A stretch of DNA of 64,000 bases from contig NZ_BMCR01000004.1 in NCBI RefSeq assembly GCF_014635285.1, forward strand, positions 248,001 to 312,000. Direction: 5' to 3'. Each line of letters begins with the position of its first letter. The first letter of the stretch is position 1. Of this stretch, positions 1-64,000 are shown one piece after another. This stretch comes from Stappia taiwanensis. Its GTDB lineage: Bacteria > Pseudomonadota > Alphaproteobacteria > Rhizobiales > Stappiaceae. The position numbers and the translations under genes were made by a program. Under the pieces are notes generated by a model, which made no database searches, was not told the origin of the DNA, and worked only from the letters and a program-made list of their open reading frames with translations.

Positions 1-1509
1 GCCGAGTACCGCATCGACGACGTTCTGGTCGAAGGCACACGGCTCAGCCTCCACGCCGAGTACCAGTATGACGAACCGCGCGGCAACCAGGGTTTCTTCG
101 GCGCCCGGCTGCGCCTGCCGCTGCAGCGCGTGCTTGGCGGAGACGAGGGGCCGCAGCTCAGCCCGCTGGAAAAGCGCATGACCGAGACGGTGGTGCGCGA
201 CGTCGATATCGTCGCCCAGGGCGGCGCCTATGGCCGGGCGGTGACCGGCGTCGACGCGGCAACCGGCGCTGCGCTGAACGATCTCACGATCCTCGACGCG
301 AGCAGCGCCACGCTGGAAAGCGACATCGCGACCGCCGGCTCCGCCCGCCAGATCTTCGTCCATGGCGCCAACGGTCCGGTAAACATCTCCGGCACCATCA
401 ACTTGTCCGACAACCAGCGCGTGGCCGGCGCCTTCGACGTGCGCAACCCGCTGACCGGGCGCAGCGTGCGGGTGGGCGGCACCCATCTCAACGGCACCGA
501 TGCGGGCGCCGATATCTTCCAGATGGCCAATGACACCTCCGTCACCGGCTTCACGCTGACGGGCGGGCGGACGGCGATCTCCGCGCAAGGCGCGGACGGG
601 GTCACCGTGGCCGACCTGCGGCTGGCCGGTCAGGCGGTCGGCGGCATCAACGTGGAGAACGGCTCCGACCTGACGGTGAAGAACGTCGCCATGTCAAACA
701 TCAGCTTCTCCGGCGCCGATGGCTTCAGCAACTTCGACCCGACAGCATTGGTCAAGGGTGTGGGCCTGCGTCTCGACCGCGTTGACGGCGCCAATATTTC
801 CGGCGTTGCGATCGACCGGGTCGGCACTGGCTTCTTCGCCAATGTCTCGAAGAACCTCACCGTGCGCGACATGGCGATCACCGAGACCGCCAAGGAAGGC
901 GCCGTTTTCCACTATGTGCACAACGCTGATCTGGAGCGGCTGAACATCGACCGGACCGGGGCGGACGGCTTCGCCTTCGTCGCCTCCGGCGACATCGCCT
1001 ACCGCAACTCGTCCCTGACCAATCTCGGCGCGGTGACCAATCTTGGCAAGCGCAGCGGCATCAACATCAGCGGCTTCAGCGGCGACGGTTCGATCATCGT
1101 CGGCGCGGAATCGAACAAGGGTTACCACTTCGAGGGCCTGACGATCGCCAACGCCAGCAACAGCGGGATGATGATCCAGGAGATCCGAGATTCCGAGTTC
1201 CGCAACATCGCAATCTCCAACGTGGATGTCATCGGCATCCAGCTGATGCAGATGATGCACGCCTCTGACAATCTGACCTTCGCGGATGTCACCATCGACC
1301 GTGCCGCCAAGGCCGGCTTCTGGATGATGGGCACTTTCTCCGGAATGAACGGCAATGTGAGCGTGACCAACTCGGCTGCGGATTGCGGCCGCTCCCTCTA
1401 CATGGCCAGCGCGCTCAATCAGGCGGCGGGCGACGCCTTCTCGGTGAACGGCACGGAGATCACCAATGCCAACCTCACGAGCACCTGCGCCCAGGTGAGC
1501 AACTTCTAG
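1..1509 (+). CDS. Surface beta-helix protein with inverse-autotransporter-like barrel (5' truncated)
   Basis: The reading frame is open from base 1, so the start lies outside the window. The first ~45 residues (AEYRIDDVLVEG...GARLRLPL) alternate polar and hydrophobic residues like the last strands of an outer-membrane barrel. They are followed by LEKRMTETVVRDVDIV, which resembles the end of the intimin/invasin-type inverse autotransporter beta domain. The remaining ~440 residues are a right-handed parallel beta-helix made of many short repeats (GVTVADLRLAG, NLTVRDMAITE, GLTIANASNSG). The inferred role is a cell-surface passenger held by an N-terminal barrel, possibly an adhesin or polysaccharide-binding protein. 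No catalytic residues are recognised. A perfect hairpin follows the stop codon. Family assignment of the barrel is moderate because most of it is missing. Confidence 0.7.
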   Translation, partial: AEYRIDDVLVEGTRLSLHAEYQYDEPRGNQGFFGARLRLPLQRVLGGDEGPQLSPLEKRMTETVVRDVDIVAQGGAYGRAVTGVDAATGAALNDLTILDASSATLESDIATAGSARQIFVHGANGPVNISGTINLSDNQRVAGAFDVRNPLTGRSVRVGGTHLNGTDAGADIFQMANDTSVTGFTLTGGRTAISAQGADGVTVADLRLAGQAVGGINVENGSDLTVKNVAMSNISFSGADGFSNFDPTALVKGVGLRLDRVDGANISGVAIDRVGTGFFANVSKNLTVRDMAITETAKEGAVFHYVHNADLERLNIDRTGADGFAFVASGDIAYRNSSLTNLGAVTNLGKRSGINISGFSGDGSIIVGAESNKGYHFEGLTIANASNSGMMIQEIRDSEFRNIAISNVDVIGIQLMQMMHASDNLTFADVTIDRAAKAGFWMMGTFSGMNGNVSVTNSAADCGRSLYMASALNQAAGDAFSVNGTEITNANLTSTCAQVSNF

Positions 1510-1540
1510 GGACGACGCCACCTCTCCCGGACAGCAAATG

Positions 1541-1579
1541 CGCGGGGCCGTTTTCCGATCTGCGGAAAACGGCCCCGCG
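1541..1579 (+). terminator. Perfect 16-bp hairpin after the beta-helix gene
   Basis: Arms 1541-1556 and 1564-1579 (cgcggggccgttttcc / ggaaaacggccccgcg) pair perfectly around a 7-nt loop, 31 bases after the stop. There is no T tract on the plus strand, so it may act as a strong hairpin terminator or an mRNA 3' stabiliser. Confidence 0.6.
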
Positions 1580-1659
1580 TGCGTCTTGCCACGCCCGGTG
1601 ATCTGTGGCCATGTACGGCCTCAAATCCTGCCTTCATCACATTGTTTCTGGAGCATCTC

Positions 1660-3051
1660 ATGTCGCAGCTTGACCGGGTCCTCGCGCGGATCGACAGCGA
1701 TCTCGACACCTCGCTGAACCGTCTGTTCGACCTTCTGCGCATCAAGAGCATCTCGACCGATCCGGCCTACAAGGACGACTGCCGGCAGGCAGCCGAGTGG
1801 CTCGCCCGCGAACTCACCGAGATCGGCATTCCCGCCACCGTGCGCGACACCACCGGCCACCCGATGGTCGTCGGTCACCGCAAGGGCAAGGGAAAGCCCG
1901 GACCGCACGTGCTGTTCTACGGCCATTACGATGTCCAGCCGATCGATCCGATCGAATTGTGGGAGCAAGACCCCTTCGCCCCGCGCATCGTTACCCGCGA
2001 GGACGGCAGCAAGATGATCGTTGCCCGCGGCGCCGCCGACGACAAGGGCCAGTTGATGACCTTCGTGGAAGCGGCACGAGCCTTTATCGCCGAGACCGGC
2101 GACCTGCCGCTCTCCGTTTCGGTGCTGCTGGAGGGCGAGGAGGAATCCGGCTCGCCCTCGCTGCACCCCTTCCTCACCGCCAACAAGGACGAACTGTCCT
2201 GCGATCTGGCGCTGGTCTGCGACACGGGCATGTGGGACCGGGAGACGCCGGCGATCACCACCATGCTGCGCGGCATGGTGAAGGAGGAGGTGACCGTCAC
2301 CGCCGCCGACAAGGACCTGCATTCGGGCATGTTCGGCGGGGCGGCGCGCAATCCGATCCATGTGCTGACCAAGGCCCTTTCCGGGCTGCACGACGAGAAC
2401 GGCCGGGTGACCCTGCCCAATTTCTACGAGGGCGTCGTGGAAATGCCGGAAGACGTCACCGCCCTTTGGGACAGCCTCGGCTTCGACCATGAGGCCTTCC
2501 TCGGCGGCGTCGACCTGAAGGAGCCGGCGGGAGAGAAGGACCGCTCGGTTCTGGAGCAGATCTGGACCCGTCCGACCTGCGAGGTCAACGGCATCTGGGG
2601 GGGCTATACCGGCGCCGGTTTCAAGACCGTCATTCCCTCCGCCGCTCACGCCAAGATCTCGTTCCGGCTGACCGGCGACCAGGATCCCGATCAGGTCCGT
2701 CTGTCATTCCGCAGCTACGTGCGGGCGCAGATGCCGAGCGACTGCACCGTCACGTTCCACGACCAGAGCGGCAGCCCGGCGCTGCGCATGCCCTTCGACA
2801 GCCCGGCTCTTGCCAAGGGCCGCAAGGCGCTGGCGGACGAATGGGGGCGGGAAGCGGCGCTGATCGGCTGCGGCGGGTCGATCCCGATCGTCGGCGACTT
2901 CAAGACCATGCTCGGAATGGATTCCATGCTGATCGGCTTCGGCCTTGAGGACGATCAGGTGCATTCGCCGAACGAGAAGTATGAAATGACCAGCTTCCAC
3001 AAGGGCATTCGCTCCTGGGCGCGGGTGCTCGACGCCCTCGCCAAGGATTGA
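1660..3051 (+). CDS. M20 family metallopeptidase (dipeptidase)
   Basis: 463 residues, cytosolic, expected to hydrolyse dipeptides or similar amides with two metal ions. The M20 motifs are in order: GHYDVQP with H89 and D91, GAADDKGQ with the bridging Asp near 127, EGEEESGS with the catalytic Glu pair at 160-161, and HSGMFGGAARNP at the start of the dimerisation domain. The last third (GCGGSIPIVGDF) carries the C-terminal metal-site region. The start was put at the ATG at 1660 because GGAG lies 6 bases upstream; an in-frame start 27 codons earlier runs through the preceding hairpin and adds no conserved sequence. LOG follows 81 bases later on the same strand. The exact substrate is not visible. 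Confidence 0.88.
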   Translation: MSQLDRVLARIDSDLDTSLNRLFDLLRIKSISTDPAYKDDCRQAAEWLARELTEIGIPATVRDTTGHPMVVGHRKGKGKPGPHVLFYGHYDVQPIDPIELWEQDPFAPRIVTREDGSKMIVARGAADDKGQLMTFVEAARAFIAETGDLPLSVSVLLEGEEESGSPSLHPFLTANKDELSCDLALVCDTGMWDRETPAITTMLRGMVKEEVTVTAADKDLHSGMFGGAARNPIHVLTKALSGLHDENGRVTLPNFYEGVVEMPEDVTALWDSLGFDHEAFLGGVDLKEPAGEKDRSVLEQIWTRPTCEVNGIWGGYTGAGFKTVIPSAAHAKISFRLTGDQDPDQVRLSFRSYVRAQMPSDCTVTFHDQSGSPALRMPFDSPALAKGRKALADEWGREAALIGCGGSIPIVGDFKTMLGMDSMLIGFGLEDDQVHSPNEKYEMTSFHKGIRSWARVLDALAKD

Positions 3052-3076
3052 CCAGCGCCTTTGGGCAGCCTTGAGC

Positions 3077-3100
3077 CCGGCGCGCCCAGCGGCGCGCCGG
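3077..3100. other. Intergenic GC hairpin
   Basis: Perfect 10-bp stem (ccggcgcgcc / ggcgcgccgg) with loop cagc, between the M20 peptidase and LOG genes. There is no T tract. It could weaken read-through or protect the upstream message. Confidence 0.4.
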
Positions 3101-3132
3101 CGCACGCCCTCCCGAGAAAAAAGGACAGGCAG

Positions 3133-3714
3133 TTGAAATCCATTTGCGTTTTTTGCGGATCAAGCATGGGCGGACGCCCGGATTACCGGGCCGCCGCCGA
3201 ACAGGCAGGCCAGGCGATCGCCCGCAGCGGCCGCCGTCTCGTCTATGGCGGGGCGAAGGTCGGGCTGATGGGCGTTGTCGCCGATGCCGCCCTTGCCGCC
3301 GGCGGAGAGGTGGTTGGCGTGCTGCCCGTCTCCCTGCAGGAAAAGGAACTGGCCCATGAGGGGCTGACCGAGTTGCATGTGGTCAGCTCCATGCATGAAC
3401 GCAAGGCGATGATGGCGGACCTTTCCGACGGTTTCATCGCCCTGCCCGGCGGCGCCGGCACGCTGGAGGAGATTTTCGAGATCTGGACCTGGGGTCAGCT
3501 CGGCTATCACCGCAAGCCCTGCGGCTTTCTCAATGCCGCCGGCTATTACGATGGCCTCTTGAGCTTCCTCGACCTGCAGCGGGACGAGGAGTTCGTGCGC
3601 CCGGAAATGCGCGCGATGGTGATGGTCGACACCGATGCCGGCGGCCTGCTCGATGCGTTCGCCGCCTATCAGCCGCCGTCAACGCCGAAGTGGATCGAGC
3701 GCTCGCAAACCTGA
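3133..3714 (+). CDS. LOG family protein (nucleoside 5'-monophosphate phosphoribohydrolase, TIGR00730)
   Basis: 193 residues with a Rossmann-like fold. The family motif PGGAGTLEE (form PGGxGTxxE) and the N-terminal [10 protein letters not shown] pocket are present. Family members cleave cytokinin riboside 5'-monophosphates or AMP to the free base and ribose 5-phosphate, and the bacterial role is often purine nucleotide housekeeping. The start is taken as TTG at 3133, with AAGGA 7 bases upstream; an earlier in-frame start would run through the GC hairpin at 3077-3100. It follows the M20 peptidase closely and may share its transcript. The substrate is inferred from the family. Confidence 0.85.
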
Positions 3715-3749
3715 GCGAGGCGGAAAAGATGCCTGCTGGCGCCGGCGCT

Positions 3750-4430
3750 TCAGCCGAGCGCCAGCAGCCCGTTCAGATCGGTCAGCACCGCCGCCGGCGG
3801 CAGATCGGCATATTCATCGGCCGCGCCCGTGCGGTTGACCCAGACCGTGCGGAAGCCGAAGGCGCTCGCGCCGGCGATGTCCCAGCGGTTCGATGACTGG
3901 AACGACACGGTTTCCGGATAGATGCGGAACTGGTTGGTGACCAGTTCATAAACGTCCTGGCGGGTCTTGTAGGTTCGCAGGATATCGGTGGAGAACACCT
4001 CGTCCAGCAAGTCCTCGATGCCGGCGGCCCGCGCCGCCGCTTCCAGCATCTGCGGCGAACCGTTCGACAGGATCGCCAACCGGTGCCCCTCATCCTTCAA
4101 CCGCTTCAGAACCGTCGGCACCTCCGGATAGCAATCCAGCTTCCAGTAGGCGTCGAGCAGCTTGCGCCGCAGCTCCGGGTTTTCCATGCCGACGATGGAA
4201 AAGGCGGTGTCGAGCGCCTGTTCGGTCAGCGACCAGAAATCGACATAGCGATCCATCAACGCCCGGGTCCAGGAATACTCAAGCTGCTTTTCCCGCCAGA
4301 TCACCGACAGGCGTAGCGCCTCCGGGCCCATCCCGCTCGCGTGACGGCGTACCGCCGCATGAACGTCGAACAGCGTTCCATAGGCGTCGAACACATAGGC
4401 CGAGATCGGCTTTTGCGGGGAGAGAGACAT
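3750..4430 (-). CDS. Haloacid dehalogenase type II (L-2-haloacid dehalogenase family)
   Basis: 226 residues. The HAD nucleophile is D15 in VFDAYGTLFDV. The type II signatures LSNGSPQML and SSNRWDIAGA match those around the substrate Ser-Asn and the late Ser-Asn-x-Trp-Asp segment of L-2-haloacid dehalogenases. The family hydrolyses L-2-haloalkanoates to D-2-hydroxyacids through an aspartyl-ester intermediate in the cytosol. Many genome-encoded members have untested substrates, so the in vivo reaction is uncertain. It is a single gene, convergent with LOG and divergent from the class IV aminotransferase. Confidence 0.85.
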   Translation of the reverse strand: MSLSPQKPISAYVFDAYGTLFDVHAAVRRHASGMGPEALRLSVIWREKQLEYSWTRALMDRYVDFWSLTEQALDTAFSIVGMENPELRRKLLDAYWKLDCYPEVPTVLKRLKDEGHRLAILSNGSPQMLEAAARAAGIEDLLDEVFSTDILRTYKTRQDVYELVTNQFRIYPETVSFQSSNRWDIAGASAFGFRTVWVNRTGAADEYADLPPAAVLTDLNGLLALG

Positions 4431-4878
4431 GATGACCCTTTGCGCAGCATGCTTTTTTCTTGTTCAGACGCCAAGAAAACAGCCATCCCGGACCAAGGTC
4501 AATGCTTTTGTGCGCCGCAAAAAGTCGCGTTCTCCGAACCGGCAACGCCCCCTGCGACCTGCCTTGCGCCGTGCAGCGGATCGGCCCGATTCGCGCCGAA
4601 CTCCCGGAAGATGCCCATTCCTGGCGATCGACCTGCGGCAAAAATGCCGCCGCCGCCTGCGGCGCTCGCCCGCTTCGCGGCTTCGCCGCCAATCGCTGGA
4701 TTTCTTTCAAATTCAGGCGCTTCACGAAAAAAATCCCGGATCTCGACGCCACCACAGAACATTGTGGTTGTTTTTTCCCTTCGCGGTAGCAAGGCCTTGA
4801 CCTTGTCGCGCGAAGGGCGTTCGATCCGGCGATGAACCGACCGGCCGCCAAGCGCCGGCGCCAACACGGGAGACGCCC
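4431..4878. other. 448-bp divergent intergenic region
   Basis: Lies between the dehalogenase and the aminotransferase and has no convincing gene. It contains a small hairpin GCGGCA-aaaa-TGCCGC at 4635-4650. It also has a plus-strand terminator-like hairpin ACCACA-gaacat-TGTGGT at 4751-4768 followed by tg and six T. A short transcript ending there, or attenuation of the aminotransferase message, is possible. Open frames here have no SD sequence and no recognisable protein features. Confidence 0.5.
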
Positions 4879-5742
4879 ATGACCGAGAGGTCGACCACCT
4901 GGAACTGGATTGACGGCGAATGGCATCCGGGAAATCCGCCGATCATCGGACCGCGCAGCCACGCCTCCTGGCTCGGCTCCAGCGTGTTCGACGGTGCCCG
5001 CGCGTTCGAAGGGCTCACCCCGGACCTGGATCTGCATTGCCAGCGGGTGAATGACTCCGCCCGGGCGCTTGGGCTGACGCCGACCATGACGGTCGCGCGG
5101 ATGATGGAACTCACCCGTGAAGGGCTGACGCGCTTCAACGCCGAGGATGCCGTCTACATCAAGCCCTATTACTGGGCGGAAGGCGAAGGCATCGGCACCA
5201 TCGCACCGGACCCGGAGAGCACCCGTTTCTGCCTGTGCCTGTTCGAAGCGCCGATGGCCCCGGAAGGCACCGCGATCTCCCTCACCCTCTCTCCGTTCCG
5301 CCGTCCGACGCTGGAGACCATGCCGGTCAACGCCAAGGCCGGTTGCCTCTACCCCAACAACGCCCGCGCCATCGTCGAGGCCAAGGGGCGCGGATTCGAC
5401 AATGCCATCGTGCTCGACATGCTCGGCAACGTCGCGGAGCTGACCACGGCCAATGTGTTCATGGTCAAGGACGGGGTGGTGCTGACGCCGGCCTGGAACG
5501 GCACCTTCCTCAATGGCATCACCCGGCAGCGGATCATCGGCCTGCTGCGCGCCGATGGCTATCAGGTCGAGGAACGGACCCTTGGCTACGGCGACTTCCT
5601 CGATGCGGACGAAATCTTCTCGACCGGCAACTATTTCAAGGTGGTGCCGGTCAAGCGGATCGAGGACCGTGAGCTTACGCCCGGTCCGGTGGCCGCCCGA
5701 GCCCGGGAGCTCTACTGGGAATTCGCCAAGAGCGCACAGTGA
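4879..5742 (+). CDS. Branched-chain-type aminotransferase, PLP fold type IV
   Basis: 287 residues, a normal length for the IlvE/DAAT/ADCL superfamily. PLP would bind K153 in MPVNAKAGCLYPNN, and the cofactor-contacting Glu lies in NVAELTTANVF. The N-terminal segment LGSSVFDGARAFEG is the usual class IV substrate-pocket motif. The enzyme should transfer an amino group between 2-oxoglutarate/glutamate and a branched-chain or related oxo acid. A D-amino-acid or aminodeoxychorismate activity cannot be excluded from sequence alone. The ATG start has a GGGAG sequence 6-7 bases upstream. It converges with the MFS gene 27 bases downstream. Confidence 0.85.
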   Translation: MTERSTTWNWIDGEWHPGNPPIIGPRSHASWLGSSVFDGARAFEGLTPDLDLHCQRVNDSARALGLTPTMTVARMMELTREGLTRFNAEDAVYIKPYYWAEGEGIGTIAPDPESTRFCLCLFEAPMAPEGTAISLTLSPFRRPTLETMPVNAKAGCLYPNNARAIVEAKGRGFDNAIVLDMLGNVAELTTANVFMVKDGVVLTPAWNGTFLNGITRQRIIGLLRADGYQVEERTLGYGDFLDADEIFSTGNYFKVVPVKRIEDRELTPGPVAARARELYWEFAKSAQ

Positions 5743-5769
5743 CCAGGCGCTGACGTTGGCGAGGGCGGA

Positions 5770-6984
5770 TCAGCCGACCTCCTCCCCCCCGATCCCGACA
5801 AGGCCGGCGGCCAGGACAAGCGCCGCCGCGGCCGCCAGGGAGGGCAGGACGAAACTGCCCGACAGATCGGCGCCGACACCGGCAAGCACCGGGCCAATCG
5901 CTTGCCCGGCGCCGAAACAGGCGGTCATCACCCCCAGCGCCTTGCGCGGATTGGCGGCGGACAAGCGCCGCGCCTCCAGCAGGCCAAGGGCGGTGATCCC
6001 CATGAAGGTGCTGCCGAACAGGATCGCGGCCAGCACGAAGCCGCCAACACCGCTGACCGTGACACTGGCCACCACCCCCACGGCCTCCAGCACGCAGGCA
6101 AGCGCGAAGGCCCGCCCGCCGCCGATCCGGGCCGCAACGCGGTTCCACACCAGGATCGAGATCGCCGCGCACAGGCCCACCAGCGCCCAGATAGGGGCCT
6201 CCAGAGCGGCCAGCCCCTCGCTGGTCCTGAGGATCGTCGTCAGGAAGGTTGCCGTCACCACATAGCCGACGCCGAACAACCCATAGGCGAGAGACAGACG
6301 CAGCAGCGCCGCCGATGGGGCCGGAGCCGCCATCGCGCCGTTGCCCCCCTGCCCGGTCGCCACGCTCCGCGCCGCGCTTGCCGCGCCTTCGGGCGGCCGC
6401 GTGCCGCCAGCTCTGCGATGTGCCCCGAGGCTGATCCCGACAAGCAGGCAGAGAAGTGCCGACACCGCGCCGGCGGACAGCCACAGGCCCGGCCACGAAA
6501 CACCAAGGCGCGACAGCGTGCCGACCACCGCAGCCGACAGCGCGATGCCGAGACCCACGCCGGCGAAATGCACCGCCGACAGGCCCGGGCGGCCCTCCCG
6601 CGCCAGTTGTTCGAGCACAAGCACCGAGGAAAACACCAGCACATAGGCGCTCGCCACACCGCCGGCGAAGCGGACCAGCGACAGAAACAGAAGACTGTCG
6701 CCGAGCCCCATCACCGCCGAGGTGACGGCGCTGGCGGCAAGCGCCAGGAAGAAACCGCGCCGCAGGTGATCGGTGCCGCCACGCATCGCGGCCAAGGCGC
6801 CCGCCAGATAGCCGAGATAGTTGGCGGAGGCGATCAACCCGCCTTCGGCGGCGCTGAGCGGGATCCCCTCGATCATGAAGGGAAGCAGCGGCGTCAGTGC
6901 GAACCGGCCAATACCCATCGCCGCCGCCATGGCGAACAGCCCAGCCAGCGCCGTGCGCAGCGGCGAGCCCCCCGCCTCGCTCAC
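5770..6984 (-). CDS. YbfB/YjiJ family MFS transporter
   Basis: 404 residues with about 12 hydrophobic segments. The N-terminal GIGRFALTPLLPFM followed by an ANYLGYLAG helix is typical of the YbfB/YjiJ branch of the major facilitator superfamily, inner-membrane secondary transporters of unknown substrate. The central loop, around residues 190-220, is charged and low in complexity (Ala/Gly/Arg rich), as expected between the two six-helix halves. It is transcribed alone and converges with the aminotransferase. No regulator adjoins it directly; the LuxR gene upstream is on the same strand but is separated by a terminator. Confidence 0.85.
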   Translation of the reverse strand: MSEAGGSPLRTALAGLFAMAAAMGIGRFALTPLLPFMIEGIPLSAAEGGLIASANYLGYLAGALAAMRGGTDHLRRGFFLALAASAVTSAVMGLGDSLLFLSLVRFAGGVASAYVLVFSSVLVLEQLAREGRPGLSAVHFAGVGLGIALSAAVVGTLSRLGVSWPGLWLSAGAVSALLCLLVGISLGAHRRAGGTRPPEGAASAARSVATGQGGNGAMAAPAPSAALLRLSLAYGLFGVGYVVTATFLTTILRTSEGLAALEAPIWALVGLCAAISILVWNRVAARIGGGRAFALACVLEAVGVVASVTVSGVGGFVLAAILFGSTFMGITALGLLEARRLSAANPRKALGVMTACFGAGQAIGPVLAGVGADLSGSFVLPSLAAAAALVLAAGLVGIGGEEVG

Positions 6985-7311
6985 AGGCGGCCCTCGCCTG
7001 CCGGGGTGCGGACCTCAGGCAAGACCAACACGGAACACCCGCCTGACTTTTGCCACACCGACAAACGGCAGGATCGTTCCTGCATCGTTCCTTTGCTCAC
7101 CCGACCGCCCCCCAACAATCATCGTCAACCAACCACCGCCAACCCGACCGCGGCGCGTGTTCCGGGCGACTCGATGACATGGGCGCAAGTTCAGCGCCTT
7201 CGGCACCCGAATGCAACGGCTGAGGGAGCGCACGTGTGACGTGAGGGAGAATGGCGGAGAACGCCCTGTTAAAACCGGCACCGCTGCACGGTGCCAGGCT
7301 TAGGGCCGTTC
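6985..7311. other. 327-bp gap between luxR-type gene and MFS gene
   Basis: Holds the terminator of the LuxR-type gene (7271-7295) and, beyond it, the likely promoter region of the MFS gene. No supported coding sequence. Confidence 0.5.
7271..7295 (-). terminator. Intrinsic terminator of the LuxR-type gene
   Basis: On the minus strand the stem GGCACCG-tgcag-CGGTGCC is followed by GGTTTTAAC, 16 bases after the LuxR stop codon. Stem of 7 bp with a short T run. Confidence 0.65.
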
Positions 7312-8013
7312 TCAGAGGCGGATCTGGCCGTAGCGCAGGGCCTCGACCACCGTATGCGTCTTGTTGGACGCATTGAGCTTGGCGCTGGCGTTTTGCAGAT
7401 GTGCATGAACCGTGCGCTGGGAGATCTCCAACAGGCTGGCGATGTCATTCGCGGTCTTGCCGAGCGCGGTCAGTTCCAGCACCCGTCGCTCGCGCGCGGA
7501 CAAATCGCCCGGCCGCTGGGTGGAGATCACCCCCAACTCGATCAGCCGCCGGAATGCGGCGTTGCAGATCAGCTCCAGGTTCGACAATTCGAGCTTGCCA
7601 CCGTTGATCCGCGCACCGCCACCCAGAACCAGTGCCTGGAAGGGATGGGCCTCCGTGATCGGTACCACCACCACCTGGGAGTCCGCGCCGATCGAGGCGA
7701 ACAGCTCCGAATGGGTGGTGTCTCCGGCCGTCACATCCCAGATGAACGCCCGCGAGCGCATCAGCCCCAGCATCAGCGCGCTGTCTTCCGCGTCGATGCC
7801 CGAACGCTCGATCCCACCGAGCCGCTCATCCGCCCACCTGAGGCGGTGTACCAGCCCTTCGATCGGCCGGTTGGGCATCGGCAGGCCGGTCACCAGGATA
7901 TGAGAGGCACCCATCCGGCGCAGCTGCGCCTCAATGACATCCAGAACGTGCTTGCCGGTCTGAGCCTCTGCAATCGCCGCAGCCTTTGACTGAATCTCTG
8001 TCGGGTCGGCCAT
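7312..8013 (-). CDS. LuxR-family transcriptional regulator
   Basis: 233 residues. The last ~65 residues are a clear GerE/LuxR helix-turn-helix (LSARERRVLELTALGKT, then ISQRTVHAHLQNASAKLN). The first ~160 residues fit the size and strand/helix pattern of the autoinducer-binding fold (SRAFIWDVTAG, VVVPITEAHPFQALVLGG), but the invariant Trp/Tyr/Asp set of acyl-homoserine-lactone receptors is not all evident. The ligand may therefore differ, or the domain may be degenerate. No luxI-type synthase is in the window, so it would be a LuxR solo here. Start at ATG 8013, preceded by AAAGG. A terminator follows the stop. Confidence 0.8.
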   Translation of the reverse strand: MADPTEIQSKAAAIAEAQTGKHVLDVIEAQLRRMGASHILVTGLPMPNRPIEGLVHRLRWADERLGGIERSGIDAEDSALMLGLMRSRAFIWDVTAGDTTHSELFASIGADSQVVVVPITEAHPFQALVLGGGARINGGKLELSNLELICNAAFRRLIELGVISTQRPGDLSARERRVLELTALGKTANDIASLLEISQRTVHAHLQNASAKLNASNKTHTVVEALRYGQIRL

Positions 8014-8515
8014 GGTTCTGCCTTTCAGTGAGCAACGTCGTCGGAGCCTATCCAGCGCGAGAGAAACTCGCCCTGATGATTCCCCCGCAATTCTCTGGCT
8101 TTCTCTGATCCGGACAGCCACCCGGAACCTGCAGACAGAGTCACACCGCCACCTTCTCAGCGGAACAAATGCCAACTCTGCCATCGTCAAAACTAAGAAC
8201 AGGAAGATACACGTTAACTGGCGGACGATCCAGATTCTTCGCAATTCAGCCCGAATGAGGAACGCAATCTTCCGTAACGATTCCCAATCACATCATCGCA
8301 CTATATTAGTGTCCAATACCATTTCAATCAACCAAAGATTGCGCCCCTGACGGCGCTTCGCACCAGTTATCCACGCCCCTTGTCCGCCCCCCTGGCGCCA
8401 TGGCCCTTGCCTTGCCGGCTCACCCCGATGCACAAAAGGCCCCCTCGCATTGCCTTCCCGCGAGAGGATCGGTCGATTCGCACCGTCAATCTAGCGTAAC
8501 TCTTTGAAAGATATC
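8014..8515. other. 502-bp divergent promoter region
   Basis: Separates the LuxR-type gene from the lipoprotein gene. The middle (about 8190-8340) is clearly AT-richer than its surroundings, as expected for two divergent promoters. No palindrome convincing enough to call a lux-type box, and no supported gene. Confidence 0.45.
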
Positions 8516-9100
8516 ATGCGCTCCGCACTTCCCCTTATATGTTCCGTCCTTGCGGCATTCGTCGCCGCTTGCTCGCCCACCTTCGAGGACACCGGCCCGG
8601 TCATCGTCGCCCGCACCTCAGATGTTACGCTGGTGCAAATTTCCGAGGCCGGGGTGGGCAACCTGAACGGGCAGACCGCCTATTCCTCGAAGGCCATCCA
8701 GGCAGCGCTTCCCGGTTTCACCACCGAGGGTCTGCAATCCGCGACGGAGAACAGGACGGAATGGGCCATCGGCGCGTTCAACTCCGACGGTTTCCAGGTG
8801 CTGCAGGTGTTCAAGGGCGCAAACGGAAAAATTCGCGAGGTGCATGGGGTGACCCATCACCTGCAGGGGCCGAACGGCGAGCGGATCGGCATGACCTTCT
8901 CCGAGGTCGGCAGCCGCCGCAGTGACTGCCGGGTCGGCCGCAACCTTTGGCGCGGCATGGCCATCTGCAAGTCGAGAGGCGCGGACCGGGTCACCCTGGT
9001 CTATGCGATTTCGCAATACGCCGGCCCGTTCGACCGACTGCCGCCGAGCGACCAACTGAACAAGGCGATGATCCAGCGCATCATCTGGACCGCTCCCTGA
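8516..9100 (+). CDS. DUF1131-like (YfeY-type) lipoprotein
   Basis: 194 residues. The N-terminus MRSALPLICSVLAAFVAAC is a lipoprotein signal with lipobox VAAC, so C19 would be acylated. The mature part (SDVTLVQISEAGVGNLNG, AALPGFTTEGLQSATEN, and a Cys pair in RSDCRVGRNLWRGMAIC) looks like the DUF1131 family, whose E. coli member YfeY is an RpoE-regulated outer-membrane lipoprotein of unknown function. ATG 8516 is preferred over a TTG four codons earlier because the signal peptide begins there. The Tat-exported beta-helix gene follows 84 bases downstream on the same strand. Confidence 0.75.
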   Translation: MRSALPLICSVLAAFVAACSPTFEDTGPVIVARTSDVTLVQISEAGVGNLNGQTAYSSKAIQAALPGFTTEGLQSATENRTEWAIGAFNSDGFQVLQVFKGANGKIREVHGVTHHLQGPNGERIGMTFSEVGSRRSDCRVGRNLWRGMAICKSRGADRVTLVYAISQYAGPFDRLPPSDQLNKAMIQRIIWTAP

Positions 9101-9184
9101 TCCATCTGCCGGGTCTGTCCCGGATCGGCACAGCCGGTTCGGCACGCCTCTTGCGCCCCACGGCGGGAACAAGAGGCAGATGGC

Positions 9185-10606
9185 ATGATACGAGACAGAC
9201 AGGCCCGGGTCCGCGCGCCTGAAGACACGCAAATCAAGCATCCGCGCGGCCTGTCGCGCCGCAGCCTGCTGCTCGGCGGCGGCCTCGCCCTGGCCTCGGT
9301 TCCGGCGACGGCACGGGCGGCCACGCGGATCGCCGGGCTGCGCGGTACGATCGAGGCCAGCGAATTCGGCGTGCGCCCCAATGCCGGCGACGACCAGAGC
9401 GCCTTGCTGCAAAAGGCGATCAACGCCTCGGTGGAGCGCGGCCGCGCGCTGTTCCTGCCCGGCGGGCACTATCCCGTGGCCAATCTCAGGCTTCCCGGCG
9501 GAGCCCGCCTTGTGGGCATTCCCGGCCAGACATGGTTCGACTATCTGGGCGGTGGCCACCTCATCTACAGCGAGAAGGGCGCGGCCATCGGCCTTGAAGG
9601 CATTCACTTCGACGGCGGCAACAGACACCTTGGCGACTACACGCCGGCGCTGTTGCATTTCTCAGACGCGACCGATCTGTCCCTCGAAAGCTGCACCATT
9701 TCGGGCAGCGCCAAGACCGGGCTGGCGCTCGACCGATGCTCCGGGCGCGTCACCGCCTGCACGATCTCCGGCGCCCGGCAGGCGGGCCTGCGCTCGGTCG
9801 AGGCGACCGGCCTTTCCATCACCGACTGCCACGTGCACGACTGCGCCAATGCCGGCATCCTCGTCTACCGCTGGACCGAGGGCGAGGACGGCACGCTGGT
9901 CTCCGGCAACCGGGTGGAACGGATCGCCGCGAAGGATGGCGGCACCGGTCAGAATGGCAATGGCATCAACGTCTTTCGCGCCCATGGCGTGATCGTCAGC
10001 GGCAACCGGGTGACCGATTGCGCCTTTTCCGCGATCCGCGCCAATGCCGGATCGAACATCGTCATCAACGGGAATTCCTGCCTGCGCTCCGGCGAAACGG
10101 CGATCTACTCCGAATTCGCCTTCCAGGGCGCGGTGATCGCCGACAATCTGGTCGACGGCGGGACCATCGGCATTTCCATCGCCAATTTCCTCGATGGCGG
10201 CCGACTGGCCACCTGCTCCGGCAATGTGGTGCGCAATTTGACCGTCGACGGCCCCTACCCGGCCGAGGTGCAGGGCTTCGGCATCGGCATCGCCGTGGAG
10301 GCCGACACCGCGCTTACCGGCAATGTGATCGAGGGTGCGCCGCGCTTTGGCATCCACATGGGCTGGGGGCCCTACCTGCGCAATGTCAACGCCACGTCAA
10401 ATGTGATCCGCGCCTGCCCGACCGGGATCGGCGTTACCGTGGTGGAGGGCGCCGGGCCGGCGCTGATCGCCAGCAACATCATCCAGGATGCCAAACAGGG
10501 CGCGATCATCGGTCACCGCTGGAAAGAGGCGGTGACCAGGGATCTGACGCAGGCGGGCACCGAGGCCTTCCCGCATCTGACGATCCAGGGCAACGTTGTG
10601 AGTTGA
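9185..10606 (+). CDS. TIGR03808-type Tat-exported beta-helix protein
   Basis: 473 residues. A twin-arginine signal (LSRRSLLLGGGLALAS) near residues 24-40 is followed by an Ala-rich cleavage region. The rest is a parallel beta-helix: a pectate-lyase-like first rung (EFGVRPNAGDDQSALLQKAI) and then many short repeats such as GNRVTDCAFSAIRANAG and GNVIEGAPRFGIHMG. This matches the TIGR03808 family, a Tat-translocated repetitive protein found in Rhizobiales, of unknown function. The fold suggests carbohydrate binding or cleavage in the periplasm. ATG 9185 is preceded by a purine-rich AGAGGCAG stretch. It converges with the asparaginase gene. Confidence 0.82.
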   Translation: MIRDRQARVRAPEDTQIKHPRGLSRRSLLLGGGLALASVPATARAATRIAGLRGTIEASEFGVRPNAGDDQSALLQKAINASVERGRALFLPGGHYPVANLRLPGGARLVGIPGQTWFDYLGGGHLIYSEKGAAIGLEGIHFDGGNRHLGDYTPALLHFSDATDLSLESCTISGSAKTGLALDRCSGRVTACTISGARQAGLRSVEATGLSITDCHVHDCANAGILVYRWTEGEDGTLVSGNRVERIAAKDGGTGQNGNGINVFRAHGVIVSGNRVTDCAFSAIRANAGSNIVINGNSCLRSGETAIYSEFAFQGAVIADNLVDGGTIGISIANFLDGGRLATCSGNVVRNLTVDGPYPAEVQGFGIGIAVEADTALTGNVIEGAPRFGIHMGWGPYLRNVNATSNVIRACPTGIGVTVVEGAGPALIASNIIQDAKQGAIIGHRWKEAVTRDLTQAGTEAFPHLTIQGNVVS

Positions 10607-10673
10607 CCCCGGACCGGCCGTGGCAGGAACCAGCCGCGCGGGCGGTCAGGCCGCGGGGATCAGGCGCGGCAGA

Positions 10674-11699
10674 TCAGGCGAGCGCGCGCAGCGGCGCGAA
10701 CGCCTCCGCCACTGGCCGCACCGCGCCGACGACACGCCCGTTCCAATTGTCGAGACGCGGGCGCAGCCACGGCTCCAGCCCCTTTCGCTCGTCCTCATCG
10801 AGATCCAGAAGCGCCTCCAGCACGGCGGCCATCATCACCTGCGAGGCGCGCGTGCCGCCATCCTCGCATTTCAGCGCCACGCCAAAACCAAGCTCCGGCA
10901 GCGCGGCGGCGAAAACGCCCTCCGCGCCGGTCTTGACGAAGACCCGGCCACCGAACAGCTCCATCACATCGGTGCAGAACCGCTCCGTGCCGGCGACCAT
11001 GAAAGGAGCCTCGACACAGGCGTCATAAAGCCGCTCCGCCGCTTCCGCGCGCAAGGGAGACAGTCCGGCGCCGGTGCCGAAGCGGGCAAAGGCCAGCGCC
11101 AGCGCATCGAGCGGCATGGCGTAGGTGGGGATCGAACAGCCATCCGTGCCCCGGGCGGCATGGGTAAGCGACACGCCGCTGATTTCCTCCAGCGCCGCCC
11201 GCACCTCCTGCTGCACCGGATGATCCGGCTCCACGTAGCCTTGCGTCGGAACGCCAAGCGTACGGGCTAGGCCGAGGAAGCCCGCATGCTTGCCCGAGCA
11301 ATTGTTGTGCAGCGGACAGGGGCTTTCGTCGATCTGGTGCAGGTGGGCAACATCCTGCATGCGCTTCGGCCAGTGACTGCCGCATTCCAGCGCGCTCTCG
11401 TCGAGCCCGGCCTTCATCAGCATCACCCGGGCGGCATTGACATGCACCTGCTCGCCATTGTGCGAGGCGCAGGCAAGCGCCAGCTCCGCCGGCGACAGGT
11501 CGAGCGCGTCCGCCGCGCCCGATTCCACCAGCGGCAGCGCCTGCAGCGCCTTGACGGCGGAGCGGGGAAACACCGGCGCCGCGACACCGCCGATGCCGGC
11601 GACCAGCGCGCCATCGGCATCGACCACCGCAAGGGTGCCCCGGTGCCGGCTTTCGACGGTTTCGCCGCGCAGCACCTCCACCAGCACCGGATTGTCCAT
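10674..11699 (-). CDS. L-asparaginase II (Rhizobium etli ReAV type)
   Basis: 341 residues, converting L-asparagine to aspartate and ammonia. The family's unusual active site is complete: the Ser-Lys tandem S47/K50 (PRSAVK) and second serine S79 (CASHNGE). The metal-site set is C134 and K137 in NNCSGKHAG plus C188 in TDGCSIPTYAMP. Each position is one less than I recall for the R. etli enzyme, which supports the start. This class is unrelated to E. coli asparaginases I and II. Its ATG overlaps the stop of the aminotransferase gene by one base (TGATG), so the two are translationally coupled. Confidence 0.9.
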   Translation of the reverse strand: MDNPVLVEVLRGETVESRHRGTLAVVDADGALVAGIGGVAAPVFPRSAVKALQALPLVESGAADALDLSPAELALACASHNGEQVHVNAARVMLMKAGLDESALECGSHWPKRMQDVAHLHQIDESPCPLHNNCSGKHAGFLGLARTLGVPTQGYVEPDHPVQQEVRAALEEISGVSLTHAARGTDGCSIPTYAMPLDALALAFARFGTGAGLSPLRAEAAERLYDACVEAPFMVAGTERFCTDVMELFGGRVFVKTGAEGVFAAALPELGFGVALKCEDGGTRASQVMMAAVLEALLDLDEDERKGLEPWLRPRLDNWNGRVVGAVRPVAEAFAPLRALA

Positions 11700-12916
11700 C
11701 AGATGTCTCCCGCCGCCGCGACCTGTCGTTCCCGGTCGGCGCCAGCAGCGGTACGCCGGCTTGCCACCCAGTCGCCAAGCCGCTCCAGCGCCCCGTCAAT
11801 CACGCTGTCGCGCTTGCAGAAGCAGAACCGGACGAAGTTGGACGGGGCATCGGACACATAGAAGGCCGAGACCGGCACCACCGCCACCCCCGCCTCTTCC
11901 ACCAGTTGCTGGCAGATGGCGACGTCATCGCCTTCCAGCCCGAGCGGGGAGACATCGCAGGTGACGAAATAGGTGCCGGCACAGGGCAGCACGCCGAAGC
12001 CCAGCGCGGCGAGCCCGCGCGAGATCCGGTCACGCTTTTCCTGCAGGTCGTCGCGCAGGTCGAAGAAATAATCGTCCTCCTTCGCCAGCCCGTAGGCCAC
12101 TGCCTTTTGCAGATTGGGCGGGGTGGTGAAGGTCACGAACTGATGCGCCTTGGCGATCGGGTCGAGAAGGTTCGGCGCGGCGGTGATGTAGCCAACCTTC
12201 CAGCCGGTCAGCGAAAAGGTCTTGCCGGCGGAGCCGATCCGCACGCAGCGCTCGCGCATGCCCGGAAAGGCCATCAGCGGCATGTGCGCGCGGCCATCGA
12301 ACAAGAGATGCTCGTAGACCTCGTCGCAGATCGCATAGACACCATACTCGATGCACAGCCTTGCGATCTCCGACAGCTCGTCCTCGCTGAACACCTTCGC
12401 CGCCGGGTTCATCGGATTGTTGATGAGGATCGCCTTGGTGTTCTCGGTAAAGGCCGCAGCGAGCGCCTCAAGGTCGAGCCGCCAGTGCGGCGGGGTCACC
12501 CGCAGGCGCACCGGAATGCCGCCCGCCCGCTTCACCAGCGGCAGGTAGCAATCGTACAGCGGCTCAATCAGAATCACCTCATCGCCCGGCTCCAGCAGGG
12601 CCATCAGGCTGTCGGCCAGCGCCTCGGTGGCACCGGAGGTGACCAGCACCTCGCTCTGCCAGTCGACATCGAGGTCATAGAACCGCTTGTTGGTCTCCGC
12701 CACCGCCTGACGCAACTCCGGCAGACCGAGCATCGGCGGATACTGGTTCGGCCCGTCGATCAGCGCGGAGGCGGCGATGCGGCGCACATCCTCCGGGCCA
12801 TCCACATCCGGAAACCCCTGACCGAGATTGATCGCGCCCGTGGCATTCGCCATCCGGGACATGGTTTCGAAAATGGTGGTTTGCAGGCCGGTGAACACCG
12901 GATTGGTCGGCTTCAT
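11699..12916 (-). CDS. Class I aminotransferase (MetAT/KAT-like, PLP fold type I)
   Basis: 405 residues. Motifs include the substrate-side INLGQGFPDVDGP, the pyridine-binding region NNPMNPAAKVF and CDEVYEHLLFDG, and the PLP lysine in GSAGKTFSLTGWKVG. The closest recognised relatives are the YbdL/kynurenine-aminotransferase-like enzymes that use methionine, glutamine or aromatic amino acids. The specific substrate is inferred only. It is the first gene of a two-gene operon and overlaps asparaginase by one base. Coupling to an asparaginase suggests catabolism of amide amino acids (inference). The intergenic region before it carries a perfect 14-bp palindrome, ggcggaattccgcc, at 13050-13063. Confidence 0.85.
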   Translation of the reverse strand: MKPTNPVFTGLQTTIFETMSRMANATGAINLGQGFPDVDGPEDVRRIAASALIDGPNQYPPMLGLPELRQAVAETNKRFYDLDVDWQSEVLVTSGATEALADSLMALLEPGDEVILIEPLYDCYLPLVKRAGGIPVRLRVTPPHWRLDLEALAAAFTENTKAILINNPMNPAAKVFSEDELSEIARLCIEYGVYAICDEVYEHLLFDGRAHMPLMAFPGMRERCVRIGSAGKTFSLTGWKVGYITAAPNLLDPIAKAHQFVTFTTPPNLQKAVAYGLAKEDDYFFDLRDDLQEKRDRISRGLAALGFGVLPCAGTYFVTCDVSPLGLEGDDVAICQQLVEEAGVAVVPVSAFYVSDAPSNFVRFCFCKRDSVIDGALERLGDWVASRRTAAGADRERQVAAAGDI

Positions 12917-13182
12917 GCTGGCATGTATCCCTCACCTGTCGCCGGAGGATCCGCGCGACGGACGCCGCGTATGTAGCCATTCAACATCGCGCCGTCGAGC
13001 ATGGATGCGCGAAAGGGGGAGCGCTTTTCCGCGCCGCCCCTCCCTCATTGGCGGAATTCCGCCGATGAAAAGCCTGGCTGAATGGCGCGGACGGCATCTT
13101 AACCGAAAAACCGAAAGTTGTCCGCCCCCGCCGGGACACGCCGCTTTCACGAAATTTGGCCTTGCCGTGGCTCCGCCGGACG

Positions 13183-14691
13183 TCAGCGCACCAGAATGTT
13201 GCGGAACTGCCAGGGGTCGCTTTCGTCCAGATCCTCGGGAAAGAGGCCCGGCCGGTCGGCAAGCGGGGTCCAGTCGGTGTAGTAGCCCTTCACCGGACCG
13301 AGGTAGGGCTTCTGGATTTCCAGGCAGCGGCGGTAGTCCATCTCGTCAGTCTCGACGATGCCCGCCTCAGGGTTTTCCAGCGCCCAGACCATGCCGGCAA
13401 TCACCGCCGAGGAGACCTGAAGGCCCGTCGCGTTCTGATACGGCGCGAGTTCCCGGGTTTCCTCGATCGAAAGCTGCGAGCCGTACCAGTAGGCATTGCG
13501 GGCGTGGCCATAGAGCAGGACGCCGAGTTCATCGACGCCGTCGAGGATCTCGTCCTCTTCCAGAACGTGGAATTCCGGCTGTACCTTTCCGGCCGCGCCG
13601 AACAGCTCATGCAGCGACAGCACCGCGTCATTGGCCGGGTGATAGGCGTAATGGCAGGTCGGCCGATAGACGGCCTTCTTGTTCTTCTTCACCGTGAAGT
13701 AATCGGCGATGGAGATCGATTCATTGTGGGTGACGAGGAAGCCGTACTGGGCGCCGGGCGTGGGACACCAGCTCCGCACCCGGGTGTTTGCCCCCGGCTG
13801 CAGCAGATAGATCGCCGCCTTGCAGCCCTTCTTGTGCTTGCGCGCATTTTTCGGCGCCCATTTCTCATGGGTGCCCCAGCCAAGCTCGGAGGGCTGGAAC
13901 CCTTCGGAGACGAACCCTTCCACCGACCAGGTATTCCAGAACACGTTCATCGGCTTGGGCGCGCGGGCGCGCTGGGTGTCGCGCTCGGCGATGTGGATGC
14001 CCTTGACGCCGACCTTGCGCATCAGCTTGGCCCAGCCCTTGCGCGTGGTCGGCTCCTCAAAGGCGGTGCCGGTGTCGCGGGCGATATCGACCAGCGCCTG
14101 CTTGACGAACCAGGACACCATGCCCGGATTGGCCCCGCAGCAGGAAACGGCGGTGGTGCCGCCGGGGGTCTTCTTCTTCTCGCGGCGCACGGTCTCGCGC
14201 AGCGCGTAGTTGGTCCGCGCTTCCGGCCCGGCGCTGTCATCGAAATAAAAGCCGAGCCACGGCTCAACGACCGTATCGATGTACAGCACCCCGAGCTCAC
14301 GGCACAGCTTCATCAGATCGAGCGACGACGTGTCGACCGACAGGTTGACGCAGAACCCCTGCCCCGCGCCCTCGGTCAAGAGCGGCGCCAGCACCTCGCG
14401 GTAGTTGTCCGGCGTGATCGCCACCTTGCGGAAGGCATAGCCCCGCTCCTCGACCAGCGCACGCGCGTCATCCACCGGATCGATCACCGTCACCCGGGCC
14501 GGATCGAAGCGGAAGTGGCGCTCGATCAACGGCAGGGTGCCCTTGCCGATGGAGCCGAAGCCGATCATCACGATCGGGCCGGAAATGGTGCCATGCACGG
14601 GATAGGCCTTGCCGGCCTTGGCCGGGGCCGGAGCCTCGTCCACGCCTTCGGGCGCGGCCGCCGCGTCCACCTGTGTGCGATCGGTCGTCAT
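13183..14691 (-). CDS. hss: Homospermidine synthase
   Basis: 502 residues. It would make sym-homospermidine from two putrescines with NAD+ as hydride carrier. The N-terminal NAD-binding loop GFGSIGKGTLP, the conserved SVDTSSLDLM and YIDTVVEPW segments, and CCGANPGMVS all fit bacterial Hss, as does the length. It lies 63 bases after the ornithine decarboxylase gene in the same direction, so putrescine made by that enzyme feeds it directly. The spacer contains a 7-bp hairpin (ccgccgg-cgcta-ccggcgg, about 14729-14747) without a T tract, which may set relative expression. Homospermidine instead of spermidine is common in Rhizobiales. Confidence 0.93.
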   Translation of the reverse strand: MTTDRTQVDAAAAPEGVDEAPAPAKAGKAYPVHGTISGPIVMIGFGSIGKGTLPLIERHFRFDPARVTVIDPVDDARALVEERGYAFRKVAITPDNYREVLAPLLTEGAGQGFCVNLSVDTSSLDLMKLCRELGVLYIDTVVEPWLGFYFDDSAGPEARTNYALRETVRREKKKTPGGTTAVSCCGANPGMVSWFVKQALVDIARDTGTAFEEPTTRKGWAKLMRKVGVKGIHIAERDTQRARAPKPMNVFWNTWSVEGFVSEGFQPSELGWGTHEKWAPKNARKHKKGCKAAIYLLQPGANTRVRSWCPTPGAQYGFLVTHNESISIADYFTVKKNKKAVYRPTCHYAYHPANDAVLSLHELFGAAGKVQPEFHVLEEDEILDGVDELGVLLYGHARNAYWYGSQLSIEETRELAPYQNATGLQVSSAVIAGMVWALENPEAGIVETDEMDYRRCLEIQKPYLGPVKGYYTDWTPLADRPGLFPEDLDESDPWQFRNILVR

Positions 14692-14754
14692 GCGGGTTTC
14701 CCCTTTTTCTGAAGCGTGAGCAGCCCGGACCGCCGGCGCTACCGGCGGCCCGTG

Positions 14755-15888
14755 TCAGATGACATAGGAGCGGAGCGGCTCGAAGCCATTGAACGCCACC
14801 GAGGAATAGGTGGTGGTGTAGGCTCCGCAGGCCCCGATCAGCACCTTGTCGCCAATCGACAGGGAGACCGGCAGCTCGTAGGGGGTCTTTTCATAAAGGA
14901 CATCGACGCTGTCGCAGGTCGGCCCGGCAAGAATGCAAGGGCTCCGGCGATCGTCATCCTTTTCCGTACGGATTGGATAGCGGATCGCCTCGTCCATGGT
15001 TTCGGCCAGCCCGTTGAACTTGCCGATGTCGAGATAGACCCAGCGCAGCTCGTCTTCATGGTCGGACTTGCGCGAAATCAGCACCACTTCCGCCTCGATG
15101 ATCCCGGCATCGCCGACCATGCCCCGGCCCGGCTCGATGATGGTTTCGGGGATCTGGTTGCCGAAATGGGTGCCGAGCGCCCGGAGAATGGCTTCGCCGT
15201 AATGGGGCACGCCGGGCATGTCCTTGAGGTAACGGGCCGGAAAGCCGCCCCCGAGATTGACCATGGCCAGGTTGATACCGCGCTCCGCCATTTCGCGGAA
15301 GATCCAGGCGGCGGTGGACAGTGCCCCGTCCCAGGCCTCGACATTGGCCTGCTGCGAGCCGACGTGGAACGACACGCCATGGGCGACAAGGCCGCCGCGA
15401 TGGGCATGTTCCAGCACGCGCGGCGCCATATCCGGCGCGCAGCCGAACTTGCGCGACAGCGGCCAGTCGGCCCCGACGCCGTCGCACAGGATGCGGCAGA
15501 ACACCCGGGCACCCGGTGCGGCGCGGATGATCTTGTCGACCTCCGCCTCGCAATCGACCGCAAAGAGGCTGACGCCGAGCGCGTGGGCGCGGGCGATGTC
15601 GCGCTCCTTCTTGATGGTGTTGCCGAAGGAGATGCGTTCCGGCCCGGCGCCGGTGGCCAGCACCATTTCGATCTCGGCGAGCGAGGCGCAGTCGAAGCAG
15701 GAGCCGAGATCCGCCAGAAGCTGGATGATCTCCGGTGCCGGATTGGCCTTGACCGCATAAAACACGCGGGTGTCCGGCAGCGCATGGCTGAAGGTCAGGT
15801 AATTGTCGCGCACGATATCGAGATCGACGACAACGCAGGGGCCGTCGGATCGTCGCTGGCGGAGGAAGTCGAGGATGCGCTCGCTCAT
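14755..15888 (-). CDS. odc: Ornithine decarboxylase, PLP fold type III
   Basis: 377 residues, the usual length of the alphaproteobacterial enzyme. It decarboxylates ornithine to putrescine. PLP would bind K47 in FYAVKANP. The glycine-rich phosphate loop NLGGGFPARYL, EPGRGMVGDAG and the catalytic cysteine in GPTCDSVDV are present. ATG 15888 is used: a GTG three codons upstream is possible, but GGGTGA lies 6 bases before the ATG. A lysine decarboxylase side activity is known for relatives. It heads the odc-hss operon and is preceded by a long structured leader. Confidence 0.92.
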   Translation of the reverse strand: MSERILDFLRQRRSDGPCVVVDLDIVRDNYLTFSHALPDTRVFYAVKANPAPEIIQLLADLGSCFDCASLAEIEMVLATGAGPERISFGNTIKKERDIARAHALGVSLFAVDCEAEVDKIIRAAPGARVFCRILCDGVGADWPLSRKFGCAPDMAPRVLEHAHRGGLVAHGVSFHVGSQQANVEAWDGALSTAAWIFREMAERGINLAMVNLGGGFPARYLKDMPGVPHYGEAILRALGTHFGNQIPETIIEPGRGMVGDAGIIEAEVVLISRKSDHEDELRWVYLDIGKFNGLAETMDEAIRYPIRTEKDDDRRSPCILAGPTCDSVDVLYEKTPYELPVSLSIGDKVLIGACGAYTTTYSSVAFNGFEPLRSYVI

Positions 15889-16330
15889 GGCATTCACCCG
15901 TTCGGTTCAAGTCGCAGGGCGCGAATGCACGAAGGGTCTCGACCGCGATGGAGACGGGCAAGACATTTCCTGCAAACACGATCGGTCGGGCGCCTGACAA
16001 CCTCGTGTCAGTGGCCGTCCCGCGATTGAGCTGCCTTGGATTGGAACGGGATCCCCGCACCGCACGGCCGGCAATGATGTAATAAGTGCCTCTTCAGTGA
16101 CCCCGGGACTTGGAACCCCGGCAGAGACCAAAAAAGCCCTCTTACGTCGTTGCTTTAAGCCGTTCGTTTTGTCGCTCTCTCCGGATGGGTCCGGGCCCTT
16201 GAGCGACTGCCATCGGTTGACCGATTGAACGACCACGGGCACGTGCGAATTTGGGCAAGCCGGTATATGCGGCAAGGGGGCGTCACATTCAAGCGGAAAT
16301 CACGGGACGCACCGTATTTTTTTGACCATG
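15889..16330 (-). promoter_or_regulatory. Long structured odc leader, candidate speF-type cis element
   Basis: No gene precedes odc for more than 500 bases. On the minus strand this region holds several hairpins: CCGGG-N9-CCCGG (16103-16121), TGACA-N6-TGTCA (15995-16010) and an ATCGGT/ACCGAT inverted repeat (16212-16225), plus a U-rich stretch. A structured leader called the speF motif is known upstream of ornithine decarboxylase in alphaproteobacteria. Position and gene context fit, but I cannot confirm the consensus from memory. A 23-codon upstream ORF lies inside it. The exact ends are not defined by sequence. Confidence 0.5.
16142..16213 (-). CDS. Candidate 23-residue upstream ORF in the odc leader
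   Basis: ATG...TAA on the minus strand encodes MAVAQGPGPIRRERQNERL followed by KATT, a short basic peptide ending about 250 bases before odc. No good SD sequence precedes it. It could be a leader peptide that senses ornithine or polyamines during translation, as SpeFL does in enterobacteria, although the sequence is unrelated. It may equally be a chance frame. Confidence 0.3.
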   Translation of the reverse strand: MAVAQGPGPIRRERQNERLKATT

Positions 16331-16353
16331 GGGCCGTTTTTTTGACCATGGGG
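16317..16353. repeat. Two 17-bp direct repeats, 20-bp period
   Basis: tttttttgaccatgggg occurs at 16317-16333 and again at 16337-16353, identical, separated by ccg. It sits between the terminator of the EF-hand gene and the odc leader, so it is probably promoter-proximal for odc or a regulator site. It could also be a recent slippage duplication. Confidence 0.8.
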
Positions 16354-16356
16354 AAA

Positions 16357-16381
16357 GGCGCGAAACCTCATGTTCCGCGCC
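16357..16381 (-). terminator. Hairpin after the EF-hand gene
   Basis: Arms ggcgcg (16357-16362) and cgcgcc (16376-16381). On the minus strand the stem is followed by TTTCCCC, about 50 bases after the EF-hand stop. A weak intrinsic terminator. Confidence 0.5.
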
Positions 16382-16431
16382 TTGTCCGTCCTCTCGCCTC
16401 ACAGCCGCCGGTCAGACGGCCCGCAAGCGCC

Positions 16432-17364
16432 TCAGTTGTTGCCGCCGCGGTTCATGCCCTGGCCACGTCCGCCGTTGCCGCAATCGCCGCCGCCGCGTTT
16501 GCCGCGCATGCCCTCGCCGCGCTTGCCGTGATGACCGCGCATGCCCTTTCCATGCCGGCCGCGATCCTCGATCGACAGCGCGTCGTCGCCGTTGCGGTCC
16601 ATCCGCTTGACGATGTTTGCCATCGGCTCGGTGGCCTCTTCCCGGGTCACCGAAAGGTTGCCGTCCCGGTCGAGACGCTGGAACATGCGCACCATGCGCC
16701 TATCAGACCGCGCCACCCAGACCGCCTCGTACTCCTCAAGGGTCAGCGCACCATCGCCGTCCTTGTCCGCGTCGGCGAACAGCTTGGCGCGGGCCGCCTC
16801 GACTTCTTCCCGGGTCACGTTGCCATCGCCATCGGCGTCAAAGCCGGGCATCTGGCCCATGCGACCCATGCCGTCCGGACCCCGGCCGGCGCCCTTGCCG
16901 CCGCCGCGTTTTTCCATCCTGTCCATCATCCGGTTCATGCGCCGGTCGAACTCGGCCTTGGTGAGCTTGCCATCGCCGTCGACGTCATGACGCTGGAAGC
17001 TGCGCACCTTGCGATTGGCGAATTCGGCCGCATAGGCCTTCTTGAACTCCTCCAGCGACACGCCGCCGCTTGTATCCGCGTCGGCCTTGGCGAACATGTC
17101 CACCAGCGCCGCGTCAATTTCCGCCTGGGTAACGCGGCCGTCCTTGTCGGTGTCGAACCGCATCACGAACCACTGTGCCATGCCCTGATGTCCGTGGCCC
17201 ATGCCCATGCCGTGGTGACCGCGCCCCATGCCCTTGCCCATGCCGTGATGCCAGCCGCCCTCGCCTCCACGGCAGCCGCCACGGTCGGCGAATGCGGGGA
17301 CAGCGAGGCTACCGACGACAGTGGCGGCAACAGCGGCAACGGCGAATTTCCTGAACTTACTCAT
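16432..17364 (-). CDS. Periplasmic multi-EF-hand calcium-binding protein
   Basis: 310 residues. Signal peptide MSKFRKFAVAAVAATVVGSL with cleavage after AFA (residues ~24-26). After a His/Gly/Met-rich stretch (residues ~30-65) come six to seven EF-hand loops: DTDKDGRVTQAE, DADTSGGVSLEE, DVDGDGKLTKAE, DADGDGNVTREE, DADKDGDGALTLEE, DRDGNLSVTREE and a weaker DRNGDDALSIED. The tail is again Gly/His/Arg-rich. It should bind calcium outside the inner membrane, and the His/Met-rich ends might bind another metal (inference). ATG 17364 has AAAGGA upstream; an earlier in-frame GTG gives no signal peptide. It is divergent from a response regulator/kinase pair, which may control it. Confidence 0.85.
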   Translation of the reverse strand: MSKFRKFAVAAVAATVVGSLAVPAFADRGGCRGGEGGWHHGMGKGMGRGHHGMGMGHGHQGMAQWFVMRFDTDKDGRVTQAEIDAALVDMFAKADADTSGGVSLEEFKKAYAAEFANRKVRSFQRHDVDGDGKLTKAEFDRRMNRMMDRMEKRGGGKGAGRGPDGMGRMGQMPGFDADGDGNVTREEVEAARAKLFADADKDGDGALTLEEYEAVWVARSDRRMVRMFQRLDRDGNLSVTREEATEPMANIVKRMDRNGDDALSIEDRGRHGKGMRGHHGKRGEGMRGKRGGGDCGNGGRGQGMNRGGNN

Positions 17365-17570
17365 CGCGAGGCATCCTTTCGGGTTTCGATGCGATGACCC
17401 TGAGATAGGGAGCGTTTGTCGCAGAACTATCCCGGTTGGACCGCGCATGTGTCACAATCTGTCTTGCCCTACCGGCCTGATACAGTTGATTACAATTCCC
17501 ATTCCCCACGCCTCCCCCGACCGACTACCTATAGAGCAACGAAACAGGCGCAGACCGAGCCGAACCGAGC

Positions 17571-18299
17571 ATGACCGACCACAGTCCCCATATCCTCGTC
17601 GTCGACGATCACCGTGACATTCGCGAGACGCTGGCGCGGTATCTGCGCAAGAACGGCTTTCGTGCCTCGGTCGCCGACAGCGCACTGCAGGCCCGCAAGT
17701 TCCTCAAGGCGGCGGCCGTCGACCTGATCGTGCTCGATATCATGATGCCGGGCGAGGACGGGTTGTCGCTGTGCCGGCATCTGGTCGAGAGCGGCTCCAT
17801 CCCGGTGATCCTGCTGACGGCCATGGCCGAGGATACGGACCGGATCGTCGGGCTTGAGATCGGCGCAGACGATTATGTCACCAAACCGTTCAATCCGCGA
17901 GAGCTGCTGGCCCGCATCCGGGCGGTGCTGCGCCGGTCGATGCAGGTGCCGAAGGACCGGGACCCGGTGGAAGCGGAAACCCTCGCCTTTGCCGGCTGGC
18001 GCCTCGATGTGCCCAAGCGGCTGCTCTCCGGCGATGACGGGGTGGCGATCCCGCTGTCGACCGGCGAGTTCCAGCTCCTCGTCGCCTTCCTCAAGCGGCC
18101 GAAGATGGTGCTGTCGCGCGATCAGTTGCTCGACCTCACGTCCGGACGCAGCCCGGGCGTCTTCGACCGTTCGGTCGACAATCAGGTCAGCCGCTTGCGG
18201 CGCAAGATCGAAGCCGACCCGAAGGCCCCGGAGCTGATCAAGACCGTCTGGGGCGGCGGCTACACATTTACCGCCGATGTCGAGGACGGGACCGAATGA
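17571..18299 (+). CDS. OmpR-family response regulator
   Basis: 242 residues. Receiver domain with the acidic pair in VVDDHRD, phospho-acceptor D56 (VLDIMMPGEDG) and K105 in YVTKPF. The C-terminal winged helix (LSTGEFQLLVAFL...VDNQVSRLRRKIE) binds DNA. Its stop overlaps the start of the kinase gene (ATGA), giving a standard two-component operon. The gap to the divergent EF-hand gene contains short repeated elements such as tgtcacaat and gattacaat that could be binding sites, but none is clear enough to call. Confidence 0.93.
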   Translation: MTDHSPHILVVDDHRDIRETLARYLRKNGFRASVADSALQARKFLKAAAVDLIVLDIMMPGEDGLSLCRHLVESGSIPVILLTAMAEDTDRIVGLEIGADDYVTKPFNPRELLARIRAVLRRSMQVPKDRDPVEAETLAFAGWRLDVPKRLLSGDDGVAIPLSTGEFQLLVAFLKRPKMVLSRDQLLDLTSGRSPGVFDRSVDNQVSRLRRKIEADPKAPELIKTVWGGGYTFTADVEDGTE

Positions 18300-19717
18300 C
18301 GAACTGGCGCCTCTCCCTCTGGCCCCGGTCGCTCGCCGGCCAGTTGATCGCCCTGCTGCTGATCGCCCTGGTGGTGGCGCAGTGTTTCACCTTGTGGATC
18401 TTCGCCGGCGAACGGCGGGTGGCGCTGGTGGAGATGGCCCGCAGCACCTTTCTGGCACGGGGCGCGTCGCTGGTACGGGTGCTGGAAGAGGCGCCGCAGT
18501 CGCAATATCCGGAGATTCTGAAGGCCGTCTCCAGCCACTTCCTCTGGTTCCAGGTGAACAGCAAACCGGCGCTCGCCGCCAGCGGAACCCGCCCGGCAGA
18601 GCGCCGTCTGGTGGAAATGTTCCGCGAGGAACTGGGAGACGACCGGGACATCCGCATCGATGTGATGGCCAAGCCGCCCAGCTCCATCCGCCATCCGCGC
18701 GCCACGGAGAGGCGGGCGCAGCGTCGCGACACGGAGGCGCGCGAGCGGCGCGACCGGCGCCGGCGCACCGGCATCATCGCGCTGGCGATGAGCGTCCCCC
18801 TCAAGGACGGCCAATGGCTGAACGCGGCGACCCGCTTCCGCCTGCCGCGCCATACCTATCTGCCGATGCTGGTCTCCATCGGCCTGATGGCGGGCGCGAT
18901 CGTGCTGATCATCGCCGTCACCATCCGCCGTCTGACCCGCCCCTTGCGCGAGTTGGCCGCCGCCGCCGATAAGCTCGGGCGCGGCGAGGATGTGGACCCG
19001 CTGCCGGAGACCGGTCCCGCCGAGGTGCGCGGCACGATCCAGGCCTTCAACGTGATGCAGGACCGGCTGACCCGCTTCGTCCGCGACCGCACCCGCATGC
19101 TCGGCGCCATCAGCCACGACCTGCGCACACCGATCACCTCCTTGCGCATTCGCGCCGAGTTCATCGAAGACGACGAAAACCGGGAGAAGATGATCGAAAC
19201 CCTCGACGAAATGCAGCACATGGTCGAGGCGACCCTGGCGCTGGCGCGCGACCAGTCCTCGCGCGAAGCGGCGGCGAAGACGGACCTCGGCGAATTCGTC
19301 GATGCCATCGCCGACGACTACCGCAGCACCGGCCGGCCGGTCACTTTCGAACGGCCAGCGGCCCGCATCGTCACCACCATTCGCCCGATCAGCCTGAAGC
19401 GGGCCCTGCGCAACCTCATCGACAATGCCATCCGGTATGGCGGCTCTGCCGATCTCAGTCTGGAAGAGCGCCCGGACAGCCTCGTGCTTTCGGTCAGGGA
19501 CAGCGGGCCAGGCATTCCCCCGGAGCGGCTCAAGGACGTGTTCGACCCGTTCGTGCGCATCGAGGAAAGCCGCTCGGAGGAAACCGGGGGCATCGGTCTT
19601 GGCCTGTCGATCGCCCGCTCCATCGTCCATGCCCATGGCGGCACGCTGACGCTGGGAAACCGGCAGGAGGGCGGTCTCCTTGCCCGGATCAGCCTGCCGC
19701 GCTGCGCCGCGTCATGA
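18296..19717 (+). CDS. Sensor histidine kinase
   Basis: 473 residues in the inner membrane. TM1 lies around residues 13-37. A periplasmic domain of ~150 residues has a strongly Arg-rich segment (residues ~134-158), and TM2 is at ~190-210. A HAMP domain follows, then the H-box AISHDLRTPITSLR with H274, the N-box LRNLIDNAIRYGG, the G1 box DSGPGIPPE and the G2 box GGIGLGLSIA. It should phosphorylate the response regulator it overlaps by four bases. The periplasmic basic stretch suggests sensing of an anionic ligand or a partner protein (inference). Confidence 0.92.
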   Translation: MTNWRLSLWPRSLAGQLIALLLIALVVAQCFTLWIFAGERRVALVEMARSTFLARGASLVRVLEEAPQSQYPEILKAVSSHFLWFQVNSKPALAASGTRPAERRLVEMFREELGDDRDIRIDVMAKPPSSIRHPRATERRAQRRDTEARERRDRRRRTGIIALAMSVPLKDGQWLNAATRFRLPRHTYLPMLVSIGLMAGAIVLIIAVTIRRLTRPLRELAAAADKLGRGEDVDPLPETGPAEVRGTIQAFNVMQDRLTRFVRDRTRMLGAISHDLRTPITSLRIRAEFIEDDENREKMIETLDEMQHMVEATLALARDQSSREAAAKTDLGEFVDAIADDYRSTGRPVTFERPAARIVTTIRPISLKRALRNLIDNAIRYGGSADLSLEERPDSLVLSVRDSGPGIPPERLKDVFDPFVRIEESRSEETGGIGLGLSIARSIVHAHGGTLTLGNRQEGGLLARISLPRCAAS

Positions 19718-19944
19718 ATGTCGCGTGTGCATCACCCAACCCTGCGTAGCGGTCACACCCCATTAAATACAACATACAGGTTGTATATTTTCGCCTGATA
19801 TGTGATGACCAAGCGCGCATCCGGCCCCGTGGTGACCGATGCCCGCCTCGATCGGCCACCATTTCGGGCCAACGATCCATGGTACGATTGCCTGACACAC
19901 GGGCCGATCAACGATTGGCAAGCACCCGAGAGGACCGGTGGCAG

Positions 19945-20352
19945 ATGAAAGATGGTACCGCGCATAACAGACGTGAGGCCCCGCGCCCGTCCGGTCCGGC
20001 AACCACGCCGCAGCCCCACGAGCGGCGTCAGGCGCCGCGCGCCCGCGCCGCCTGTCAGGTGATGGTCATCACCATGAAGGGGCCGGTCCCGGCGCGGATG
20101 CTCGATATCAGCGTCACCGGCTGCTGCATCTCCTCGCATCTGTTGCCGGATGTGGCCGTCAGCGCCCGCATCGCCATCATCACGCATGGGCTGGAGCTTC
20201 AGGCCGAGCAACGCTGGAAGGATGGCATCCTGTCCGGCTGGCGCTTCGTCTACAGCGATGCGGAGCAGAAGCGCCTGCGCCGCCTCCTCGCTCCGCACAG
20301 CCGGACCCGGACGCGCCGGGCGGACCGGCATTTCGGCCGCGCCATCACCTGA
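19945..20352 (+). CDS. PilZ-domain protein
   Basis: 135 residues. It carries the two cyclic-di-GMP binding motifs: RxxxR as R28-QAP-R32 and DxSxxG as D54-ISVTG. The beta-barrel core follows (ARIAIITHGLELQ, GWRFVYSD) and the C-terminus is basic. It is a likely c-di-GMP receptor acting on motility, polysaccharide or another protein partner. ATG 19945 is chosen because GAGGA lies 10 bases upstream, while the ATG 22 codons earlier lacks an SD. Single gene, convergent with malate synthase. Confidence 0.8.
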   Translation: MKDGTAHNRREAPRPSGPATTPQPHERRQAPRARAACQVMVITMKGPVPARMLDISVTGCCISSHLLPDVAVSARIAIITHGLELQAEQRWKDGILSGWRFVYSDAEQKRLRRLLAPHSRTRTRRADRHFGRAIT

Positions 20353-20376
20353 CCGGATCGAACGCGGCCGCGCCGA

Positions 20377-22557
20377 TCACCGAAGGCCGGCCGCCGCCTT
20401 GGCTTCCAACCGGCGCGCGTGCAACACCGGCTCGGTGTAGCCGGAGGGCTGTTCCCGCCCCTTGAACACCAGATCACAGGCCGCCTTGAAGGCAATCGAG
20501 CCATCGAAATCCGCCGCCATCGGCTGGTAGAGCGGATCGCTCGCATTCTGGCCATCGACGACGGCGGCCATGCGCTTCATCGTCTCCATCACCTGATCGG
20601 CGCTGCAAACCTCATGGCGCAGCCAGTTGGCGATGTGCTGGGAGGAAATGCGCAAGGTTGCCCGGTCCTCCATCAGACCGATGTCGTTGATATCCGGCAC
20701 CTTGGAGCAGCCGACGCCCTGGTCCACCCAGCGCACCACGTAGCCGAGAATGCCTTGGGCGTTGTTGTCCAGTTCCGCCTGGATCTCGTCCGCCGTCCAG
20801 TTGGGGCGCGCGGCCAGCGGGATCGACAGTATATCGTCAAGGCTGGCCCGTCCCCGCGCGCGCAGTTCCTGCTGGCGCGCGGCGACATCGACCACGTGGT
20901 AGTGCAGCGCGTGCAGCGTGGCGGCGGTGGGCGACGGCACCCAGGCGGTGTTGGCGCCGGCCATGGGGTGGCCACTCTTCTGCTCCAGCATCGCATGCAT
21001 CAGATCGGGCATGGCCCACATGCCCTTGCCGATCTGCGCATGGCCCGGCAGTCCGCATTCCAGACCGATATCCACGTTCCAGTTCTCGTAAGCCTGGATC
21101 CAGGCGGCACCCTTCATGTCGCCCTTGCGGATCATCGGCCCGGCTTCCATCGAGGTGTGCATCTCGTCGCCGGTGCGGTCGAGGAACCCGGTGTTGATGA
21201 AGCAGACCCGAGCGGCAGCGGCGCGGATGCACTCCTTGAGATTGACCGTGGTGCGCCGCTCCTCGTCCATGATGCCCATCTTCAGGGTGTTGGCGGCAAG
21301 GCCAAGCACCTCCTCAATGCGAGCAAACAGATGATCGGCGAAGGCCACTTCATCCGGGCCGTGCATCTTCGGCTTGACCACATAGAAGGAACCGGCGCGG
21401 GAGTTCATCCGCAGGCCACCGCCATCCGGGCCACCGGTGCCGATGTCATGCATGGCAATCGCCGCGGTCACCAGCCCATCGAGGATGCCTTCGGGGATTT
21501 CCTCTCCTGAAGTGTCCAGCACCGCCGGGGTGGTCATCAGGTGCCCGACGTTGCGCACCAGCATCAGCGAACGGCCATGCAGGGAAAATTCTTCGCTCCC
21601 GCCCGGCGCGGTGTAGCTGCGGTCGCCGGCCATCTTGCGAACGACGGACCGGCCGCCCTTGTCGAAGGTGGCGACCAGATCGCCCTTGTTGAGGCCGAGC
21701 CAGTTGCCATAGGCGATGACCTTGTCGTCCGCATCCACCACCGCGACCGAATCCTCGCAATCCATGATGGTCGAGACGGCGGACTCCAGCACCACATCGG
21801 CGATGCCGGCGGGATCCTCGCCGCCGATCGGGTGCGTCGGGTCGATGACAATCTCGATATGCAGGCCATTCTTGCGCAAAAGCACCGCTTCGGGAGAGGC
21901 CGCATCGCCGCGATAGCCGACGAACTGGGCCGGATCGGCCAGGGTCATCGCCCCACCCGTGCCGTTCTCGACCCGCAAGGCGCCCGCCTCGACACGCAAG
22001 CCCGATGCCGCGGTCCAGTCGCCGGTCAGCGGCACGCGCTCGTTCAAGAGGGTCCGGGCGAAGGCGATCACCTCCGCCCCGCGCGCCGGATCGTAGCCGC
22101 CGGCCTGCGGCAGGCTGCCCATGGCATCGGTGCCATAGAGCGCGTCATAGAGCGAGCCCCAGCGGGCATTGGCGGCATTCAGCGCATAGCGGGCATTGGT
22201 GATCGGCACCACAAGCTGCGGCCCGGCAAGCTCGGCAATCTCCGGATCCACATTGGCGGTGGTCACCGTGAAATCCGGTCCTTCCGGCAAGAGATAGCCA
22301 ATTTCAGTCAGGAAGGCCTTGTAGGCCTCAGCATCCACCGGCCCGGGATGGGCCCGGTGCCAGGCGTCGATCCGGCTTTGCATGTCATCGCGAATGGCGA
22401 GAAGCTCGCGATTGCGCGGCCCAAACTCCTCGACGAGCCCGGCAAGGCCGCTCCAGAAACGCTCCGCATCGACGCCGGTGCCCGGAAGCGCCTCTTCATT
22501 GACGAACCGGTAAAGGTTCTGCGCAACCTTGAGGCCAGCAATCTCGATCCTGTCCAT
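20377..22557 (-). CDS. glcB: Malate synthase G
   Basis: 726 residues, the normal length of isoform G (isoform A is ~530). It condenses glyoxylate and acetyl-CoA to malate in the glyoxylate bypass. Diagnostic segments are [19 protein letters not shown] near residues 127-145, the active-site region [17 protein letters not shown], and the late conserved [16 protein letters not shown] and [13 protein letters not shown]-like segment (here [17 protein letters not shown]). No isocitrate lyase is in the window. The gene is monocistronic, with no regulator next to it. Confidence 0.95.
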
Positions 22558-22878
22558 GGTGTCGGGCTCTCCAGCAATGTTCGGGCGCCAGCTCCGTGAC
22601 GGACGACGGCGGCGATGGTGTTTGAAATCAGGACCGCATCATCGAAAAGCGGGCATACCCCGTCAATCTGTCCTCAATCGAAAAGACTTCCTCCCTGAGG
22701 GAAACAATCCAGCACGCGGAGGAGCGAGGAAGGGACAGCCGGCGCTTGCAACCGGGCGGCGCATTCGTCATACGATAGCACTCTCGGCCCACCGTCTTCG
22801 CCCGGGCCCTTTCCCGATCCGGCCGTTCGCCGCGACGCCCCTCCCGGTCGTCCGTCGTCCTCACCTTGATGAGATCCC
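22558..22878. other. 321-bp divergent intergenic region
   Basis: Between malate synthase and the EamA transporter, holding the promoters of both. No gene, strong hairpin or repeat seen. Confidence 0.4.
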
Positions 22879-23802
22879 ATGCCCGTCACCGGTCCGTCCC
22901 TTCTGACCCGCTTTTATGCGCGCCCCATCCTGCTGCTGGTGCTGGTCACCCTGTTCTGGGCCGGCAACACCATCGCCGGCCGCCTTGCCATTGGCGAGGT
23001 CTCGCCGCTGGCGGTGGTGTTCCTGCGCTGGGTGATGGTGTCGGGCCTGATGGTGGTGCTTTACGGGCGTCAGGTGAAGGCCGAATGGCCAATGCTGAAA
23101 CAGCACCTGCCGGTGATGGCGCTGATGGGGACCCTTGGGTTCACCGCCTTCAACGCGCTGTTCTATGTCGCCGCCCACAGCACCACCGCGCTTAATCTCG
23201 GCATCCTGCAAGGGTCCATGCCGATGTTCGTTCTGCTCGGCGCTCTGGTCTTGCTGCGCGCGCCGGTGCGCGCGGTGCAGGTGCTCGGCGTCCTCGTGAC
23301 CATGGCAGGCGTCGCGCTGATCGCCAGCCAGGGCGATCTGTCCCGGCTGGCCACGCTGGAGGTCAATCCCGGCGACGGGCTGATGATTCTCGCCTGCCTG
23401 TTCTATTCGGTTTACGCGGTGCTCTTACGCAACCGACCGGCGGTGTCCGGAATGGTGTTCTTCACGGTGCTGTCGGTGATTGCCGCCCTTGTCTCCCTGC
23501 CGGTTTTCGCCATCGAACTGGTGCAGGGTACCGAGCAATGGCCGACCGCCAAGGGATGGCTGGTGGTGGGCTATATCGCGCTGTTTCCCTCGTTCCTGTC
23601 GCAGATCTTCTTCATGCGCGGGGTGGAGCTGATCGGGCCGGAGCGCGCCGGCGTCTTCATCAACCTGGTGCCGATCTTCTCATCGTTTCTCGCGGTCGCC
23701 CTTTTGGGAGAGCCATTCCATCTCTATCATGCGGCGGCACTGGCGCTGGTGCTGTTCGGCATCGCGCTGTCGGAACGCAAGCCGCGACCGGCGATGGGCT
23801 AA
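22879..23802 (+). CDS. DMT superfamily (EamA) transporter
   Basis: 307 residues with ten predicted membrane helices in two EamA halves. The first half starts TLFWAGNTIAGRLAIGEVSP; the second includes ALFPSFLSQIFFMRGVELIG and the FINLVPIFSSFLAV motif. It is probably an inner-membrane exporter of amino acids or other small metabolites; the substrate is unknown. It is transcribed in the same direction as the antiporter gene 114 bases downstream, but a shared transcript is not obvious. Confidence 0.88.
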   Translation: MPVTGPSLLTRFYARPILLLVLVTLFWAGNTIAGRLAIGEVSPLAVVFLRWVMVSGLMVVLYGRQVKAEWPMLKQHLPVMALMGTLGFTAFNALFYVAAHSTTALNLGILQGSMPMFVLLGALVLLRAPVRAVQVLGVLVTMAGVALIASQGDLSRLATLEVNPGDGLMILACLFYSVYAVLLRNRPAVSGMVFFTVLSVIAALVSLPVFAIELVQGTEQWPTAKGWLVVGYIALFPSFLSQIFFMRGVELIGPERAGVFINLVPIFSSFLAVALLGEPFHLYHAAALALVLFGIALSERKPRPAMG

Positions 23803-23916
23803 CCGGATCCGCGTCGGGCGCCGACAACAACCAGGATGGCCAAAATCAGGCAAGCGGGCGACAAATTCTCGCAATTTTGCCTCGCAACTGTCGCATGAAG
23901 CGGCGATAGGGAGAGT

Positions 23917-26469
23917 ATGAACGCACCGCTCGTCACCATCGGCATCGCCGGACTGCTCGTCGTCATCTCGCTGATCCAGCCGCTGGCGCGGCGCCTGCGG
24001 GTTGCCCCTTCCGTTCTGCTGGCCGTGGTCGGCGTTGCCATCGGCCTGCTTGCCACCTGGCTGCTCTATACGCCGAAGACCAACACCTTCAACGAAATCG
24101 CCGGGCTATTCGTCAACTTCCCGATGGATTCCCAGGCGATCCTCTATGTCTTCCTGCCATTGCTGCTGTTCCAGACCACCCTGACGCTGGACGTGCGGCG
24201 GATGGCCGAGGATGGCGGGGTGATCTTCGTCATGGCGGTGGTCGCGGTGCTGGTTGCCACCGCCTTCATCGGTTTGGCCCTTTCGCCGTTTACCAGCGTT
24301 TCGCTCATCGCCTGCCTGCTGCTCGGCGCCATCGTCGCCACCACCGACCCGGTGGCGGTCGTCGCGATTTTCCGCGACATCGGCGCCCCGGCCCGGCTGG
24401 GGCGGCTGGTGGAAGGCGAAAGCCTGCTCAACGACGCGGCCGCGATCGCGCTGTTCACGATCCTGCTCGGCGTGCTCACCGGCTCCGCCACGGCGGATCT
24501 GGAAACCGGCCTGATCCTGTTTCTCAAGAGTTTCGGCGGCGGTCTGGCCATCGGCTATATCGGCGGCCAATTGCTGATCCACGTGTTGCCGCTGGTGCGC
24601 GACTTCCGGCTGGCACAGGTGACCCTCAGCGTCGCCCTGCCCTATCTGGTCTATGTCATCGCCGAACATTTCGCCGGGGTGTCCGGCGTGGTTGCCGTGG
24701 TCGGCGCGGGTATCCTGATCAATCTGGTCGGCCCCTCCCGGGTCACCCCCGATGGCTGGACCTATCTCAACGACGTGTGGGAGCAGATCGCCTTCTGGGC
24801 CTCCTCCCTGATCTTCGTGCTGGCCTCGATCCTGGTGCCCAAGCTGCTGGTCGATGTGGGCTGGAACGATATCCTGCTGCTGGCGATCGTCGTCGTCTCC
24901 GCCCTGGCCGCCAGGGCGGTGATCCTCTATGCGCTCCTGCCCGTGCTTGCCGCGCTGAAACTGACACAGCCGGTCAGCCGCCCCTTCATGGCGGTGATCC
25001 TTTGGGGTGGCATGCGCGGCGCCATCACCCTGACCCTGGCGCTTGGCGTGACCGAGAACCCGGCGATCGACCCGGAGGTGCAGCGCTTCGTTGCCGTTCT
25101 GGCCACCGGCTTCGTGCTGTTCACGCTGCTGGTCTACGGCACGACGCTGAAGTCGCTGATCAAGCTGCTGAAGCTCGACCGTCTGGCGCCGCTCGACGCG
25201 GCAATGCGCAACCAGGTTCTGGCCTTCGCGCTCAACAACGTGCGTGAGGGGGTTGCCCGGGCGGTGACCCAGTATCACATCGCCCCCGGCCCGGCGGATC
25301 AGGTGGACGCGCCCTATAGGGCCCGCGCGGCGGAAGCTGCCGATGGCGCCGCCCATTCGGAGGATATTCTCGACCGGGACCGGGTCACCATCGGTCTGGT
25401 GGCGATTTCCAACCGGGAGCGGGAAATCGTCCTGCGCCACCTGCGCCAGCGCACCGCCTCGATCCACACCGCCGAGAACCTTCTGGCCAAGATCGGCCGG
25501 ATCGGCGACCGGGCGCGGGCCGGCGGCCGTGTCGAATACAACCGGGCGGCTCGCGCCTCGCTCGACTTCCCGGTCACCATGCGGCTGGCGCAATGGGTCC
25601 AGCGGCGGCTGAAATACGAGCGCTGGCTGGCCCGCCTGCTGGCGGACCGCTACGAGAGCCTTCTGCTCAGCCGCATCGTCCTTGACGAGTTGATCGCCTT
25701 CACCGGCGACAAGATCCCCCCGCTGCTCGGCAGCCGGGTCGGGGAAATCCTGACGGAAATCCTCGCCAACCGGCGCGAGGCAACCACCACCGCGCTGGAG
25801 GCCTTGCGCCTGCAATACCCCGACTATGCGGACAGCCTCGACCAGCGCTTCCTGCAAAAGGCCGCCCTCAGGCTGGAGGAAGACAACTATCGCTCGCTGT
25901 TCTCGCAGAACCTGATCGGCGCCGAGCTTTATTCGCACCTGTCGCAGAGCGTTCAGGAAGCGCGCGCGGAAGCCGACCGCCGCCCGCAGCTCGATCTTGG
26001 CATGCGCACGGAGGAGCTGACCGCGAAATTGCCGCTGTTCCATGACCTGCCCGCCGATCGCATCGCCGCGATTTCCCGGCTGATGCGCCCCCGGTTCGCC
26101 GTTCCCGGCGATCATCTGGTGCGCAAGGGCGAGCGGGGCGATGCGGCCTATTTCATCTCCTCCGGCGCCGTCGAGGTCGCAACCGGCGACCGGCGCATCC
26201 GGCTCGGCCGGGGCGAGTGCTTCGGTGAGATCGCCCTTCTGACCGGCGGGCCGCGCACCGCCGATGTGCATGCGCTCGGCTATTGTCACCTGCTGGTGCT
26301 GTCGCGCAGCGATTTCCGCAAGCTGACGGACAAGGACCCCACCTTGCGCGATCACATCGCCGAAATCGCCCGCGAGCGTCAGGCGATGAACGCCTCGCCG
26401 CCCGACGACGACCAGGCGCAGAACGAGGCCGATACGGACCGCAAGACGCTCCCCCCAGCTGCGGATTAG
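23917..26469 (+). CDS. CPA1 Na+(K+)/H+ antiporter with cNMP-binding C-terminus
   Basis: 850 residues. Residues ~1-420 form about 12 membrane helices with the CPA1 ion-site motifs ATTDPVAVVAIF and LVEGESLLNDAAAIALF, and later WGGMRGAITLTLAL. A long cytosolic, mainly helical region follows. Residues ~705-830 are a cyclic-nucleotide-binding fold (LPLFHDLPADRI, HLVRKGERGDAAYFI, GRGECFGEIALLTGGPRTAD). The protein exchanges monovalent cations for protons for pH or salt homeostasis. The tail suggests gating by cAMP or a similar ligand, as in related fused antiporters. The C-terminal ~25 residues are acidic. Convergent with the sigma-54 regulator. Confidence 0.9.
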   Translation: MNAPLVTIGIAGLLVVISLIQPLARRLRVAPSVLLAVVGVAIGLLATWLLYTPKTNTFNEIAGLFVNFPMDSQAILYVFLPLLLFQTTLTLDVRRMAEDGGVIFVMAVVAVLVATAFIGLALSPFTSVSLIACLLLGAIVATTDPVAVVAIFRDIGAPARLGRLVEGESLLNDAAAIALFTILLGVLTGSATADLETGLILFLKSFGGGLAIGYIGGQLLIHVLPLVRDFRLAQVTLSVALPYLVYVIAEHFAGVSGVVAVVGAGILINLVGPSRVTPDGWTYLNDVWEQIAFWASSLIFVLASILVPKLLVDVGWNDILLLAIVVVSALAARAVILYALLPVLAALKLTQPVSRPFMAVILWGGMRGAITLTLALGVTENPAIDPEVQRFVAVLATGFVLFTLLVYGTTLKSLIKLLKLDRLAPLDAAMRNQVLAFALNNVREGVARAVTQYHIAPGPADQVDAPYRARAAEAADGAAHSEDILDRDRVTIGLVAISNREREIVLRHLRQRTASIHTAENLLAKIGRIGDRARAGGRVEYNRAARASLDFPVTMRLAQWVQRRLKYERWLARLLADRYESLLLSRIVLDELIAFTGDKIPPLLGSRVGEILTEILANRREATTTALEALRLQYPDYADSLDQRFLQKAALRLEEDNYRSLFSQNLIGAELYSHLSQSVQEARAEADRRPQLDLGMRTEELTAKLPLFHDLPADRIAAISRLMRPRFAVPGDHLVRKGERGDAAYFISSGAVEVATGDRRIRLGRGECFGEIALLTGGPRTADVHALGYCHLLVLSRSDFRKLTDKDPTLRDHIAEIARERQAMNASPPDDDQAQNEADTDRKTLPPAAD

Positions 26470-26493
26470 GTGGCACGCAGGGCGCGGAAACGC

Positions 26494-27912
26494 TCACTCG
26501 CCGGCGCTTTCCCGTTCCTGTCCCCAGATCTGGATGCGCCGGTAGAGCGTCGAAGGGCTAACCCCGAGCGCATTCGCCGCCCGAGGAATGTTGCCGCCGC
26601 AGGCCTCGATGGCGTGTTCGATGGTCCGCCGGATTACCTGATCGAGCGGCTCGATTGCCTCCGGCGCCGGTCGCGATGTGCCGCGTCCCGAGCCCCCCGC
26701 CCCTGTCGGCGCCTCTCCGCCGGCTGTCACCGGCACCGCAGGTTCAGCCCCTCCGGCGAAGACGGGCAGCATGGTTTCATCCATCATCTCGCCGTTGTTG
26801 AGCACCACCGCACTGCGGATCACGTTCTGCAACTGGCGAATGTTGCCCGGCCAGGGGTAGGCCAGAAGCCGCTGTTCGCAGGCAGGGGTGAACCCCTTGA
26901 AGCTCTTGCCGTCCTCGCGGGAGAACCGATCCAGAAAGTGACGGGCGATCAGGATCACGTCATCGTCCCGCTCACGCAGGGCCGGCAGTTCCACCGGCAC
27001 CACATGCAGCCGGTAATAAAGGTCCTCGCGGAAACGGCCAGCGGCCACTTCCCCGATCGGATCCCGATTGGTCGCGCAGACGATGCGTACATCGACGGGC
27101 CGCACCTTGTCCTCGCCCACCCGCTGCACGGTCTTTTCCTGCAGGAAGCGCAGCATCTTCGATTGCAGCCGCGCGTCCATCTCGCACACTTCATCGAGAA
27201 ACAGCGTGCCACCATCGGCGGAGAGCACCGCCCCCTGCCGGTCCGCGAGGGCACCGGTAAAGGCGCCCTTGACGTGTCCGAAGATCTCGCTTTCCAGAAG
27301 ATCGCGCGGGATCGCAGCGCAGTTGATCGAGATCATCGGCCCACCGGACCGCTTGCTGAGCTGATGCAGGGCATGGGCACAGAGTTCCTTGCCCGTGCCG
27401 CTTTCCCCGGTGATGAACACGGTGGCATTGGTCGGCGCCGCATTGCCGATGATGCGGTAGACCGTCTGCATGGCATAGGATCGGCCGATCATGCCCTCGA
27501 ACCGGTCCGAGCCCAATTCCTGCAGCCGGTTTGTCAGGTTCAGCCGGTCGAAGGCATTGCGGATGGTCACACGCAGCCGATCGGCGCTGAACGGCTTCAT
27601 GACGAAGTCGAACGCGCCTTCGCGCATGGCCTCCACCGCCATGCTGACCGAGGCCTTGCCGGTGATGATCACCACCTCGCACGGAATCTCCCGCGCCTTG
27701 ATCTGCCTGAGCAGATCGAGGCCATTGCCATCCGGCAGATTGACGTCGAGAACAACGACGCCGGGCGCCTCGCGGCCAATGAAGGCCATCGCCTCCGCAC
27801 CCGTCGAAACCGCATGGACGTCCCACCCCTGAGGCGCGAGATACGCCTTGTAGGTTTCCGCCAATGCGCACGTATCCTCAACGAGCAGAACCTTGGGTTC
27901 GCTCCGAATCAT
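26494..27912 (-). CDS. NtrC/LuxO-type sigma-54-dependent response regulator
   Basis: 472 residues. Receiver domain with D56 (VLDVNLPDGNG), AAA+ domain with Walker A GESGTGKE, the sigma-54 contact loop GAFTGA (KGAFTGALAD), Walker B GTLFLDEV, and a C-terminal Fis-type HTH (NIPRAANALGVSPSTLYRR). It activates sigma-54 promoters when phosphorylated. No kinase gene adjoins it, so the partner lies elsewhere. The linker before the HTH (residues ~385-425) is Gly/Pro/Ala-rich. The divergent neighbour is the peroxidase operon, which may be a target (inference), but no well-spaced GG-N10-GC promoter was found in the gap. Confidence 0.9.
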   Translation of the reverse strand: MIRSEPKVLLVEDTCALAETYKAYLAPQGWDVHAVSTGAEAMAFIGREAPGVVVLDVNLPDGNGLDLLRQIKAREIPCEVVIITGKASVSMAVEAMREGAFDFVMKPFSADRLRVTIRNAFDRLNLTNRLQELGSDRFEGMIGRSYAMQTVYRIIGNAAPTNATVFITGESGTGKELCAHALHQLSKRSGGPMISINCAAIPRDLLESEIFGHVKGAFTGALADRQGAVLSADGGTLFLDEVCEMDARLQSKMLRFLQEKTVQRVGEDKVRPVDVRIVCATNRDPIGEVAAGRFREDLYYRLHVVPVELPALRERDDDVILIARHFLDRFSREDGKSFKGFTPACEQRLLAYPWPGNIRQLQNVIRSAVVLNNGEMMDETMLPVFAGGAEPAVPVTAGGEAPTGAGGSGRGTSRPAPEAIEPLDQVIRRTIEHAIEACGGNIPRAANALGVSPSTLYRRIQIWGQERESAGE

Positions 27913-28333
27913 GTCTGATCACCCACCCCTGTTCAAGCCATGGAACGCCGCAGCGGTCAGCAGAAACCTCCAACTCCGGGGAGGTTATCCGGCATCCCAT
28001 ACGGCGACCTTAGGGCATCGGGCTCCGGCACGAAACCGGCCAGATACACAATCACGGGTTAAAGGCTGATGCAAACACACCAAAGAGCCCACTCCTCCCC
28101 GGCGGGACCTCCATTTGCTTCTCGCCGGCCCTTCTACGCCTGCCATCGGAAGCCGGATCGGCACCTGGCTGCGCTGACCTTCCGCCAAAGCCTTCCGCAG
28201 TGCCGAATAACGATCACATCACAGCGCCAGCGTATTTTGACGGCTTCTGTTCAACATCCGTATTTCTGTCGAGTCCCCCAATCGCTCGCCGGCAAGCGCG
28301 GCAAGGCGGCAGAAAAAATGATGAGAGCCAGCC
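27913..28333. other. 421-bp divergent intergenic region
   Basis: Separates the sigma-54 regulator from the peroxidase operon. It must hold both promoters. A near-match to a sigma-54 promoter (ggcacctggctgc near 28160) has 9 rather than 10 bases between GG and GC. No supported gene. Confidence 0.4.
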
Positions 28334-30007
28334 ATGCATGGAGGACTACGAGGCCCAAGTCTGCGCGACAAGGCCCAGCAACGCATCCGCTCTTCTCCCG
28401 CGGATGAAACCCCGGAAGTCGGCGGCGGGTCACTGCAAGCGGGCGAGGAATACATCGGCCTTGAGGATCAGGCCCGGCCCGGATGTCCCGACATCCCCAC
28501 CAGCGAGCATTTCTTCGCTCTGCTCGCCCGCAAGATGGAACGAACCCGGTACCCCTGGTCCGACGGTGATGGACACACCAATCCGCATATTCCGGCGGGT
28601 TATACCTATCTGGCGCAATTCGTTGCCCATGATCTGACCGTCAACAATGGCGTTGAAGAAAGTCGCGCGCCGAATGGAGCCAGCACCCATCAGCGCCCGC
28701 GTCCGCTCAACCTGGATACGCTCTATGGGGACGGACCGACGGTGGAACCGGCCTGTTTCGAACTCGTCACCCGGATGCCGCCGGCGCTTCGCTCCGGATG
28801 GCCCAAGACCCGGTTCCGCCTCGATGGCATTGCCGAGGACAATGGTCTGCGTCCCGCCGACAGCGCCCGTTGCCCACGCCGCGACATCGGCCGCGCCCTC
28901 GATCAGCGCGCGGGCGTAACGCGGGGAACGGCGCTGATCGCGGACACCCGCAACGACGACAATGCTGTGCTGTCGCAACTCACCGCCCTGTTCCAGATCG
29001 CCCACAATCTGGCCATGGACCGACTGGAACAAGGTCGCGAACCGGCAACCCCGCAGGCCAGCTTTCTGAACTTCATGGCCGCACGCGGCGCTCTCACCTT
29101 CGTCTACCACCAGATCCTGCGCCACGATCTGCTACCGCACCTGCTCGACCCGCACGTGCGCCAGCATTTCGAGACACACGGTCCCATCGGACCGGTGCGG
29201 GGAGAGACGACGCACGCCCCCCTGGCGGAGCCCGACTTCACCAATGCCGCGTTCCGGGTGGGGCATGCCATGGTCCGCGAACGCTACGCGTTCACCGGCC
29301 CCCCACCCGCCGAACACCGGCTGATCGACGTGCTGCGCCGAACCTCGGAACGCAATCCGCGTCGAACCCCGCACGGAAGCGACTGGATCATTTCCTGGTC
29401 GAATTTTTTCGACACAGGCCCCGGATCGCCACAGCCATCGGCGCGCCTGTCGCCGCAATACGAAGCCGCGCTGTGGGACGACACGCTGTTTCCGCCGATG
29501 GAGACAGGAACCCCACCCGGCCTTGCCTATCGGGACCTGGTTCGCTGCACCTTGTCCGGCGTGCGAAAGATCTCCGCGCTGAGCCGCCACATCGAAAGCC
29601 AGGCGCCCGCGCTGGCCGCCTGCAGCCCCTGGCTGACCGACCCTGCCCCGCGACATGCCGCGATGGCAACCTGGCTGGATGCGGAGCAAAGCATTGACAT
29701 CACCCCGTACCGGGCCATCGCAATCGCCGATCCGCCACCGCTATTGTATTTCTTGGTCGAGGCAGCCGCGTCCAACAACGGCCACAGGTCAGGACCACTC
29801 GCATCGGTTGTTATTGCAAATAATATCTACCTCCACCTTGACGATCATACCCACAAGGCGTCTAATCCCGTGGTTGCCGAAGAAGCGGCCAAGGTGGTTT
29901 TCGGCCCGAACGTCCCCAACACCATGCCGGAGTTGATAAAATGGACAGACCGCAATCTGAATATGAGAGAGAAGACTTTCAGGAACAGAGCCCTCCCTCT
30001 TTCATGA
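28334..30007 (+). CDS. Animal-type haem peroxidase family protein
   Basis: 557 residues without a signal peptide, so probably cytosolic. Haem-site residues of the peroxidase-cyclooxygenase superfamily are visible. H99 in AQFVAHDLTVNN is the distal His with its Asp, TRNDDN (206-210) is the Arg-containing motif, followed by the helix LFQIAHNLAMDRL, and H311 in FRVGHAMVRERYAF is the proximal His. The family uses hydrogen peroxide to oxidise halides or organic substrates. The stop overlaps the start of the 141-residue NHLP-like gene (ATGA), so the products are probably made together. The YcaO and BTAD genes converge from the other side. A peroxidase acting on a peptide product is conceivable (inference). 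Confidence 0.85.
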   Translation: MHGGLRGPSLRDKAQQRIRSSPADETPEVGGGSLQAGEEYIGLEDQARPGCPDIPTSEHFFALLARKMERTRYPWSDGDGHTNPHIPAGYTYLAQFVAHDLTVNNGVEESRAPNGASTHQRPRPLNLDTLYGDGPTVEPACFELVTRMPPALRSGWPKTRFRLDGIAEDNGLRPADSARCPRRDIGRALDQRAGVTRGTALIADTRNDDNAVLSQLTALFQIAHNLAMDRLEQGREPATPQASFLNFMAARGALTFVYHQILRHDLLPHLLDPHVRQHFETHGPIGPVRGETTHAPLAEPDFTNAAFRVGHAMVRERYAFTGPPPAEHRLIDVLRRTSERNPRRTPHGSDWIISWSNFFDTGPGSPQPSARLSPQYEAALWDDTLFPPMETGTPPGLAYRDLVRCTLSGVRKISALSRHIESQAPALAACSPWLTDPAPRHAAMATWLDAEQSIDITPYRAIAIADPPPLLYFLVEAAASNNGHRSGPLASVVIANNIYLHLDDHTHKASNPVVAEEAAKVVFGPNVPNTMPELIKWTDRNLNMREKTFRNRALPLS

Positions 30008-30429
30008 CTCTCACATCAGGTAAGGAAAGCCCTTCCGCACCACAGGAATTCGAGCGTATCAAGATCCACGATCACAAGGCGTTCGGGCGTCTGATCGCCG
30101 ACTACGCTATTGGTCGCAAGCCTTGGCCGGAGACCCTTGCCGAGTTCAAGGCCGAGGTCGAGGGGCGCAACATCGCCTCGGTGCCCGACCGTCTGAAGGC
30201 GATCCAGGTGGTACAGCCCTCGGAGGAGGTCTTCTTCCTGCGCCTGCCGCCACGCAAGATCATCGCCCAGTCACTGGATCGGTTCGCCCGTCACGACGCT
30301 GACGGCTCGGCCGAGCGCTATCCGCTGCCCCCCTTCTACGCCGACATGGTCTGCGGCGAGGAACAGTTCACCCATTCGGACTTCTTCCTTAGCCGGGTGG
30401 CCGATTACACCATCGCCGTGTGCACCTGA
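30004..30429 (+). CDS. Small protein with possible nitrile-hydratase-like leader (NHLP) signature
   Basis: 141 residues, translationally coupled to the peroxidase gene (ATGA overlap). No close family is recognised with certainty. Residues ~23-83 read KAFGRLIADYAIG, then LAEFKAEVEG, then VPDRLKAIQVVQPSEEVFFL and RLPP. This spacing of F..L..D, a VP turn, a V-V strand and a hydrophobic-LPP end resembles the nitrile-hydratase-like leader of RiPP precursors (NHLP, TIGR03793). The remaining ~58 residues have no Gly-Gly cleavage site and contain C117 and a penultimate C140 (ending AVCT). It may be a modified substrate of the YcaO protein or an accessory protein of the peroxidase. Confidence 0.55.
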   Translation: MTLTSGKESPSAPQEFERIKIHDHKAFGRLIADYAIGRKPWPETLAEFKAEVEGRNIASVPDRLKAIQVVQPSEEVFFLRLPPRKIIAQSLDRFARHDADGSAERYPLPPFYADMVCGEEQFTHSDFFLSRVADYTIAVCT

Positions 30430-30447
30430 TCGGCATCCGCTCTGGTG

Positions 30448-30495
30448 GCCGGGCGTCCCCTTGCGCGGCGCGCGCCCGGCACCTCGTCAGGTGCC
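30448..30495. terminator. Two hairpins between convergent genes
   Basis: GCCGGGCG (30448-30455) can pair with CGCCCGGC (30473-30480). GGCACCT-cgtc-AGGTGCC (30478-30495) forms a second hairpin overlapping the BTAD stop codon. Together they probably separate the converging transcripts. No T tract. Confidence 0.45.
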
Positions 30496-32607
30496 AGAGC
30501 GGCCCGGCACGGATGGGGGTGCCAGATCGGACGGCAAGGTCAACCCAGCCTGGGACAGCCCGTCCTGCAAGCTTTGCCAGACCGCCGGGTCGCTGATTGG
30601 AAAACAATTGCCAACCCAGCGGGCAATCTCCTCGCGGGAAGGCTTTTCCGGACGCACCCAGCGTTCGGTGATGTGCTGTTCAAGCTCACGGCGCTGCGCC
30701 TGGGCCTCGGCGACATCGCCGATCTGCGCCAGCGCGGCAACATACCAGGCCTCGACGCCGAGGTAGCCGCCGCTGAGATAACGAAACGCGCTGATGCAGG
30801 CGTGGTAATCGCCGCAAAGGAACATGATGCCGACGAAATAACTCCAATGCAGCGGCGAGGTCAGTAGACCGGTCTCGCGCTGCTGGCGGGCGATCCGCCC
30901 CGCCTCCTCCCGATACCCGTAATAGGCCAGCCCGTGCGCTGCCGAAAGCGCCGTCCAGGGGTCATTATCATTGAGTGCGAGCGCCTGGCGGTGATGTGCC
31001 TCCGCCTGTTGGAAACGACGCTGCAAGGCAGCGGTCCAGGCCATGCACAGATGCGCACGGGAATCGAACGGATCCAGCCCCAACGCGGTGCGCGCGAGTG
31101 CCGCCGCGTGATCGAGGGTCTCCGGCGACTGACGCGCCCCGGGAAAGATGATGTGCCGGGAATTGATGATCTGTGCCAGGCTGCTATAGGCCGGCCCGAA
31201 ATCCGGATTTTCCTTGATGATCTCGGAAATCATCGCCTCGGCCCGGCGCGATTCCTCGATCTTCCAGGTGAAATGCAGCCGCTGCCCCATCAGCAGCCGG
31301 TCATAGTGATCAAGCGAGGCCTCCGGCATGCGCGACATGCTGGCGAGCCGTTCAGCGGAAATGTTGACGTTCATGGCCAGCGCGATCTCCGCGACAAGGC
31401 TGGACTGGCGCGTGAACAATTCGCCAATACCGACCTCGGAGTTGCGGCCCCAGACATAGGCATTCGTACGCCAGTTCTTGACCGTTACCGAATAGGAAAC
31501 GCTGTGCTGCGAGCGCATGGCACTGATCGCCACCCGGTAAAGCGGCGCCGACGAGGCCGACAGTTCTTCCGTCAGCCCATCGGCAACCGACCACTCGCGA
31601 AACCGCACGAGGCGGGAGATCAGGTCATGCCGAAACACGCGAGCCAGGCGAGCGTCCTCCCCGGTTTCATCGACCTGCAGGATCTCGTCGACGATGATCA
31701 CCGGGCGCGGGCCATCAGCCGGATGCACAGCGCCCTCCCCGCCGCCGCTTTTCACGGGCTCCGCAGCAAGAGCCGCGCCTCCCTCAGCCGCAGGGGTCTG
31801 ACGCAGCCAGGAGGGGAAGCGGCCGAGCTTGATGTCGACGATCAGCGCCTGTGTCTCCCGCGCCGGCTGGGTGTCGAACTCCTCTTCAAGGACGTTCCAC
31901 AGATCCTCATAGGCCCTCAAGGCCGCCGTATAGTCGCCACGCGCGGCGCGGGCGGTGATGAAGGCGCGGCACGCCGGCTCGTGGGTCGGGTCGAGGTTGA
32001 GAAGGGCCACCGCTGCATCCTCGACCAGGTCCCAGTTGCCTTCACGTACCACAATCATCGGCTCCAGCATGCCACGCAGCCGGTCATGCACCTGCTGGCG
32101 GCGTACACGCAGCCAGGCGGTGAACGGATCGGCGAGCATCTCGCCGCCCTCAAACAAGCGCTCCGACAGTCGCTTTTCCGACAACAGCCGGGGAGCGATC
32201 GTCTTCCGAGCCTCCAGAACCTGATCGAGATCGGTCCGCACACGCGACAGGTCGATGCTGATGCAGAGCTTGTCGGAGCTCAGCGCATCGAAGCCGACCG
32301 CCTCCAGATTGCGCCGGAGAATCAACAAGGTCTGGCGCAGCGAGGAGCGGGCGTGATGCTCTGAGCTATCGCCCCAAAACAGATTCGCCGCCAATTCCCG
32401 CGACAGCCGCCCGTCCGGACTGAGGCACAGATAGCCCAAGAGCCCCTCCGCCTTGCGCGAGCGAAAGACGATCGGCTTCCCGCCCACCTCGAAGCGCGGT
32501 GTCCCCAACAGCCACGCATGCAGGAGCGGCCGGCCACCATCGGGTCCGGGAACCGCATCCCCTTGCGCCTGCTCACCCGCCCTAGCGTCATCCACGATCG
32601 CTGCCAT
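30487..32607 (-). CDS. BTAD-domain transcriptional regulator with TPR region (SARP-like)
   Basis: 706 residues. Residues ~30-110 are an OmpR-type winged helix (HAWLLGTPRFEVGGKPI, RKAEGLLGYLCL, ELAANLFWGD, SLRQTLLILRRNL). Residues ~115-265 form a bacterial transcriptional activation (BTAD) domain (LVEDAAVALLNLDPTHEPA, DYTAALRAYEDLWNVLEEEF). A middle domain of ~120 residues resembles the TolB-like segment seen in such regulators (VFRHDLISRLVRFREWSVAD). The last ~260 residues are TPR-like helices. Soluble, with no kinase or receiver, so probably ligand- or partner-controlled. It follows the YcaO gene by 135 bases on the same strand and is the likely local regulator of the YcaO/peroxidase locus. 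Confidence 0.8.
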   Translation of the reverse strand: MAAIVDDARAGEQAQGDAVPGPDGGRPLLHAWLLGTPRFEVGGKPIVFRSRKAEGLLGYLCLSPDGRLSRELAANLFWGDSSEHHARSSLRQTLLILRRNLEAVGFDALSSDKLCISIDLSRVRTDLDQVLEARKTIAPRLLSEKRLSERLFEGGEMLADPFTAWLRVRRQQVHDRLRGMLEPMIVVREGNWDLVEDAAVALLNLDPTHEPACRAFITARAARGDYTAALRAYEDLWNVLEEEFDTQPARETQALIVDIKLGRFPSWLRQTPAAEGGAALAAEPVKSGGGEGAVHPADGPRPVIIVDEILQVDETGEDARLARVFRHDLISRLVRFREWSVADGLTEELSASSAPLYRVAISAMRSQHSVSYSVTVKNWRTNAYVWGRNSEVGIGELFTRQSSLVAEIALAMNVNISAERLASMSRMPEASLDHYDRLLMGQRLHFTWKIEESRRAEAMISEIIKENPDFGPAYSSLAQIINSRHIIFPGARQSPETLDHAAALARTALGLDPFDSRAHLCMAWTAALQRRFQQAEAHHRQALALNDNDPWTALSAAHGLAYYGYREEAGRIARQQRETGLLTSPLHWSYFVGIMFLCGDYHACISAFRYLSGGYLGVEAWYVAALAQIGDVAEAQAQRRELEQHITERWVRPEKPSREEIARWVGNCFPISDPAVWQSLQDGLSQAGLTLPSDLAPPSVPGRSGT

Positions 32608-32742
32608 CCTGCATCCTGGAGCCCGATTGCCGACAGGTTATTCCGTCTGGCAGCCCCCTCCTTGCACTTCTTTTTCCAAGGCCCCTTCCGATACGGAGGC
32701 CCCACGCCACTGGCATCCTCTCACGGCCCGCCGTCCGAAGCG

Positions 32743-34062
32743 CTAGTACAGCGCCACCCGTTCGGCGGCCGCATCATCTCCGCCAGATCGCCTTTGAGTT
32801 GCCAAACGCTCCAATACCACATCCGAGGGGTCAGGTTGCAATCCGGTGATCAACATACGCGATACATAAATTCCGATGTCCTGCCGGGTCAGATCCACCC
32901 GATGCACGGCAAATCCCTGACCCGCCAAGCGGTCCACGACGGCCGGCAACAGCGCTTCCGGCTCTTCCGGCAAGGGCGGTGCCTGAGGCAAGGCAAACCC
33001 GCCCGGGTGCAGGATCGGCCAATCGCCCGCAACCTGGGTGCTGCGGCGCAGGTGCCGCCGATCCATATCGTTCAGCGCCTCCTCTCCGCCTTCCTGCCGT
33101 TTTGCCGCCACCACCCGGTCGGCAAGCTCGATCTGCATCAGTTCCTCCAGCGCGGCAAGACGTGCGGCATCCGGGGTCGCACGCGCGGCAAAACCATAGC
33201 AAAATCCCTGGCCCTGACGGTCCACCGACAGAGCGGCGGCAACGGGAACGCCAATCTCGCCCGTGAGATCGAGAAACCACGTCCGCCGACCCTGCACCCC
33301 GGCACGATACCGCGTCAGCCTGGCGCCCGTCTCGCCGGAAAGAAGCTCCTCCAGCGGCACCGCGCGCCCGCGCCGTCCGCCGCGCCACCACAGCGCCACC
33401 GCATCCCGTTCGATCCACTCCAGGATCGCCCGGCAATCGGCGTCCTGCGCGTTCCGACCGGCGGCAACACCGAGCCCCATGGCAAAACCCAGCCCATTGG
33501 CGAACCGTCCCTGCGCGCGACGCCAGCACAAGACAGCGGGAAGGCGCACCCAAACCCCGTCGGCCAGGCGCAACGCCGCGATATCGTCGCCGGTCCGCGG
33601 CTCCGCCGTCCCCAGCAGCGGCCACAAGGGCGCGCATTCTTCCTCGATCGACGTCAGGGTCTCGTCTGCGGGCTGGGCACGGGTTTCCCCCGCGATCTCG
33701 AACTGGGACACGAACTCCACGGCTTCGGCGACACAGGCCCGGAACGCGGTCAGCCGATCTGAGCCAACGCCGGAAACGGAGGTACGGGCATCATGCAGCG
33801 CGCCAAAGGCCGCGCTGGAAACCTGCGCTCCGAAACAGCCGAGTCCCGGCGCATCCGGAACCGGCAGTTCAAACAACCGGTCAAGCCGTGCCGCGGCGCG
33901 CAGCAGTGCCGCAAAATCATCATCGGGCTCTCGAACCTGCGCCTCCCCCGCTCCCAGGCCGCGCAAAAGGCGCCAGGCAGCCTCCATAGCCGCCTCGGGC
34001 AATGGCAGACCGGCCACCAGATCGGCTGCGGCCCGTAAGGCCTCTCGGGTTTCATCGCGCAT
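32743..34062 (-). CDS. YcaO-family protein
   Basis: 439 residues. YcaO proteins use ATP to activate amide backbones, making thiazoline/oxazoline, thioamide or amidine groups on peptides. The ATP/Mg-binding acidic pattern is visible: E113 and E116 in GVGSDRLTAFRACVAEAVEF, E215 and E218 in RAILEWIERDAVALWW after the NGLGFAMGLG glycine segment, and E306/E307 in LAALEELMQIE. The first ~90 residues are a helical extension of unknown function. The C-terminus (AERVALY) lacks the Pro-rich tail of TOMM cyclodehydratases, and no E1-like partner or TfuA gene adjoins it. ATG 34062 has a perfect GGAGG about 8 bases upstream; a start 33 codons earlier lacks one. YcaO assignment is good; the reaction is open. 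Confidence 0.82.
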   Translation of the reverse strand: MRDETREALRAAADLVAGLPLPEAAMEAAWRLLRGLGAGEAQVREPDDDFAALLRAAARLDRLFELPVPDAPGLGCFGAQVSSAAFGALHDARTSVSGVGSDRLTAFRACVAEAVEFVSQFEIAGETRAQPADETLTSIEEECAPLWPLLGTAEPRTGDDIAALRLADGVWVRLPAVLCWRRAQGRFANGLGFAMGLGVAAGRNAQDADCRAILEWIERDAVALWWRGGRRGRAVPLEELLSGETGARLTRYRAGVQGRRTWFLDLTGEIGVPVAAALSVDRQGQGFCYGFAARATPDAARLAALEELMQIELADRVVAAKRQEGGEEALNDMDRRHLRRSTQVAGDWPILHPGGFALPQAPPLPEEPEALLPAVVDRLAGQGFAVHRVDLTRQDIGIYVSRMLITGLQPDPSDVVLERLATQRRSGGDDAAAERVALY

Positions 34063-34388
34063 TCGGCTCCCTCCTAAAGGTGCGCCCCCCCCACAACCGC
34101 TTATCCTACTGGCGTTTTCATCTCGCCACAGACCCAACATATTCGCATATATGAAAATCACGCACAGATAACGCTGGCTGGTGTTGTATGCAGCCGTGGC
34201 AGAGACGGAGCGATGTCACGGATTGGAAGATATCGGTTTTTCAGTTTGACGAGTGCCCTTGAGGGATGCGGTCGGCCTTCCGCCGCATGCCGGGATGGTT
34301 CGCCCCGTTCCGGTAGAATGCAGACCTCAAGACACATGCGGACCGCCTTGAACTTGTTTCAAGCCTCCGGATCGCACGTGACCCAACT

Positions 34389-34421
34389 GGGCCGGGTTGC
34401 ACCTCAACCCGGCCCGTTTTT
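34389..34421 (+). terminator. Strong intrinsic terminator without upstream gene
   Basis: Stem gggccgggttg / caacccggccc of 11 bp (34389-34399, 34405-34415), 5-nt loop, then G and five T. No T tract on the other strand, so it ends a plus-strand transcript starting somewhere in 34100-34380, probably a small RNA. A hairpin CTTGAA-N5-TTCAAG lies within that stretch near 34348-34364. Confidence 0.8.
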
Positions 34422-34705
34422 CATCTCGTCAACACGGACCCGAAAGACCGGGTCGGCCTCTGGACCGGCAAGAACGGAATAGCAGCCGGTACGCACACCG
34501 CCCCGGCGCAGGTGAGGACAGAACTGGATCCGATGTCCCGATGGCAGTCGGGACGGTCCGGCGGATGAAGGTGCCTGAGGTGGAGCAGGCCTGACATGAG
34601 GCACACAAGCAGGCGGCCTACTGTTTGCTGCGTGTGGTCTCCGGACGGAATGAGCGCCTGACGGCAGATCTTTCGTCCTCCATGTCGTTTCGAGGAGGAT
34701 TCGGC

Positions 34706-34753
34706 ATGGCATCCGCCGACCATTTTTCATGCCCGGGGCTGCTGCCGCGATAA
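34706..34753 (+). CDS. Candidate 15-residue peptide ORF
   Basis: Encodes MASADHFSCPGLLPR. A near-perfect SD, GAGGAGG, ends 7 bases before the ATG. No family is known. It could be a small peptide linked to the neighbouring YcaO gene or a leader peptide; chance is also possible at this length. Confidence 0.3.
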   Translation: MASADHFSCPGLLPR

Positions 34754-34965
34754 ATCACGGCATTGCATCCGACGGGCACCAACGTGGCCTGCGGCGCGAT
34801 CTGGAAACAGCCTGCAGGCAACAGGGCGATTGAAGCGGATAGCGGACGAAAAAGACAGACCGGGGGAAGTTGGGGGGAATTTCAGAGCGCTTCGGCGCGC
34901 GGTTTATTTGCCTGACGGCACAGGAAGTTTCACAAAGTCATAGTCCGACCTTTGCAATCTGGATC

Positions 34966-35004
34966 GACCGCTCGCCCTCTCCAAACAAGGGCGGGCGGTC
35001 TTTT
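34966..35004 (+). terminator. Second strong intrinsic terminator without upstream gene
   Basis: Stem gaccgctcgccct / agggcgggcggtc of 13 bp with one G-U pair (34966-34978, 34988-35000), 9-nt loop, then TTTTATT. It ends a plus-strand transcript from the 34430-34960 region, possibly the one carrying the 15-codon ORF. Confidence 0.8.
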
Positions 35005-35305
35005 ATTGCGTCACCTGTTTCGCCGCAGGGGGAGCCCTGCTGACCGCCAGCAAGACGCCCCCTTGGACGCCGAGCGCCCGCCACGCGGCAGGCTGCGGCG
35101 CCACAGGGCAGACGGTTCCCTCCCTCGCATGCCTGCCCTCTACGGCTCTTCGGCCGTTTTCCCGCGCCCTTTCTCCACCCTTCGCCGGCGGGACCGCAGC
35201 GAGCGCCGGTTTCCCGCAAAGGTTCGCGGCGGAGGCCGCTTCGGTTATCCTTGCGCTTGAGGAGGTGCCGGTCACTGCCCGGCACGTGGGAGACAGGAAC
35301 ACCCT

Positions 35306-36232
35306 TTGAGCAATTTGCCCCCCATCGACCTTGCCGACCTGCGCGTTCTGGTCTCGCTGGCGGCGGAACGGCATTTCGCCAAGGCCGCCCGGGCCTGCAA
35401 CATGTCCCAGCCGGCGCTTTCGGCACGCATCCGGCGCATGGAGGAAGCCTTCGCCGCCCCGCTGGTCGAGCGTGGCCAGCGCTTCGTCGGTTTCACCGAG
35501 GCCGGCGAGCGGGTGCTGATCCGCGCGCGCCGCGTGCTGGCGGATCTCGACGGGCTGCGTCAGGATGTGGCCGGCGGCGCCAGCCTCACAGGCCGGCTCC
35601 GGCTCGGCGTGGTTCCGACGGCCACGCCGCTGGCCGGCCGGCTCGCCGCCATGCTGGCGGAGCGCTACCCCGGTATCCAGACCATGTGTGCCAGCCTGAC
35701 CTCGCGCGCCATCGAGGACGGTCTTGCCGACTTCACCCTCGACGCGGGGCTCACCTATCTCGGCAACGAGCCGCTCTCGCAGGTCGAGACGCTGCCGCTG
35801 TTGCGTGAGACCTATTGCCTTGTCGGCCCGGACCATCTGCTTGCCACCGCCGACGACCCGGTGCCCTGGAACGCGCTCGACCAGTGGCCGCTTGCCCTCC
35901 TGACCCCGGACATGCAGAACCGCCGGATCCTCGACATTGCCTTTTCCAAGGCGGGGATCACCCCGAAGATCGCCTTTGAATCGAACAGTTTCCTGTCGAT
36001 CCTCAGCCGTGCTGGCGTTGGCGCAAAGCGGGCGCAGACCGTCGCCATCCTGCCACGCCTGATCGTCGACATGCTGGGCGTTGCCCCGCTTGCCGTCAGG
36101 CCCCTCGCGCCGCATCCGTCGCGGCCACGGATCGGCCTGGTGGTGCCACAGCGACAGCCCGTCCCGCCCTTTGCCGAAGCCATCTGGCAGGTCGCCAGGG
36201 AGGTACGCGAGCCGCACGATAACCTGGCCTGA
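35306..36232 (+). CDS. LysR-family regulator, likely of formate dehydrogenase
   Basis: 308 residues. The N-terminal winged helix (DLRVLVSLAAERHFAKAARA, SQPALSARIRRMEE) and a two-lobed effector domain follow the LysR plan. TTG at 35306 is the start, with AGGA 7 bases upstream; there is no better ATG before the HTH. It lies 185 bases upstream of the formate dehydrogenase genes in the same direction, a placement also seen for FdsR-type regulators. Formate or a redox signal is the likely effector, by inference from position only. Confidence 0.85.
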   Translation: MSNLPPIDLADLRVLVSLAAERHFAKAARACNMSQPALSARIRRMEEAFAAPLVERGQRFVGFTEAGERVLIRARRVLADLDGLRQDVAGGASLTGRLRLGVVPTATPLAGRLAAMLAERYPGIQTMCASLTSRAIEDGLADFTLDAGLTYLGNEPLSQVETLPLLRETYCLVGPDHLLATADDPVPWNALDQWPLALLTPDMQNRRILDIAFSKAGITPKIAFESNSFLSILSRAGVGAKRAQTVAILPRLIVDMLGVAPLAVRPLAPHPSRPRIGLVVPQRQPVPPFAEAIWQVAREVREPHDNLA

Positions 36233-36417
36233 TCAACCGATAGGCATTCGCGATTTGATTTTGCCGCCGAACCTCCGCCTCCTTCCCGCAAGGGCAGTAC
36301 CGTCATTTCCCGAAGGTCTGGCGAGTTCCGCCCCAGAACATTGATCGAAATCGACGTTTCGTCCTTGCACCAGTACAGCGGCGAGGATGACGGGAGCAGG
36401 ACGGGAACAGCGCCATC

Positions 36418-38097
36418 ATGGCAGGAGCACGCCGAGGAACAGCATTTGCGAAACACGGGCGCGTCAAGGGACGCCCACTGGACGATGAGGCACTGGAAGA
36501 GATCCGGGACCTCTTGGGCAATGGCCCACGCCGGCGCGACCTTTTGATCGAGTACCTGCACCTGATCCAGGATACCCATGGCCATCTCTCCGCCGCCCAC
36601 ATGAAGGCACTTGCGACCGAGATGCGCCTTTCGGAGGCCGAGGTCTTCGAGGTTGCCAGCTTCTATCACCATTTCGATATCGTCGCCGAGGGAGAGACAC
36701 CGCCGCCCGCGGTGACGATCCGGGTGTGCGATTCCCTCTCCTGCATGCTTGCCGGCGCGGACACGCTGATTTCGGAGCTGGAACAGGGTACCCGGCCGGA
36801 AGAGGTACGGATCCTGCGCGCGCCGTGCCAGGGGCGCTGCGCCGAGGCGCCGGCCGCCCAGATCGGCCGCAACGAGATCGGCCATGCGCAGGCGGACACG
36901 CTGCTTGCCGCGCTGGCCGCCGGCGAGACCACCGTCCGGGTGCCGGACGCCCTGCGTCTTGACGCCTACCGGGCCGAAGGGGGTTACCAGTTGCTGCGCG
37001 CCTGTCTCGATGGCCGGCGCAGCCGCGACGAGGTGATCGCCGACTTGTCCGGTGCGGGCTTGCGCGGTCTTGGCGGCGCTGGCTTTCCCACCGGGCGCAA
37101 ATGGGAGCTGGTGCGCGCCCAGCCCGGCCCGCGACTGATGACGATCAATGGCGACGAGGGCGAGCCCGGCACCTTCAAGGACCGGTTTTTCCTGGAACGG
37201 GACCCGCACCGGATGCTGGAAGGCGCGCTGGTCGCCGCCTGGGCGGTGGAGGCGGAGCGGATCTACCTCTACATGCGCGACGAATACCCGGGCATCCTTG
37301 AGATCCTGCGGCAGGAAATCGACGCGCTGGCGGCAAGCGGACTTTCCGACCACGCCCCGATCGAGCTACGGCGCGGCGCCGGCGCCTATATCTGCGGCGA
37401 GGAAAGCGCGATGATCGAGTCGGTGGAGGGCAAGCGCGGCCTGCCCCGCAACCGGCCGCCCTATGTCGCCGAGGTCGGCCTGTTCGGGCGCCCCACCCTC
37501 AACCACAATGTGGAGACGCTGCACTGGATTCGCGATATTCTGGAACGCGGGGCGGACTGGTTCACCGAACAGGGCAAGGAGGGGCACAGCGGCTTGCGCT
37601 CCTATTCCGTTTCCGGCCGGGTCCGCGATCCGGGCGTCAAGGTGATGGCCTGCGGTAGCACCATCAACGAGATCATCGCCGAATGCGGCGGGATGCAGGA
37701 GGGGCACAGCTTCCGCGCCTTCCTGCCGGGCGGCGCCTCCGGTGGCATCTTCCCGGCCTCCATGGCCGATCTGCCGATGGATTTCGGCACCTTCGAGAAA
37801 CATGGCGGCTTCATTGGCTCCCATGCGGTGGTGATCCTGTCCGACCAGGACGATCTGCGCGGCGCGGCGCTCAACCTTCTGCGCTTTTTCAAGGATGAGA
37901 GCTGCGGCCAGTGCACCCCCTGCCGCGCCGGGACGGAAAAGATGGTGGCCATGCTGGAGGCCGGCGACTGGGACGATGCACGCCTTAAGGATCTGGAGCA
38001 GGTGATGCGGGATGCCTCGATCTGCGGCCTGGGCCAGGCGGCGAGCAACCCGGTCCGGTCGGTCCTTACATTCTTTGCCGGGGAGGAAACCCGATGA
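36418..38097 (+). CDS. NAD-dependent formate dehydrogenase, fused gamma-beta subunit (NuoE-NuoF-like)
   Basis: 559 residues. The first ~170 residues are NuoE-like (FdsG) with four [2Fe-2S] cysteines at 104, 109, 137 and 141 (CDSLSCM, CQGRC). The rest is NuoF-like (FdsB) with the FMN/NADH motifs GLGGAGFPTGRKWE, NGDEGEPGTFKDR and GAYICGEESAMIESVEG. The [4Fe-4S] ligands are in SCGQCTPCRAGT plus a later Cys in SICGLGQ. It passes electrons from the formate site to NAD+. In Rhodobacter and Cupriavidus these are two genes (fdsG, fdsB); here they are one. It overlaps the alpha subunit by four bases (ATGA). Confidence 0.9.
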   Translation: MAGARRGTAFAKHGRVKGRPLDDEALEEIRDLLGNGPRRRDLLIEYLHLIQDTHGHLSAAHMKALATEMRLSEAEVFEVASFYHHFDIVAEGETPPPAVTIRVCDSLSCMLAGADTLISELEQGTRPEEVRILRAPCQGRCAEAPAAQIGRNEIGHAQADTLLAALAAGETTVRVPDALRLDAYRAEGGYQLLRACLDGRRSRDEVIADLSGAGLRGLGGAGFPTGRKWELVRAQPGPRLMTINGDEGEPGTFKDRFFLERDPHRMLEGALVAAWAVEAERIYLYMRDEYPGILEILRQEIDALAASGLSDHAPIELRRGAGAYICGEESAMIESVEGKRGLPRNRPPYVAEVGLFGRPTLNHNVETLHWIRDILERGADWFTEQGKEGHSGLRSYSVSGRVRDPGVKVMACGSTINEIIAECGGMQEGHSFRAFLPGGASGGIFPASMADLPMDFGTFEKHGGFIGSHAVVILSDQDDLRGAALNLLRFFKDESCGQCTPCRAGTEKMVAMLEAGDWDDARLKDLEQVMRDASICGLGQAASNPVRSVLTFFAGEETR

Positions 38098-40913
38098 GCG
38101 AGACACTTTCCTTCACCCTCGACGGCACCGAAGTCGAGGCACGGGCCGACGAGACGATCTGGCAGGTGGCGCAGCGCTGCGGCACGGCGATCCCGCATCT
38201 GTGCCACAAGGATGCGCCGGGCTATCGGTCCGATGGCAACTGCCGCGCCTGCATGGTGGAAATCGACGGCGAGCGGGTATTGGCCGCCTCCTGCATCCGC
38301 AAGCCGGCGCCGGGCATGGTCGTCAAGACCGGGTCGGACCGGGCGGTCAAGGCGCGCCAGATGGTGTTCGAACTGCTGGCGGCGGACATGCCGGAGCGGG
38401 CGGAGGCTCCGGATGCGGACGCCGACTTCTGGATCTGGTCCGACCGGGTAGGCGTTGCCGGTTCGCGCTATGCCAGCCGCTATGCACAAACGGGCGACGA
38501 CGCGGCGGCGCAAGGCATCGACCGCGCCACCCGGTACGATGCCTCGCACCCGGCCATCGCCGTCAATCTTGACGCCTGCATCGCCTGCGGTCTGTGCGAG
38601 CGCGCCTGCCGCGAGGTGCAGATGAACGACGTCATCGGCATGGGCTATCGCGGCGGCAGCGCGCGGCCGATCTTCGACCTGTCCGACCCGATGGGCGCTT
38701 CGACCTGCGTTGCCTGCGGCGAATGCGTGCAAGCCTGCCCGACCGGGGCGCTTCTGGAAAAGTCGGTGATGGACGGTGCTGCCCGGCACAAGACCCTGGC
38801 CGCCGATCGCACCGTCGATACGCTCTGCCCGTTTTGCGGCGTCGGCTGCCAGACCACCGTGCATGTGAAGGACGACAAGATCATCAAGGTGGACGGGCGC
38901 AACGGTCCGGCCAACGAGAACCGGCTGTGCGTCAAGGGCCGCTTCGGCTTCGACTATGTGCATCACCCGCACCGGCTGACCAAACCGCTGGTGCGCCGCG
39001 ACGACGCGCCGAAAGACGGCCAGACGATGATGGACCCGGCCAATCCTTATGAGGTGTTTCGCGAAGCCACCTGGGAGGAAGCGTTGGAGCGGGCGGCGGG
39101 CGGCCTGCGGCAGATCCTGGACCAGTCGGGCGGTTCGGCTCTGGCCGGCTTCGGCTCGGCCAAGGGCTCGAACGAGGAAGCCTATCTGTTCCAGAAACTG
39201 GTGCGGCAGGGCTTTGGCACCAACAATGTCGACCACTGCACCCGGCTGTGCCATGCCTCCTCGGTGGCGGCCCTGATGGAGGGGGTGGGATCCGGCGCGG
39301 TCTCCGCCCCGTTCATGGCGGCCAACGACGCCGATTGCATCATCGTCATCGGTGCGCGGCCGACCCAGAACCACCCGGTTGCCGCCACTTACCTGAAGCA
39401 GGCGGCCAAACGCGGCGCGGCGCTGATCGTGATGGACCCGCGCGGCCAGAACCTGATGCGCCACGCCACCCACGGCCTGCGCTTCAAACCCGGAACCGAC
39501 GTGGCGATGCTGAACGCCATGCTGCATGTGATCATCGAGGAGCGGCTTTACGACGAGCAGTATATCCAGGCCAATGTGGACGGCTTCGAGGCCCTGCGCG
39601 AGAAAGTGCGCGACTTCTCGCCCGAGGCGATGGCGGAGGTCTGCGGCATCGACGCAGCCACCTTGCGCGAAGTTGCGCGGCTCTACGCCACCAGCCCGCG
39701 CTCGATCATCTTCTGGGGGATGGGCGTTTCCCAACATGTGCACGGCACGGACAATTCGCGCTGCCTGATCGCGCTGGCGCTGATCACCGGCCAGATCGGC
39801 CGGCCCGGTACGGGCCTTCACCCGCTGCGCGGCCAGAACAACGTGCAAGGCGCCTCCGATGCGGGCCTGATCCCCATGGTGTTTCCCGACTACAAGTCGG
39901 TGGAGGATCCGGAGATCCGCGCCGCCTATGAAGACGCCTGGGGCCGGACCCTCGACCCGAAAAGCGGCCTGACCGTGGTGGAGATCATGGATGCGATCCA
40001 TGCGGGCGAGATCCGGGGCATGTACATCATGGGCGAAAACCCGGCGATGTCGGATCCGGACCAGATCCATGCCCGCGCGGCGCTTGCCAAGCTCGATCAC
40101 CTGGTGGTGCAGGACATTTTCCTGACCGAGACCGCCTGGCACGCGGATGTGGTGCTGCCGGCCTCCGCTCATGCGGAAAAACTCGGCACCTACACCAATA
40201 CCAACCGGCAGGTACAGCTCGGCCGGCCGGCGATCCCGCTGCCCGGCGCCGCGCGGCAGGATTGGGAGCTGATTGCCGAGATCGCCAACCGGCTCGGCCT
40301 TGACTGGTCCTATAGCCATATCGGCGAGGTCTACGAGGAAATGCGCGAGCGGATGCCCTCGCTCGACAACATCTCCTGGGACCGGGTCGTTACGGAAGGC
40401 TGTGTCACCTATCCGGCGGAAAGCCCGGATGCGCCCGGCTCGGAAATCATCTTCGCGCAAGGCTTCCCGACGCCAAGCGGCAAGGCGCGGATCGTGCCGG
40501 CGGATCTGTTGCCGCCGGACGAGGTGCCCGACGCCACCTTCCCGCTCGTGCTGACGACCGGGCGCATGCTGGAGCACTGGCATACCGGCGCCATGACCCG
40601 GCGCTCCGCCGCGCTCGATGCGCTGGAGCCGGAGCCAATCGCGGCGATGAACCCGTTCGAGATCCGCCGTCAGGGGTTCACGGCGGGAGAAAGCGTGACC
40701 GTGACCACACGGCGCGGGGCGATCACGGCAACCCTGCGGGCCGACCGCGACGTTGCCGATGGCATGGTGTTCGTGCCGTTCTGCTTCTTCGAAGCGCCGG
40801 CGAACCGGCTGACCAACCCGCAGCTCGACCCCTATGGCAAGATCCCGGAGTTCAAGTTCTGCGCGGCGCGGGTGAGCCAATACCGGCCGGACCAGGCAAA
40901 CGCGGCCGGGTAG
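38094..40913 (+). CDS. fdsA: Formate dehydrogenase alpha subunit, molybdenum type
   Basis: 939 residues, cytosolic. An N-terminal NuoG-like part has a [2Fe-2S] set C37, C50, C53, C67 and two ferredoxin-type [4Fe-4S] clusters (CIACGLCERAC, CVACGECVQACP). A further cluster sits in CPFCGVGCQ before the bis-molybdopterin domain. The metal is held by Cys rather than selenocysteine: C386 followed by H387 in HCTRLCHASSVA, the same number as I recall for the Rhodobacter capsulatus enzyme. The reaction is formate + NAD+ to CO2 + NADH, reversible. No fdsC/fdhD sulfurtransferase or fdsD gene follows; the next gene is a chemotaxis receptor on the other strand. Confidence 0.94.
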   Translation: MSETLSFTLDGTEVEARADETIWQVAQRCGTAIPHLCHKDAPGYRSDGNCRACMVEIDGERVLAASCIRKPAPGMVVKTGSDRAVKARQMVFELLAADMPERAEAPDADADFWIWSDRVGVAGSRYASRYAQTGDDAAAQGIDRATRYDASHPAIAVNLDACIACGLCERACREVQMNDVIGMGYRGGSARPIFDLSDPMGASTCVACGECVQACPTGALLEKSVMDGAARHKTLAADRTVDTLCPFCGVGCQTTVHVKDDKIIKVDGRNGPANENRLCVKGRFGFDYVHHPHRLTKPLVRRDDAPKDGQTMMDPANPYEVFREATWEEALERAAGGLRQILDQSGGSALAGFGSAKGSNEEAYLFQKLVRQGFGTNNVDHCTRLCHASSVAALMEGVGSGAVSAPFMAANDADCIIVIGARPTQNHPVAATYLKQAAKRGAALIVMDPRGQNLMRHATHGLRFKPGTDVAMLNAMLHVIIEERLYDEQYIQANVDGFEALREKVRDFSPEAMAEVCGIDAATLREVARLYATSPRSIIFWGMGVSQHVHGTDNSRCLIALALITGQIGRPGTGLHPLRGQNNVQGASDAGLIPMVFPDYKSVEDPEIRAAYEDAWGRTLDPKSGLTVVEIMDAIHAGEIRGMYIMGENPAMSDPDQIHARAALAKLDHLVVQDIFLTETAWHADVVLPASAHAEKLGTYTNTNRQVQLGRPAIPLPGAARQDWELIAEIANRLGLDWSYSHIGEVYEEMRERMPSLDNISWDRVVTEGCVTYPAESPDAPGSEIIFAQGFPTPSGKARIVPADLLPPDEVPDATFPLVLTTGRMLEHWHTGAMTRRSAALDALEPEPIAAMNPFEIRRQGFTAGESVTVTTRRGAITATLRADRDVADGMVFVPFCFFEAPANRLTNPQLDPYGKIPEFKFCAARVSQYRPDQANAAG

Positions 40914-40936
40914 TCTTCGCCGCCTGGCCGAAAACA

Positions 40937-40973
40937 GCTCTGGCCGGCCCGTGAGAACGGGACCGGCCAGAGC
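40937..40973 (-). terminator. Long hairpin ending the chemotaxis receptor gene (possibly bidirectional)
   Basis: GCTCTGGCCGG pairs with CCGGCCAGAGC, with an inner CCCGT-gaga-ACGGG stem, 16 bp in total with one bulge. On the minus strand it is followed by TGTTTTC. It lies between the convergent fdsA and receptor genes. Confidence 0.75.
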
Positions 40974-41008
40974 CGAACTGCTGTGTGTAGGGTCCCTGGC
41001 ACCCGCCC

Positions 41009-42379
41009 TCAGGCCGAGCGCCCTGCTCCTTGATCAACCGCTGCTTCGCGGATCTCGGAGAAAAATGCCCGAACCTGCTCGGAAATTTCCGAGGACTGAG
41101 ACCGCAGGGTCGCGGAAACGGTGAGGAAATCGTCCGCCGCCTTGCCGGTCGCGTCGATCGCCGCATTCACGCCGGTCACATTGGCGGACAGCGTCACGGT
41201 CCCCTGCGCCGCATTCTGCACATTCTCCGAAATTTCCCGCGTCGCCGCGCCCTGCTGTTCGATGGCGGCGGCAATCGCCGAGGTCAGTTCATCGATCTCG
41301 CCAACGGTGGAAGCGATGGACGAAATGGCGTCCACCGCATTGGTCGTCGAGGACTGCACCTCGGAAATCTGCATGGCGATGTCTTCCGTGGCCTTCGATG
41401 TCTGCCCGGCAAGCTCCTTCACCTCTTGGGCAACAATGGCAAAGCCGCGGCCCGCCTCACCGGCGCGCGCTGCCTCGATGGTCGCGTTGAGGGCCAGAAG
41501 GTTGGTCTGCGCGGCAATATCGGTAATCAGACGCACCACATCGCCGATCTTCTGCGCGGCCTCGGACAGACGGGCCACTTCCCTGGAGGTGGCGTCCGCC
41601 ATGCCGTTCGCGCGGCGCGCCACGTCGGATGCCCCAGCGACCTGCCGGGCGATTTCCTCGATCGAACTGGACAGTTCTTCCGCTGCCGAGGCCACCGTCT
41701 GCACGCTGACCGAGGTTTCTTCCGAAGCGGCCGAGGCGGAGACCGCCTCATCCGTGGCCGAGCCGGCAACCCCGGACAGCGTCCCGGCCTGCTCCTGCAT
41801 CCGGTCGGCGCTGACCTCCACGTTCTGCAGCGCGCTTTCCACCTTGACCTTGAAGGTCTCGACCGCCGCATTCAGGCGGTTGGTCTGGGCAACGCGCTGC
41901 TCGATCAGCATCTGCTGATAGGTGGAAATCGCAAAGTCGAGGTCGAGCAACACGACCTTGTTCAGGGCAACCACAGCCGCCGAGGTCTTGCGCGCGGAGA
42001 ACCGATGCTTGCGGATGATCAGCTCGGACAGTTCGTTGAGAACGAACTGGTAGCCGGCGATGTACCAGCGCGGCTCCAGACCGATGCGGCTATGAGCGCG
42101 ACCGATGCGGTCGATGCTGCGGACATACTCGTCATCGAACCGCCCCGAGAACAGGCGCTGCCAATGCGACTTCTGAGCCGACTGCAACCCGACCAGCCGA
42201 CCGTCCAGCATCGCCTTGAGCGACGGTTCCTTCATGAGATGGGCGTAAAAGCGCTCAAGAATGCCCGGCAACGCCTCCTCAACCATCGGCCAGAGCTCTT
42301 GCACCGCTCGCCGTGTATCCGCATCGATCCGAGCAAAGCCGATCCGACCCTCTATATCCGTCGACGCCACGTCCGACAT
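41009..42379 (-). CDS. Globin-coupled methyl-accepting chemotaxis protein (HemAT-like)
   Basis: 456 residues, soluble, with no membrane segment. Residues ~10-170 are a sensor globin; the proximal haem ligand would be H96 in RIGRAHSRIGLEPRWYIAGY. A coiled coil follows, then the MCP signalling hairpin (ITDIAAQTNLLALNATIEAA, GEAGRGFAIVAQEVKELA). It probably senses oxygen and signals through CheW/CheA. ATG 42379 has GGAG upstream; a GTG 20 codons earlier adds only a Cys-rich extension. An AT-rich upstream region holds a 7-2-7 palindrome. No other chemotaxis gene is nearby. Confidence 0.88.
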   Translation of the reverse strand: MSDVASTDIEGRIGFARIDADTRRAVQELWPMVEEALPGILERFYAHLMKEPSLKAMLDGRLVGLQSAQKSHWQRLFSGRFDDEYVRSIDRIGRAHSRIGLEPRWYIAGYQFVLNELSELIIRKHRFSARKTSAAVVALNKVVLLDLDFAISTYQQMLIEQRVAQTNRLNAAVETFKVKVESALQNVEVSADRMQEQAGTLSGVAGSATDEAVSASAASEETSVSVQTVASAAEELSSSIEEIARQVAGASDVARRANGMADATSREVARLSEAAQKIGDVVRLITDIAAQTNLLALNATIEAARAGEAGRGFAIVAQEVKELAGQTSKATEDIAMQISEVQSSTTNAVDAISSIASTVGEIDELTSAIAAAIEQQGAATREISENVQNAAQGTVTLSANVTGVNAAIDATGKAADDFLTVSATLRSQSSEISEQVRAFFSEIREAAVDQGAGRSA

Positions 42380-42888
42380 TCCACACACTCCGACAGATTG
42401 CAGCAAACACCCTCCGCAATTCAAGTTATAAGCCGACACACCTTATGGATTGATTAAAGATGCAAGGTTATCAACATAGGTAAAATTACCTAATATAAAT
42501 AAAATCGATCAAAATTCCCTGTAATTGTGCCATTAAAAATTTCAACCGGGCGAATGTGATACGAGATACAAAACCCTCCCTTACGTCACATTTCAGCGAA
42601 CAACGGTTCCGCGAGACAGAGTTTTTTTACATCTGGAAAGCCTGCGGCTTGGCGAGAAAAACAGCCACTTCGGCAAGGCCGGAAGTTACCAGGCCGGCTT
42701 TCCTGCGCGTTACTCGCAGGCATCACGCCAGCCTCAGAGCAAAATTGGCGCGGATGGTGCGAAAGGAGCCGAAAGGAAAGTAATCTTGTGCGGAAAACAA
42801 GCGCTTGCCGCCTCCGTGGGCACGGCCCGGAACGCCCCCGCCGGCGCCTTCGCCCTGTCCAGACCAGATCACAGCGAGGAATGAGGGG
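42380..42888. other. 509-bp intergenic region, AT-rich in part
   Basis: Bases ~42430-42560 are strongly AT-rich and contain the palindrome at 42477-42492, so they are the promoter region of the receptor gene. The rest up to the LysE gene has no supported gene: the one open frame on the plus strand (42556-42783) begins with GTG and lacks an SD. Confidence 0.45.
42477..42492. promoter_or_regulatory. TAGGTAA-aa-TTACCTA inverted repeat
   Basis: Perfect 7-bp arms with a 2-bp spacer in AT-rich DNA, about 100 bases upstream of the globin-coupled receptor start. Size and place fit an operator for a dimeric repressor or activator. Confidence 0.45.
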
Positions 42889-43506
42889 TCATGACCCCGA
42901 CAAGGCGACGCGCAGGCCGAGCGCAATCAACAGGCCGCCAAAAACGCGGGCAACCGCGCGCTGACTGCTCTCAAGGGATTTGCGAACAAGGCGGAGATCG
43001 AGGGTCTGCACGAAAATCAGCCAGAATCCGGCACTGATGCCCATCATGACGGCAATCAGAAGCCCCATCGCCGACCAACTGGTTTGCGGCGTGATGACCA
43101 TGGTGAAAACGCCCAGATAAAACAGCGTTCCCTTGGGATTGAGGATGTTGTTGAACAGCCCCTGCAGGACCCACGCACGGCCGCGGCGGATCTCGCCGGC
43201 GCCGGGCTCCAGCTCGATTTTCCGCGCGGCCGCACGGAAACTCATGATCCCGAGATAGATGAGATAGGCCGCACCGGCATAGCGCAGCAGCGAGAATGCC
43301 AGCAAACTCTGGGAAATCAGCCAGCCGATGCCGATGGCGCAATAGGTGATGTGGACCAGATTGCCAAGGAGCACGCCAAAGGCGGTCTCCAGGCCTGCGC
43401 GGCGTCCGCCAAGCAGCGTATTGCGCATGACGATGATCATATCCGGCCCGGGACTGATCATCACCAGAGCGGTCAATCCAGCCACGATCAGTATCTGGTC
43501 AAGCAT
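42889..43506 (-). CDS. LysE/RhtB family amino-acid exporter
   Basis: 205 residues with six membrane helices. It starts MLDQILIVAGLTALVMISPG and carries the family motif SPGPDMIIVMRNTLLGG near residues 18-34. Later segments include LFNNILNPKGTLFYLGVF, also typical of the family. It exports amino acids or their analogues across the inner membrane; the substrate is unknown. ATG 43506 has GGAGAAGG upstream; a start 20 codons earlier only adds a polar tail. Single gene, next to tRNA-Gln on the same strand. Confidence 0.88.
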   Translation of the reverse strand: MLDQILIVAGLTALVMISPGPDMIIVMRNTLLGGRRAGLETAFGVLLGNLVHITYCAIGIGWLISQSLLAFSLLRYAGAAYLIYLGIMSFRAAARKIELEPGAGEIRRGRAWVLQGLFNNILNPKGTLFYLGVFTMVITPQTSWSAMGLLIAVMMGISAGFWLIFVQTLDLRLVRKSLESSQRAVARVFGGLLIALGLRVALSGS

Positions 43507-43671
43507 CTGCGCCTTCTCCGCATCGCGGTCCCTGAAGCCTTGCCCCACCATTGTGGCGTTCGACATGACTTCTGCGAAGCGGAAATATCAGGCAGATGCA
43601 TCCATGACGTCCGCCCCCGACGGGTCGCGACCAAATCAGGCTGCCTGGCAAAAAGACTGGAACGGAGAGGA

Positions 43672-43746
43672 TGGCTGGGGCGGCAGGATTCGAACCTGCG
43701 AATGGCGGCACCAAAAGCCGCTGCCTTACCACTTGGCGACGCCCCA
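43672..43746 (-). tRNA. tRNA-Gln (anticodon TTG)
   Basis: 75 bases including an encoded CCA. Acceptor TGGGGCG / CGCCCCA, anticodon arm GCGGC-TTTTGGT-GCCGC with anticodon TTG, T arm GCAGG-TTCGAAT-CCTGC. All stems pair. Confidence 0.95.
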
Positions 43747-44029
43747 TCAGACCGGTCGCTTGTATAGCGATCCGCCCGGCATCGTGCAAGCACCGCATTG
43801 CCGCCAGGAGCCCGCTCATCCACATCCAACACAAGCAGGCAGGCGCGAGGGCAGGCTCCCTGCCCGGTTTCAACGCCACCCCTCTGGCGCACGAACAGTT
43901 ATTAACAGGTCAATTTCATACCCGGCCACAAGCAGGCTTGCGAAGCCTGAAAACGGGTGTTATGTACCCGCCACACGACGAGAGAACGCCGCCACCCGAG
44001 ACGGCATCAAGCAGTTCTCCCCGTGATGT

Positions 44030-44106
44030 CGGAGTGTAGCGCAGCCTGGTAGCGCACCTCGTTCGGGACGAGGGGGTCGCAGGTTCAAATCCTGCCACTC
44101 CGACCA
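44030..44106 (+). tRNA. tRNA-Pro (anticodon CGG)
   Basis: 77 bases including CCA. Acceptor CGGAGTG / CACTCCG, anticodon arm CCTCG-TTCGGGA-CGAGG with anticodon CGG, T arm GCAGG-TTCAAAT-CCTGC. A low-GC segment starts just after it, as in island insertion, although no second copy of its 3' end was found in the window. Confidence 0.96.
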
Positions 44107-44693
44107 TTCTTTCCAAAGACTTACTCAATCAAGAAATTCGGATGACAGAGCGCCCAAACAGGCACCTGACGGCTGCCTTTGTGGCTAGCGCCCCCTCAGG
44201 CAGCCTGCTGCAGCCTCACTCCCTCACCGACCGCATGATCAGCGAACCTTTGCGCGGGTATCCAGGCATCGCGAGCGCCACTGCCCCCCCCCCAATAGAA
44301 ACACGTCTATGAGAACCGCCGCTCCTGGCGCGCTTTCGGCCGACGACAGGTGCATGACCGCTTCTTGGCCAGCCCTGACAGCCGCCGTTCGCCATGGATC
44401 GGGCAAATGTGCAAGGAGGGCGGAACTGGACATTCACAGGAGCGGCATACAAGATTCCGAGCGGCCTGTAGCTGCCATTGGGTACTTTCTCAATAACTGA
44501 CGACTTCGCGCCCTCAGGGCGGTCGTTTATCTGCTCCCAGCCAAATCCCGAAAGCAGCCATTCAATACGATTCGACAGAAAGTTTGAGAAAGTCTGGAAC
44601 GAGAAAATCTTCAGAACCAACCATGTGGTCTCGGTTAGCCCCCTCGCACCGAGGTTTTTATTCACAGCTAAAGCAGCGCCCACCAACCGCCAG
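44107..44693. other. 587 bp without a supported gene
   Basis: Between tRNA-Pro and the cupin-like gene. Mixed composition with a run of ten C at 44284-44293. A 156-codon minus-strand frame exists, but it has no SD, a changing composition and no protein-like pattern. It looks like decayed DNA. Confidence 0.4.
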
Positions 44694-45332
44694 CTAGACC
44701 GGCAGTAGTTTTGCTAGCTCTGCGCCTGAGATTTCCATCCTATTGAACTCAATCCGATCAGGTTGACCGTCAAATCCGACTACGTTGATTGGACTTGCTA
44801 CCTTATCATGCATCCACACGAGAGTCGCGGTACAAACATTATTGGGCACTCGAGCCTCGTGGTAGGCGTGCCGGTCAACGCGGTAAGACTGCCCGGCTAT
44901 TAGCGTCTCTGTCTTCAGCGTTTGAGTTTCAACTCGGGTAGAGGTCTTCAAAAGGAAATTCGACGTCGATTTTTCGTACCTGTCGCCACCGTATCCCACT
45001 TCGTAGAGAGGTAGCCCCCCATTTTGTGTCAGGGCCACGTCATAGGTAATGTTCGTGAGTTGGCCAGAGAGTATACGGCTGTCGACGTGCCGGTCATGAG
45101 TATGAATGAAGGCGGGCATGCCTCTAACAGGACGTTCTCCCATCGGCCAGAAATGAAAGCGCCAATCGCCTAAGTCCGTTCGCTTCACAGGAACCACAAA
45201 GAAGCCATGCGGATGCGCTAGGCAAAGAGGGGTGTTTCTGGACAGCCAATTTTTAACCGCGAGCAATAAATTCTCCGTGGGTGTCTCTTGCACATACTGC
45301 AGCGAAAGAGGAAGGGGGAGTTCAGCGCGCAT
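44694..45332 (-). CDS. Hypothetical protein, cupin-like
   Basis: 212 residues; no family recognised with confidence. The middle (FHFWPMGERPVRGMPAFIHT, then HDRHVDSRILSGQLTN) has a His-x-His cluster followed by a turn and a short strand, as in small cupins such as cysteine dioxygenase-type enzymes. A second block (VDRHAYHEARVPNNVCTATL) supplies more His residues. A metal-binding beta barrel is therefore possible. The gene is clearly lower in GC than the chromosome around it. It overlaps the end of the 2-TM gene by 11 bases, and ATG 45332 has GAGG 7 bases upstream. The pair forms an operon of unknown function. Confidence 0.6.
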   Translation of the reverse strand: MRAELPLPLSLQYVQETPTENLLLAVKNWLSRNTPLCLAHPHGFFVVPVKRTDLGDWRFHFWPMGERPVRGMPAFIHTHDRHVDSRILSGQLTNITYDVALTQNGGLPLYEVGYGGDRYEKSTSNFLLKTSTRVETQTLKTETLIAGQSYRVDRHAYHEARVPNNVCTATLVWMHDKVASPINVVGFDGQPDRIEFNRMEISGAELAKLLPV

Positions 45333-46293
45333 ATGGAGACCTCGATCCACGTGATTTGTCGGCCAGCTCTTTTAGTTCATCGTACCCAACCATACCGCAA
45401 AACGCGTCCTCAAGACTTTGAGACATCGAATTTGCCCGAATGTCCATTGGGCTTGCTGAATCCTTAACCCAATTGAATTCCGTTATATATGCTGCGTGGT
45501 CACTGTCGGATCGCGGATAGCGCATAGCCATATCTTTGGGGTCTTCACGCGTCACTATGATCTCTTGTGATGACCCTTCAATCCGAAAGGACGAAAGGCG
45601 ATCACTGAGAAACAGCGAAATATTTAAGAACCCACGATAATCGGAAGAGGCGTCAACGAGATCTAGGAAAGTCGCCATGACCTCCTTCCGAACGTAGTTC
45701 GCATCCCAAACTATACGGTCAAAGGAGGCAGTCTTTCGATATGTCGCGTATTTTTCGCATAAACTATCATCGCGAACATCCAGAAGAATTACCTCGAGAT
45801 CAACCGATCGACGTCTCCTGACTGCGTTTTTAGCCAAGATTGGGAGAATTTCTGCTCGGAAGTGACGCCCCGTCCGAACATAAATTTTGTAATCCGTAGC
45901 TTCAGAAGCGATGCTGCGGAGCGCCCCGCCAATATCTTGGGGCATTAGCCTCGCCCTTGCCTCGACGTGCTCCGTATCCACGAAAAAGAAAGACAAATAG
46001 AGAGCGGAAGTTACCGCGAAAACCGCGCTAGCGACCACTGAAACCAACAAGCTGTTTAGCGTGTTCCAGCCGCGATTATCAGGTGCAAAATAGTAGATTG
46101 CCCAAATAATCACCGCGGCAACCGCGACGATCAGCGCCCATGTAAGAAGGAACACACGACGCTGATAAGGTGATCTGAAGATGCCGGTTATAGACATTTT
46201 AGCATTAAAATCTCTGTAAGTATTTTTCCCATTCAGAGCATTGATCAATTTGGATTTCAAGCTCTTTTGCGGAAGGGCATCAGACCGCCTCAC
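45322..46293 (-). CDS. Hypothetical membrane protein, two N-terminal TM helices and cytosolic domain
   Basis: Up to 323 residues; family not recognised. Two hydrophobic helices (VFLLTWALIVAVAAVIIWAI and LLVSVVASAVFAVTSALYL) lie around residues 45-110. The remaining ~210 residues are soluble, with strands such as DYKIYVRTGRHFRAEILPIL and VDLEVILLDVRDDSLCEKYA. The start is uncertain: GTG 46293 has no SD, and ATG 46197 (32 codons later) is AT-rich upstream. Low GC and the overlap with the cupin-like gene suggest a horizontally acquired two-gene unit. The 2-TM plus sensor-like layout recalls membrane effectors of some defence systems, but no motif proves it. Confidence 0.6.
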   Translation of the reverse strand: MRRSDALPQKSLKSKLINALNGKNTYRDFNAKMSITGIFRSPYQRRVFLLTWALIVAVAAVIIWAIYYFAPDNRGWNTLNSLLVSVVASAVFAVTSALYLSFFFVDTEHVEARARLMPQDIGGALRSIASEATDYKIYVRTGRHFRAEILPILAKNAVRRRRSVDLEVILLDVRDDSLCEKYATYRKTASFDRIVWDANYVRKEVMATFLDLVDASSDYRGFLNISLFLSDRLSSFRIEGSSQEIIVTREDPKDMAMRYPRSDSDHAAYITEFNWVKDSASPMDIRANSMSQSLEDAFCGMVGYDELKELADKSRGSRSPYAR

Positions 46294-46688
46294 ATTTGAA
46301 CGCTCAAATGTCGACGTCGTTGTGAGGACCGGAAAGTCAACGTCCAGCCCGATAGCTGGTAGGTGGGTCCTGGCGCACTGAGCCAGGTAGCAAGGCTCCC
46401 CGACTTTGGTCGTTCAGCGTCGAAATCGCACTTCCCAAGAGCAGTCGTTCGTTAAACATCGATCATGTCTCGATTCAATTGTCGGCCTGGCACCCTACCG
46501 CCTGCGCCCCTCCCCTTCATACCGCAAATGTCTTCCTCGCCGCGCCGGCTTGCCGTCCGCGTTCAAGGCGATCACTCCTATAACCTGTCCCGAGAGCCCG
46601 TCGCCTCACCTCCCGCCGTTGTTCTTGACAACCGCCGGATGGTCGACGGCATCAACGTCTCTGCATCCGGCCGTATCGGTCAGCGCGC
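46294..46688. other. 395 bp without a supported gene
   Basis: Between the 2-TM gene and the Lrp-type gene. No hairpin with a T tract and no frame with an SD was found. It probably holds the promoter of the two-gene unit at its left end. Confidence 0.4.
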
Positions 46689-47261
46689 TCAGGGGCGTGT
46701 GCGGCTCGAGAAGGCGTCACCACCGGCAGCGCCGAGTTCCTGCATATGCAGATCGAGACGATCCAGGCCGTTCCGGGGGTCGTAGTCCGGTGCGCACGAG
46801 GCCTTGTGCGCCCATTGACGGAGCACCATTGCGGTCCAGACCTGTTCGACTTCCGGGAACCTCGCCAACCGCTCACGCAAAGCTTCCGGGCGGTCATATC
46901 CAAGGCACTGGACGAGCGCGATCATGTCCGTTTCCCCGGCGATAGACCAGGCTCCGACCAGCTCGGGCCAGCCCTTGACCCGTTCATAGACACGTTTGCA
47001 AAAAGACCCCTTCAACTTCATGTGGAAGAAGGCCACTTCGCCATCGCGGCGCTCATGGTTCTTGGCTGTGACCTTGATCGTGAACTGTTCGATGATCCCG
47101 CGATCCACCAGTCTGTCGATACGGTTTTTGACGGTCATCCGCGAGACCTTCAGCAGCGCCGCCAATTCGGTATTGGAGCGCCGCGCGTTCTCCGTGAGAA
47201 GCTGAAGCAATCTGCGGTCGATCTCGCTGAGAGAGGTGCCCGCCCCCGTCTCGTGGATCAT
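46689..47261 (-). CDS. Lrp/AsnC family transcriptional regulator
   Basis: 190 residues. The N-terminal HTH (SLSEIDRRLLQLLTENARRS, VSRMTVKNRIDRLVDRGII) and a C-terminal RAM/AsnC-like ligand domain (ELVGAWSIAGETDMIALVQC, EVEQVWTAMVLRQWA) fit the family. It probably responds to an amino acid. ATG 47261 is used because GAGGG lies 7 bases upstream; the 16 codons before it are Cys/Ser-rich and not conserved-looking. It is divergent from a 64-residue small protein with 135 bases between them, so that protein may be its target. Confidence 0.85.
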   Translation of the reverse strand: MIHETGAGTSLSEIDRRLLQLLTENARRSNTELAALLKVSRMTVKNRIDRLVDRGIIEQFTIKVTAKNHERRDGEVAFFHMKLKGSFCKRVYERVKGWPELVGAWSIAGETDMIALVQCLGYDRPEALRERLARFPEVEQVWTAMVLRQWAHKASCAPDYDPRNGLDRLDLHMQELGAAGGDAFSSRTRP

Positions 47262-47396
47262 GGATATACCCTCACACAAAACACAACCACAAGAGGATGA
47301 GGCTTGCACTTCGCCAGGTGGCTGTCAATTTGCGATGTTGGGTTTGGCGTATCGGGCGGCTATCAAAGTCCAGGTTCAGGATCGAGGAGGCCAGAC

Positions 47397-47591
47397 ATGG
47401 AACACCCCACACGCCAATTCATCCTGTTCTCGACCAGGATCAATCGCGCCCTGTTCGAAGGCGAGATCGACAAGGCACTGCTGCTGATCGGCGACTACAT
47501 GCAAAAGAACGGTTTCACTGCATCCATCGACGCGCTTGCCTCCATCCCGATCGAGCATGATCGCGCAACCCCAAACCCACTTGCACCGTAG
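47397..47591 (+). CDS. Small hypothetical protein (64 aa)
   Basis: MEHPTRQFILFSTRINRALF and further residues to ...NPLAP. No family is recognised. The protein looks real: GAGGAGG lies 6 bases before the ATG, the composition is balanced, and residues ~5-40 would form amphipathic helices (EIDKALLLIGDYMQKNG). No signal peptide or membrane segment, so a cytosolic small protein. It is divergent from the Lrp-type gene, and regulation by that protein is likely (inference). Confidence 0.6.
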   Translation: MEHPTRQFILFSTRINRALFEGEIDKALLLIGDYMQKNGFTASIDALASIPIEHDRATPNPLAP

Positions 47592-47696
47592 CTGCCGCCC
47601 ATAGCCGCCTGCCCTTGGGTTTTCCTTCAACCCGAGCGAGGCCGTGTATTCCAGACGACCGCCGTGGGCACACCATGAACCCCTAAGAGCAGCCAG

Positions 47697-47938
47697 CTAG
47701 GGTGCAGCCCGTGTAATGAGGCTGACATGGAATGAGAGCCAGAAAAAGGCTTCGAAGAAGATCGTTTGAAATAAGCTTGGCGTACCGGTCAAGCGCGCTG
47801 ACGACGCAACTTGGATGCCCTCCGGATCTGACCGGGTTGCTCCTGCTCTCACGTCACGCAAGACCCAAAAATGAAACACATTTCTTCCGTTTCTTAATAA
47901 GGAGCAATCCGCCTCAAGCCATTTCGACGTCATCTATG
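47697..47938 (+). mobile_element. Diverged, 3'-truncated copy of a CTAG-ended palindromic element
   Basis: Starts CTAGGGTGCAGCC and matches the reverse complement of 61068-61338 over its length, with shared blocks such as GCGCTGACGACGCA, TTGCTCCTGCTCTCACGTC and GGAGCAATCCGCCTC. The last ~20 bases of the other copy, including the closing CTGGACCCTAG, are missing. It holds no transposase gene, so it is a non-autonomous (MITE-like) element. Confidence 0.75.
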
Positions 47939-47946
47939 CCCCCCCC

Positions 47947-47992
47947 CGAAGGGCAGGTCGATAAACGCCCTTTCTGCAGTGCCAGCCCTTCG
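47947..47992 (-). terminator. Inverted repeat after the aldehyde dehydrogenase gene
   Basis: CGAAGGGC (47947-47954) and GCCCTTCG (47985-47992) lie just after the stop codon, with a 30-base loop. A run of nine C adjoins it. A possible terminator of the galactoside operon. Confidence 0.4.
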
Positions 47993-47993
47993 G

Positions 47994-49436
47994 TCAGCCG
48001 GCGCCGTCCCAGCCGCTGACGGCCTTGACCTCCAAAAACTCCTCGATGCCCCAGAGCCCGCCTTCGCGGCCGCTGCCCGATTGCTTGTAGCCGCCAAACG
48101 GCGTGCGCCAGCTGCGCCCCACACCGTTGATCTCGACCATGCCGGAGCGCAGCGCCCGCGCCACCCGCCTTGCCCGGTGAAGATCGGCGGTCTGCACATA
48201 GTTGGTCAGGCCAAACACCGTGTCATTGGCAATGGCGATGGCCTCCTCCTCGCTGTCGAAGGGAATGATCACCTGCACGGGACCGAAGATCTCCTCCCGC
48301 GCCACCGTCATCTCATTGGTGCAATCGGCAAGGACGGTGGGCCGGACGAAATACCCTGTCTCCAGCCCCTCGGGACGGCCGAGGCCGCCGGCCACCAGCC
48401 GCGCGCCCTGTTCCAGCCCCGAAGCGATCAGGCCCTGGATGCGCTCATACTGCGCCTCGGAGACCACCGGGCCGATGTGGTTGCCGGGAAGGCTGGCCGG
48501 CGCCACCTGAACCGCCCGCGCGATCTCTGCGGCTTTTGCAACGGTTTCCTCGTAGATCCCGCGCTGCACCAGCATGCGCGAGGGCGCATTGCAGCCCTGC
48601 CCGCTGTTCAGGAAGCAACTGGCGAGCCCGCGCGCCACCGCCTTTTCATCCGCATCGTCGAACAGGATATTGGCGCCCTTACCGCCGAGCTCCAGGCTGA
48701 CCCGCTTGATCGTGTCGGCCGCAGTCTTCGAAATGGCAACGCCCGCGCGGTTGGAGCCGGTGAACGACACCATGTCGACGCGGGGATGGGCGGTCAGCGC
48801 CGAACCAACGCCAGCACCATCGCCATGCACCAGGTTGAACACACCGGCGGGGATCCCCGCCTCGGCAACCATCTCGGCGAAAAGATGCCCGGACAGGGGC
48901 GCGATTTCCGAGGGTTTCAGCACCACCGTGCAGCCGGTGAGCAGCGCCGGCACCACCTTCAGCGCGATCTGGTTCATCGGCCAGTTCCACGGGGTGATCA
49001 GCGCCACCACGCCAATCGGCTCCTTGAGGATCCGATGGCAGTGGCTGTCCGCCTCCAGCCACTCTTCAAATTCGAAACCGTCGATCAGATCGAGGAAAGT
49101 CTGGAAATGGCCGCTGCCGGACCCGACCTGAGCGGTTGTCGCCAGATCGATGGGCGCCCCCATCTCCCGGCTGATTGCCGCGCCCATCTCCTCCCCGCGC
49201 CGCTGATAGACCTCGGCCAGACGGGCCACCGCCGCCTTGCGTTCCATGAGCGGGGTACCGCTCCAGCGCGGAAAGGCGCTTGCTGCCGCCGTCACGGCCC
49301 GCTCCACATCCTCTTCAGCGCCAAGCGCCAGCGAGGCGATGGGCTGTTCGGTCGAGGGATCGACAACCTCGATGGCGTTCAGCCGATGCGGCGGCGTCCA
49401 GGCCCCATCGATGTAAAAGTGATGGAGGTGCTGCAT
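47994..49436 (-). CDS. NAD(P)-dependent aldehyde dehydrogenase
   Basis: 480 residues, the normal ALDH length. Cofactor segments ITPWNWPMNQIALKVVPAL and KPSEIAPLSG, the catalytic Glu in LELGGKGANILFDDAD, and the catalytic Cys in NSGQGCNAPSRM are present. It oxidises an aldehyde to the acid. As the last gene of the galactoside operon, overlapping beta-galactosidase by one base (TGATG), it may act on a sugar-derived aldehyde such as a glycolaldehyde or lactaldehyde type product or a semialdehyde. The true substrate is unknown. Confidence 0.88.
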   Translation of the reverse strand: MQHLHHFYIDGAWTPPHRLNAIEVVDPSTEQPIASLALGAEEDVERAVTAAASAFPRWSGTPLMERKAAVARLAEVYQRRGEEMGAAISREMGAPIDLATTAQVGSGSGHFQTFLDLIDGFEFEEWLEADSHCHRILKEPIGVVALITPWNWPMNQIALKVVPALLTGCTVVLKPSEIAPLSGHLFAEMVAEAGIPAGVFNLVHGDGAGVGSALTAHPRVDMVSFTGSNRAGVAISKTAADTIKRVSLELGGKGANILFDDADEKAVARGLASCFLNSGQGCNAPSRMLVQRGIYEETVAKAAEIARAVQVAPASLPGNHIGPVVSEAQYERIQGLIASGLEQGARLVAGGLGRPEGLETGYFVRPTVLADCTNEMTVAREEIFGPVQVIIPFDSEEEAIAIANDTVFGLTNYVQTADLHRARRVARALRSGMVEINGVGRSWRTPFGGYKQSGSGREGGLWGIEEFLEVKAVSGWDGAG

Positions 49437-51364
49437 CAGTTTGCCTCTTTCGTTGGTGTATCGGGCAGGTCCTGCCAGATCACATCGGCGACCGCGATGG
49501 TCTGGCCTTCGAACAGCGCCGGGTCCGGTCCGTAGTTGAAAACAAAGCGATGGGTCTGGCTGTCGCGCACACGCAAGCCCCCCGAGAGCCGCAGCGTGGG
49601 GATGCCCTCCCCGGCACAGGCGGTTTCCAGCACCCGCTGCAGCGCCTCGTCATCCGGCCAGCCGGCGAGATAGATCACCTTGTCCTCGGCAACGATGGCC
49701 GGCTCGCCGCTGGCAAGGCGGTCGATCACCGCCGCCTGCGTCTCCAGCGCTTCGAACCAATGGCGCATGGCACCGCCGCCGCTAAGCGGCCGGCTGACAC
49801 CCGGGCGCAGGCTTTCCACATGGGCGACGGTGCAGATGCGGCCCGGCATTTCCGGCGGCAAGCCGGCGGGGATCTGGAAGTCCTCGGTCTTGGAGCCGGT
49901 GCGCGGCCCGGCGATCACCGTTCCGCCGAAGGCCCGCAACGCCTGTTGCAGGGCATCGGAGACATGCATCAGCCCCGGCATGGCCACCAGATCATATTGG
50001 CTGAGGTCCGGACAATCGGGCGCGATGATATCGATCGACAGGCCAAGGCGGCGCATGGCGCGGTAGAAGTCGAACACCAGGTTGAAGTATTCGAACCCCT
50101 TGCCCTGGGGCTGGATCTGCCATGCCCAGACAGACTGGTAATCGAACACCAGCGCAACGCGGGCACGGGCGGTCCCGGCCTCTGGCAACGCGGCCATTTC
50201 GGCTGCAACCTTTTGGACCTCGGCCATGGCCGGCGCGTCGGCGCTGTCCGGGCGCAACAGACCCGCGTGCATCTGCTCCTGGGCGAAAGGCGCCTGGCGC
50301 CAGCGGAAGAAGCACACCGCCTCCGCCCCATGGGCAAAGGCCTCCCAGGCCCACAGGCGCGGCATTCCGGGCAAGGGCGCAGGGTTGTAGACCGCCCAGT
50401 TCACCGGCCCCGGCTGCTGCTCCATGATCCACCAGCGCCCGCGCCCGACGGCGCGATAAAGGTCATGGTGAAAGGCCTGGAAGTCCGGATCGCCCTGCTG
50501 TGCATAGCGTTCGATCCACGCCTCGCCGAGCGCCGAATGCTTTTCCAGATAGCCGAGCGGATAGCTGTCCCAACTGGCGATATCGAGATCGGCCGCGACC
50601 TTGTAGTGATCGAAATCGGTCGATTTGCTCATGAAGTTATGGATCAGGGGCGCGTCGCTGTGGGCGCGCAGGACCGCGCTCTGCACGCGGTTGAACTCCG
50701 CCACCTGATCGGAGCTGTAGCGCAGGAAGTCCAGCCAATGGCTGGGGTTGGCTTCGGCGACCGTCCGGTTGGGCAGGTCGACCTGCTCGAAGCCGTCATA
50801 CTCCATCGACCAGAACACATTGCCCCAGGCCTCGTTGAGCGCATCGATGGTCCGATACTTGTCCGCAAGCCACTGGCAAAAGCCCTCGCGCGCCGCTGCA
50901 CTGTAGGACACGGTGGTGGTGTGATTGCCATATTCATTGTCGAGCTGCCAGCCATGCACCCGCCCATCGCGGCCATAGCGTTCGGCCATCTTCAGGGTGA
51001 TGGTGGCGCACTCATCCCGATAGCCGCGATGCGAATAGCAGTAGTGGCGCCGGGACCCGAACTTGCGCACATGGCCATCGCGGCCGACCGGCAACATGTC
51101 CGGCCACTTGTCCAGCATCCAGCGTGGCGGCGTGGTGGTCGGCGTGCCGAGAATGACCTTCAGCCCGGCCCCGGCCAGCGTCTCGATGGCACGGTCCAGC
51201 CAGTCCCATTGATAGACGCCGGGCTTCGGCTCCATCCGCGCCCAGGCGAATTCGGCAATGCGGACATAGGTCAGCCCGGCCTCGACCATCCGCCGGGCGT
51301 CGTCGGCCCACTGCTGCTCCGGCCAGTGTTCAGGGTAGTAGCAAACTCCAAGCGCGCGCTGCAT
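49436..51364 (-). CDS. Beta-galactosidase, glycoside hydrolase family 42
   Basis: 642 residues, cytosolic. GH42 barrel with the acid/base E144 in WQLDNEYGNH and the nucleophile E315 in WWIMEQQPGPVNW. The N-terminus GVCYYPEHWPEQQWADDARR is characteristic. A trimerisation-type domain (VALVFDYQSVWAWQ) and a C-terminal beta domain follow. It releases galactose from small galactosides brought in by the ABC transporter encoded just upstream. It overlaps the aldehyde dehydrogenase start by one base. It is unlike LacZ (GH2) in size and sequence. Confidence 0.93.
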   Translation of the reverse strand: MQRALGVCYYPEHWPEQQWADDARRMVEAGLTYVRIAEFAWARMEPKPGVYQWDWLDRAIETLAGAGLKVILGTPTTTPPRWMLDKWPDMLPVGRDGHVRKFGSRRHYCYSHRGYRDECATITLKMAERYGRDGRVHGWQLDNEYGNHTTTVSYSAAAREGFCQWLADKYRTIDALNEAWGNVFWSMEYDGFEQVDLPNRTVAEANPSHWLDFLRYSSDQVAEFNRVQSAVLRAHSDAPLIHNFMSKSTDFDHYKVAADLDIASWDSYPLGYLEKHSALGEAWIERYAQQGDPDFQAFHHDLYRAVGRGRWWIMEQQPGPVNWAVYNPAPLPGMPRLWAWEAFAHGAEAVCFFRWRQAPFAQEQMHAGLLRPDSADAPAMAEVQKVAAEMAALPEAGTARARVALVFDYQSVWAWQIQPQGKGFEYFNLVFDFYRAMRRLGLSIDIIAPDCPDLSQYDLVAMPGLMHVSDALQQALRAFGGTVIAGPRTGSKTEDFQIPAGLPPEMPGRICTVAHVESLRPGVSRPLSGGGAMRHWFEALETQAAVIDRLASGEPAIVAEDKVIYLAGWPDDEALQRVLETACAGEGIPTLRLSGGLRVRDSQTHRFVFNYGPDPALFEGQTIAVADVIWQDLPDTPTKEAN

Positions 51365-51425
51365 GTCAGGCTTTCCCAGGTTTGGATAGGAGAGAGGTGT
51401 TTTGGGGGCGGCGGCAAACCTGCCG

Positions 51426-52274
51426 CTACTTGACCGCGCCGAGCGTCAGGCCAGCGATGAAATGTTTCTGCATCAGAAAGAACATCAGCACCGGCGGCAG
51501 GGCGGCGACCACGGAACCGGCCGAGACCAGATGCCAGGCGGCGATCCATTCACCGTTCAGCGATTTGATCCCGGCGGTGATCGGTTGCGCATGCGCGCCT
51601 TGCGTCAGCACCGTGGCCCAGAAGTAATCGTTCCAGACGAAGGTGAAGACCAGAACGGACAGCGCCGCCAGCGCCGGCCGCATCAGCGGCAGCACCACGT
51701 ACCAGAAGATGCGCAGGTCCGAGACCCCTTCGATCCGCGCCGCCTCGATCAGATCGAACGGCAGGGTGCGGATGAAATTGCGCATGAACAGGGTGCAGAA
51801 CCCGGTCTGGAAGGCGATATGAAACAGGATCAGCGCATAGATGGAATTGTAGACGCCAAGCTGGATCGACAGATCGCGCACCGGCACCATCAGGATCTGG
51901 AACGGAATGAAGTTGCCGGCAACGAAAAGGAAGAACACGAACAGGTTCGACCGGAACTTGTAGATCCCGAGTGCAAATCCGGTCAGCGAGGACAGGGCAA
52001 TCGCGCCGAGAACGGCCGGGATCGTCACCTTGAAGCTGTTGAGCAGATAGGCGGCGAGCGGCGAATTGGTGAAGATGGCCGTGTAGTTCTCGATGAGATT
52101 GAACGAAGTCGGCCAGCCCCAGTAGTTGCCGGAGGTGATGTCGGCGGCGGAGCGCACCGAGGTCAGCGCCACCGCCAGAAGCGGCAAGAGCCACAGCAAG
52201 AGCGCAACAGGCAGCGCAACCTTGTAGGCGCCCCGGATAACGGGCGAGGTCTTTTCGATCGGCGTTGGGAACAT
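51426..52274 (-). CDS. Sugar ABC transporter permease (MalG/UgpE type)
   Basis: 282 residues, six membrane helices. The EAA loop before the last helices (DLIEAARIEGVSDLRIFWYV) is where the ATPase docks. The typical C-terminal end (FIAGLTLGAVK) marks CUT1-family permeases. It pairs with the permease encoded directly upstream, only one base apart. Confidence 0.92.
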   Translation of the reverse strand: MFPTPIEKTSPVIRGAYKVALPVALLLWLLPLLAVALTSVRSAADITSGNYWGWPTSFNLIENYTAIFTNSPLAAYLLNSFKVTIPAVLGAIALSSLTGFALGIYKFRSNLFVFFLFVAGNFIPFQILMVPVRDLSIQLGVYNSIYALILFHIAFQTGFCTLFMRNFIRTLPFDLIEAARIEGVSDLRIFWYVVLPLMRPALAALSVLVFTFVWNDYFWATVLTQGAHAQPITAGIKSLNGEWIAAWHLVSAGSVVAALPPVLMFFLMQKHFIAGLTLGAVK

Positions 52275-52275
52275 C

Positions 52276-53172
52276 TTACCGGCCCTTCTCGTCGCGATAC
52301 ATCTTGGCCAGGAAGAAGCCGATGTAGATCAACATGATGGCGAACAGCACCACGGCGATGGCGGCGCCATAGCCCATGCGGAAGCCGTATTCGGAGAAGG
52401 CCTGCTCATACATGTAATAGGCCAGCACCTGGCTGGAGCCCCAGGGCCCGCCGCCGGTCATGATCGAGATCAGATCGAAGGACCGCAGCGCACCGATCAC
52501 CGTCACCACCAGGGCAATGAAGGTGGCCGGTCGCAGTTGCGGCAGGATCACGTACCAGAGCATCCGCCAGCCGCGCACATTGTCGAGCCGCGCGGCCTCG
52601 ATCTGCTCGCCGTCAACGGCGTTCAGCCCGGTCAGGTAGAGGATCATGCAATAGGCGATCTGCGGCCAGAGACCGGCGATGATCACCCCATAGGTGACAT
52701 AGCGCTCGTCAGCCAGAACCGCGATCGGCGACAGACCGATCTTCATCAGGGCTGTGTTGAACAAGCCGAAGCTGGGATCGTAGAACCAGGAGAAAACCAG
52801 CCCGACCACCACCTGACTGATGACGAACGGAAAGAAGAACAGGGACTTGTAGATGCGGATGCCACGGGTCGTCTGATTGAGAAACAACGCCAGCAGCAGC
52901 CCGGCAGGCAAGGCAAGAAGATACAGCACGAGCCAGATGACATTGTTCTGCAACGCGGTGAAGAAAATATCGTCCCGCATCAGCTCCCGGTAATTCTCCC
53001 AGCCGATGAAGGTCTTTTCCCCCAATCCGTCCCAACGATAGAAGGAAATCGCAATCGACTGAAAGATCGGGATCACGATGTAGATCGCGAACATGAGGAT
53101 GCCTGGAAGCAGGAACAACCAGGGCGTGATCGCGGCTTTATGGTCTTGCCAGACACGGGTCACATAAGACAT
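52276..53172 (-). CDS. Sugar ABC transporter permease (MalF/UgpA type)
   Basis: 298 residues, six membrane helices, starting with a short cytosolic end. The EAA loop reads QIEAARLDNVRGWRMLWYVI. The segment SLFFFPFVISQVVVGLVFSW is typical of CUT1 first permeases. It forms the membrane channel with the next gene product and lies 56 bases after the binding-protein gene. Confidence 0.92.
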   Translation of the reverse strand: MSYVTRVWQDHKAAITPWLFLLPGILMFAIYIVIPIFQSIAISFYRWDGLGEKTFIGWENYRELMRDDIFFTALQNNVIWLVLYLLALPAGLLLALFLNQTTRGIRIYKSLFFFPFVISQVVVGLVFSWFYDPSFGLFNTALMKIGLSPIAVLADERYVTYGVIIAGLWPQIAYCMILYLTGLNAVDGEQIEAARLDNVRGWRMLWYVILPQLRPATFIALVVTVIGALRSFDLISIMTGGGPWGSSQVLAYYMYEQAFSEYGFRMGYGAAIAVVLFAIMLIYIGFFLAKMYRDEKGR

Positions 53173-53228
53173 TGCAGAATTCCGTCTTGAGCCAGATGCG
53201 GGGCTGCGCGCACGCAGCCCCCTGAGTG

Positions 53229-54497
53229 CTACTGGGTCTGGCGCTTGCGCACCATTTCAAGACGCGCCAGGATCTTGTCGAGCCGCTCCGGCTTGACCAT
53301 GAACTCCTGGAACCCTTCCATGCCGGCCTTGGCCATCTCCGCAGGGGCATCCCGGTCAAAGAACTGCGCCAGGCCGCCGTCGACATTCGACAGCATCTTG
53401 AAACCGGCCTGCAGATAGGGATCGTCGGCAACGCTCGACTGGGCGTTGACCGGCAACTGCCCCATGATTTCATTCATCATGGTCTGCACATCGGCGCGAG
53501 CGATATAGGCGAGGAACTTCTTGGCCTCGGCGACGTTGCGGGCGCCCGCCGCCAGATGCAGCGTGTTGGCCGGCGCGTCCTCAGCCATGGCAATCGTCGG
53601 ATCGATGACCGGGAACTGGAAGAAACCCAGTTGATCGTCGGTCAGCCCCGCTTCCTGCAAGGGGGCGACGATGAAGTTGCCCATCAGGTACATGCCGGCA
53701 TCGCCATTGACGAGGGCCGGCAAGGCCTCCTGCCAGCTGTAGGCGGCGTGGTTCTCCAGGAAGAACCCGGCTTTCAGCAGCTCTGCCCAATGCCCCATGG
53801 TCTTGCGGATGCGGTCATCGGTCCACGGAATCTCGCCGCGCGTCACCGCCATGTGGAAGTCGTACCCGTTGGTGCGCAGGTTGAGATAGTCGAACCAGCC
53901 CGCGGCCGTCCAGGGGAACCTGGTGCCGATCGCAACCGGCGTGATGCCGTTTTCCTGCAGCTTGGCGCCAGCGGCCTTGAACTCCTCCCAGGTGGTCGGC
54001 ACCTCGATGCCGAATTTCGCGAAGAGGTCTTTGCGGTAATAGACACCCCACTGATAGTAAGTGTAGGGCACCGCCCACTTGGTCCCGTTGAAGGTGACCG
54101 CGCTTTCCGCCGCCTTCAACGTCTTGTCGAGGCCGTTTTCGGCCCAGACATCGTCAATCGGCGCGAACAGCCCGGCGTTGACGTAAGGCAGCATGCGGTT
54201 TCCCGCGAACCATGTGGCCAGATCCGGCGATTCCGCCGACAGGAAATTTCGGATCGCGGATTTGTAGGCCTCATTGTCAAAGACGTTCCAGGTCACCTCG
54301 ATGTCGGGATTCTCCTGCTCGAACCCGGTGACGGCTGCCTGGAACGCCTTCTTCACCGCGGGAAATGACGAATCCGTGTTGATCACCAACTCGCCAGCCA
54401 TTGCCGTCCCGGCCAGCGCGGGCAAGGCAATCAGCGCCGACGTGGTCAAGGCCACCATGGACGATCTGATCTTGCGAATTCCGGATTTGATCGACAT
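53229..54497 (-). CDS. Extracellular sugar-binding protein of the ABC transporter
   Basis: 422 residues. Signal peptide of ~33 residues (SSMVALTTSALIALPALAG, then TAMA and cleavage before GELVINTD). The mature protein is a CUT1 binding protein (FPAVKKAFQAAVTGFEQENP, NGDAGMYLMGNFIVAPLQEA). The ligand is probably a galactoside or galacto-oligosaccharide, judging from the operon (inference). ATG 54497 has AGGAGGG 7 bases upstream. A candidate IclR operator lies just before it at 54519-54537, which marks the operon promoter. Confidence 0.92.
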   Translation of the reverse strand: MSIKSGIRKIRSSMVALTTSALIALPALAGTAMAGELVINTDSSFPAVKKAFQAAVTGFEQENPDIEVTWNVFDNEAYKSAIRNFLSAESPDLATWFAGNRMLPYVNAGLFAPIDDVWAENGLDKTLKAAESAVTFNGTKWAVPYTYYQWGVYYRKDLFAKFGIEVPTTWEEFKAAGAKLQENGITPVAIGTRFPWTAAGWFDYLNLRTNGYDFHMAVTRGEIPWTDDRIRKTMGHWAELLKAGFFLENHAAYSWQEALPALVNGDAGMYLMGNFIVAPLQEAGLTDDQLGFFQFPVIDPTIAMAEDAPANTLHLAAGARNVAEAKKFLAYIARADVQTMMNEIMGQLPVNAQSSVADDPYLQAGFKMLSNVDGGLAQFFDRDAPAEMAKAGMEGFQEFMVKPERLDKILARLEMVRKRQTQ

Positions 54498-54518
54498 TTC
54501 GTTCCCTCCTTCCAGTTG

Positions 54519-54537
54519 TCTCAAATAATGAAACTTA
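54519..54537. promoter_or_regulatory. Candidate IclR operator before the transporter operon
   Basis: TCTCAAATAATGAAACT at 54519-54535 is the exact reverse complement of the 17 bases at 56731-56747. It is centred ~30 bases upstream of the binding-protein start, inside an AT-rich stretch. Confidence 0.65.
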
Positions 54538-54720
54538 GTTTTATTATAAGAAATCTTCTCCAGAGACCTCTAAGTTGTCAAGAGACGATTCCTGTGTTTT
54601 TTCAATGAGTTCAGATGGGGCCATACGAGTCAGACCGCTCACTCCGACCCGTGATCGGGAGCGTTGCCTCACACCTTCGCTCGCCATCGCAGCTTGGTAG
54701 CTACGGGCGGGATTTCGGTC

Positions 54721-55782
54721 TCAGCGCAGGCGCAGCTCGGTCCGCGCGTCAAACAGGAGCAGGCGATCCGGCACCATGCGCAGCCCGACGTCCCCTTGCA
54801 GCCCGACCGCCTCGGCTTCCGGAACCTCGACCACGATCCGCTCGCCGGTCGGCGCTTCCAGATAGGCGTGGAACATTGCCCCCAAGGCCTCCTTGACGAT
54901 CAGCGTGTGGCTCGCCCCTTGCGGGTCGATGGCGATGTGATGTGGGCGGACACCGACCAAAAGATCCGTGCCATTCGGCGGCAAGGCGATATCGACGGCG
55001 AAGGCCTCGTCCGACAGGCCGGGGGCATGGACCCGGCCATCGCGAACACGCGCCTTGACGAAATTCATCGCCGGGCTGCCGATGAAGCCGGCCACGAACC
55101 GGTTGTCGGGATCATGGTAGAGATCGAGCGGGGTTCCGACCTGCTCAATGCGCCCCGACCGCAGCACCACGATCTTGTCGGCCAGCGTCATCGCCTCGAC
55201 CTGATCATGGGTCACATAGACCATGGTGGCGCCGATCTCCTTGTGCAGGCGGGCGATCTCCACCCGCATCTCGACGCGCAATTCGGCATCGAGATTGGAC
55301 AGGGGCTCGTCGAACAGGAACACCTCGGGCCCCCGCACGATGGCGCGGCCGATGGCGACCCGCTGGCGCTGGCCGCCGGACAGAGCCTTGGGCTTGCGCT
55401 CCAGATAGTCGTTGAGCTTGAGAATATCGGCCGCCGCCTTGACCTTGGCGGCGATCTCCGCCTTCGGGTGGCCGTTCATGCGCAGGCCGAAGCTCATGTT
55501 TTCCGCAACCGTCATGTGCGGGTAAAGCGCATAGGTCTGGAACACCATCGATACGCCGCGGGCCGCCGGATCGAGCCGTGTCACATTGCGCTCGCCGATA
55601 TGGATCTCGCCCCCGGAGGTCTCCTCCAGGCCGGCCACCATGCGCAGCAAGGTGGACTTGCCGCAGCCGGACGGCCCGACCAGCACGCAGAACTCCCCGT
55701 CCTCGATCTCCAGATCGATGCCATGGATGACGTCCACGGCCCCGTATCGCTTGATGGCCTTGTTGAGCGTTATGCCTGCCAT
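54721..55782 (-). CDS. Sugar ABC transporter ATP-binding protein (UgpC/MalK type)
   Basis: 353 residues. Walker [11 protein letters not shown]-loop [13 protein letters not shown], signature [14 protein letters not shown], Walker [13 protein letters not shown] and the H-loop [13 protein letters not shown] are all present. The C-terminal ~120 residues are the MalK-type regulatory OB domain ([11 protein letters not shown]). ATG 55782 begins at the conserved MAGITL start; 41 extra codons upstream are unlike the family. It lies between iclR and the binding-protein gene in the same direction, with a 220-base gap that has its own operator, so it may be transcribed with iclR. Confidence 0.92.
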
Positions 55783-55846
55783 TACCTGAGTGATCCCCCC
55801 GTTTCCCGGCACCCTTTCCGGGCCTTCCGTGCTTGAACCTCCGGCG

Positions 55847-56635
55847 TCAGATGCCGGGATAATGCCAATCCTGCGCGTCGTGACCGATCCGCTCGACCGT
55901 CTCACGCAACAACGGCAGTTTTTCCTTCAATGCGGCCCAGGTGGTGCGCAGCACCGTGTCGGTGATCGACACGCTGCCCAGCACCCGCCCCGAGCCGTTA
56001 AGCACCGGCATGGCGATGCAGATGATGCCCGTCTCATGCTCCTCCTCATCCAGCGCATAGCCTTGCGCCCGAATGGTTTCGAGACGGGCGCGCAAGGCCT
56101 CCGGCGTCACCAGCGTATGCGGTGTGAAGCGGTGAAAGCTTTGCAGTGCGATCACCCGCTCCTGCTCCTCCGGTGTCAGGAAGGCAAGCATCGCCTTGCC
56201 GACACCGGTGCAGTAGGTCGGCCCCACCTTGCCGGCCTGCGAGTACATCTCCACCGGATCGCGGCCATTGCGCTTGTCGACGTACAGCACCTGCCCCTGG
56301 TCAAGCTGCGCCAGATGAATGGTCTCGGACACCTGTTGCCCAAGCCGGTCGATATGCGGCCGGGCGATGGAGGCGAGCGAGAACTGCGCCCAGGCGACAT
56401 GCGCCAGCTTCAGGAGCCGCCGGCCGGGCATGTAAGTGTCCTTGTCCGCGTCATGATCCAGCATGCCGAGGTCTGCAAGCGTCCTCACCAGCCGATAGAG
56501 AGTCGGCTTGGGAAAGTGTGAAACTTCCAGGATCTGCGAAAAGCGCACCGGCTGTCCGAACCGGGCGACGCAATCCAGCACCTCCATGGCCTTGCCAACG
56601 GTGCCACCTTTCTGCGACGGGCTTTCAGCGGTCAT
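55847..56635 (-). CDS. IclR-family transcriptional regulator of the galactoside cluster
   Basis: 262 residues. The N-terminal winged helix ([39 protein letters not shown]) and the IclR ligand domain ([51 protein letters not shown]) are complete. It is divergent from the sugar-oxidation operon, with a palindromic site at 56731-56749 between them. An identical 17-bp core recurs before the transporter operon. It probably represses both arms until a galactose-derived acid or its 2-keto-3-deoxy product binds (inference). Confidence 0.9.
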
Positions 56636-56730
56636 TCGGGCAAGGCTCCTGTCATTGGCGGCATGATCGACGCACTGTTCATGTTGACTTCTTTAACGCC
56701 ATTCCTCACTAATATCAATATATGGATTTT

Positions 56731-56749
56731 AGTTTCATTATTTGAGACT
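56731..56749. promoter_or_regulatory. Candidate IclR operator in the divergent promoter region
   Basis: AGTTTCA-ttatt-TGAGACT is an imperfect palindrome with 7-bp arms and one mismatch. Its first 17 bases recur, inverted, at 54519-54535. Length and symmetry suit an IclR-family dimer. Confidence 0.65.
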
Positions 56750-56776
56750 AAATGATTTCGGGGGAGAGAGCGCCGC

Positions 56777-56887
56777 ATGAGCAAGCATCGCCACACGAGC
56801 ACCGGGCAGGACAAACTGGACGCTAAGGCGGATCCCGGCGGTTCCACCGGCATGAAGACCCGCCCCACGATCTGGGAGGGCCGTTGA
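56777..56887 (+). CDS. Small ORF (36 aa) coupled to the sugar dehydrogenase gene
   Basis: Encodes MSKHRHTSTGQDKLDAKADP and then ...IWEGR. A purine-rich SD region (ggggagagag) precedes the ATG. The TGA stop overlaps the ATG of the dehydrogenase by one base, the same coupling used between the other genes of the operon. No family is known. It may be a leader peptide, a real small protein, or the remnant of a deleted first gene. Confidence 0.4.
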   Translation: MSKHRHTSTGQDKLDAKADPGGSTGMKTRPTIWEGR

Positions 56888-57660
56888 TGTCGGGCACAAG
56901 TCTGTTTCGCGATCTGGAGGGCCAGTCGGTGTTCATCACCGGCGGTGGCTCGGGCATCGGCGCCGCGCTGACCGATGGTTTCCTGCAGCAGGGCGCGCGC
57001 GTCACCTTCGTTGGACGCTCCGACGCCTCGGCGTTCTGTGCCGAGATGGCCGACAAGCATCCCGGCAACCGCCCGCAGTTCATCCGCTGCGACATCACCG
57101 ACACGCCAGCCTTCAAGGCCAGCATCGCGGAGGCGGAAGCACGCCATGGCCCGGTGACGGTGCTGGTCAACAACGCTGCCAATGACACGCGCCACACCAG
57201 CGAGGAGGTGACGCCCGAGTTCTGGGACTGGATGCAGGCGATCAATCTGAAAGCCTATTTCTTTGCCTGTCAGGCGGTCATCGCCGGCATGCGCGCCAGC
57301 GGCGGCGGGGCAATCGTCAACTTCTCCTCCATCAGCTACATGATGGGCAACACCGGCTATCCCGCCTACACGACGGCTAATGCGGGCATCACCGGCCTCA
57401 CCCGCTCGCTGGCACGGGAATTCGGCCCCGACCGGATCCGGATCAACGCGCTTGCCCCGGGCTGGGTCCTGACCGAGCGCCAGAAGGACCTCTGGGTGAC
57501 GCCGGAGGGGCTCGCCGCGCATCTTGAGCGGCAATGTCTCAAGGAGCCGCTGGAGCCGCAGGATATCGTCGATGCGACGTTGTTCCTGTCATCGCGGGCG
57601 AGCCGCATGATCACCGGCCAGACCCTGGCGGTGGATGGCGGCGTCGTGGTGTCAGGATGA
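56887..57660 (+). CDS. SDR-family sugar dehydrogenase (galactose dehydrogenase-like) with an altered active site
   Basis: 257 residues. Rossmann motif TGGGSGIG, NNAAN, catalytic S148 in NFSSIS and Y161 in PAYTTANAG. The usual YxxxK lysine is replaced by N165 (codon AAT, 57379-57381). The C-terminal GQTLAVDGG is normal. Relatives oxidise D-galactose, L-fucose or D-xylose to lactones with NAD(P)+, and the operon points to galactose. The substitution should lower or alter activity unless another group replaces the lysine. It overlaps the next gene by four bases. Confidence 0.82.
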   Translation: MSGTSLFRDLEGQSVFITGGGSGIGAALTDGFLQQGARVTFVGRSDASAFCAEMADKHPGNRPQFIRCDITDTPAFKASIAEAEARHGPVTVLVNNAANDTRHTSEEVTPEFWDWMQAINLKAYFFACQAVIAGMRASGGGAIVNFSSISYMMGNTGYPAYTTANAGITGLTRSLAREFGPDRIRINALAPGWVLTERQKDLWVTPEGLAAHLERQCLKEPLEPQDIVDATLFLSSRASRMITGQTLAVDGGVVVSG

Positions 57661-58574
57661 GCGCGGCCAGCTTGTCCGACATCGCCTGGGTTGCGGTCGA
57701 CTGGGGCACCACGCATCTGCGCGCCCTCGCCATGGACGCTCAGGGGCGCGACCTTGCCGCGCTGGCGTCGCGCCAGGGCATGGGCGCGCTTGGCCGCGAC
57801 GAGTATGAACCGGTGCTGCGTGCCTTGCTGGCGCCATGGCTGGGTGAGCGGGTGTTGCACGTCATCGCCTGCGGCATGGTCGGCTCGCGCCAGGGCTGGA
57901 TCGAAGCCCCCTACCAGCCCGTCCCCTGCCCGGCTCGCCCGGTCCGACTGGTGCGAGCGCCCGTCAAACACCCCGGGCTGCGGGTCGATATCGTTCCCGG
58001 CCTGCGGCAAGACGAGCCGGCCGATGTGATGCGCGGCGAGGAAACCCAGATCGCCGGCTTTCTGGCAGGCAATCCGGATTTCGACGGCCTGATCTGCCTG
58101 CCGGGCAGTCACAGCAAATGGGCCCGGGTGCGCGACAATCAGGTCCTTTCCTTCCAAACCTCCATGACCGGCGAGTTGTTCGCTGCCCTGTCACGACACA
58201 CGGTGCTGCGCCACTCGATCGCCGAGACGGGCTTTGCGCTTGCTGCCTTCCGGCCGGGTCTGAGAGCCATGCTCCGCCAACCGGAAACCCTCTCCCTCAA
58301 CCTGTTTTCCCTGCGCGCACAGCATCTGCTTGGGCAGACCGACCCGGCAGCCGCACGCGCGCGCCTGTCCGGCCTGTTGATCGGCGGGGAGCTGGCGGCG
58401 ATGCGCAGCCTGTTGCAGGCCCATCCGGTGGCGATCATCGGCGCGGCGCATCTGAGCGAGCTCTATCGCATCGGCCTTGCGGAACTTGCCGTCGCCGCCA
58501 GCTGCCATGATGCGGCGGAGATGACCAGGGCCGGTCTTCACGCCATCCACCAGACATTGGAGACAAATGGATGA
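57657..58574 (+). CDS. dgoK: 2-keto-3-deoxygalactonokinase
   Basis: 305 residues. It phosphorylates 2-keto-3-deoxygalactonate to the 6-phosphate with ATP. DgoK signatures seen are [12 protein letters not shown] at the N-terminus, [36 protein letters not shown] and [14 protein letters not shown] 57657 overlaps the dehydrogenase stop (ATGA). Its own stop overlaps the aldolase start the same way. Confidence 0.93.
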
Positions 58575-59176
58575 CCCGTCCGCTTATCGCCATCTTGCGC
58601 GGCATCACCCCGCAGGAGGCCGCCGACGCCGCCAGCGTTCTGATCGAGGCCGGCATCGACCAAATCGAAGTGCCGCTGAACTCCCCCGAGCCCTTGACCA
58701 GCATCGACACCATGGCGCGCCGTCATGGCGAACGGGCACTGATCGGCGCCGGCACGGTGCTGGCGCCGCAGGAGGTCCGGCAGGTGCATCAGGCTGGAGG
58801 CCGGCTGGTGGTCTCACCCAATTGCAATCCCGACGTTATTGCCGCCACCAAGGCGCACGGGATGCAGAGCTTCCCTGGGGTCCTGACCCCGAGCGAGTGT
58901 TTTACCGCCCTTGAGGCCGGCGCCGACGGCGTGAAGATCTTCCCCGCGTCCCTGCTCGGCCTCGCTGGCCTGAAGGCAATCCGTGCGGTCCTGCCCGCGT
59001 CGACCAAGGTCTTCATGGTCGGCGGCGCGGGGCCGGACAACTTTGCCGAATGGATCGCCGCCGGCGCCGATGGCTTTGGTATCGGCACCGCGCTCTATAA
59101 GCCCGGCATGACCACTGCCGACATCGCCGCGCGGGCGAAGCGCCTGGTTGAAGCCTATGACGAGGCTGTAAAGTGA
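58571..59176 (+). CDS. dgoA: 2-dehydro-3-deoxy-6-phosphogalactonate aldolase
   Basis: 201 residues. A class I aldolase of the KDPG/KDPGal family with the Schiff-base lysine in [11 protein letters not shown], the catalytic Glu in [16 protein letters not shown], and the phosphate loop [12 protein letters not shown]. It cleaves KDPGal to pyruvate and glyceraldehyde 3-phosphate. PLNSPEP is the galacto-type variant of the N-terminal motif. It overlaps genes on both sides by four bases. Confidence 0.92.
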
Positions 59177-60030
59177 TTTACGACGACCGCATTTGCGAGC
59201 TTGGCGAAGGGCCGTTGTGGCATCCGGGCCGCCAGCAATTGTTCTGGTTCGACATCTTGGGCAAGCGATTGCTCGCCCGCAGCGGGGACGGCCTGCAAAC
59301 GCACCACGAATTTGGCGAATATGCGTCCTCGGCCGGCTGGATCGATGACGTGACCCTGTTGATCGCCACGGAAAGCGGGCTTTATCGTCTCGATGTCGAG
59401 AGCGGTGCAAGGGCCCTGATCGTGCCGCTCGAACCGGACAATCCGCTCACCCGCTCCAATGACGGTCAGGCCGATCCCTGGGGCGGGTTCTGGGTCGGCA
59501 CGATGGGCAAGAACGCGGAACCGGGTGCCGGTGCGCTCTACCGCCTCTACCGCGGCGAGGTCCGCCGGCTGTTCGCCGAGCTGACCATTCCCAACGCGAT
59601 TTGCTTTTCTCCCGATCGGCGCTTTGCCTATTTCACCGACACGGCCAAAGCAGAGATCATGCGGGTTCCTCTTGCACCCGACACCGGATTTCCCGCAGGC
59701 GACGCGGAGATCCTGATCGGCAGGTCACAGATGCCGGGTGCCCCCGATGGCGCTGCGGTCGACAGGGCCGGCAATCTGTTCGTGGCACAATGGGGCGCGG
59801 CGAAGATTGCGGTTTTTTCGCCGGATGGCCAGTTGCTGCGAAGCCTTGACGTGCCCGCACAGCATGTCAGTTGCCCCGCCTTCGGCGGGCCGGATTACAC
59901 CACACTCTATGTCACCTCGGCTCGTGCAGAGCTGAGCGCACAGCAAATTGCAGCGACCCCACAAAACGGCATGACGTTCCAAATCGCCGCCGCCGGTCAG
60001 GGGCGCCCAGCCCCCCGCGTCCTGCTCTGA
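59173..60030 (+). CDS. SMP-30/gluconolaconase-family lactonase (likely galactonolactonase)
   Basis: 285 residues, a six-bladed propeller. Metal ligands are in GEGPLWHPG (Glu), [16 protein letters not shown] and a later PNAICFSPD (Asn/Asp). The start is GTG at 59173, overlapping the aldolase stop (GTGA). In this operon it should hydrolyse the lactone made by the dehydrogenase. It is the last gene of the operon; a B12 riboswitch for the next gene begins ~115 bases later. Confidence 0.85.
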
Positions 60031-60145
60031 AACGTTCGTCCAGCGGCCCGACACTCAAGGGCCGCCACAACCTGCTGATGCAGCCTACAACGCATGGCCA
60101 CCGTACTTGCGTTCGCGGTCGAAATTCTGCATCGTCGCCAGCGAT

Positions 60146-60322
60146 GGTTCCGCCAAGCGACGTGCGGCGGATTAAAAGGGAACACGGTGAGAGCTACCCA
60201 TCAGGGGCCAAGACCGTGGCTGCCCCCGCAACTGTGAGCGGCAAGCGACACCCATTTGCCACTGGCCCAAGGGCTGGGAAGGCGGGTGACGGCGCGATCC
60301 GCAAGCCAGGAGACCTGCCATC
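60146..60322 (+). promoter_or_regulatory. Cobalamin (B12) riboswitch
   Basis: Conserved blocks appear in order: GGTTCCGCC, ATTAAAAGGGAACACGGTG, the B12 box-side GCTGCCCCCGCAACTGTGAG, CCACTGG, GGGAAGGCGGG and finally AAGCCAGGAGACCTGCC. An intrinsic terminator follows at once, then cbiM. Binding of adenosylcobalamin should switch off cbiM. Confidence 0.95.
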
Positions 60323-60326
60323 GACT

Positions 60327-60349
60327 GCGTGCGGTCTCGCACGGTTTTT
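60327..60349 (+). terminator. Riboswitch expression-platform terminator
   Basis: CGTGCG-gtct-CGCACG followed by G and five T, directly after the riboswitch aptamer. A second cgcacgg a few bases later could compete for the left arm as an antiterminator. Confidence 0.8.
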
Positions 60350-60387
60350 CAACCCTCTCGCACGGTGGGTGCGCACAGGAGAGTTTC

Positions 60388-61071
60388 ATGCATATCGAAC
60401 CCGGCGTCGTCGACGGCGCCAAGATCGTCCTCAGCTACGCAACGGCTGTCACATCGCTTGGGCTGATGGCCAAGATGGCCGCCGACACCATCCGCCACGA
60501 CGGCGGCTTGTCCGCACTGGCGCTGCGCAGTCTGGCGACAACCGCCTTGGTCTTCTGCTTCTTCGAGTTGATGCCGCATTATCCGGTGGGCGTGTCCGAA
60601 GTACACTTCATCCTCGGCTCAACGCTCTATCTCGTCTTCGGCGCGGGACCGGCGGCGATCGGCCTGGCAGCGGGCCTCCTCCTTCAGGGCGTATTCTTCG
60701 CCCCCTTCGACCTGCCGCAATACGGCATGAACATCACCACGCTGGTGGTGCCGCTTTGGGCGGTCAGCCTGCTTGCCCGGAAGATCATTCCGGCCCGCAC
60801 CCCGTACGTCGATGTCACCTATTGGCAGGCTCTGGCGCTCTCCACCGCCTATCAGGGCGGCATCGTCGCCTGGGTGGCCTTCTGGGCGTTCTATGGCAGC
60901 GGCTTCGGCGCGGAGAACCTCGGTGCGGTCGGCTCGTTCGGCGCCGCCTACATGACGGTGATCATTCTGGAGCCGCTGGCGGATCTTGCCGTTCTGGCCA
61001 TCGCCAAGACGCTGGCTCCCTACGCCAGGAGCCCGATGCTGTACCACCGGCTGCACCACGCGGCCAGCTAG
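60388..61071 (+). CDS. cbiM: CbiM-type cobalt ECF transporter component
   Basis: 227 residues, about six membrane helices. The invariant N-terminus MHIEPGVVDGAKI (His2 is a metal ligand in the family), PHYPVGVSEVHFILGSTLYL with further metal-binding His, and FAPFDLPQYGMN are diagnostic. It brings in Co2+ for B12 synthesis, in keeping with the riboswitch. No cbiN, cbiQ or cbiO gene follows; some short alphaproteobacterial CbiM proteins occur alone or with distant partners. AGGAGA lies 6 bases before the ATG. The TAG stop lies inside the CTAG that begins the palindromic element at 61068. Confidence 0.9.
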   Translation: MHIEPGVVDGAKIVLSYATAVTSLGLMAKMAADTIRHDGGLSALALRSLATTALVFCFFELMPHYPVGVSEVHFILGSTLYLVFGAGPAAIGLAAGLLLQGVFFAPFDLPQYGMNITTLVVPLWAVSLLARKIIPARTPYVDVTYWQALALSTAYQGGIVAWVAFWAFYGSGFGAENLGAVGSFGAAYMTVIILEPLADLAVLAIAKTLAPYARSPMLYHRLHHAAS

Positions 61072-61338
61072 GGTCCAGACTCATAAATGAGCTCGAAATG
61101 GTTCGAGGCGGATTGCTCCTGGTCAAGGAGCGGAAGCGCAGGAAATGTGGTTCATTTTCAAGCCTTTCGCGACGTGAGAGCAGGAGCAATCCGGTCAAAT
61201 CCTTCAGGACATGGAATTGGCTTCACCCTGCGTCGTCAGCGCGTTTGACCGGGCAACAAGCCCGCTCCGCACGCCCTTTCTTGCAAGGCTTTGCCGTTCC
61301 CATGCCATGTCAGCCTCATTTATGGGGCTGGACCCTAG
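61068..61338 (-). mobile_element. 271-bp palindromic element with CTAG ends (MITE-like)
   Basis: Ends CTAGGGTCCAGACTCATAAA and its near-perfect inverted copy (…CTGGACCCTAG) give terminal repeats of 24 bp with three mismatches. Inside are perfect inverted repeats CGGATTGCTCCTG (61109-61121) / CAGGAGCAATCCG (61181-61193), and TTTGACCGG with CCGGTCAAA. No coding capacity. A diverged copy lies at 47697-47938. The CTAG ends suggest an IS5-like transposase in trans with a CTAG target (inference). Confidence 0.75.
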
Positions 61339-61472
61339 GCTCCAAGCACCCCGGGGGGCATGTCCATCGGGGTGCTTGCCCTGTCCATCAGGAGGCCTTC
61401 CTCCCCCTTTTGGAGATCTTGATCGCAACCGAAACAGTAGGCACGATTCTCCCTTGAACAAGGGAGATGCCA

Positions 61473-61886
61473 ATGACCTCGTTCACCTTCACCCCCCACT
61501 CACAAACTCTGGTCCCCGCACTCGCGGCAGGCGCGGCTCTGACGGCTCTCGCGCTCGCCTGCCCAACGGCCCAGGCACGTCCCGATACGCGATCGATGAG
61601 CTGCGCCCAGGCGCAAGCCTTCATCCAGCAATACGGCGCCGTCGTCATGTCAACGGGCCCCTACACCTATTCCCGTTTTGTTGCCGACCGGCGCTACTGC
61701 CCGCACTACGAGATTCTGAAGCCGAACTATGGGCCGACAAGCGACAATCCGAAATGCGCTGTCGGGTATCGCTGCGAACGCGTCGTTCACCCCGATTCTG
61801 GAGCACGTCCCAATTCTGGACCACCTCCCGATTCTGGACCACCTCCCGATTCTGGACCACCGCAAGATCAGACCGCGCCTCAATGA
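61473..61886 (+). CDS. Small secreted protein of Rhizobiales type with repeat tail
   Basis: 137 residues. Signal peptide of ~36 residues ending AQA. The mature core (MSCAQAQAFIQQYGAVVMST, YTYSRFVADRRYC, CAVGYRC) has four Cys that could form two disulfides and resembles a short secreted family common in Rhizobiales, of unknown function. The last ~35 residues are a low-complexity tail from four 18-base repeats encoding PDSGPP-like units. ATG 61473 is chosen because AGGGAG ends 6 bases upstream. Likely periplasmic or extracellular. Confidence 0.7.
   Translation: MTSFTFTPHSQTLVPALAAGAALTALALACPTAQARPDTRSMSCAQAQAFIQQYGAVVMSTGPYTYSRFVADRRYCPHYEILKPNYGPTSDNPKCAVGYRCERVVHPDSGARPNSGPPPDSGPPPDSGPPQDQTAPQ
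61791..61862 (+). repeat. Four tandem 18-bp repeats in the secreted-protein gene
   Basis: Units cccgattctggaccacct and variants at 61791, 61809, 61827 and 61845. The last two differ by one base. They encode PDSGAR, PNSGPP, PDSGPP, PDSGPP. In-frame length variation is expected. Confidence 0.9.
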
Positions 61887-61895
61887 CCAGCGCTC

Positions 61896-63386
61896 TCAAA
61901 CCACCGCGCGTGCGGGCGGCGGGCTCGTCTGGCAATCCAGGTCGGTCAGCGTGACAATGCGGTTGCCGCGCAGATCGTTGACGCAGACGATATAACCCTG
62001 CTCTTCCATATGGGTCAGCAGCCAGCGCGCCCGTCCGGGAGAGCGTGTGCCATAGGCCCGGGCGATCTCCGCATCCGGCGGGCACGGTCCCCCTTCCAGC
62101 GCGGCCTTGGCCAAGAGCAGGTAGACCCCGCGCATTTCCTCCGGCAGATTCTGGGCCACCGTCTCCGCCGTCGCCCAGGTCTGCGGGTCGATCTGATGCT
62201 GCTCGACACCGGCGCGCACCATCGCCACCCGCTGGCGGAAATCGGCGAGTTCGGGCGGCTTTCCGGCAAGCCGGGCAATCCGGCAGCGCACGAGGAAATC
62301 CTGATAAAGCGCCGCGACCGGCTGGAACGCCGCCTCACCGTCGGACAGAAGCTCGGCGATCACCGCATCGATGGCCTTTTCCCGCGCTTCCAGATCGAGC
62401 GGTTCGGCTTCCACCACCTCGCGCGCTGCTGCCTGCCGCGTCAACCGGTCGAGCACCTCCGAGGCCGGCATCACCGGCTGCGGCTTGGGCTCTTCCACCG
62501 CCGTGCGCTCTTCCCGACTGGCCGGTTGGAACAGAAGGTCGCGCACCTCCTCAGGCCGCGCCTGCGGCAAGGGCGTCAGCTTCGGCCCCCCGCCGCGTCC
62601 CGCCGTTTCCACCTGGCCGATACGGATCGTCAGCGGCCGACGCGAAATCGCCGGACCGAGCGCGACAAAGTGGCCGCGATCGAGATTGCGGAAGGCTTCC
62701 GCCTGACGCTTTTCCATGCCAAGCAGATCGGCCGCTCGCGCCATGTCGATATCGAGAAAGGTGCGCCCCATCAGGAAATTCGAGGCTTCCGCCGCCACGT
62801 TCTTGGCCAGCTTCGCCAGACGCTGGGTGGCGATCACCCCGGCAAGGCCGCGCTTGCGGCCACGACACATCAGATTGGTCATGGCGCCCAGCGACACCCG
62901 GCGTGCATCCTCGCCGGTATCGCCGGATGCTGCCGGCGCGAACAGCTGCGCCTCATCCACCACCACCAGCATCGGATACCAGTGGTCACGTTCGGCCTCG
63001 AACATGGCATTGAGGAAAGTGGCCGCCGCCTTCATCTGCCGGTCCGGCTCCAACCCTTCCAAATTGAGCACCACCGACACCCGGTGTGCCCGCACCCGCG
63101 CGGCGATCACCGCCAGATCGCGCTCGCTCGCCGCCGCGTCGATCACCACATGGCCGAACCTGTCGGCAAGCGTGACGAAGTCGCCCTCCGGATCGATGAC
63201 GGCCTGCTGAACCCAGGCAGCACTCTGCTCCAGCAGCCGGCGCAGGAGATGGGACTTGCCGGAGCCAGAATTGCCCTGCACCAGAAGCCGGGTCGCCAGC
63301 AGTTCCTCAAGATCGAGGCAGGCACCGTCCGCACCTGCCAGACCGCCGCCGGTGGTTACCTCTCCCATATCAATGCTAACGGTCAT
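61896..63386 (-). CDS. HerA/DUF87-like ATP-binding protein
   Basis: 496 residues. Walker A GNSGSGKS at 38-45 and Walker B MLVVVDEAQLFAP near 138-150, with the sensor-like segment GVIATQRLAKLAKNVAAEAS, fit the HerA/VirD4-like ring ATPases of the DUF87 type. The C-terminal ~200 residues are helical and end in a winged-helix-like part (RARWLLTHMEEQGYIVCVND). It could move or unwind DNA, but no NurA nuclease or partner is beside it. ATG 63386 begins just before the first beta strand; 79 codons upstream are Arg-rich and unlike the family. Confidence 0.8.
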   Translation of the reverse strand: MTVSIDMGEVTTGGGLAGADGACLDLEELLATRLLVQGNSGSGKSHLLRRLLEQSAAWVQQAVIDPEGDFVTLADRFGHVVIDAAASERDLAVIAARVRAHRVSVVLNLEGLEPDRQMKAAATFLNAMFEAERDHWYPMLVVVDEAQLFAPAASGDTGEDARRVSLGAMTNLMCRGRKRGLAGVIATQRLAKLAKNVAAEASNFLMGRTFLDIDMARAADLLGMEKRQAEAFRNLDRGHFVALGPAISRRPLTIRIGQVETAGRGGGPKLTPLPQARPEEVRDLLFQPASREERTAVEEPKPQPVMPASEVLDRLTRQAAAREVVEAEPLDLEAREKAIDAVIAELLSDGEAAFQPVAALYQDFLVRCRIARLAGKPPELADFRQRVAMVRAGVEQHQIDPQTWATAETVAQNLPEEMRGVYLLLAKAALEGGPCPPDAEIARAYGTRSPGRARWLLTHMEEQGYIVCVNDLRGNRIVTLTDLDCQTSPPPARAVV

Positions 63387-63746
63387 GCTTGCCGCGTGTC
63401 CTGCTGGATCGTCATGTCGATATCGATGTGGGGCCGCGCGCCATCTCCGCCGAGTGCGTCTGGCAGGCTGCGGCCGAGTTGATCCGGCTGCCGATCCGCG
63501 CCATCCGTGCGGCAGACCCGGCCCCGTTCGCGGCAGTATCGGCGATTCGCGCCGCCACGACAAAAGCTGCTCGGCCTTCCCAGCGTTTCCGCGCCGTTTC
63601 GCCAGTTTCAGCCCCTGCCCCACGCGCTTGATCAGTAGAAGCCCGTAGAGGGAAGCCGGTACCTGGTTAGGGGATTTTTCATGGATATCGCCAAATGTGG
63701 CCGTAACACACCGATAAGCCGGTTACAGACCCTGGGGACTCCTTGC
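63387..63746. other. 360-bp divergent intergenic region
   Basis: Between the HerA-like gene and the second globin-coupled sensor. A plus-strand frame (63389-63631) begins with TTG and has no SD, so it is not called. The right third is AT-richer and probably holds the sensor promoter. Confidence 0.4.
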
Positions 63747-64000
63747 ATGAGCGATCACACGACCTACGCCGCGCGTGACACGGCGGCACGTTCTCTCACC
63801 GAGGCAATCACCGGCTTCATGGCACCCGATAAATTCGACGAAGCCCTGGCCAGAAGCGTCTGGAAGGAACTGATGCCGGTCATGCCGGACATTCTCGACA
63901 GCTTCTACCAGGCGATCGACCGGACCCCGGAGCTGACCGACAAGCTGGGCGGATCGCAGGAAAAGGTTACGCGCCTCAAATCCGCGCAGATGGCGCATTG
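63747..64000 (+). CDS. Globin-coupled sensor protein, N-terminal part (3' truncated)
   Basis: 84 codons are present before the window ends. MSDHTTYAARDTAARSLTEA begins a soluble protein. Residues ~38-84 (VWKELMPVMPDILDSFYQAI, then LKSAQMAHW) match the first half of the sensor globin in the chemotaxis receptor at 41009-42379 (compare LQSAQKSHW). The haem ligand and output domain lie outside the window, so it may be a chemotaxis receptor or a diguanylate cyclase. ATG 63747 has a GGGGA sequence upstream. Confidence 0.75.
   Translation, partial: MSDHTTYAARDTAARSLTEAITGFMAPDKFDEALARSVWKELMPVMPDILDSFYQAIDRTPELTDKLGGSQEKVTRLKSAQMAH

Follow-up and report, generated by a model that had tools for sequence, protein, structure and literature searches.

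A conserved four-gene locus pairing a standalone YcaO protein with a haem peroxidase, a candidate RiPP-like modification system of Stappia taiwanensis and its relatives

The 64,000-nucleotide stretch of Stappia taiwanensis DNA analysed here (the window) contains a four-gene locus made up of two convergent units (Table 1). The plus-strand unit encodes a haem peroxidase and a coupled small protein of 141 residues, and the minus-strand unit encodes a BTAD/TPR regulator and a standalone YcaO protein. An earlier note on this DNA had proposed these four genes and their convergent arrangement, and we recovered both, together with the coupling of the small protein to the peroxidase, as the start codon of the former overlaps the stop codon of the latter. 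The note had also remarked on the lack of E1-like, TfuA, dehydrogenase and exporter genes. This agreed with a Pfam scan of seven neighbouring genes at the window locus, which identified no E1-like (ocin-ThiF) protein, TfuA, SagB-type or other flavin dehydrogenase, or peptide exporter, and hence none of the partners of azol(in)e RiPP (TOMM/LAP) systems; the neighbours encode an EamA protein, a Na/H exchanger, an NtrC-type regulator, a LysR protein, two formate-dehydrogenase-like subunits and a protoglobin receptor. Across 29 loci compared, with shadow frames set aside, no fifth gene family, azol(in)e partners included, recurred in more than 8, and no protease or exporter recurred in the cassette, which leaves room for proteases encoded elsewhere in the genome.

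Table 1 Features of the YcaO-peroxidase locus in window coordinates
Feature	Position	Strand	Evidence or remark
Four-gene locus	28334-34062		Stappia taiwanensis window; two convergent units
Haem peroxidase (peroxidase-cyclooxygenase or 'animal' type), 557 aa	28334..30007	+	PF03098, 31.6 bits
Small protein, proposed substrate (precursor), 141 aa	30004..30429	+	ATG overlaps peroxidase TGA
NHLP-like leader segment, about residues 22-88, to the LRLPP region	30067..30267	+	Profile comparison
C-terminal core R131-VADYTIAVC-T141 and stop codon	30394..30429	+	Penultimate Cys140
BTAD/TPR (SARP/AfsR-like) regulator, 706 aa	30487..32607	-	PF03704, 42.6 bits, and TPR matches
Standalone YcaO, 439 aa, C-terminus ...RVALY	32743..34062	-	PF02624, 121.6 bits

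The YcaO protein scores far above the curated cut-off of its superfamily (25.7 bits), and no other protein of the 4.42 Mb genome matches PF02624, whereas its score against the SagD-type model TIGR03604 (100.5 bits) falls below the curated cut-off of 219.25. It aligns to LynD, TruD, MusD and MJ1094, and its ERD and E..Q stretches align with LynD and MJ1094. In an alignment of 51 rows, gaps set aside, E113 was found in 50/50 and E215, E218, R219 and E307 each in 49/49; E116 (48/50, Asp in 2), Q310 (47/49) and R402 (34/46, Lys in 10) were less fixed. We take these conserved Glu and Arg positions to be residues of the ATP/Mg site. As the catalytic residues are kept, a degenerate YcaO can be ruled out, and the loss of ATP-binding residues that the earlier note had named as grounds for dropping its reading is not what the alignment contains.

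The peroxidase also lies above the cut-off of the 'animal' haem peroxidase family (25 bits) and keeps both histidines; four of five related peroxidases scanned with PF03098 did likewise in score, and the fifth (L140) fell below at 20.8 bits. Among 36 aligned peroxidase rows, Gln95, His99, Asp204, Arg206, Gly310 and His311 were invariant (33-35 rows, the rest being gaps), with His99 in 35/35 and His311 in 33/33 letters, and Asp100 was replaced by Glu in one row. His99 and His311 are presumably the distal and proximal haem ligands. A sequence search of the PDB with the peroxidase returned no relative at E ≤ 1. The regulator exceeds the BTAD cut-off (22.1 bits) and adjoins YcaO in 26/28 loci of the high-scoring YcaO clade.

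The small protein carries a C-terminal motif that is new here. In 37 of 38 homologues the sequence ends in R-[VI]-x-[DE]-Y-x4-C-x; Arg, Tyr and Cys are present in 37/37 of these and the acidic residue is Asp in 36 and Glu in 1, while the exception (L180) has its Cys third from the end. A penultimate Cys has a background rate of 432/11,841 ORFs, homologues included, and in 17 of the 38 homologues the motif Cys is the sole Cys of the last 115 residues. When 11,365 stop-to-stop ORFs from 53 loci plus the window were scanned with a loose C-terminal pattern, there were 35 matches, every one of them the small protein. The protein is roughly 110-170 residues long across homologues, by the start codons that we chose, and has a leader, a variable linker and a near-invariant core, R-[VI]-x-D-Y-x4-C-x; with a conserved N-terminal region and a C-terminal core encoded beside a modifying enzyme, it is precursor-like. 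Cassettes carry one such gene, apart from L149 with two.

The nature of the leader was approached through six other Stappiaceae loci (L040-L045) that carry YcaO, BTAD and two short proteins, since a true NHLP branch lies nearby and pointed to the comparison; two of these short proteins, scanned with TIGR03793, scored 33.5 and 29.1 bits, below its cut-off of 50.9. None of 29 members of the small-protein family matched this NHLP model at E ≤ 1, which rules out curated NHLP membership. Profile comparison of the N-terminal half with nitrile-hydratase-like sequences (hhalign) gave a score of 26.5 at a probability of only 50.6%. None of 150 column shuffles, which are a lenient null, scored above 18.4, and the reversed profile also scored below 26.5. 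In L181, the family profile further matched an NHLP-like protein (E 1.5e-4, and 0.0046 in another search). The term NHLP-like used in the earlier note thus survives as a distant resemblance of the leader by profile comparison, and not as a direct HMM match. A PDB sequence search with the family yielded a single match at E 0.46, and two structure models (mean pLDDT 44.9 and 37.4) were too poor for use.

The four genes form a conserved cassette. In 397 genomes of the host's order we examined 28 high-scoring loci of the YcaO clade: the regulator was present in 26, the small protein in 25, the peroxidase in 21 and all four genes in 21, with the peroxidase and motif protein both within 9 kb of YcaO in 21/28. 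Three clade loci (L039, L142 and L159, the last on a contig that ends early, at 13 kb) had no recognisable substrate gene. Small-protein homologues occurred in 31/397 genomes of the order (E ≤ 0.01), and three genomes outside the order had all four genes; the class- and phylum-level searches used the small-protein profile only, and this survey of co-occurrence is a sample rather than all of GTDB. Among 61 relatives, a close YcaO (E ≤ 5e-37) was found in 14, each with the regulator adjoining it, and the small protein in 13, all within those 14. The linkage spans many families, which rules out a chance neighbourhood confined to close relatives, the other outcome that the earlier note had said would count against it.

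Together, the conserved co-occurrence, the near-invariant Cys motif and the kept active-site residues give good support to a modification system that is RiPP-like or depends on YcaO and whose putative substrate is the 141-residue protein. This part of the earlier proposal stands, whereas the peroxidase chemistry attached to it stays conjectural. Beyond the observed gene set, linkage, residue conservation and C-terminal motif, we infer a substrate relation, a chemistry, an order of steps and a role for the product. Our preferred reading, to which we give a probability of about 0.6, is a self-contained RiPP-like cassette with leader-guided YcaO modification at the C-terminal Cys, oxidation by the peroxidase and control by the BTAD/TPR protein. 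YcaO would recognise the leader of the small protein and consume ATP in activating the backbone amide that precedes the penultimate Cys, the simplest product being a thiazoline. The haem peroxidase, if it acts on the same peptide, may then take over from the usual flavin dehydrogenase and oxidise the thiazoline to a thiazole, or may alternatively target the invariant Tyr of the core, and the regulator would govern expression of the cassette. Because the core barely varies, which points to a conserved cellular role, an antibiotic is a less likely product than a conserved group with a cofactor-like, metal-binding or signalling function. A more specific version, which we put forward tentatively, is that the Cys becomes a heterocycle on a carrier protein and is then oxidised or cross-linked by the peroxidase (e.g., with the invariant Tyr), giving a hitherto undescribed redox or metal-binding cofactor that acts within the cell, as PQQ and mycofactocin do.

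One may postulate an alternative scenario outside RiPP biosynthesis, in which the small protein remains intact, with the modified C-terminus serving as a functional group such as a metal or haem ligand or a redox centre, for instance as a partner of the peroxidase. The missing recurrent protease or exporter, the near-invariance of the core across families, the length of the substrate and the gene overlap with the peroxidase in the window are all consistent with this. The leader-linker-core plan, however, looks like that of RiPP precursors, and seven Stappia loci (L027, L030, L033-L037) keep YcaO and the small protein without an intact peroxidase, which means that the small protein can do without the peroxidase as a partner; we consider this scenario rather unlikely.

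The same gaps in peroxidase distribution could suggest two loose modules joined by regulation only, with YcaO and the small protein performing a modification and the peroxidase and BTAD protein an oxidative or xenobiotic response. Six Stappia genomes with YcaO, the small protein and BTAD have no peroxidase match anywhere in the genome, and in S. indica the gene is reduced to a remnant, such that the peroxidase cannot be required everywhere; conversely, one Stappia genome (G012) retains the peroxidase and regulator, with YcaO and the small protein both gone. BTAD is also found in 14/20 other YcaO loci that score lower; 7 of these loci have a peroxidase. Absence of the peroxidase beside YcaO in 7/28 clade loci, and the G012 arrangement, speak against a fixed peroxidase role. 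Nevertheless, the close linkage in 21/28 clade loci, the overlap of the peroxidase and small-protein genes in the window, and the presence of the peroxidase in L163-L165, three cassettes in which the small protein beside it is a different one, make separate modules improbable. Those different small proteins also end in Cys-Arg, and this recurrence of a Cys-x end, the C-terminal tail with its near-fixed penultimate Cys as the most conserved stretch, and the use of Cys by YcaO enzymes render it very improbable that YcaO targets another protein (e.g., the peroxidase or a ribosomal protein) with the small protein as chaperone or adaptor, even though NCBIfam family names attest to non-RiPP YcaO proteins for archaeal McrA thioamidation and, in the E. 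coli type, for ribosomal protein S12.

Several known systems resemble the proposed RiPP-like cassette in part. PQQ and mycofactocin are RiPP-type intracellular redox cofactors made from an invariant core by radical-SAM chemistry, in pathways that are not known to include a YcaO or a haem peroxidase; the core of the small protein is likewise almost fixed. Bottromycin clusters comprise a short precursor, methyltransferases, a P450 and an exporter, which are not the genes found here. A bottromycin standalone YcaO is reported to form thiazoline from Cys without a partner protein, and the streptamidine-type clusters of Actinobacteria likewise combine a widespread standalone YcaO clade with one precursor family, although precursor, host group and partner genes all differ (PMC8442711); 'peroxidase' occurs 0 times in its main text. 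YcaO enzymes acting on NHLP precursors are known, and the MprC/MprE azoline system shares a long nitrile-hydratase-like leader and a YcaO modifying Cys of a C-terminal core; it has an RRE domain on its YcaO, the flavin oxidase MprD and ten precursors (PMC12455567). The cassette instead has a haem peroxidase, no flavin dehydrogenase that we found, no RRE match in its proteins by Pfam or NCBIfam, a single precursor as a rule, a near-invariant core and weak leader resemblance. In YcaO-TfuA thioamide clusters, YcaO also works on the peptide backbone, with TfuA as partner (PMC8120280); the 29 loci compared contain no recurrent fifth family that might be TfuA.

Among the matches listed in our search of mainly open-access literature, there was no recognisable description of a YcaO with a haem peroxidase or of this precursor, in keeping with the earlier remark that the system was not recognised as described. 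If our preferred reading is correct, a haem peroxidase would join the enzymes seen adjoining YcaO, the small proteins would constitute a substrate family whose penultimate-Cys core is near-invariant over many bacterial families, and the locus would offer a compact genetic system (four genes and one conserved substrate Cys) for probing the role of standalone proteobacterial YcaO proteins. Regarding other identities, none of the four proteins matched a PADLOC defence system, and a plasmid-borne element was rejected, as 0 plasmid records matched the small-protein relative in L141 used as query and each of 13 plasmid YcaO matches covered at most 50% of the query. The sole plasmid match inspected lies on Bradyrhizobium plasmid p155_2; its YcaO is distinct from the one described here and adjoins a SagB-family dehydrogenase.

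The window corresponds to C4:248001-312000 of a 4.42-Mb genome, for which Stappia indica SN13-18 was the nearest named relative found (YcaO identity 90%). The four genes described there by the earlier note, encoding a haem peroxidase, a small protein, a BTAD/TPR regulator and a YcaO protein, are all real and lie where it had placed them, with 57 bases between the two converging pairs. The small gene can also be read from an upstream start at 29941. Twelve other genomes have the small protein, and in all of these except S. indica (11 of 12) the match begins only at residue 25-39 of this extended reading; we therefore favour the 141-residue start. Past LysR and two formate-dehydrogenase-like genes, the window also holds a protoglobin-sensor chemotaxis receptor. 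Six Stappia relatives (L030, L033-L037) have a homologue of this receptor adjoining YcaO; the formate-dehydrogenase-like genes were not found in those fetched regions.

Table. Coordinates of genes in the window and in fetched loci (L-numbers).
Locus	Feature	Coordinates	Strand	Remark
Window	Haem peroxidase	28334-30007	+	
Window	Small protein, 141 aa	30004-30429	+	Start overlaps peroxidase stop
Window	BTAD/TPR regulator	30487-32607	-	
Window	YcaO	32743-34062	-	
Window	Protoglobin-sensor receptor	41009-42439	-	
L027	Peroxidase remnant	14061-14510		S. indica
L041	Second YcaO-BTAD locus type	5956-10477		
L044	Second YcaO-BTAD locus type	9651-14156		
L145	Second peroxidase frame	12011-13855	+	
L149	Small protein, first copy	7435-7842	+	
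L149	Small protein, second copy	7932-8339	+	
L163	Cys-Arg short protein	8779-9216	+	Beside peroxidase
L164	Cys-Arg short protein	11028-11453	-	Beside peroxidase
L165	Cys-Arg short protein	6370-7149	-	Beside peroxidase

A close YcaO (E≤5e-37) is present in 14 of 61 relatives, each time with an adjoining BTAD gene, and the 13 genomes with the small protein are a subset of these, G042 being the one without it. Across 397 genomes of the order, YcaO was found at E≤1e-20 in 58 (profile search) and the small protein at E≤0.01 in 31. The co-occurrence count proposed by the earlier note, done on samples, was made at the 28 places scoring at least 200 bits for YcaO (clade loci; all 28 regions covered, window included): within 9 kb of YcaO lay BTAD at 26, the motif-bearing small protein at 25, the peroxidase at 21 and all four genes at 21, the regions having been picked by YcaO and small-protein matches, so that the counts of these two carry selection; peroxidase and BTAD played no part in the choice. 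Incomplete sets were seen at four Stappia loci, which lack the peroxidase, at L039, with BTAD only, and at L142 and L159, where BTAD, motif protein and peroxidase were all absent within 9 kb (L159 being 10.1 kb of a 13.1-kb contig). A chosen selection of 20 other YcaO loci (78-191 bits; more exist) had BTAD in 14, peroxidase in 7, motif protein in 4 and all four in 2. Conversely, YcaO also matched in the fetched region of all 26 genomes with the small protein at E≤1e-6, in G246 as fragments only. When ORFs of at least 90 aa from 29 loci were clustered and the top 25 clusters considered, the largest were YcaO (28), BTAD (27) and peroxidase (26), followed by one in 18 loci whose example ORF suggests a shadow frame antisense to the BTAD gene; the small protein clustered in 15/29 loci by BLAST, and no further family among these clusters exceeded 8/29.

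Six Stappia genomes with YcaO and the small protein (G002, G003, G004, G006, G009, G013) gave no peroxidase match at E≤0.001 genome-wide, S. indica retains only a remnant, and on the YcaO tree peroxidase absence fits at least two separate losses. The opposite loss to that of S. indica is seen in G012, where peroxidase and BTAD are kept (L169) and neither YcaO nor small protein was found in the genome (E≤0.001). G246 (L142, L143) has a fragmentary YcaO at the cassette. The contig also carries, ~1.3 Mb from there, an intact YcaO of the clade that lacks the partner genes and might act in trans. Because of this pattern of losses, our reading is that YcaO and its substrate form one unit, with the peroxidase as a separable step and the regulator as the most constant companion. 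In L145, an additional peroxidase frame lies beyond YcaO.

The small proteins share a distinctive C-terminus. A loose pattern, [RK][IVLFM]x[DE][YF]x(3-5)Cx(0-3)-end, run on 11,365 stop-to-stop ORFs from 53 loci and the window, matched 35, all of them the cassette small protein and all fitting the strict form with a penultimate Cys. With class-level loci added, 37 of 38 small proteins (37 loci) have Cys at -2, the other (L180) at -3; all 37 have R at -11 and Y at -7, with D at -8 in 36 and E in one. The background of penultimate Cys is 432/11,841 ORFs, small proteins counted in. The motif Cys is the sole Cys of the last 115 residues in 17/38; in the window's protein, Cys117 is present as well. 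L149 carries a tandem pair of small-protein genes, both with the same tail. L163, L164 and L165 have YcaO, BTAD and peroxidase without the motif protein, and in each another short protein ends Cys-Arg, so that the penultimate Cys is the nucleus of the signal, with Tyr fixed only in the main family. These Cys-Arg proteins had no Pfam match and were not found by the main family profile; a similar Cys-ending protein was sought in L039, L142 and L159, and none was seen.

The earlier description of the small protein as NHLP-like is borne out at most as a distant resemblance, not as family membership. No direct match to the NHLP model TIGR03793 was obtained for 29 members scanned, whereas profile-profile comparison of residues ~22-88 with 57 NHLP or nitrile-hydratase-alpha-like sequences scored 26.5 (probability 50.6%), against at most 18.4 for 150 column shuffles, a lenient null, and 13.0 for the reversed profile. 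The family profile also matches an NHLP-like protein ending CCCW in L181 (E 1.5e-4; 0.0046 at the same place in another search), and more distant YcaO loci in the same bacterial family pair BTAD with NHLP-type short proteins. We take these results to mean that the protein is probably akin to NHLP at a distance. In loci of other Stappiaceae (L040-L045), YcaO and BTAD form a further type of locus together with two short proteins. One of these is NHLP-like (the two examples tested scored under the TIGR03793 cut-off), and the other ends in a conserved tail, LG[KR]xALGxC[FY]Y[DE]xxPE; no peroxidase was found there, and this is probably another undescribed RiPP-like family.

The YcaO alignment suggested by the earlier note retains the key residues, which we take from the family to bind ATP: gaps aside, E113, E215, E218, R219 and E307 are invariant in 51 rows, E116 is D in two, Q310 differs in 2/49, and R402 is K in 10/46 and another residue in 2/46. 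The protein aligns to LynD, TruD, MusD and MJ1094, and ends LY in the window and 11/11 other extended Stappiaceae sequences. In the peroxidase (36 rows, gaps aside), Gln95, His99, Asp204, Arg206, Gly310 and His311, presumably haem-binding, are invariant, and Asp100 is Glu once. As these residues are kept, both enzymes look active. Most likely, YcaO would activate the amide preceding the penultimate Cys, and a thiazoline would be the simplest product, given the YcaO chemistry described in PMC8442711 and PMC12455567; gene linkage suggests that the peroxidase may act as oxidase. Since NHLP precursor cores are described as hypervariable in PMC4603692, a core so nearly invariant speaks for a conserved role. 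Among the open-access literature matches listed, none described this gene set; it is a variant of YcaO/RiPP-type systems, not a separate category, unless peroxidase chemistry proves otherwise. For such a conserved role, PQQ and mycofactocin are the comparison systems.

The small-protein profile matched 6 of 385 genomes sampled from the class, the window's own included. The complete four-gene set is present in G643, G506 and G509; G768 encodes an NHLP-like protein with the other genes absent, and none of the four was found in G546. In the phylum sample it matched 6/398, all from the same order. The centre of the cassette's distribution is thus this order, and its occurrence in the rest of the class is sporadic.
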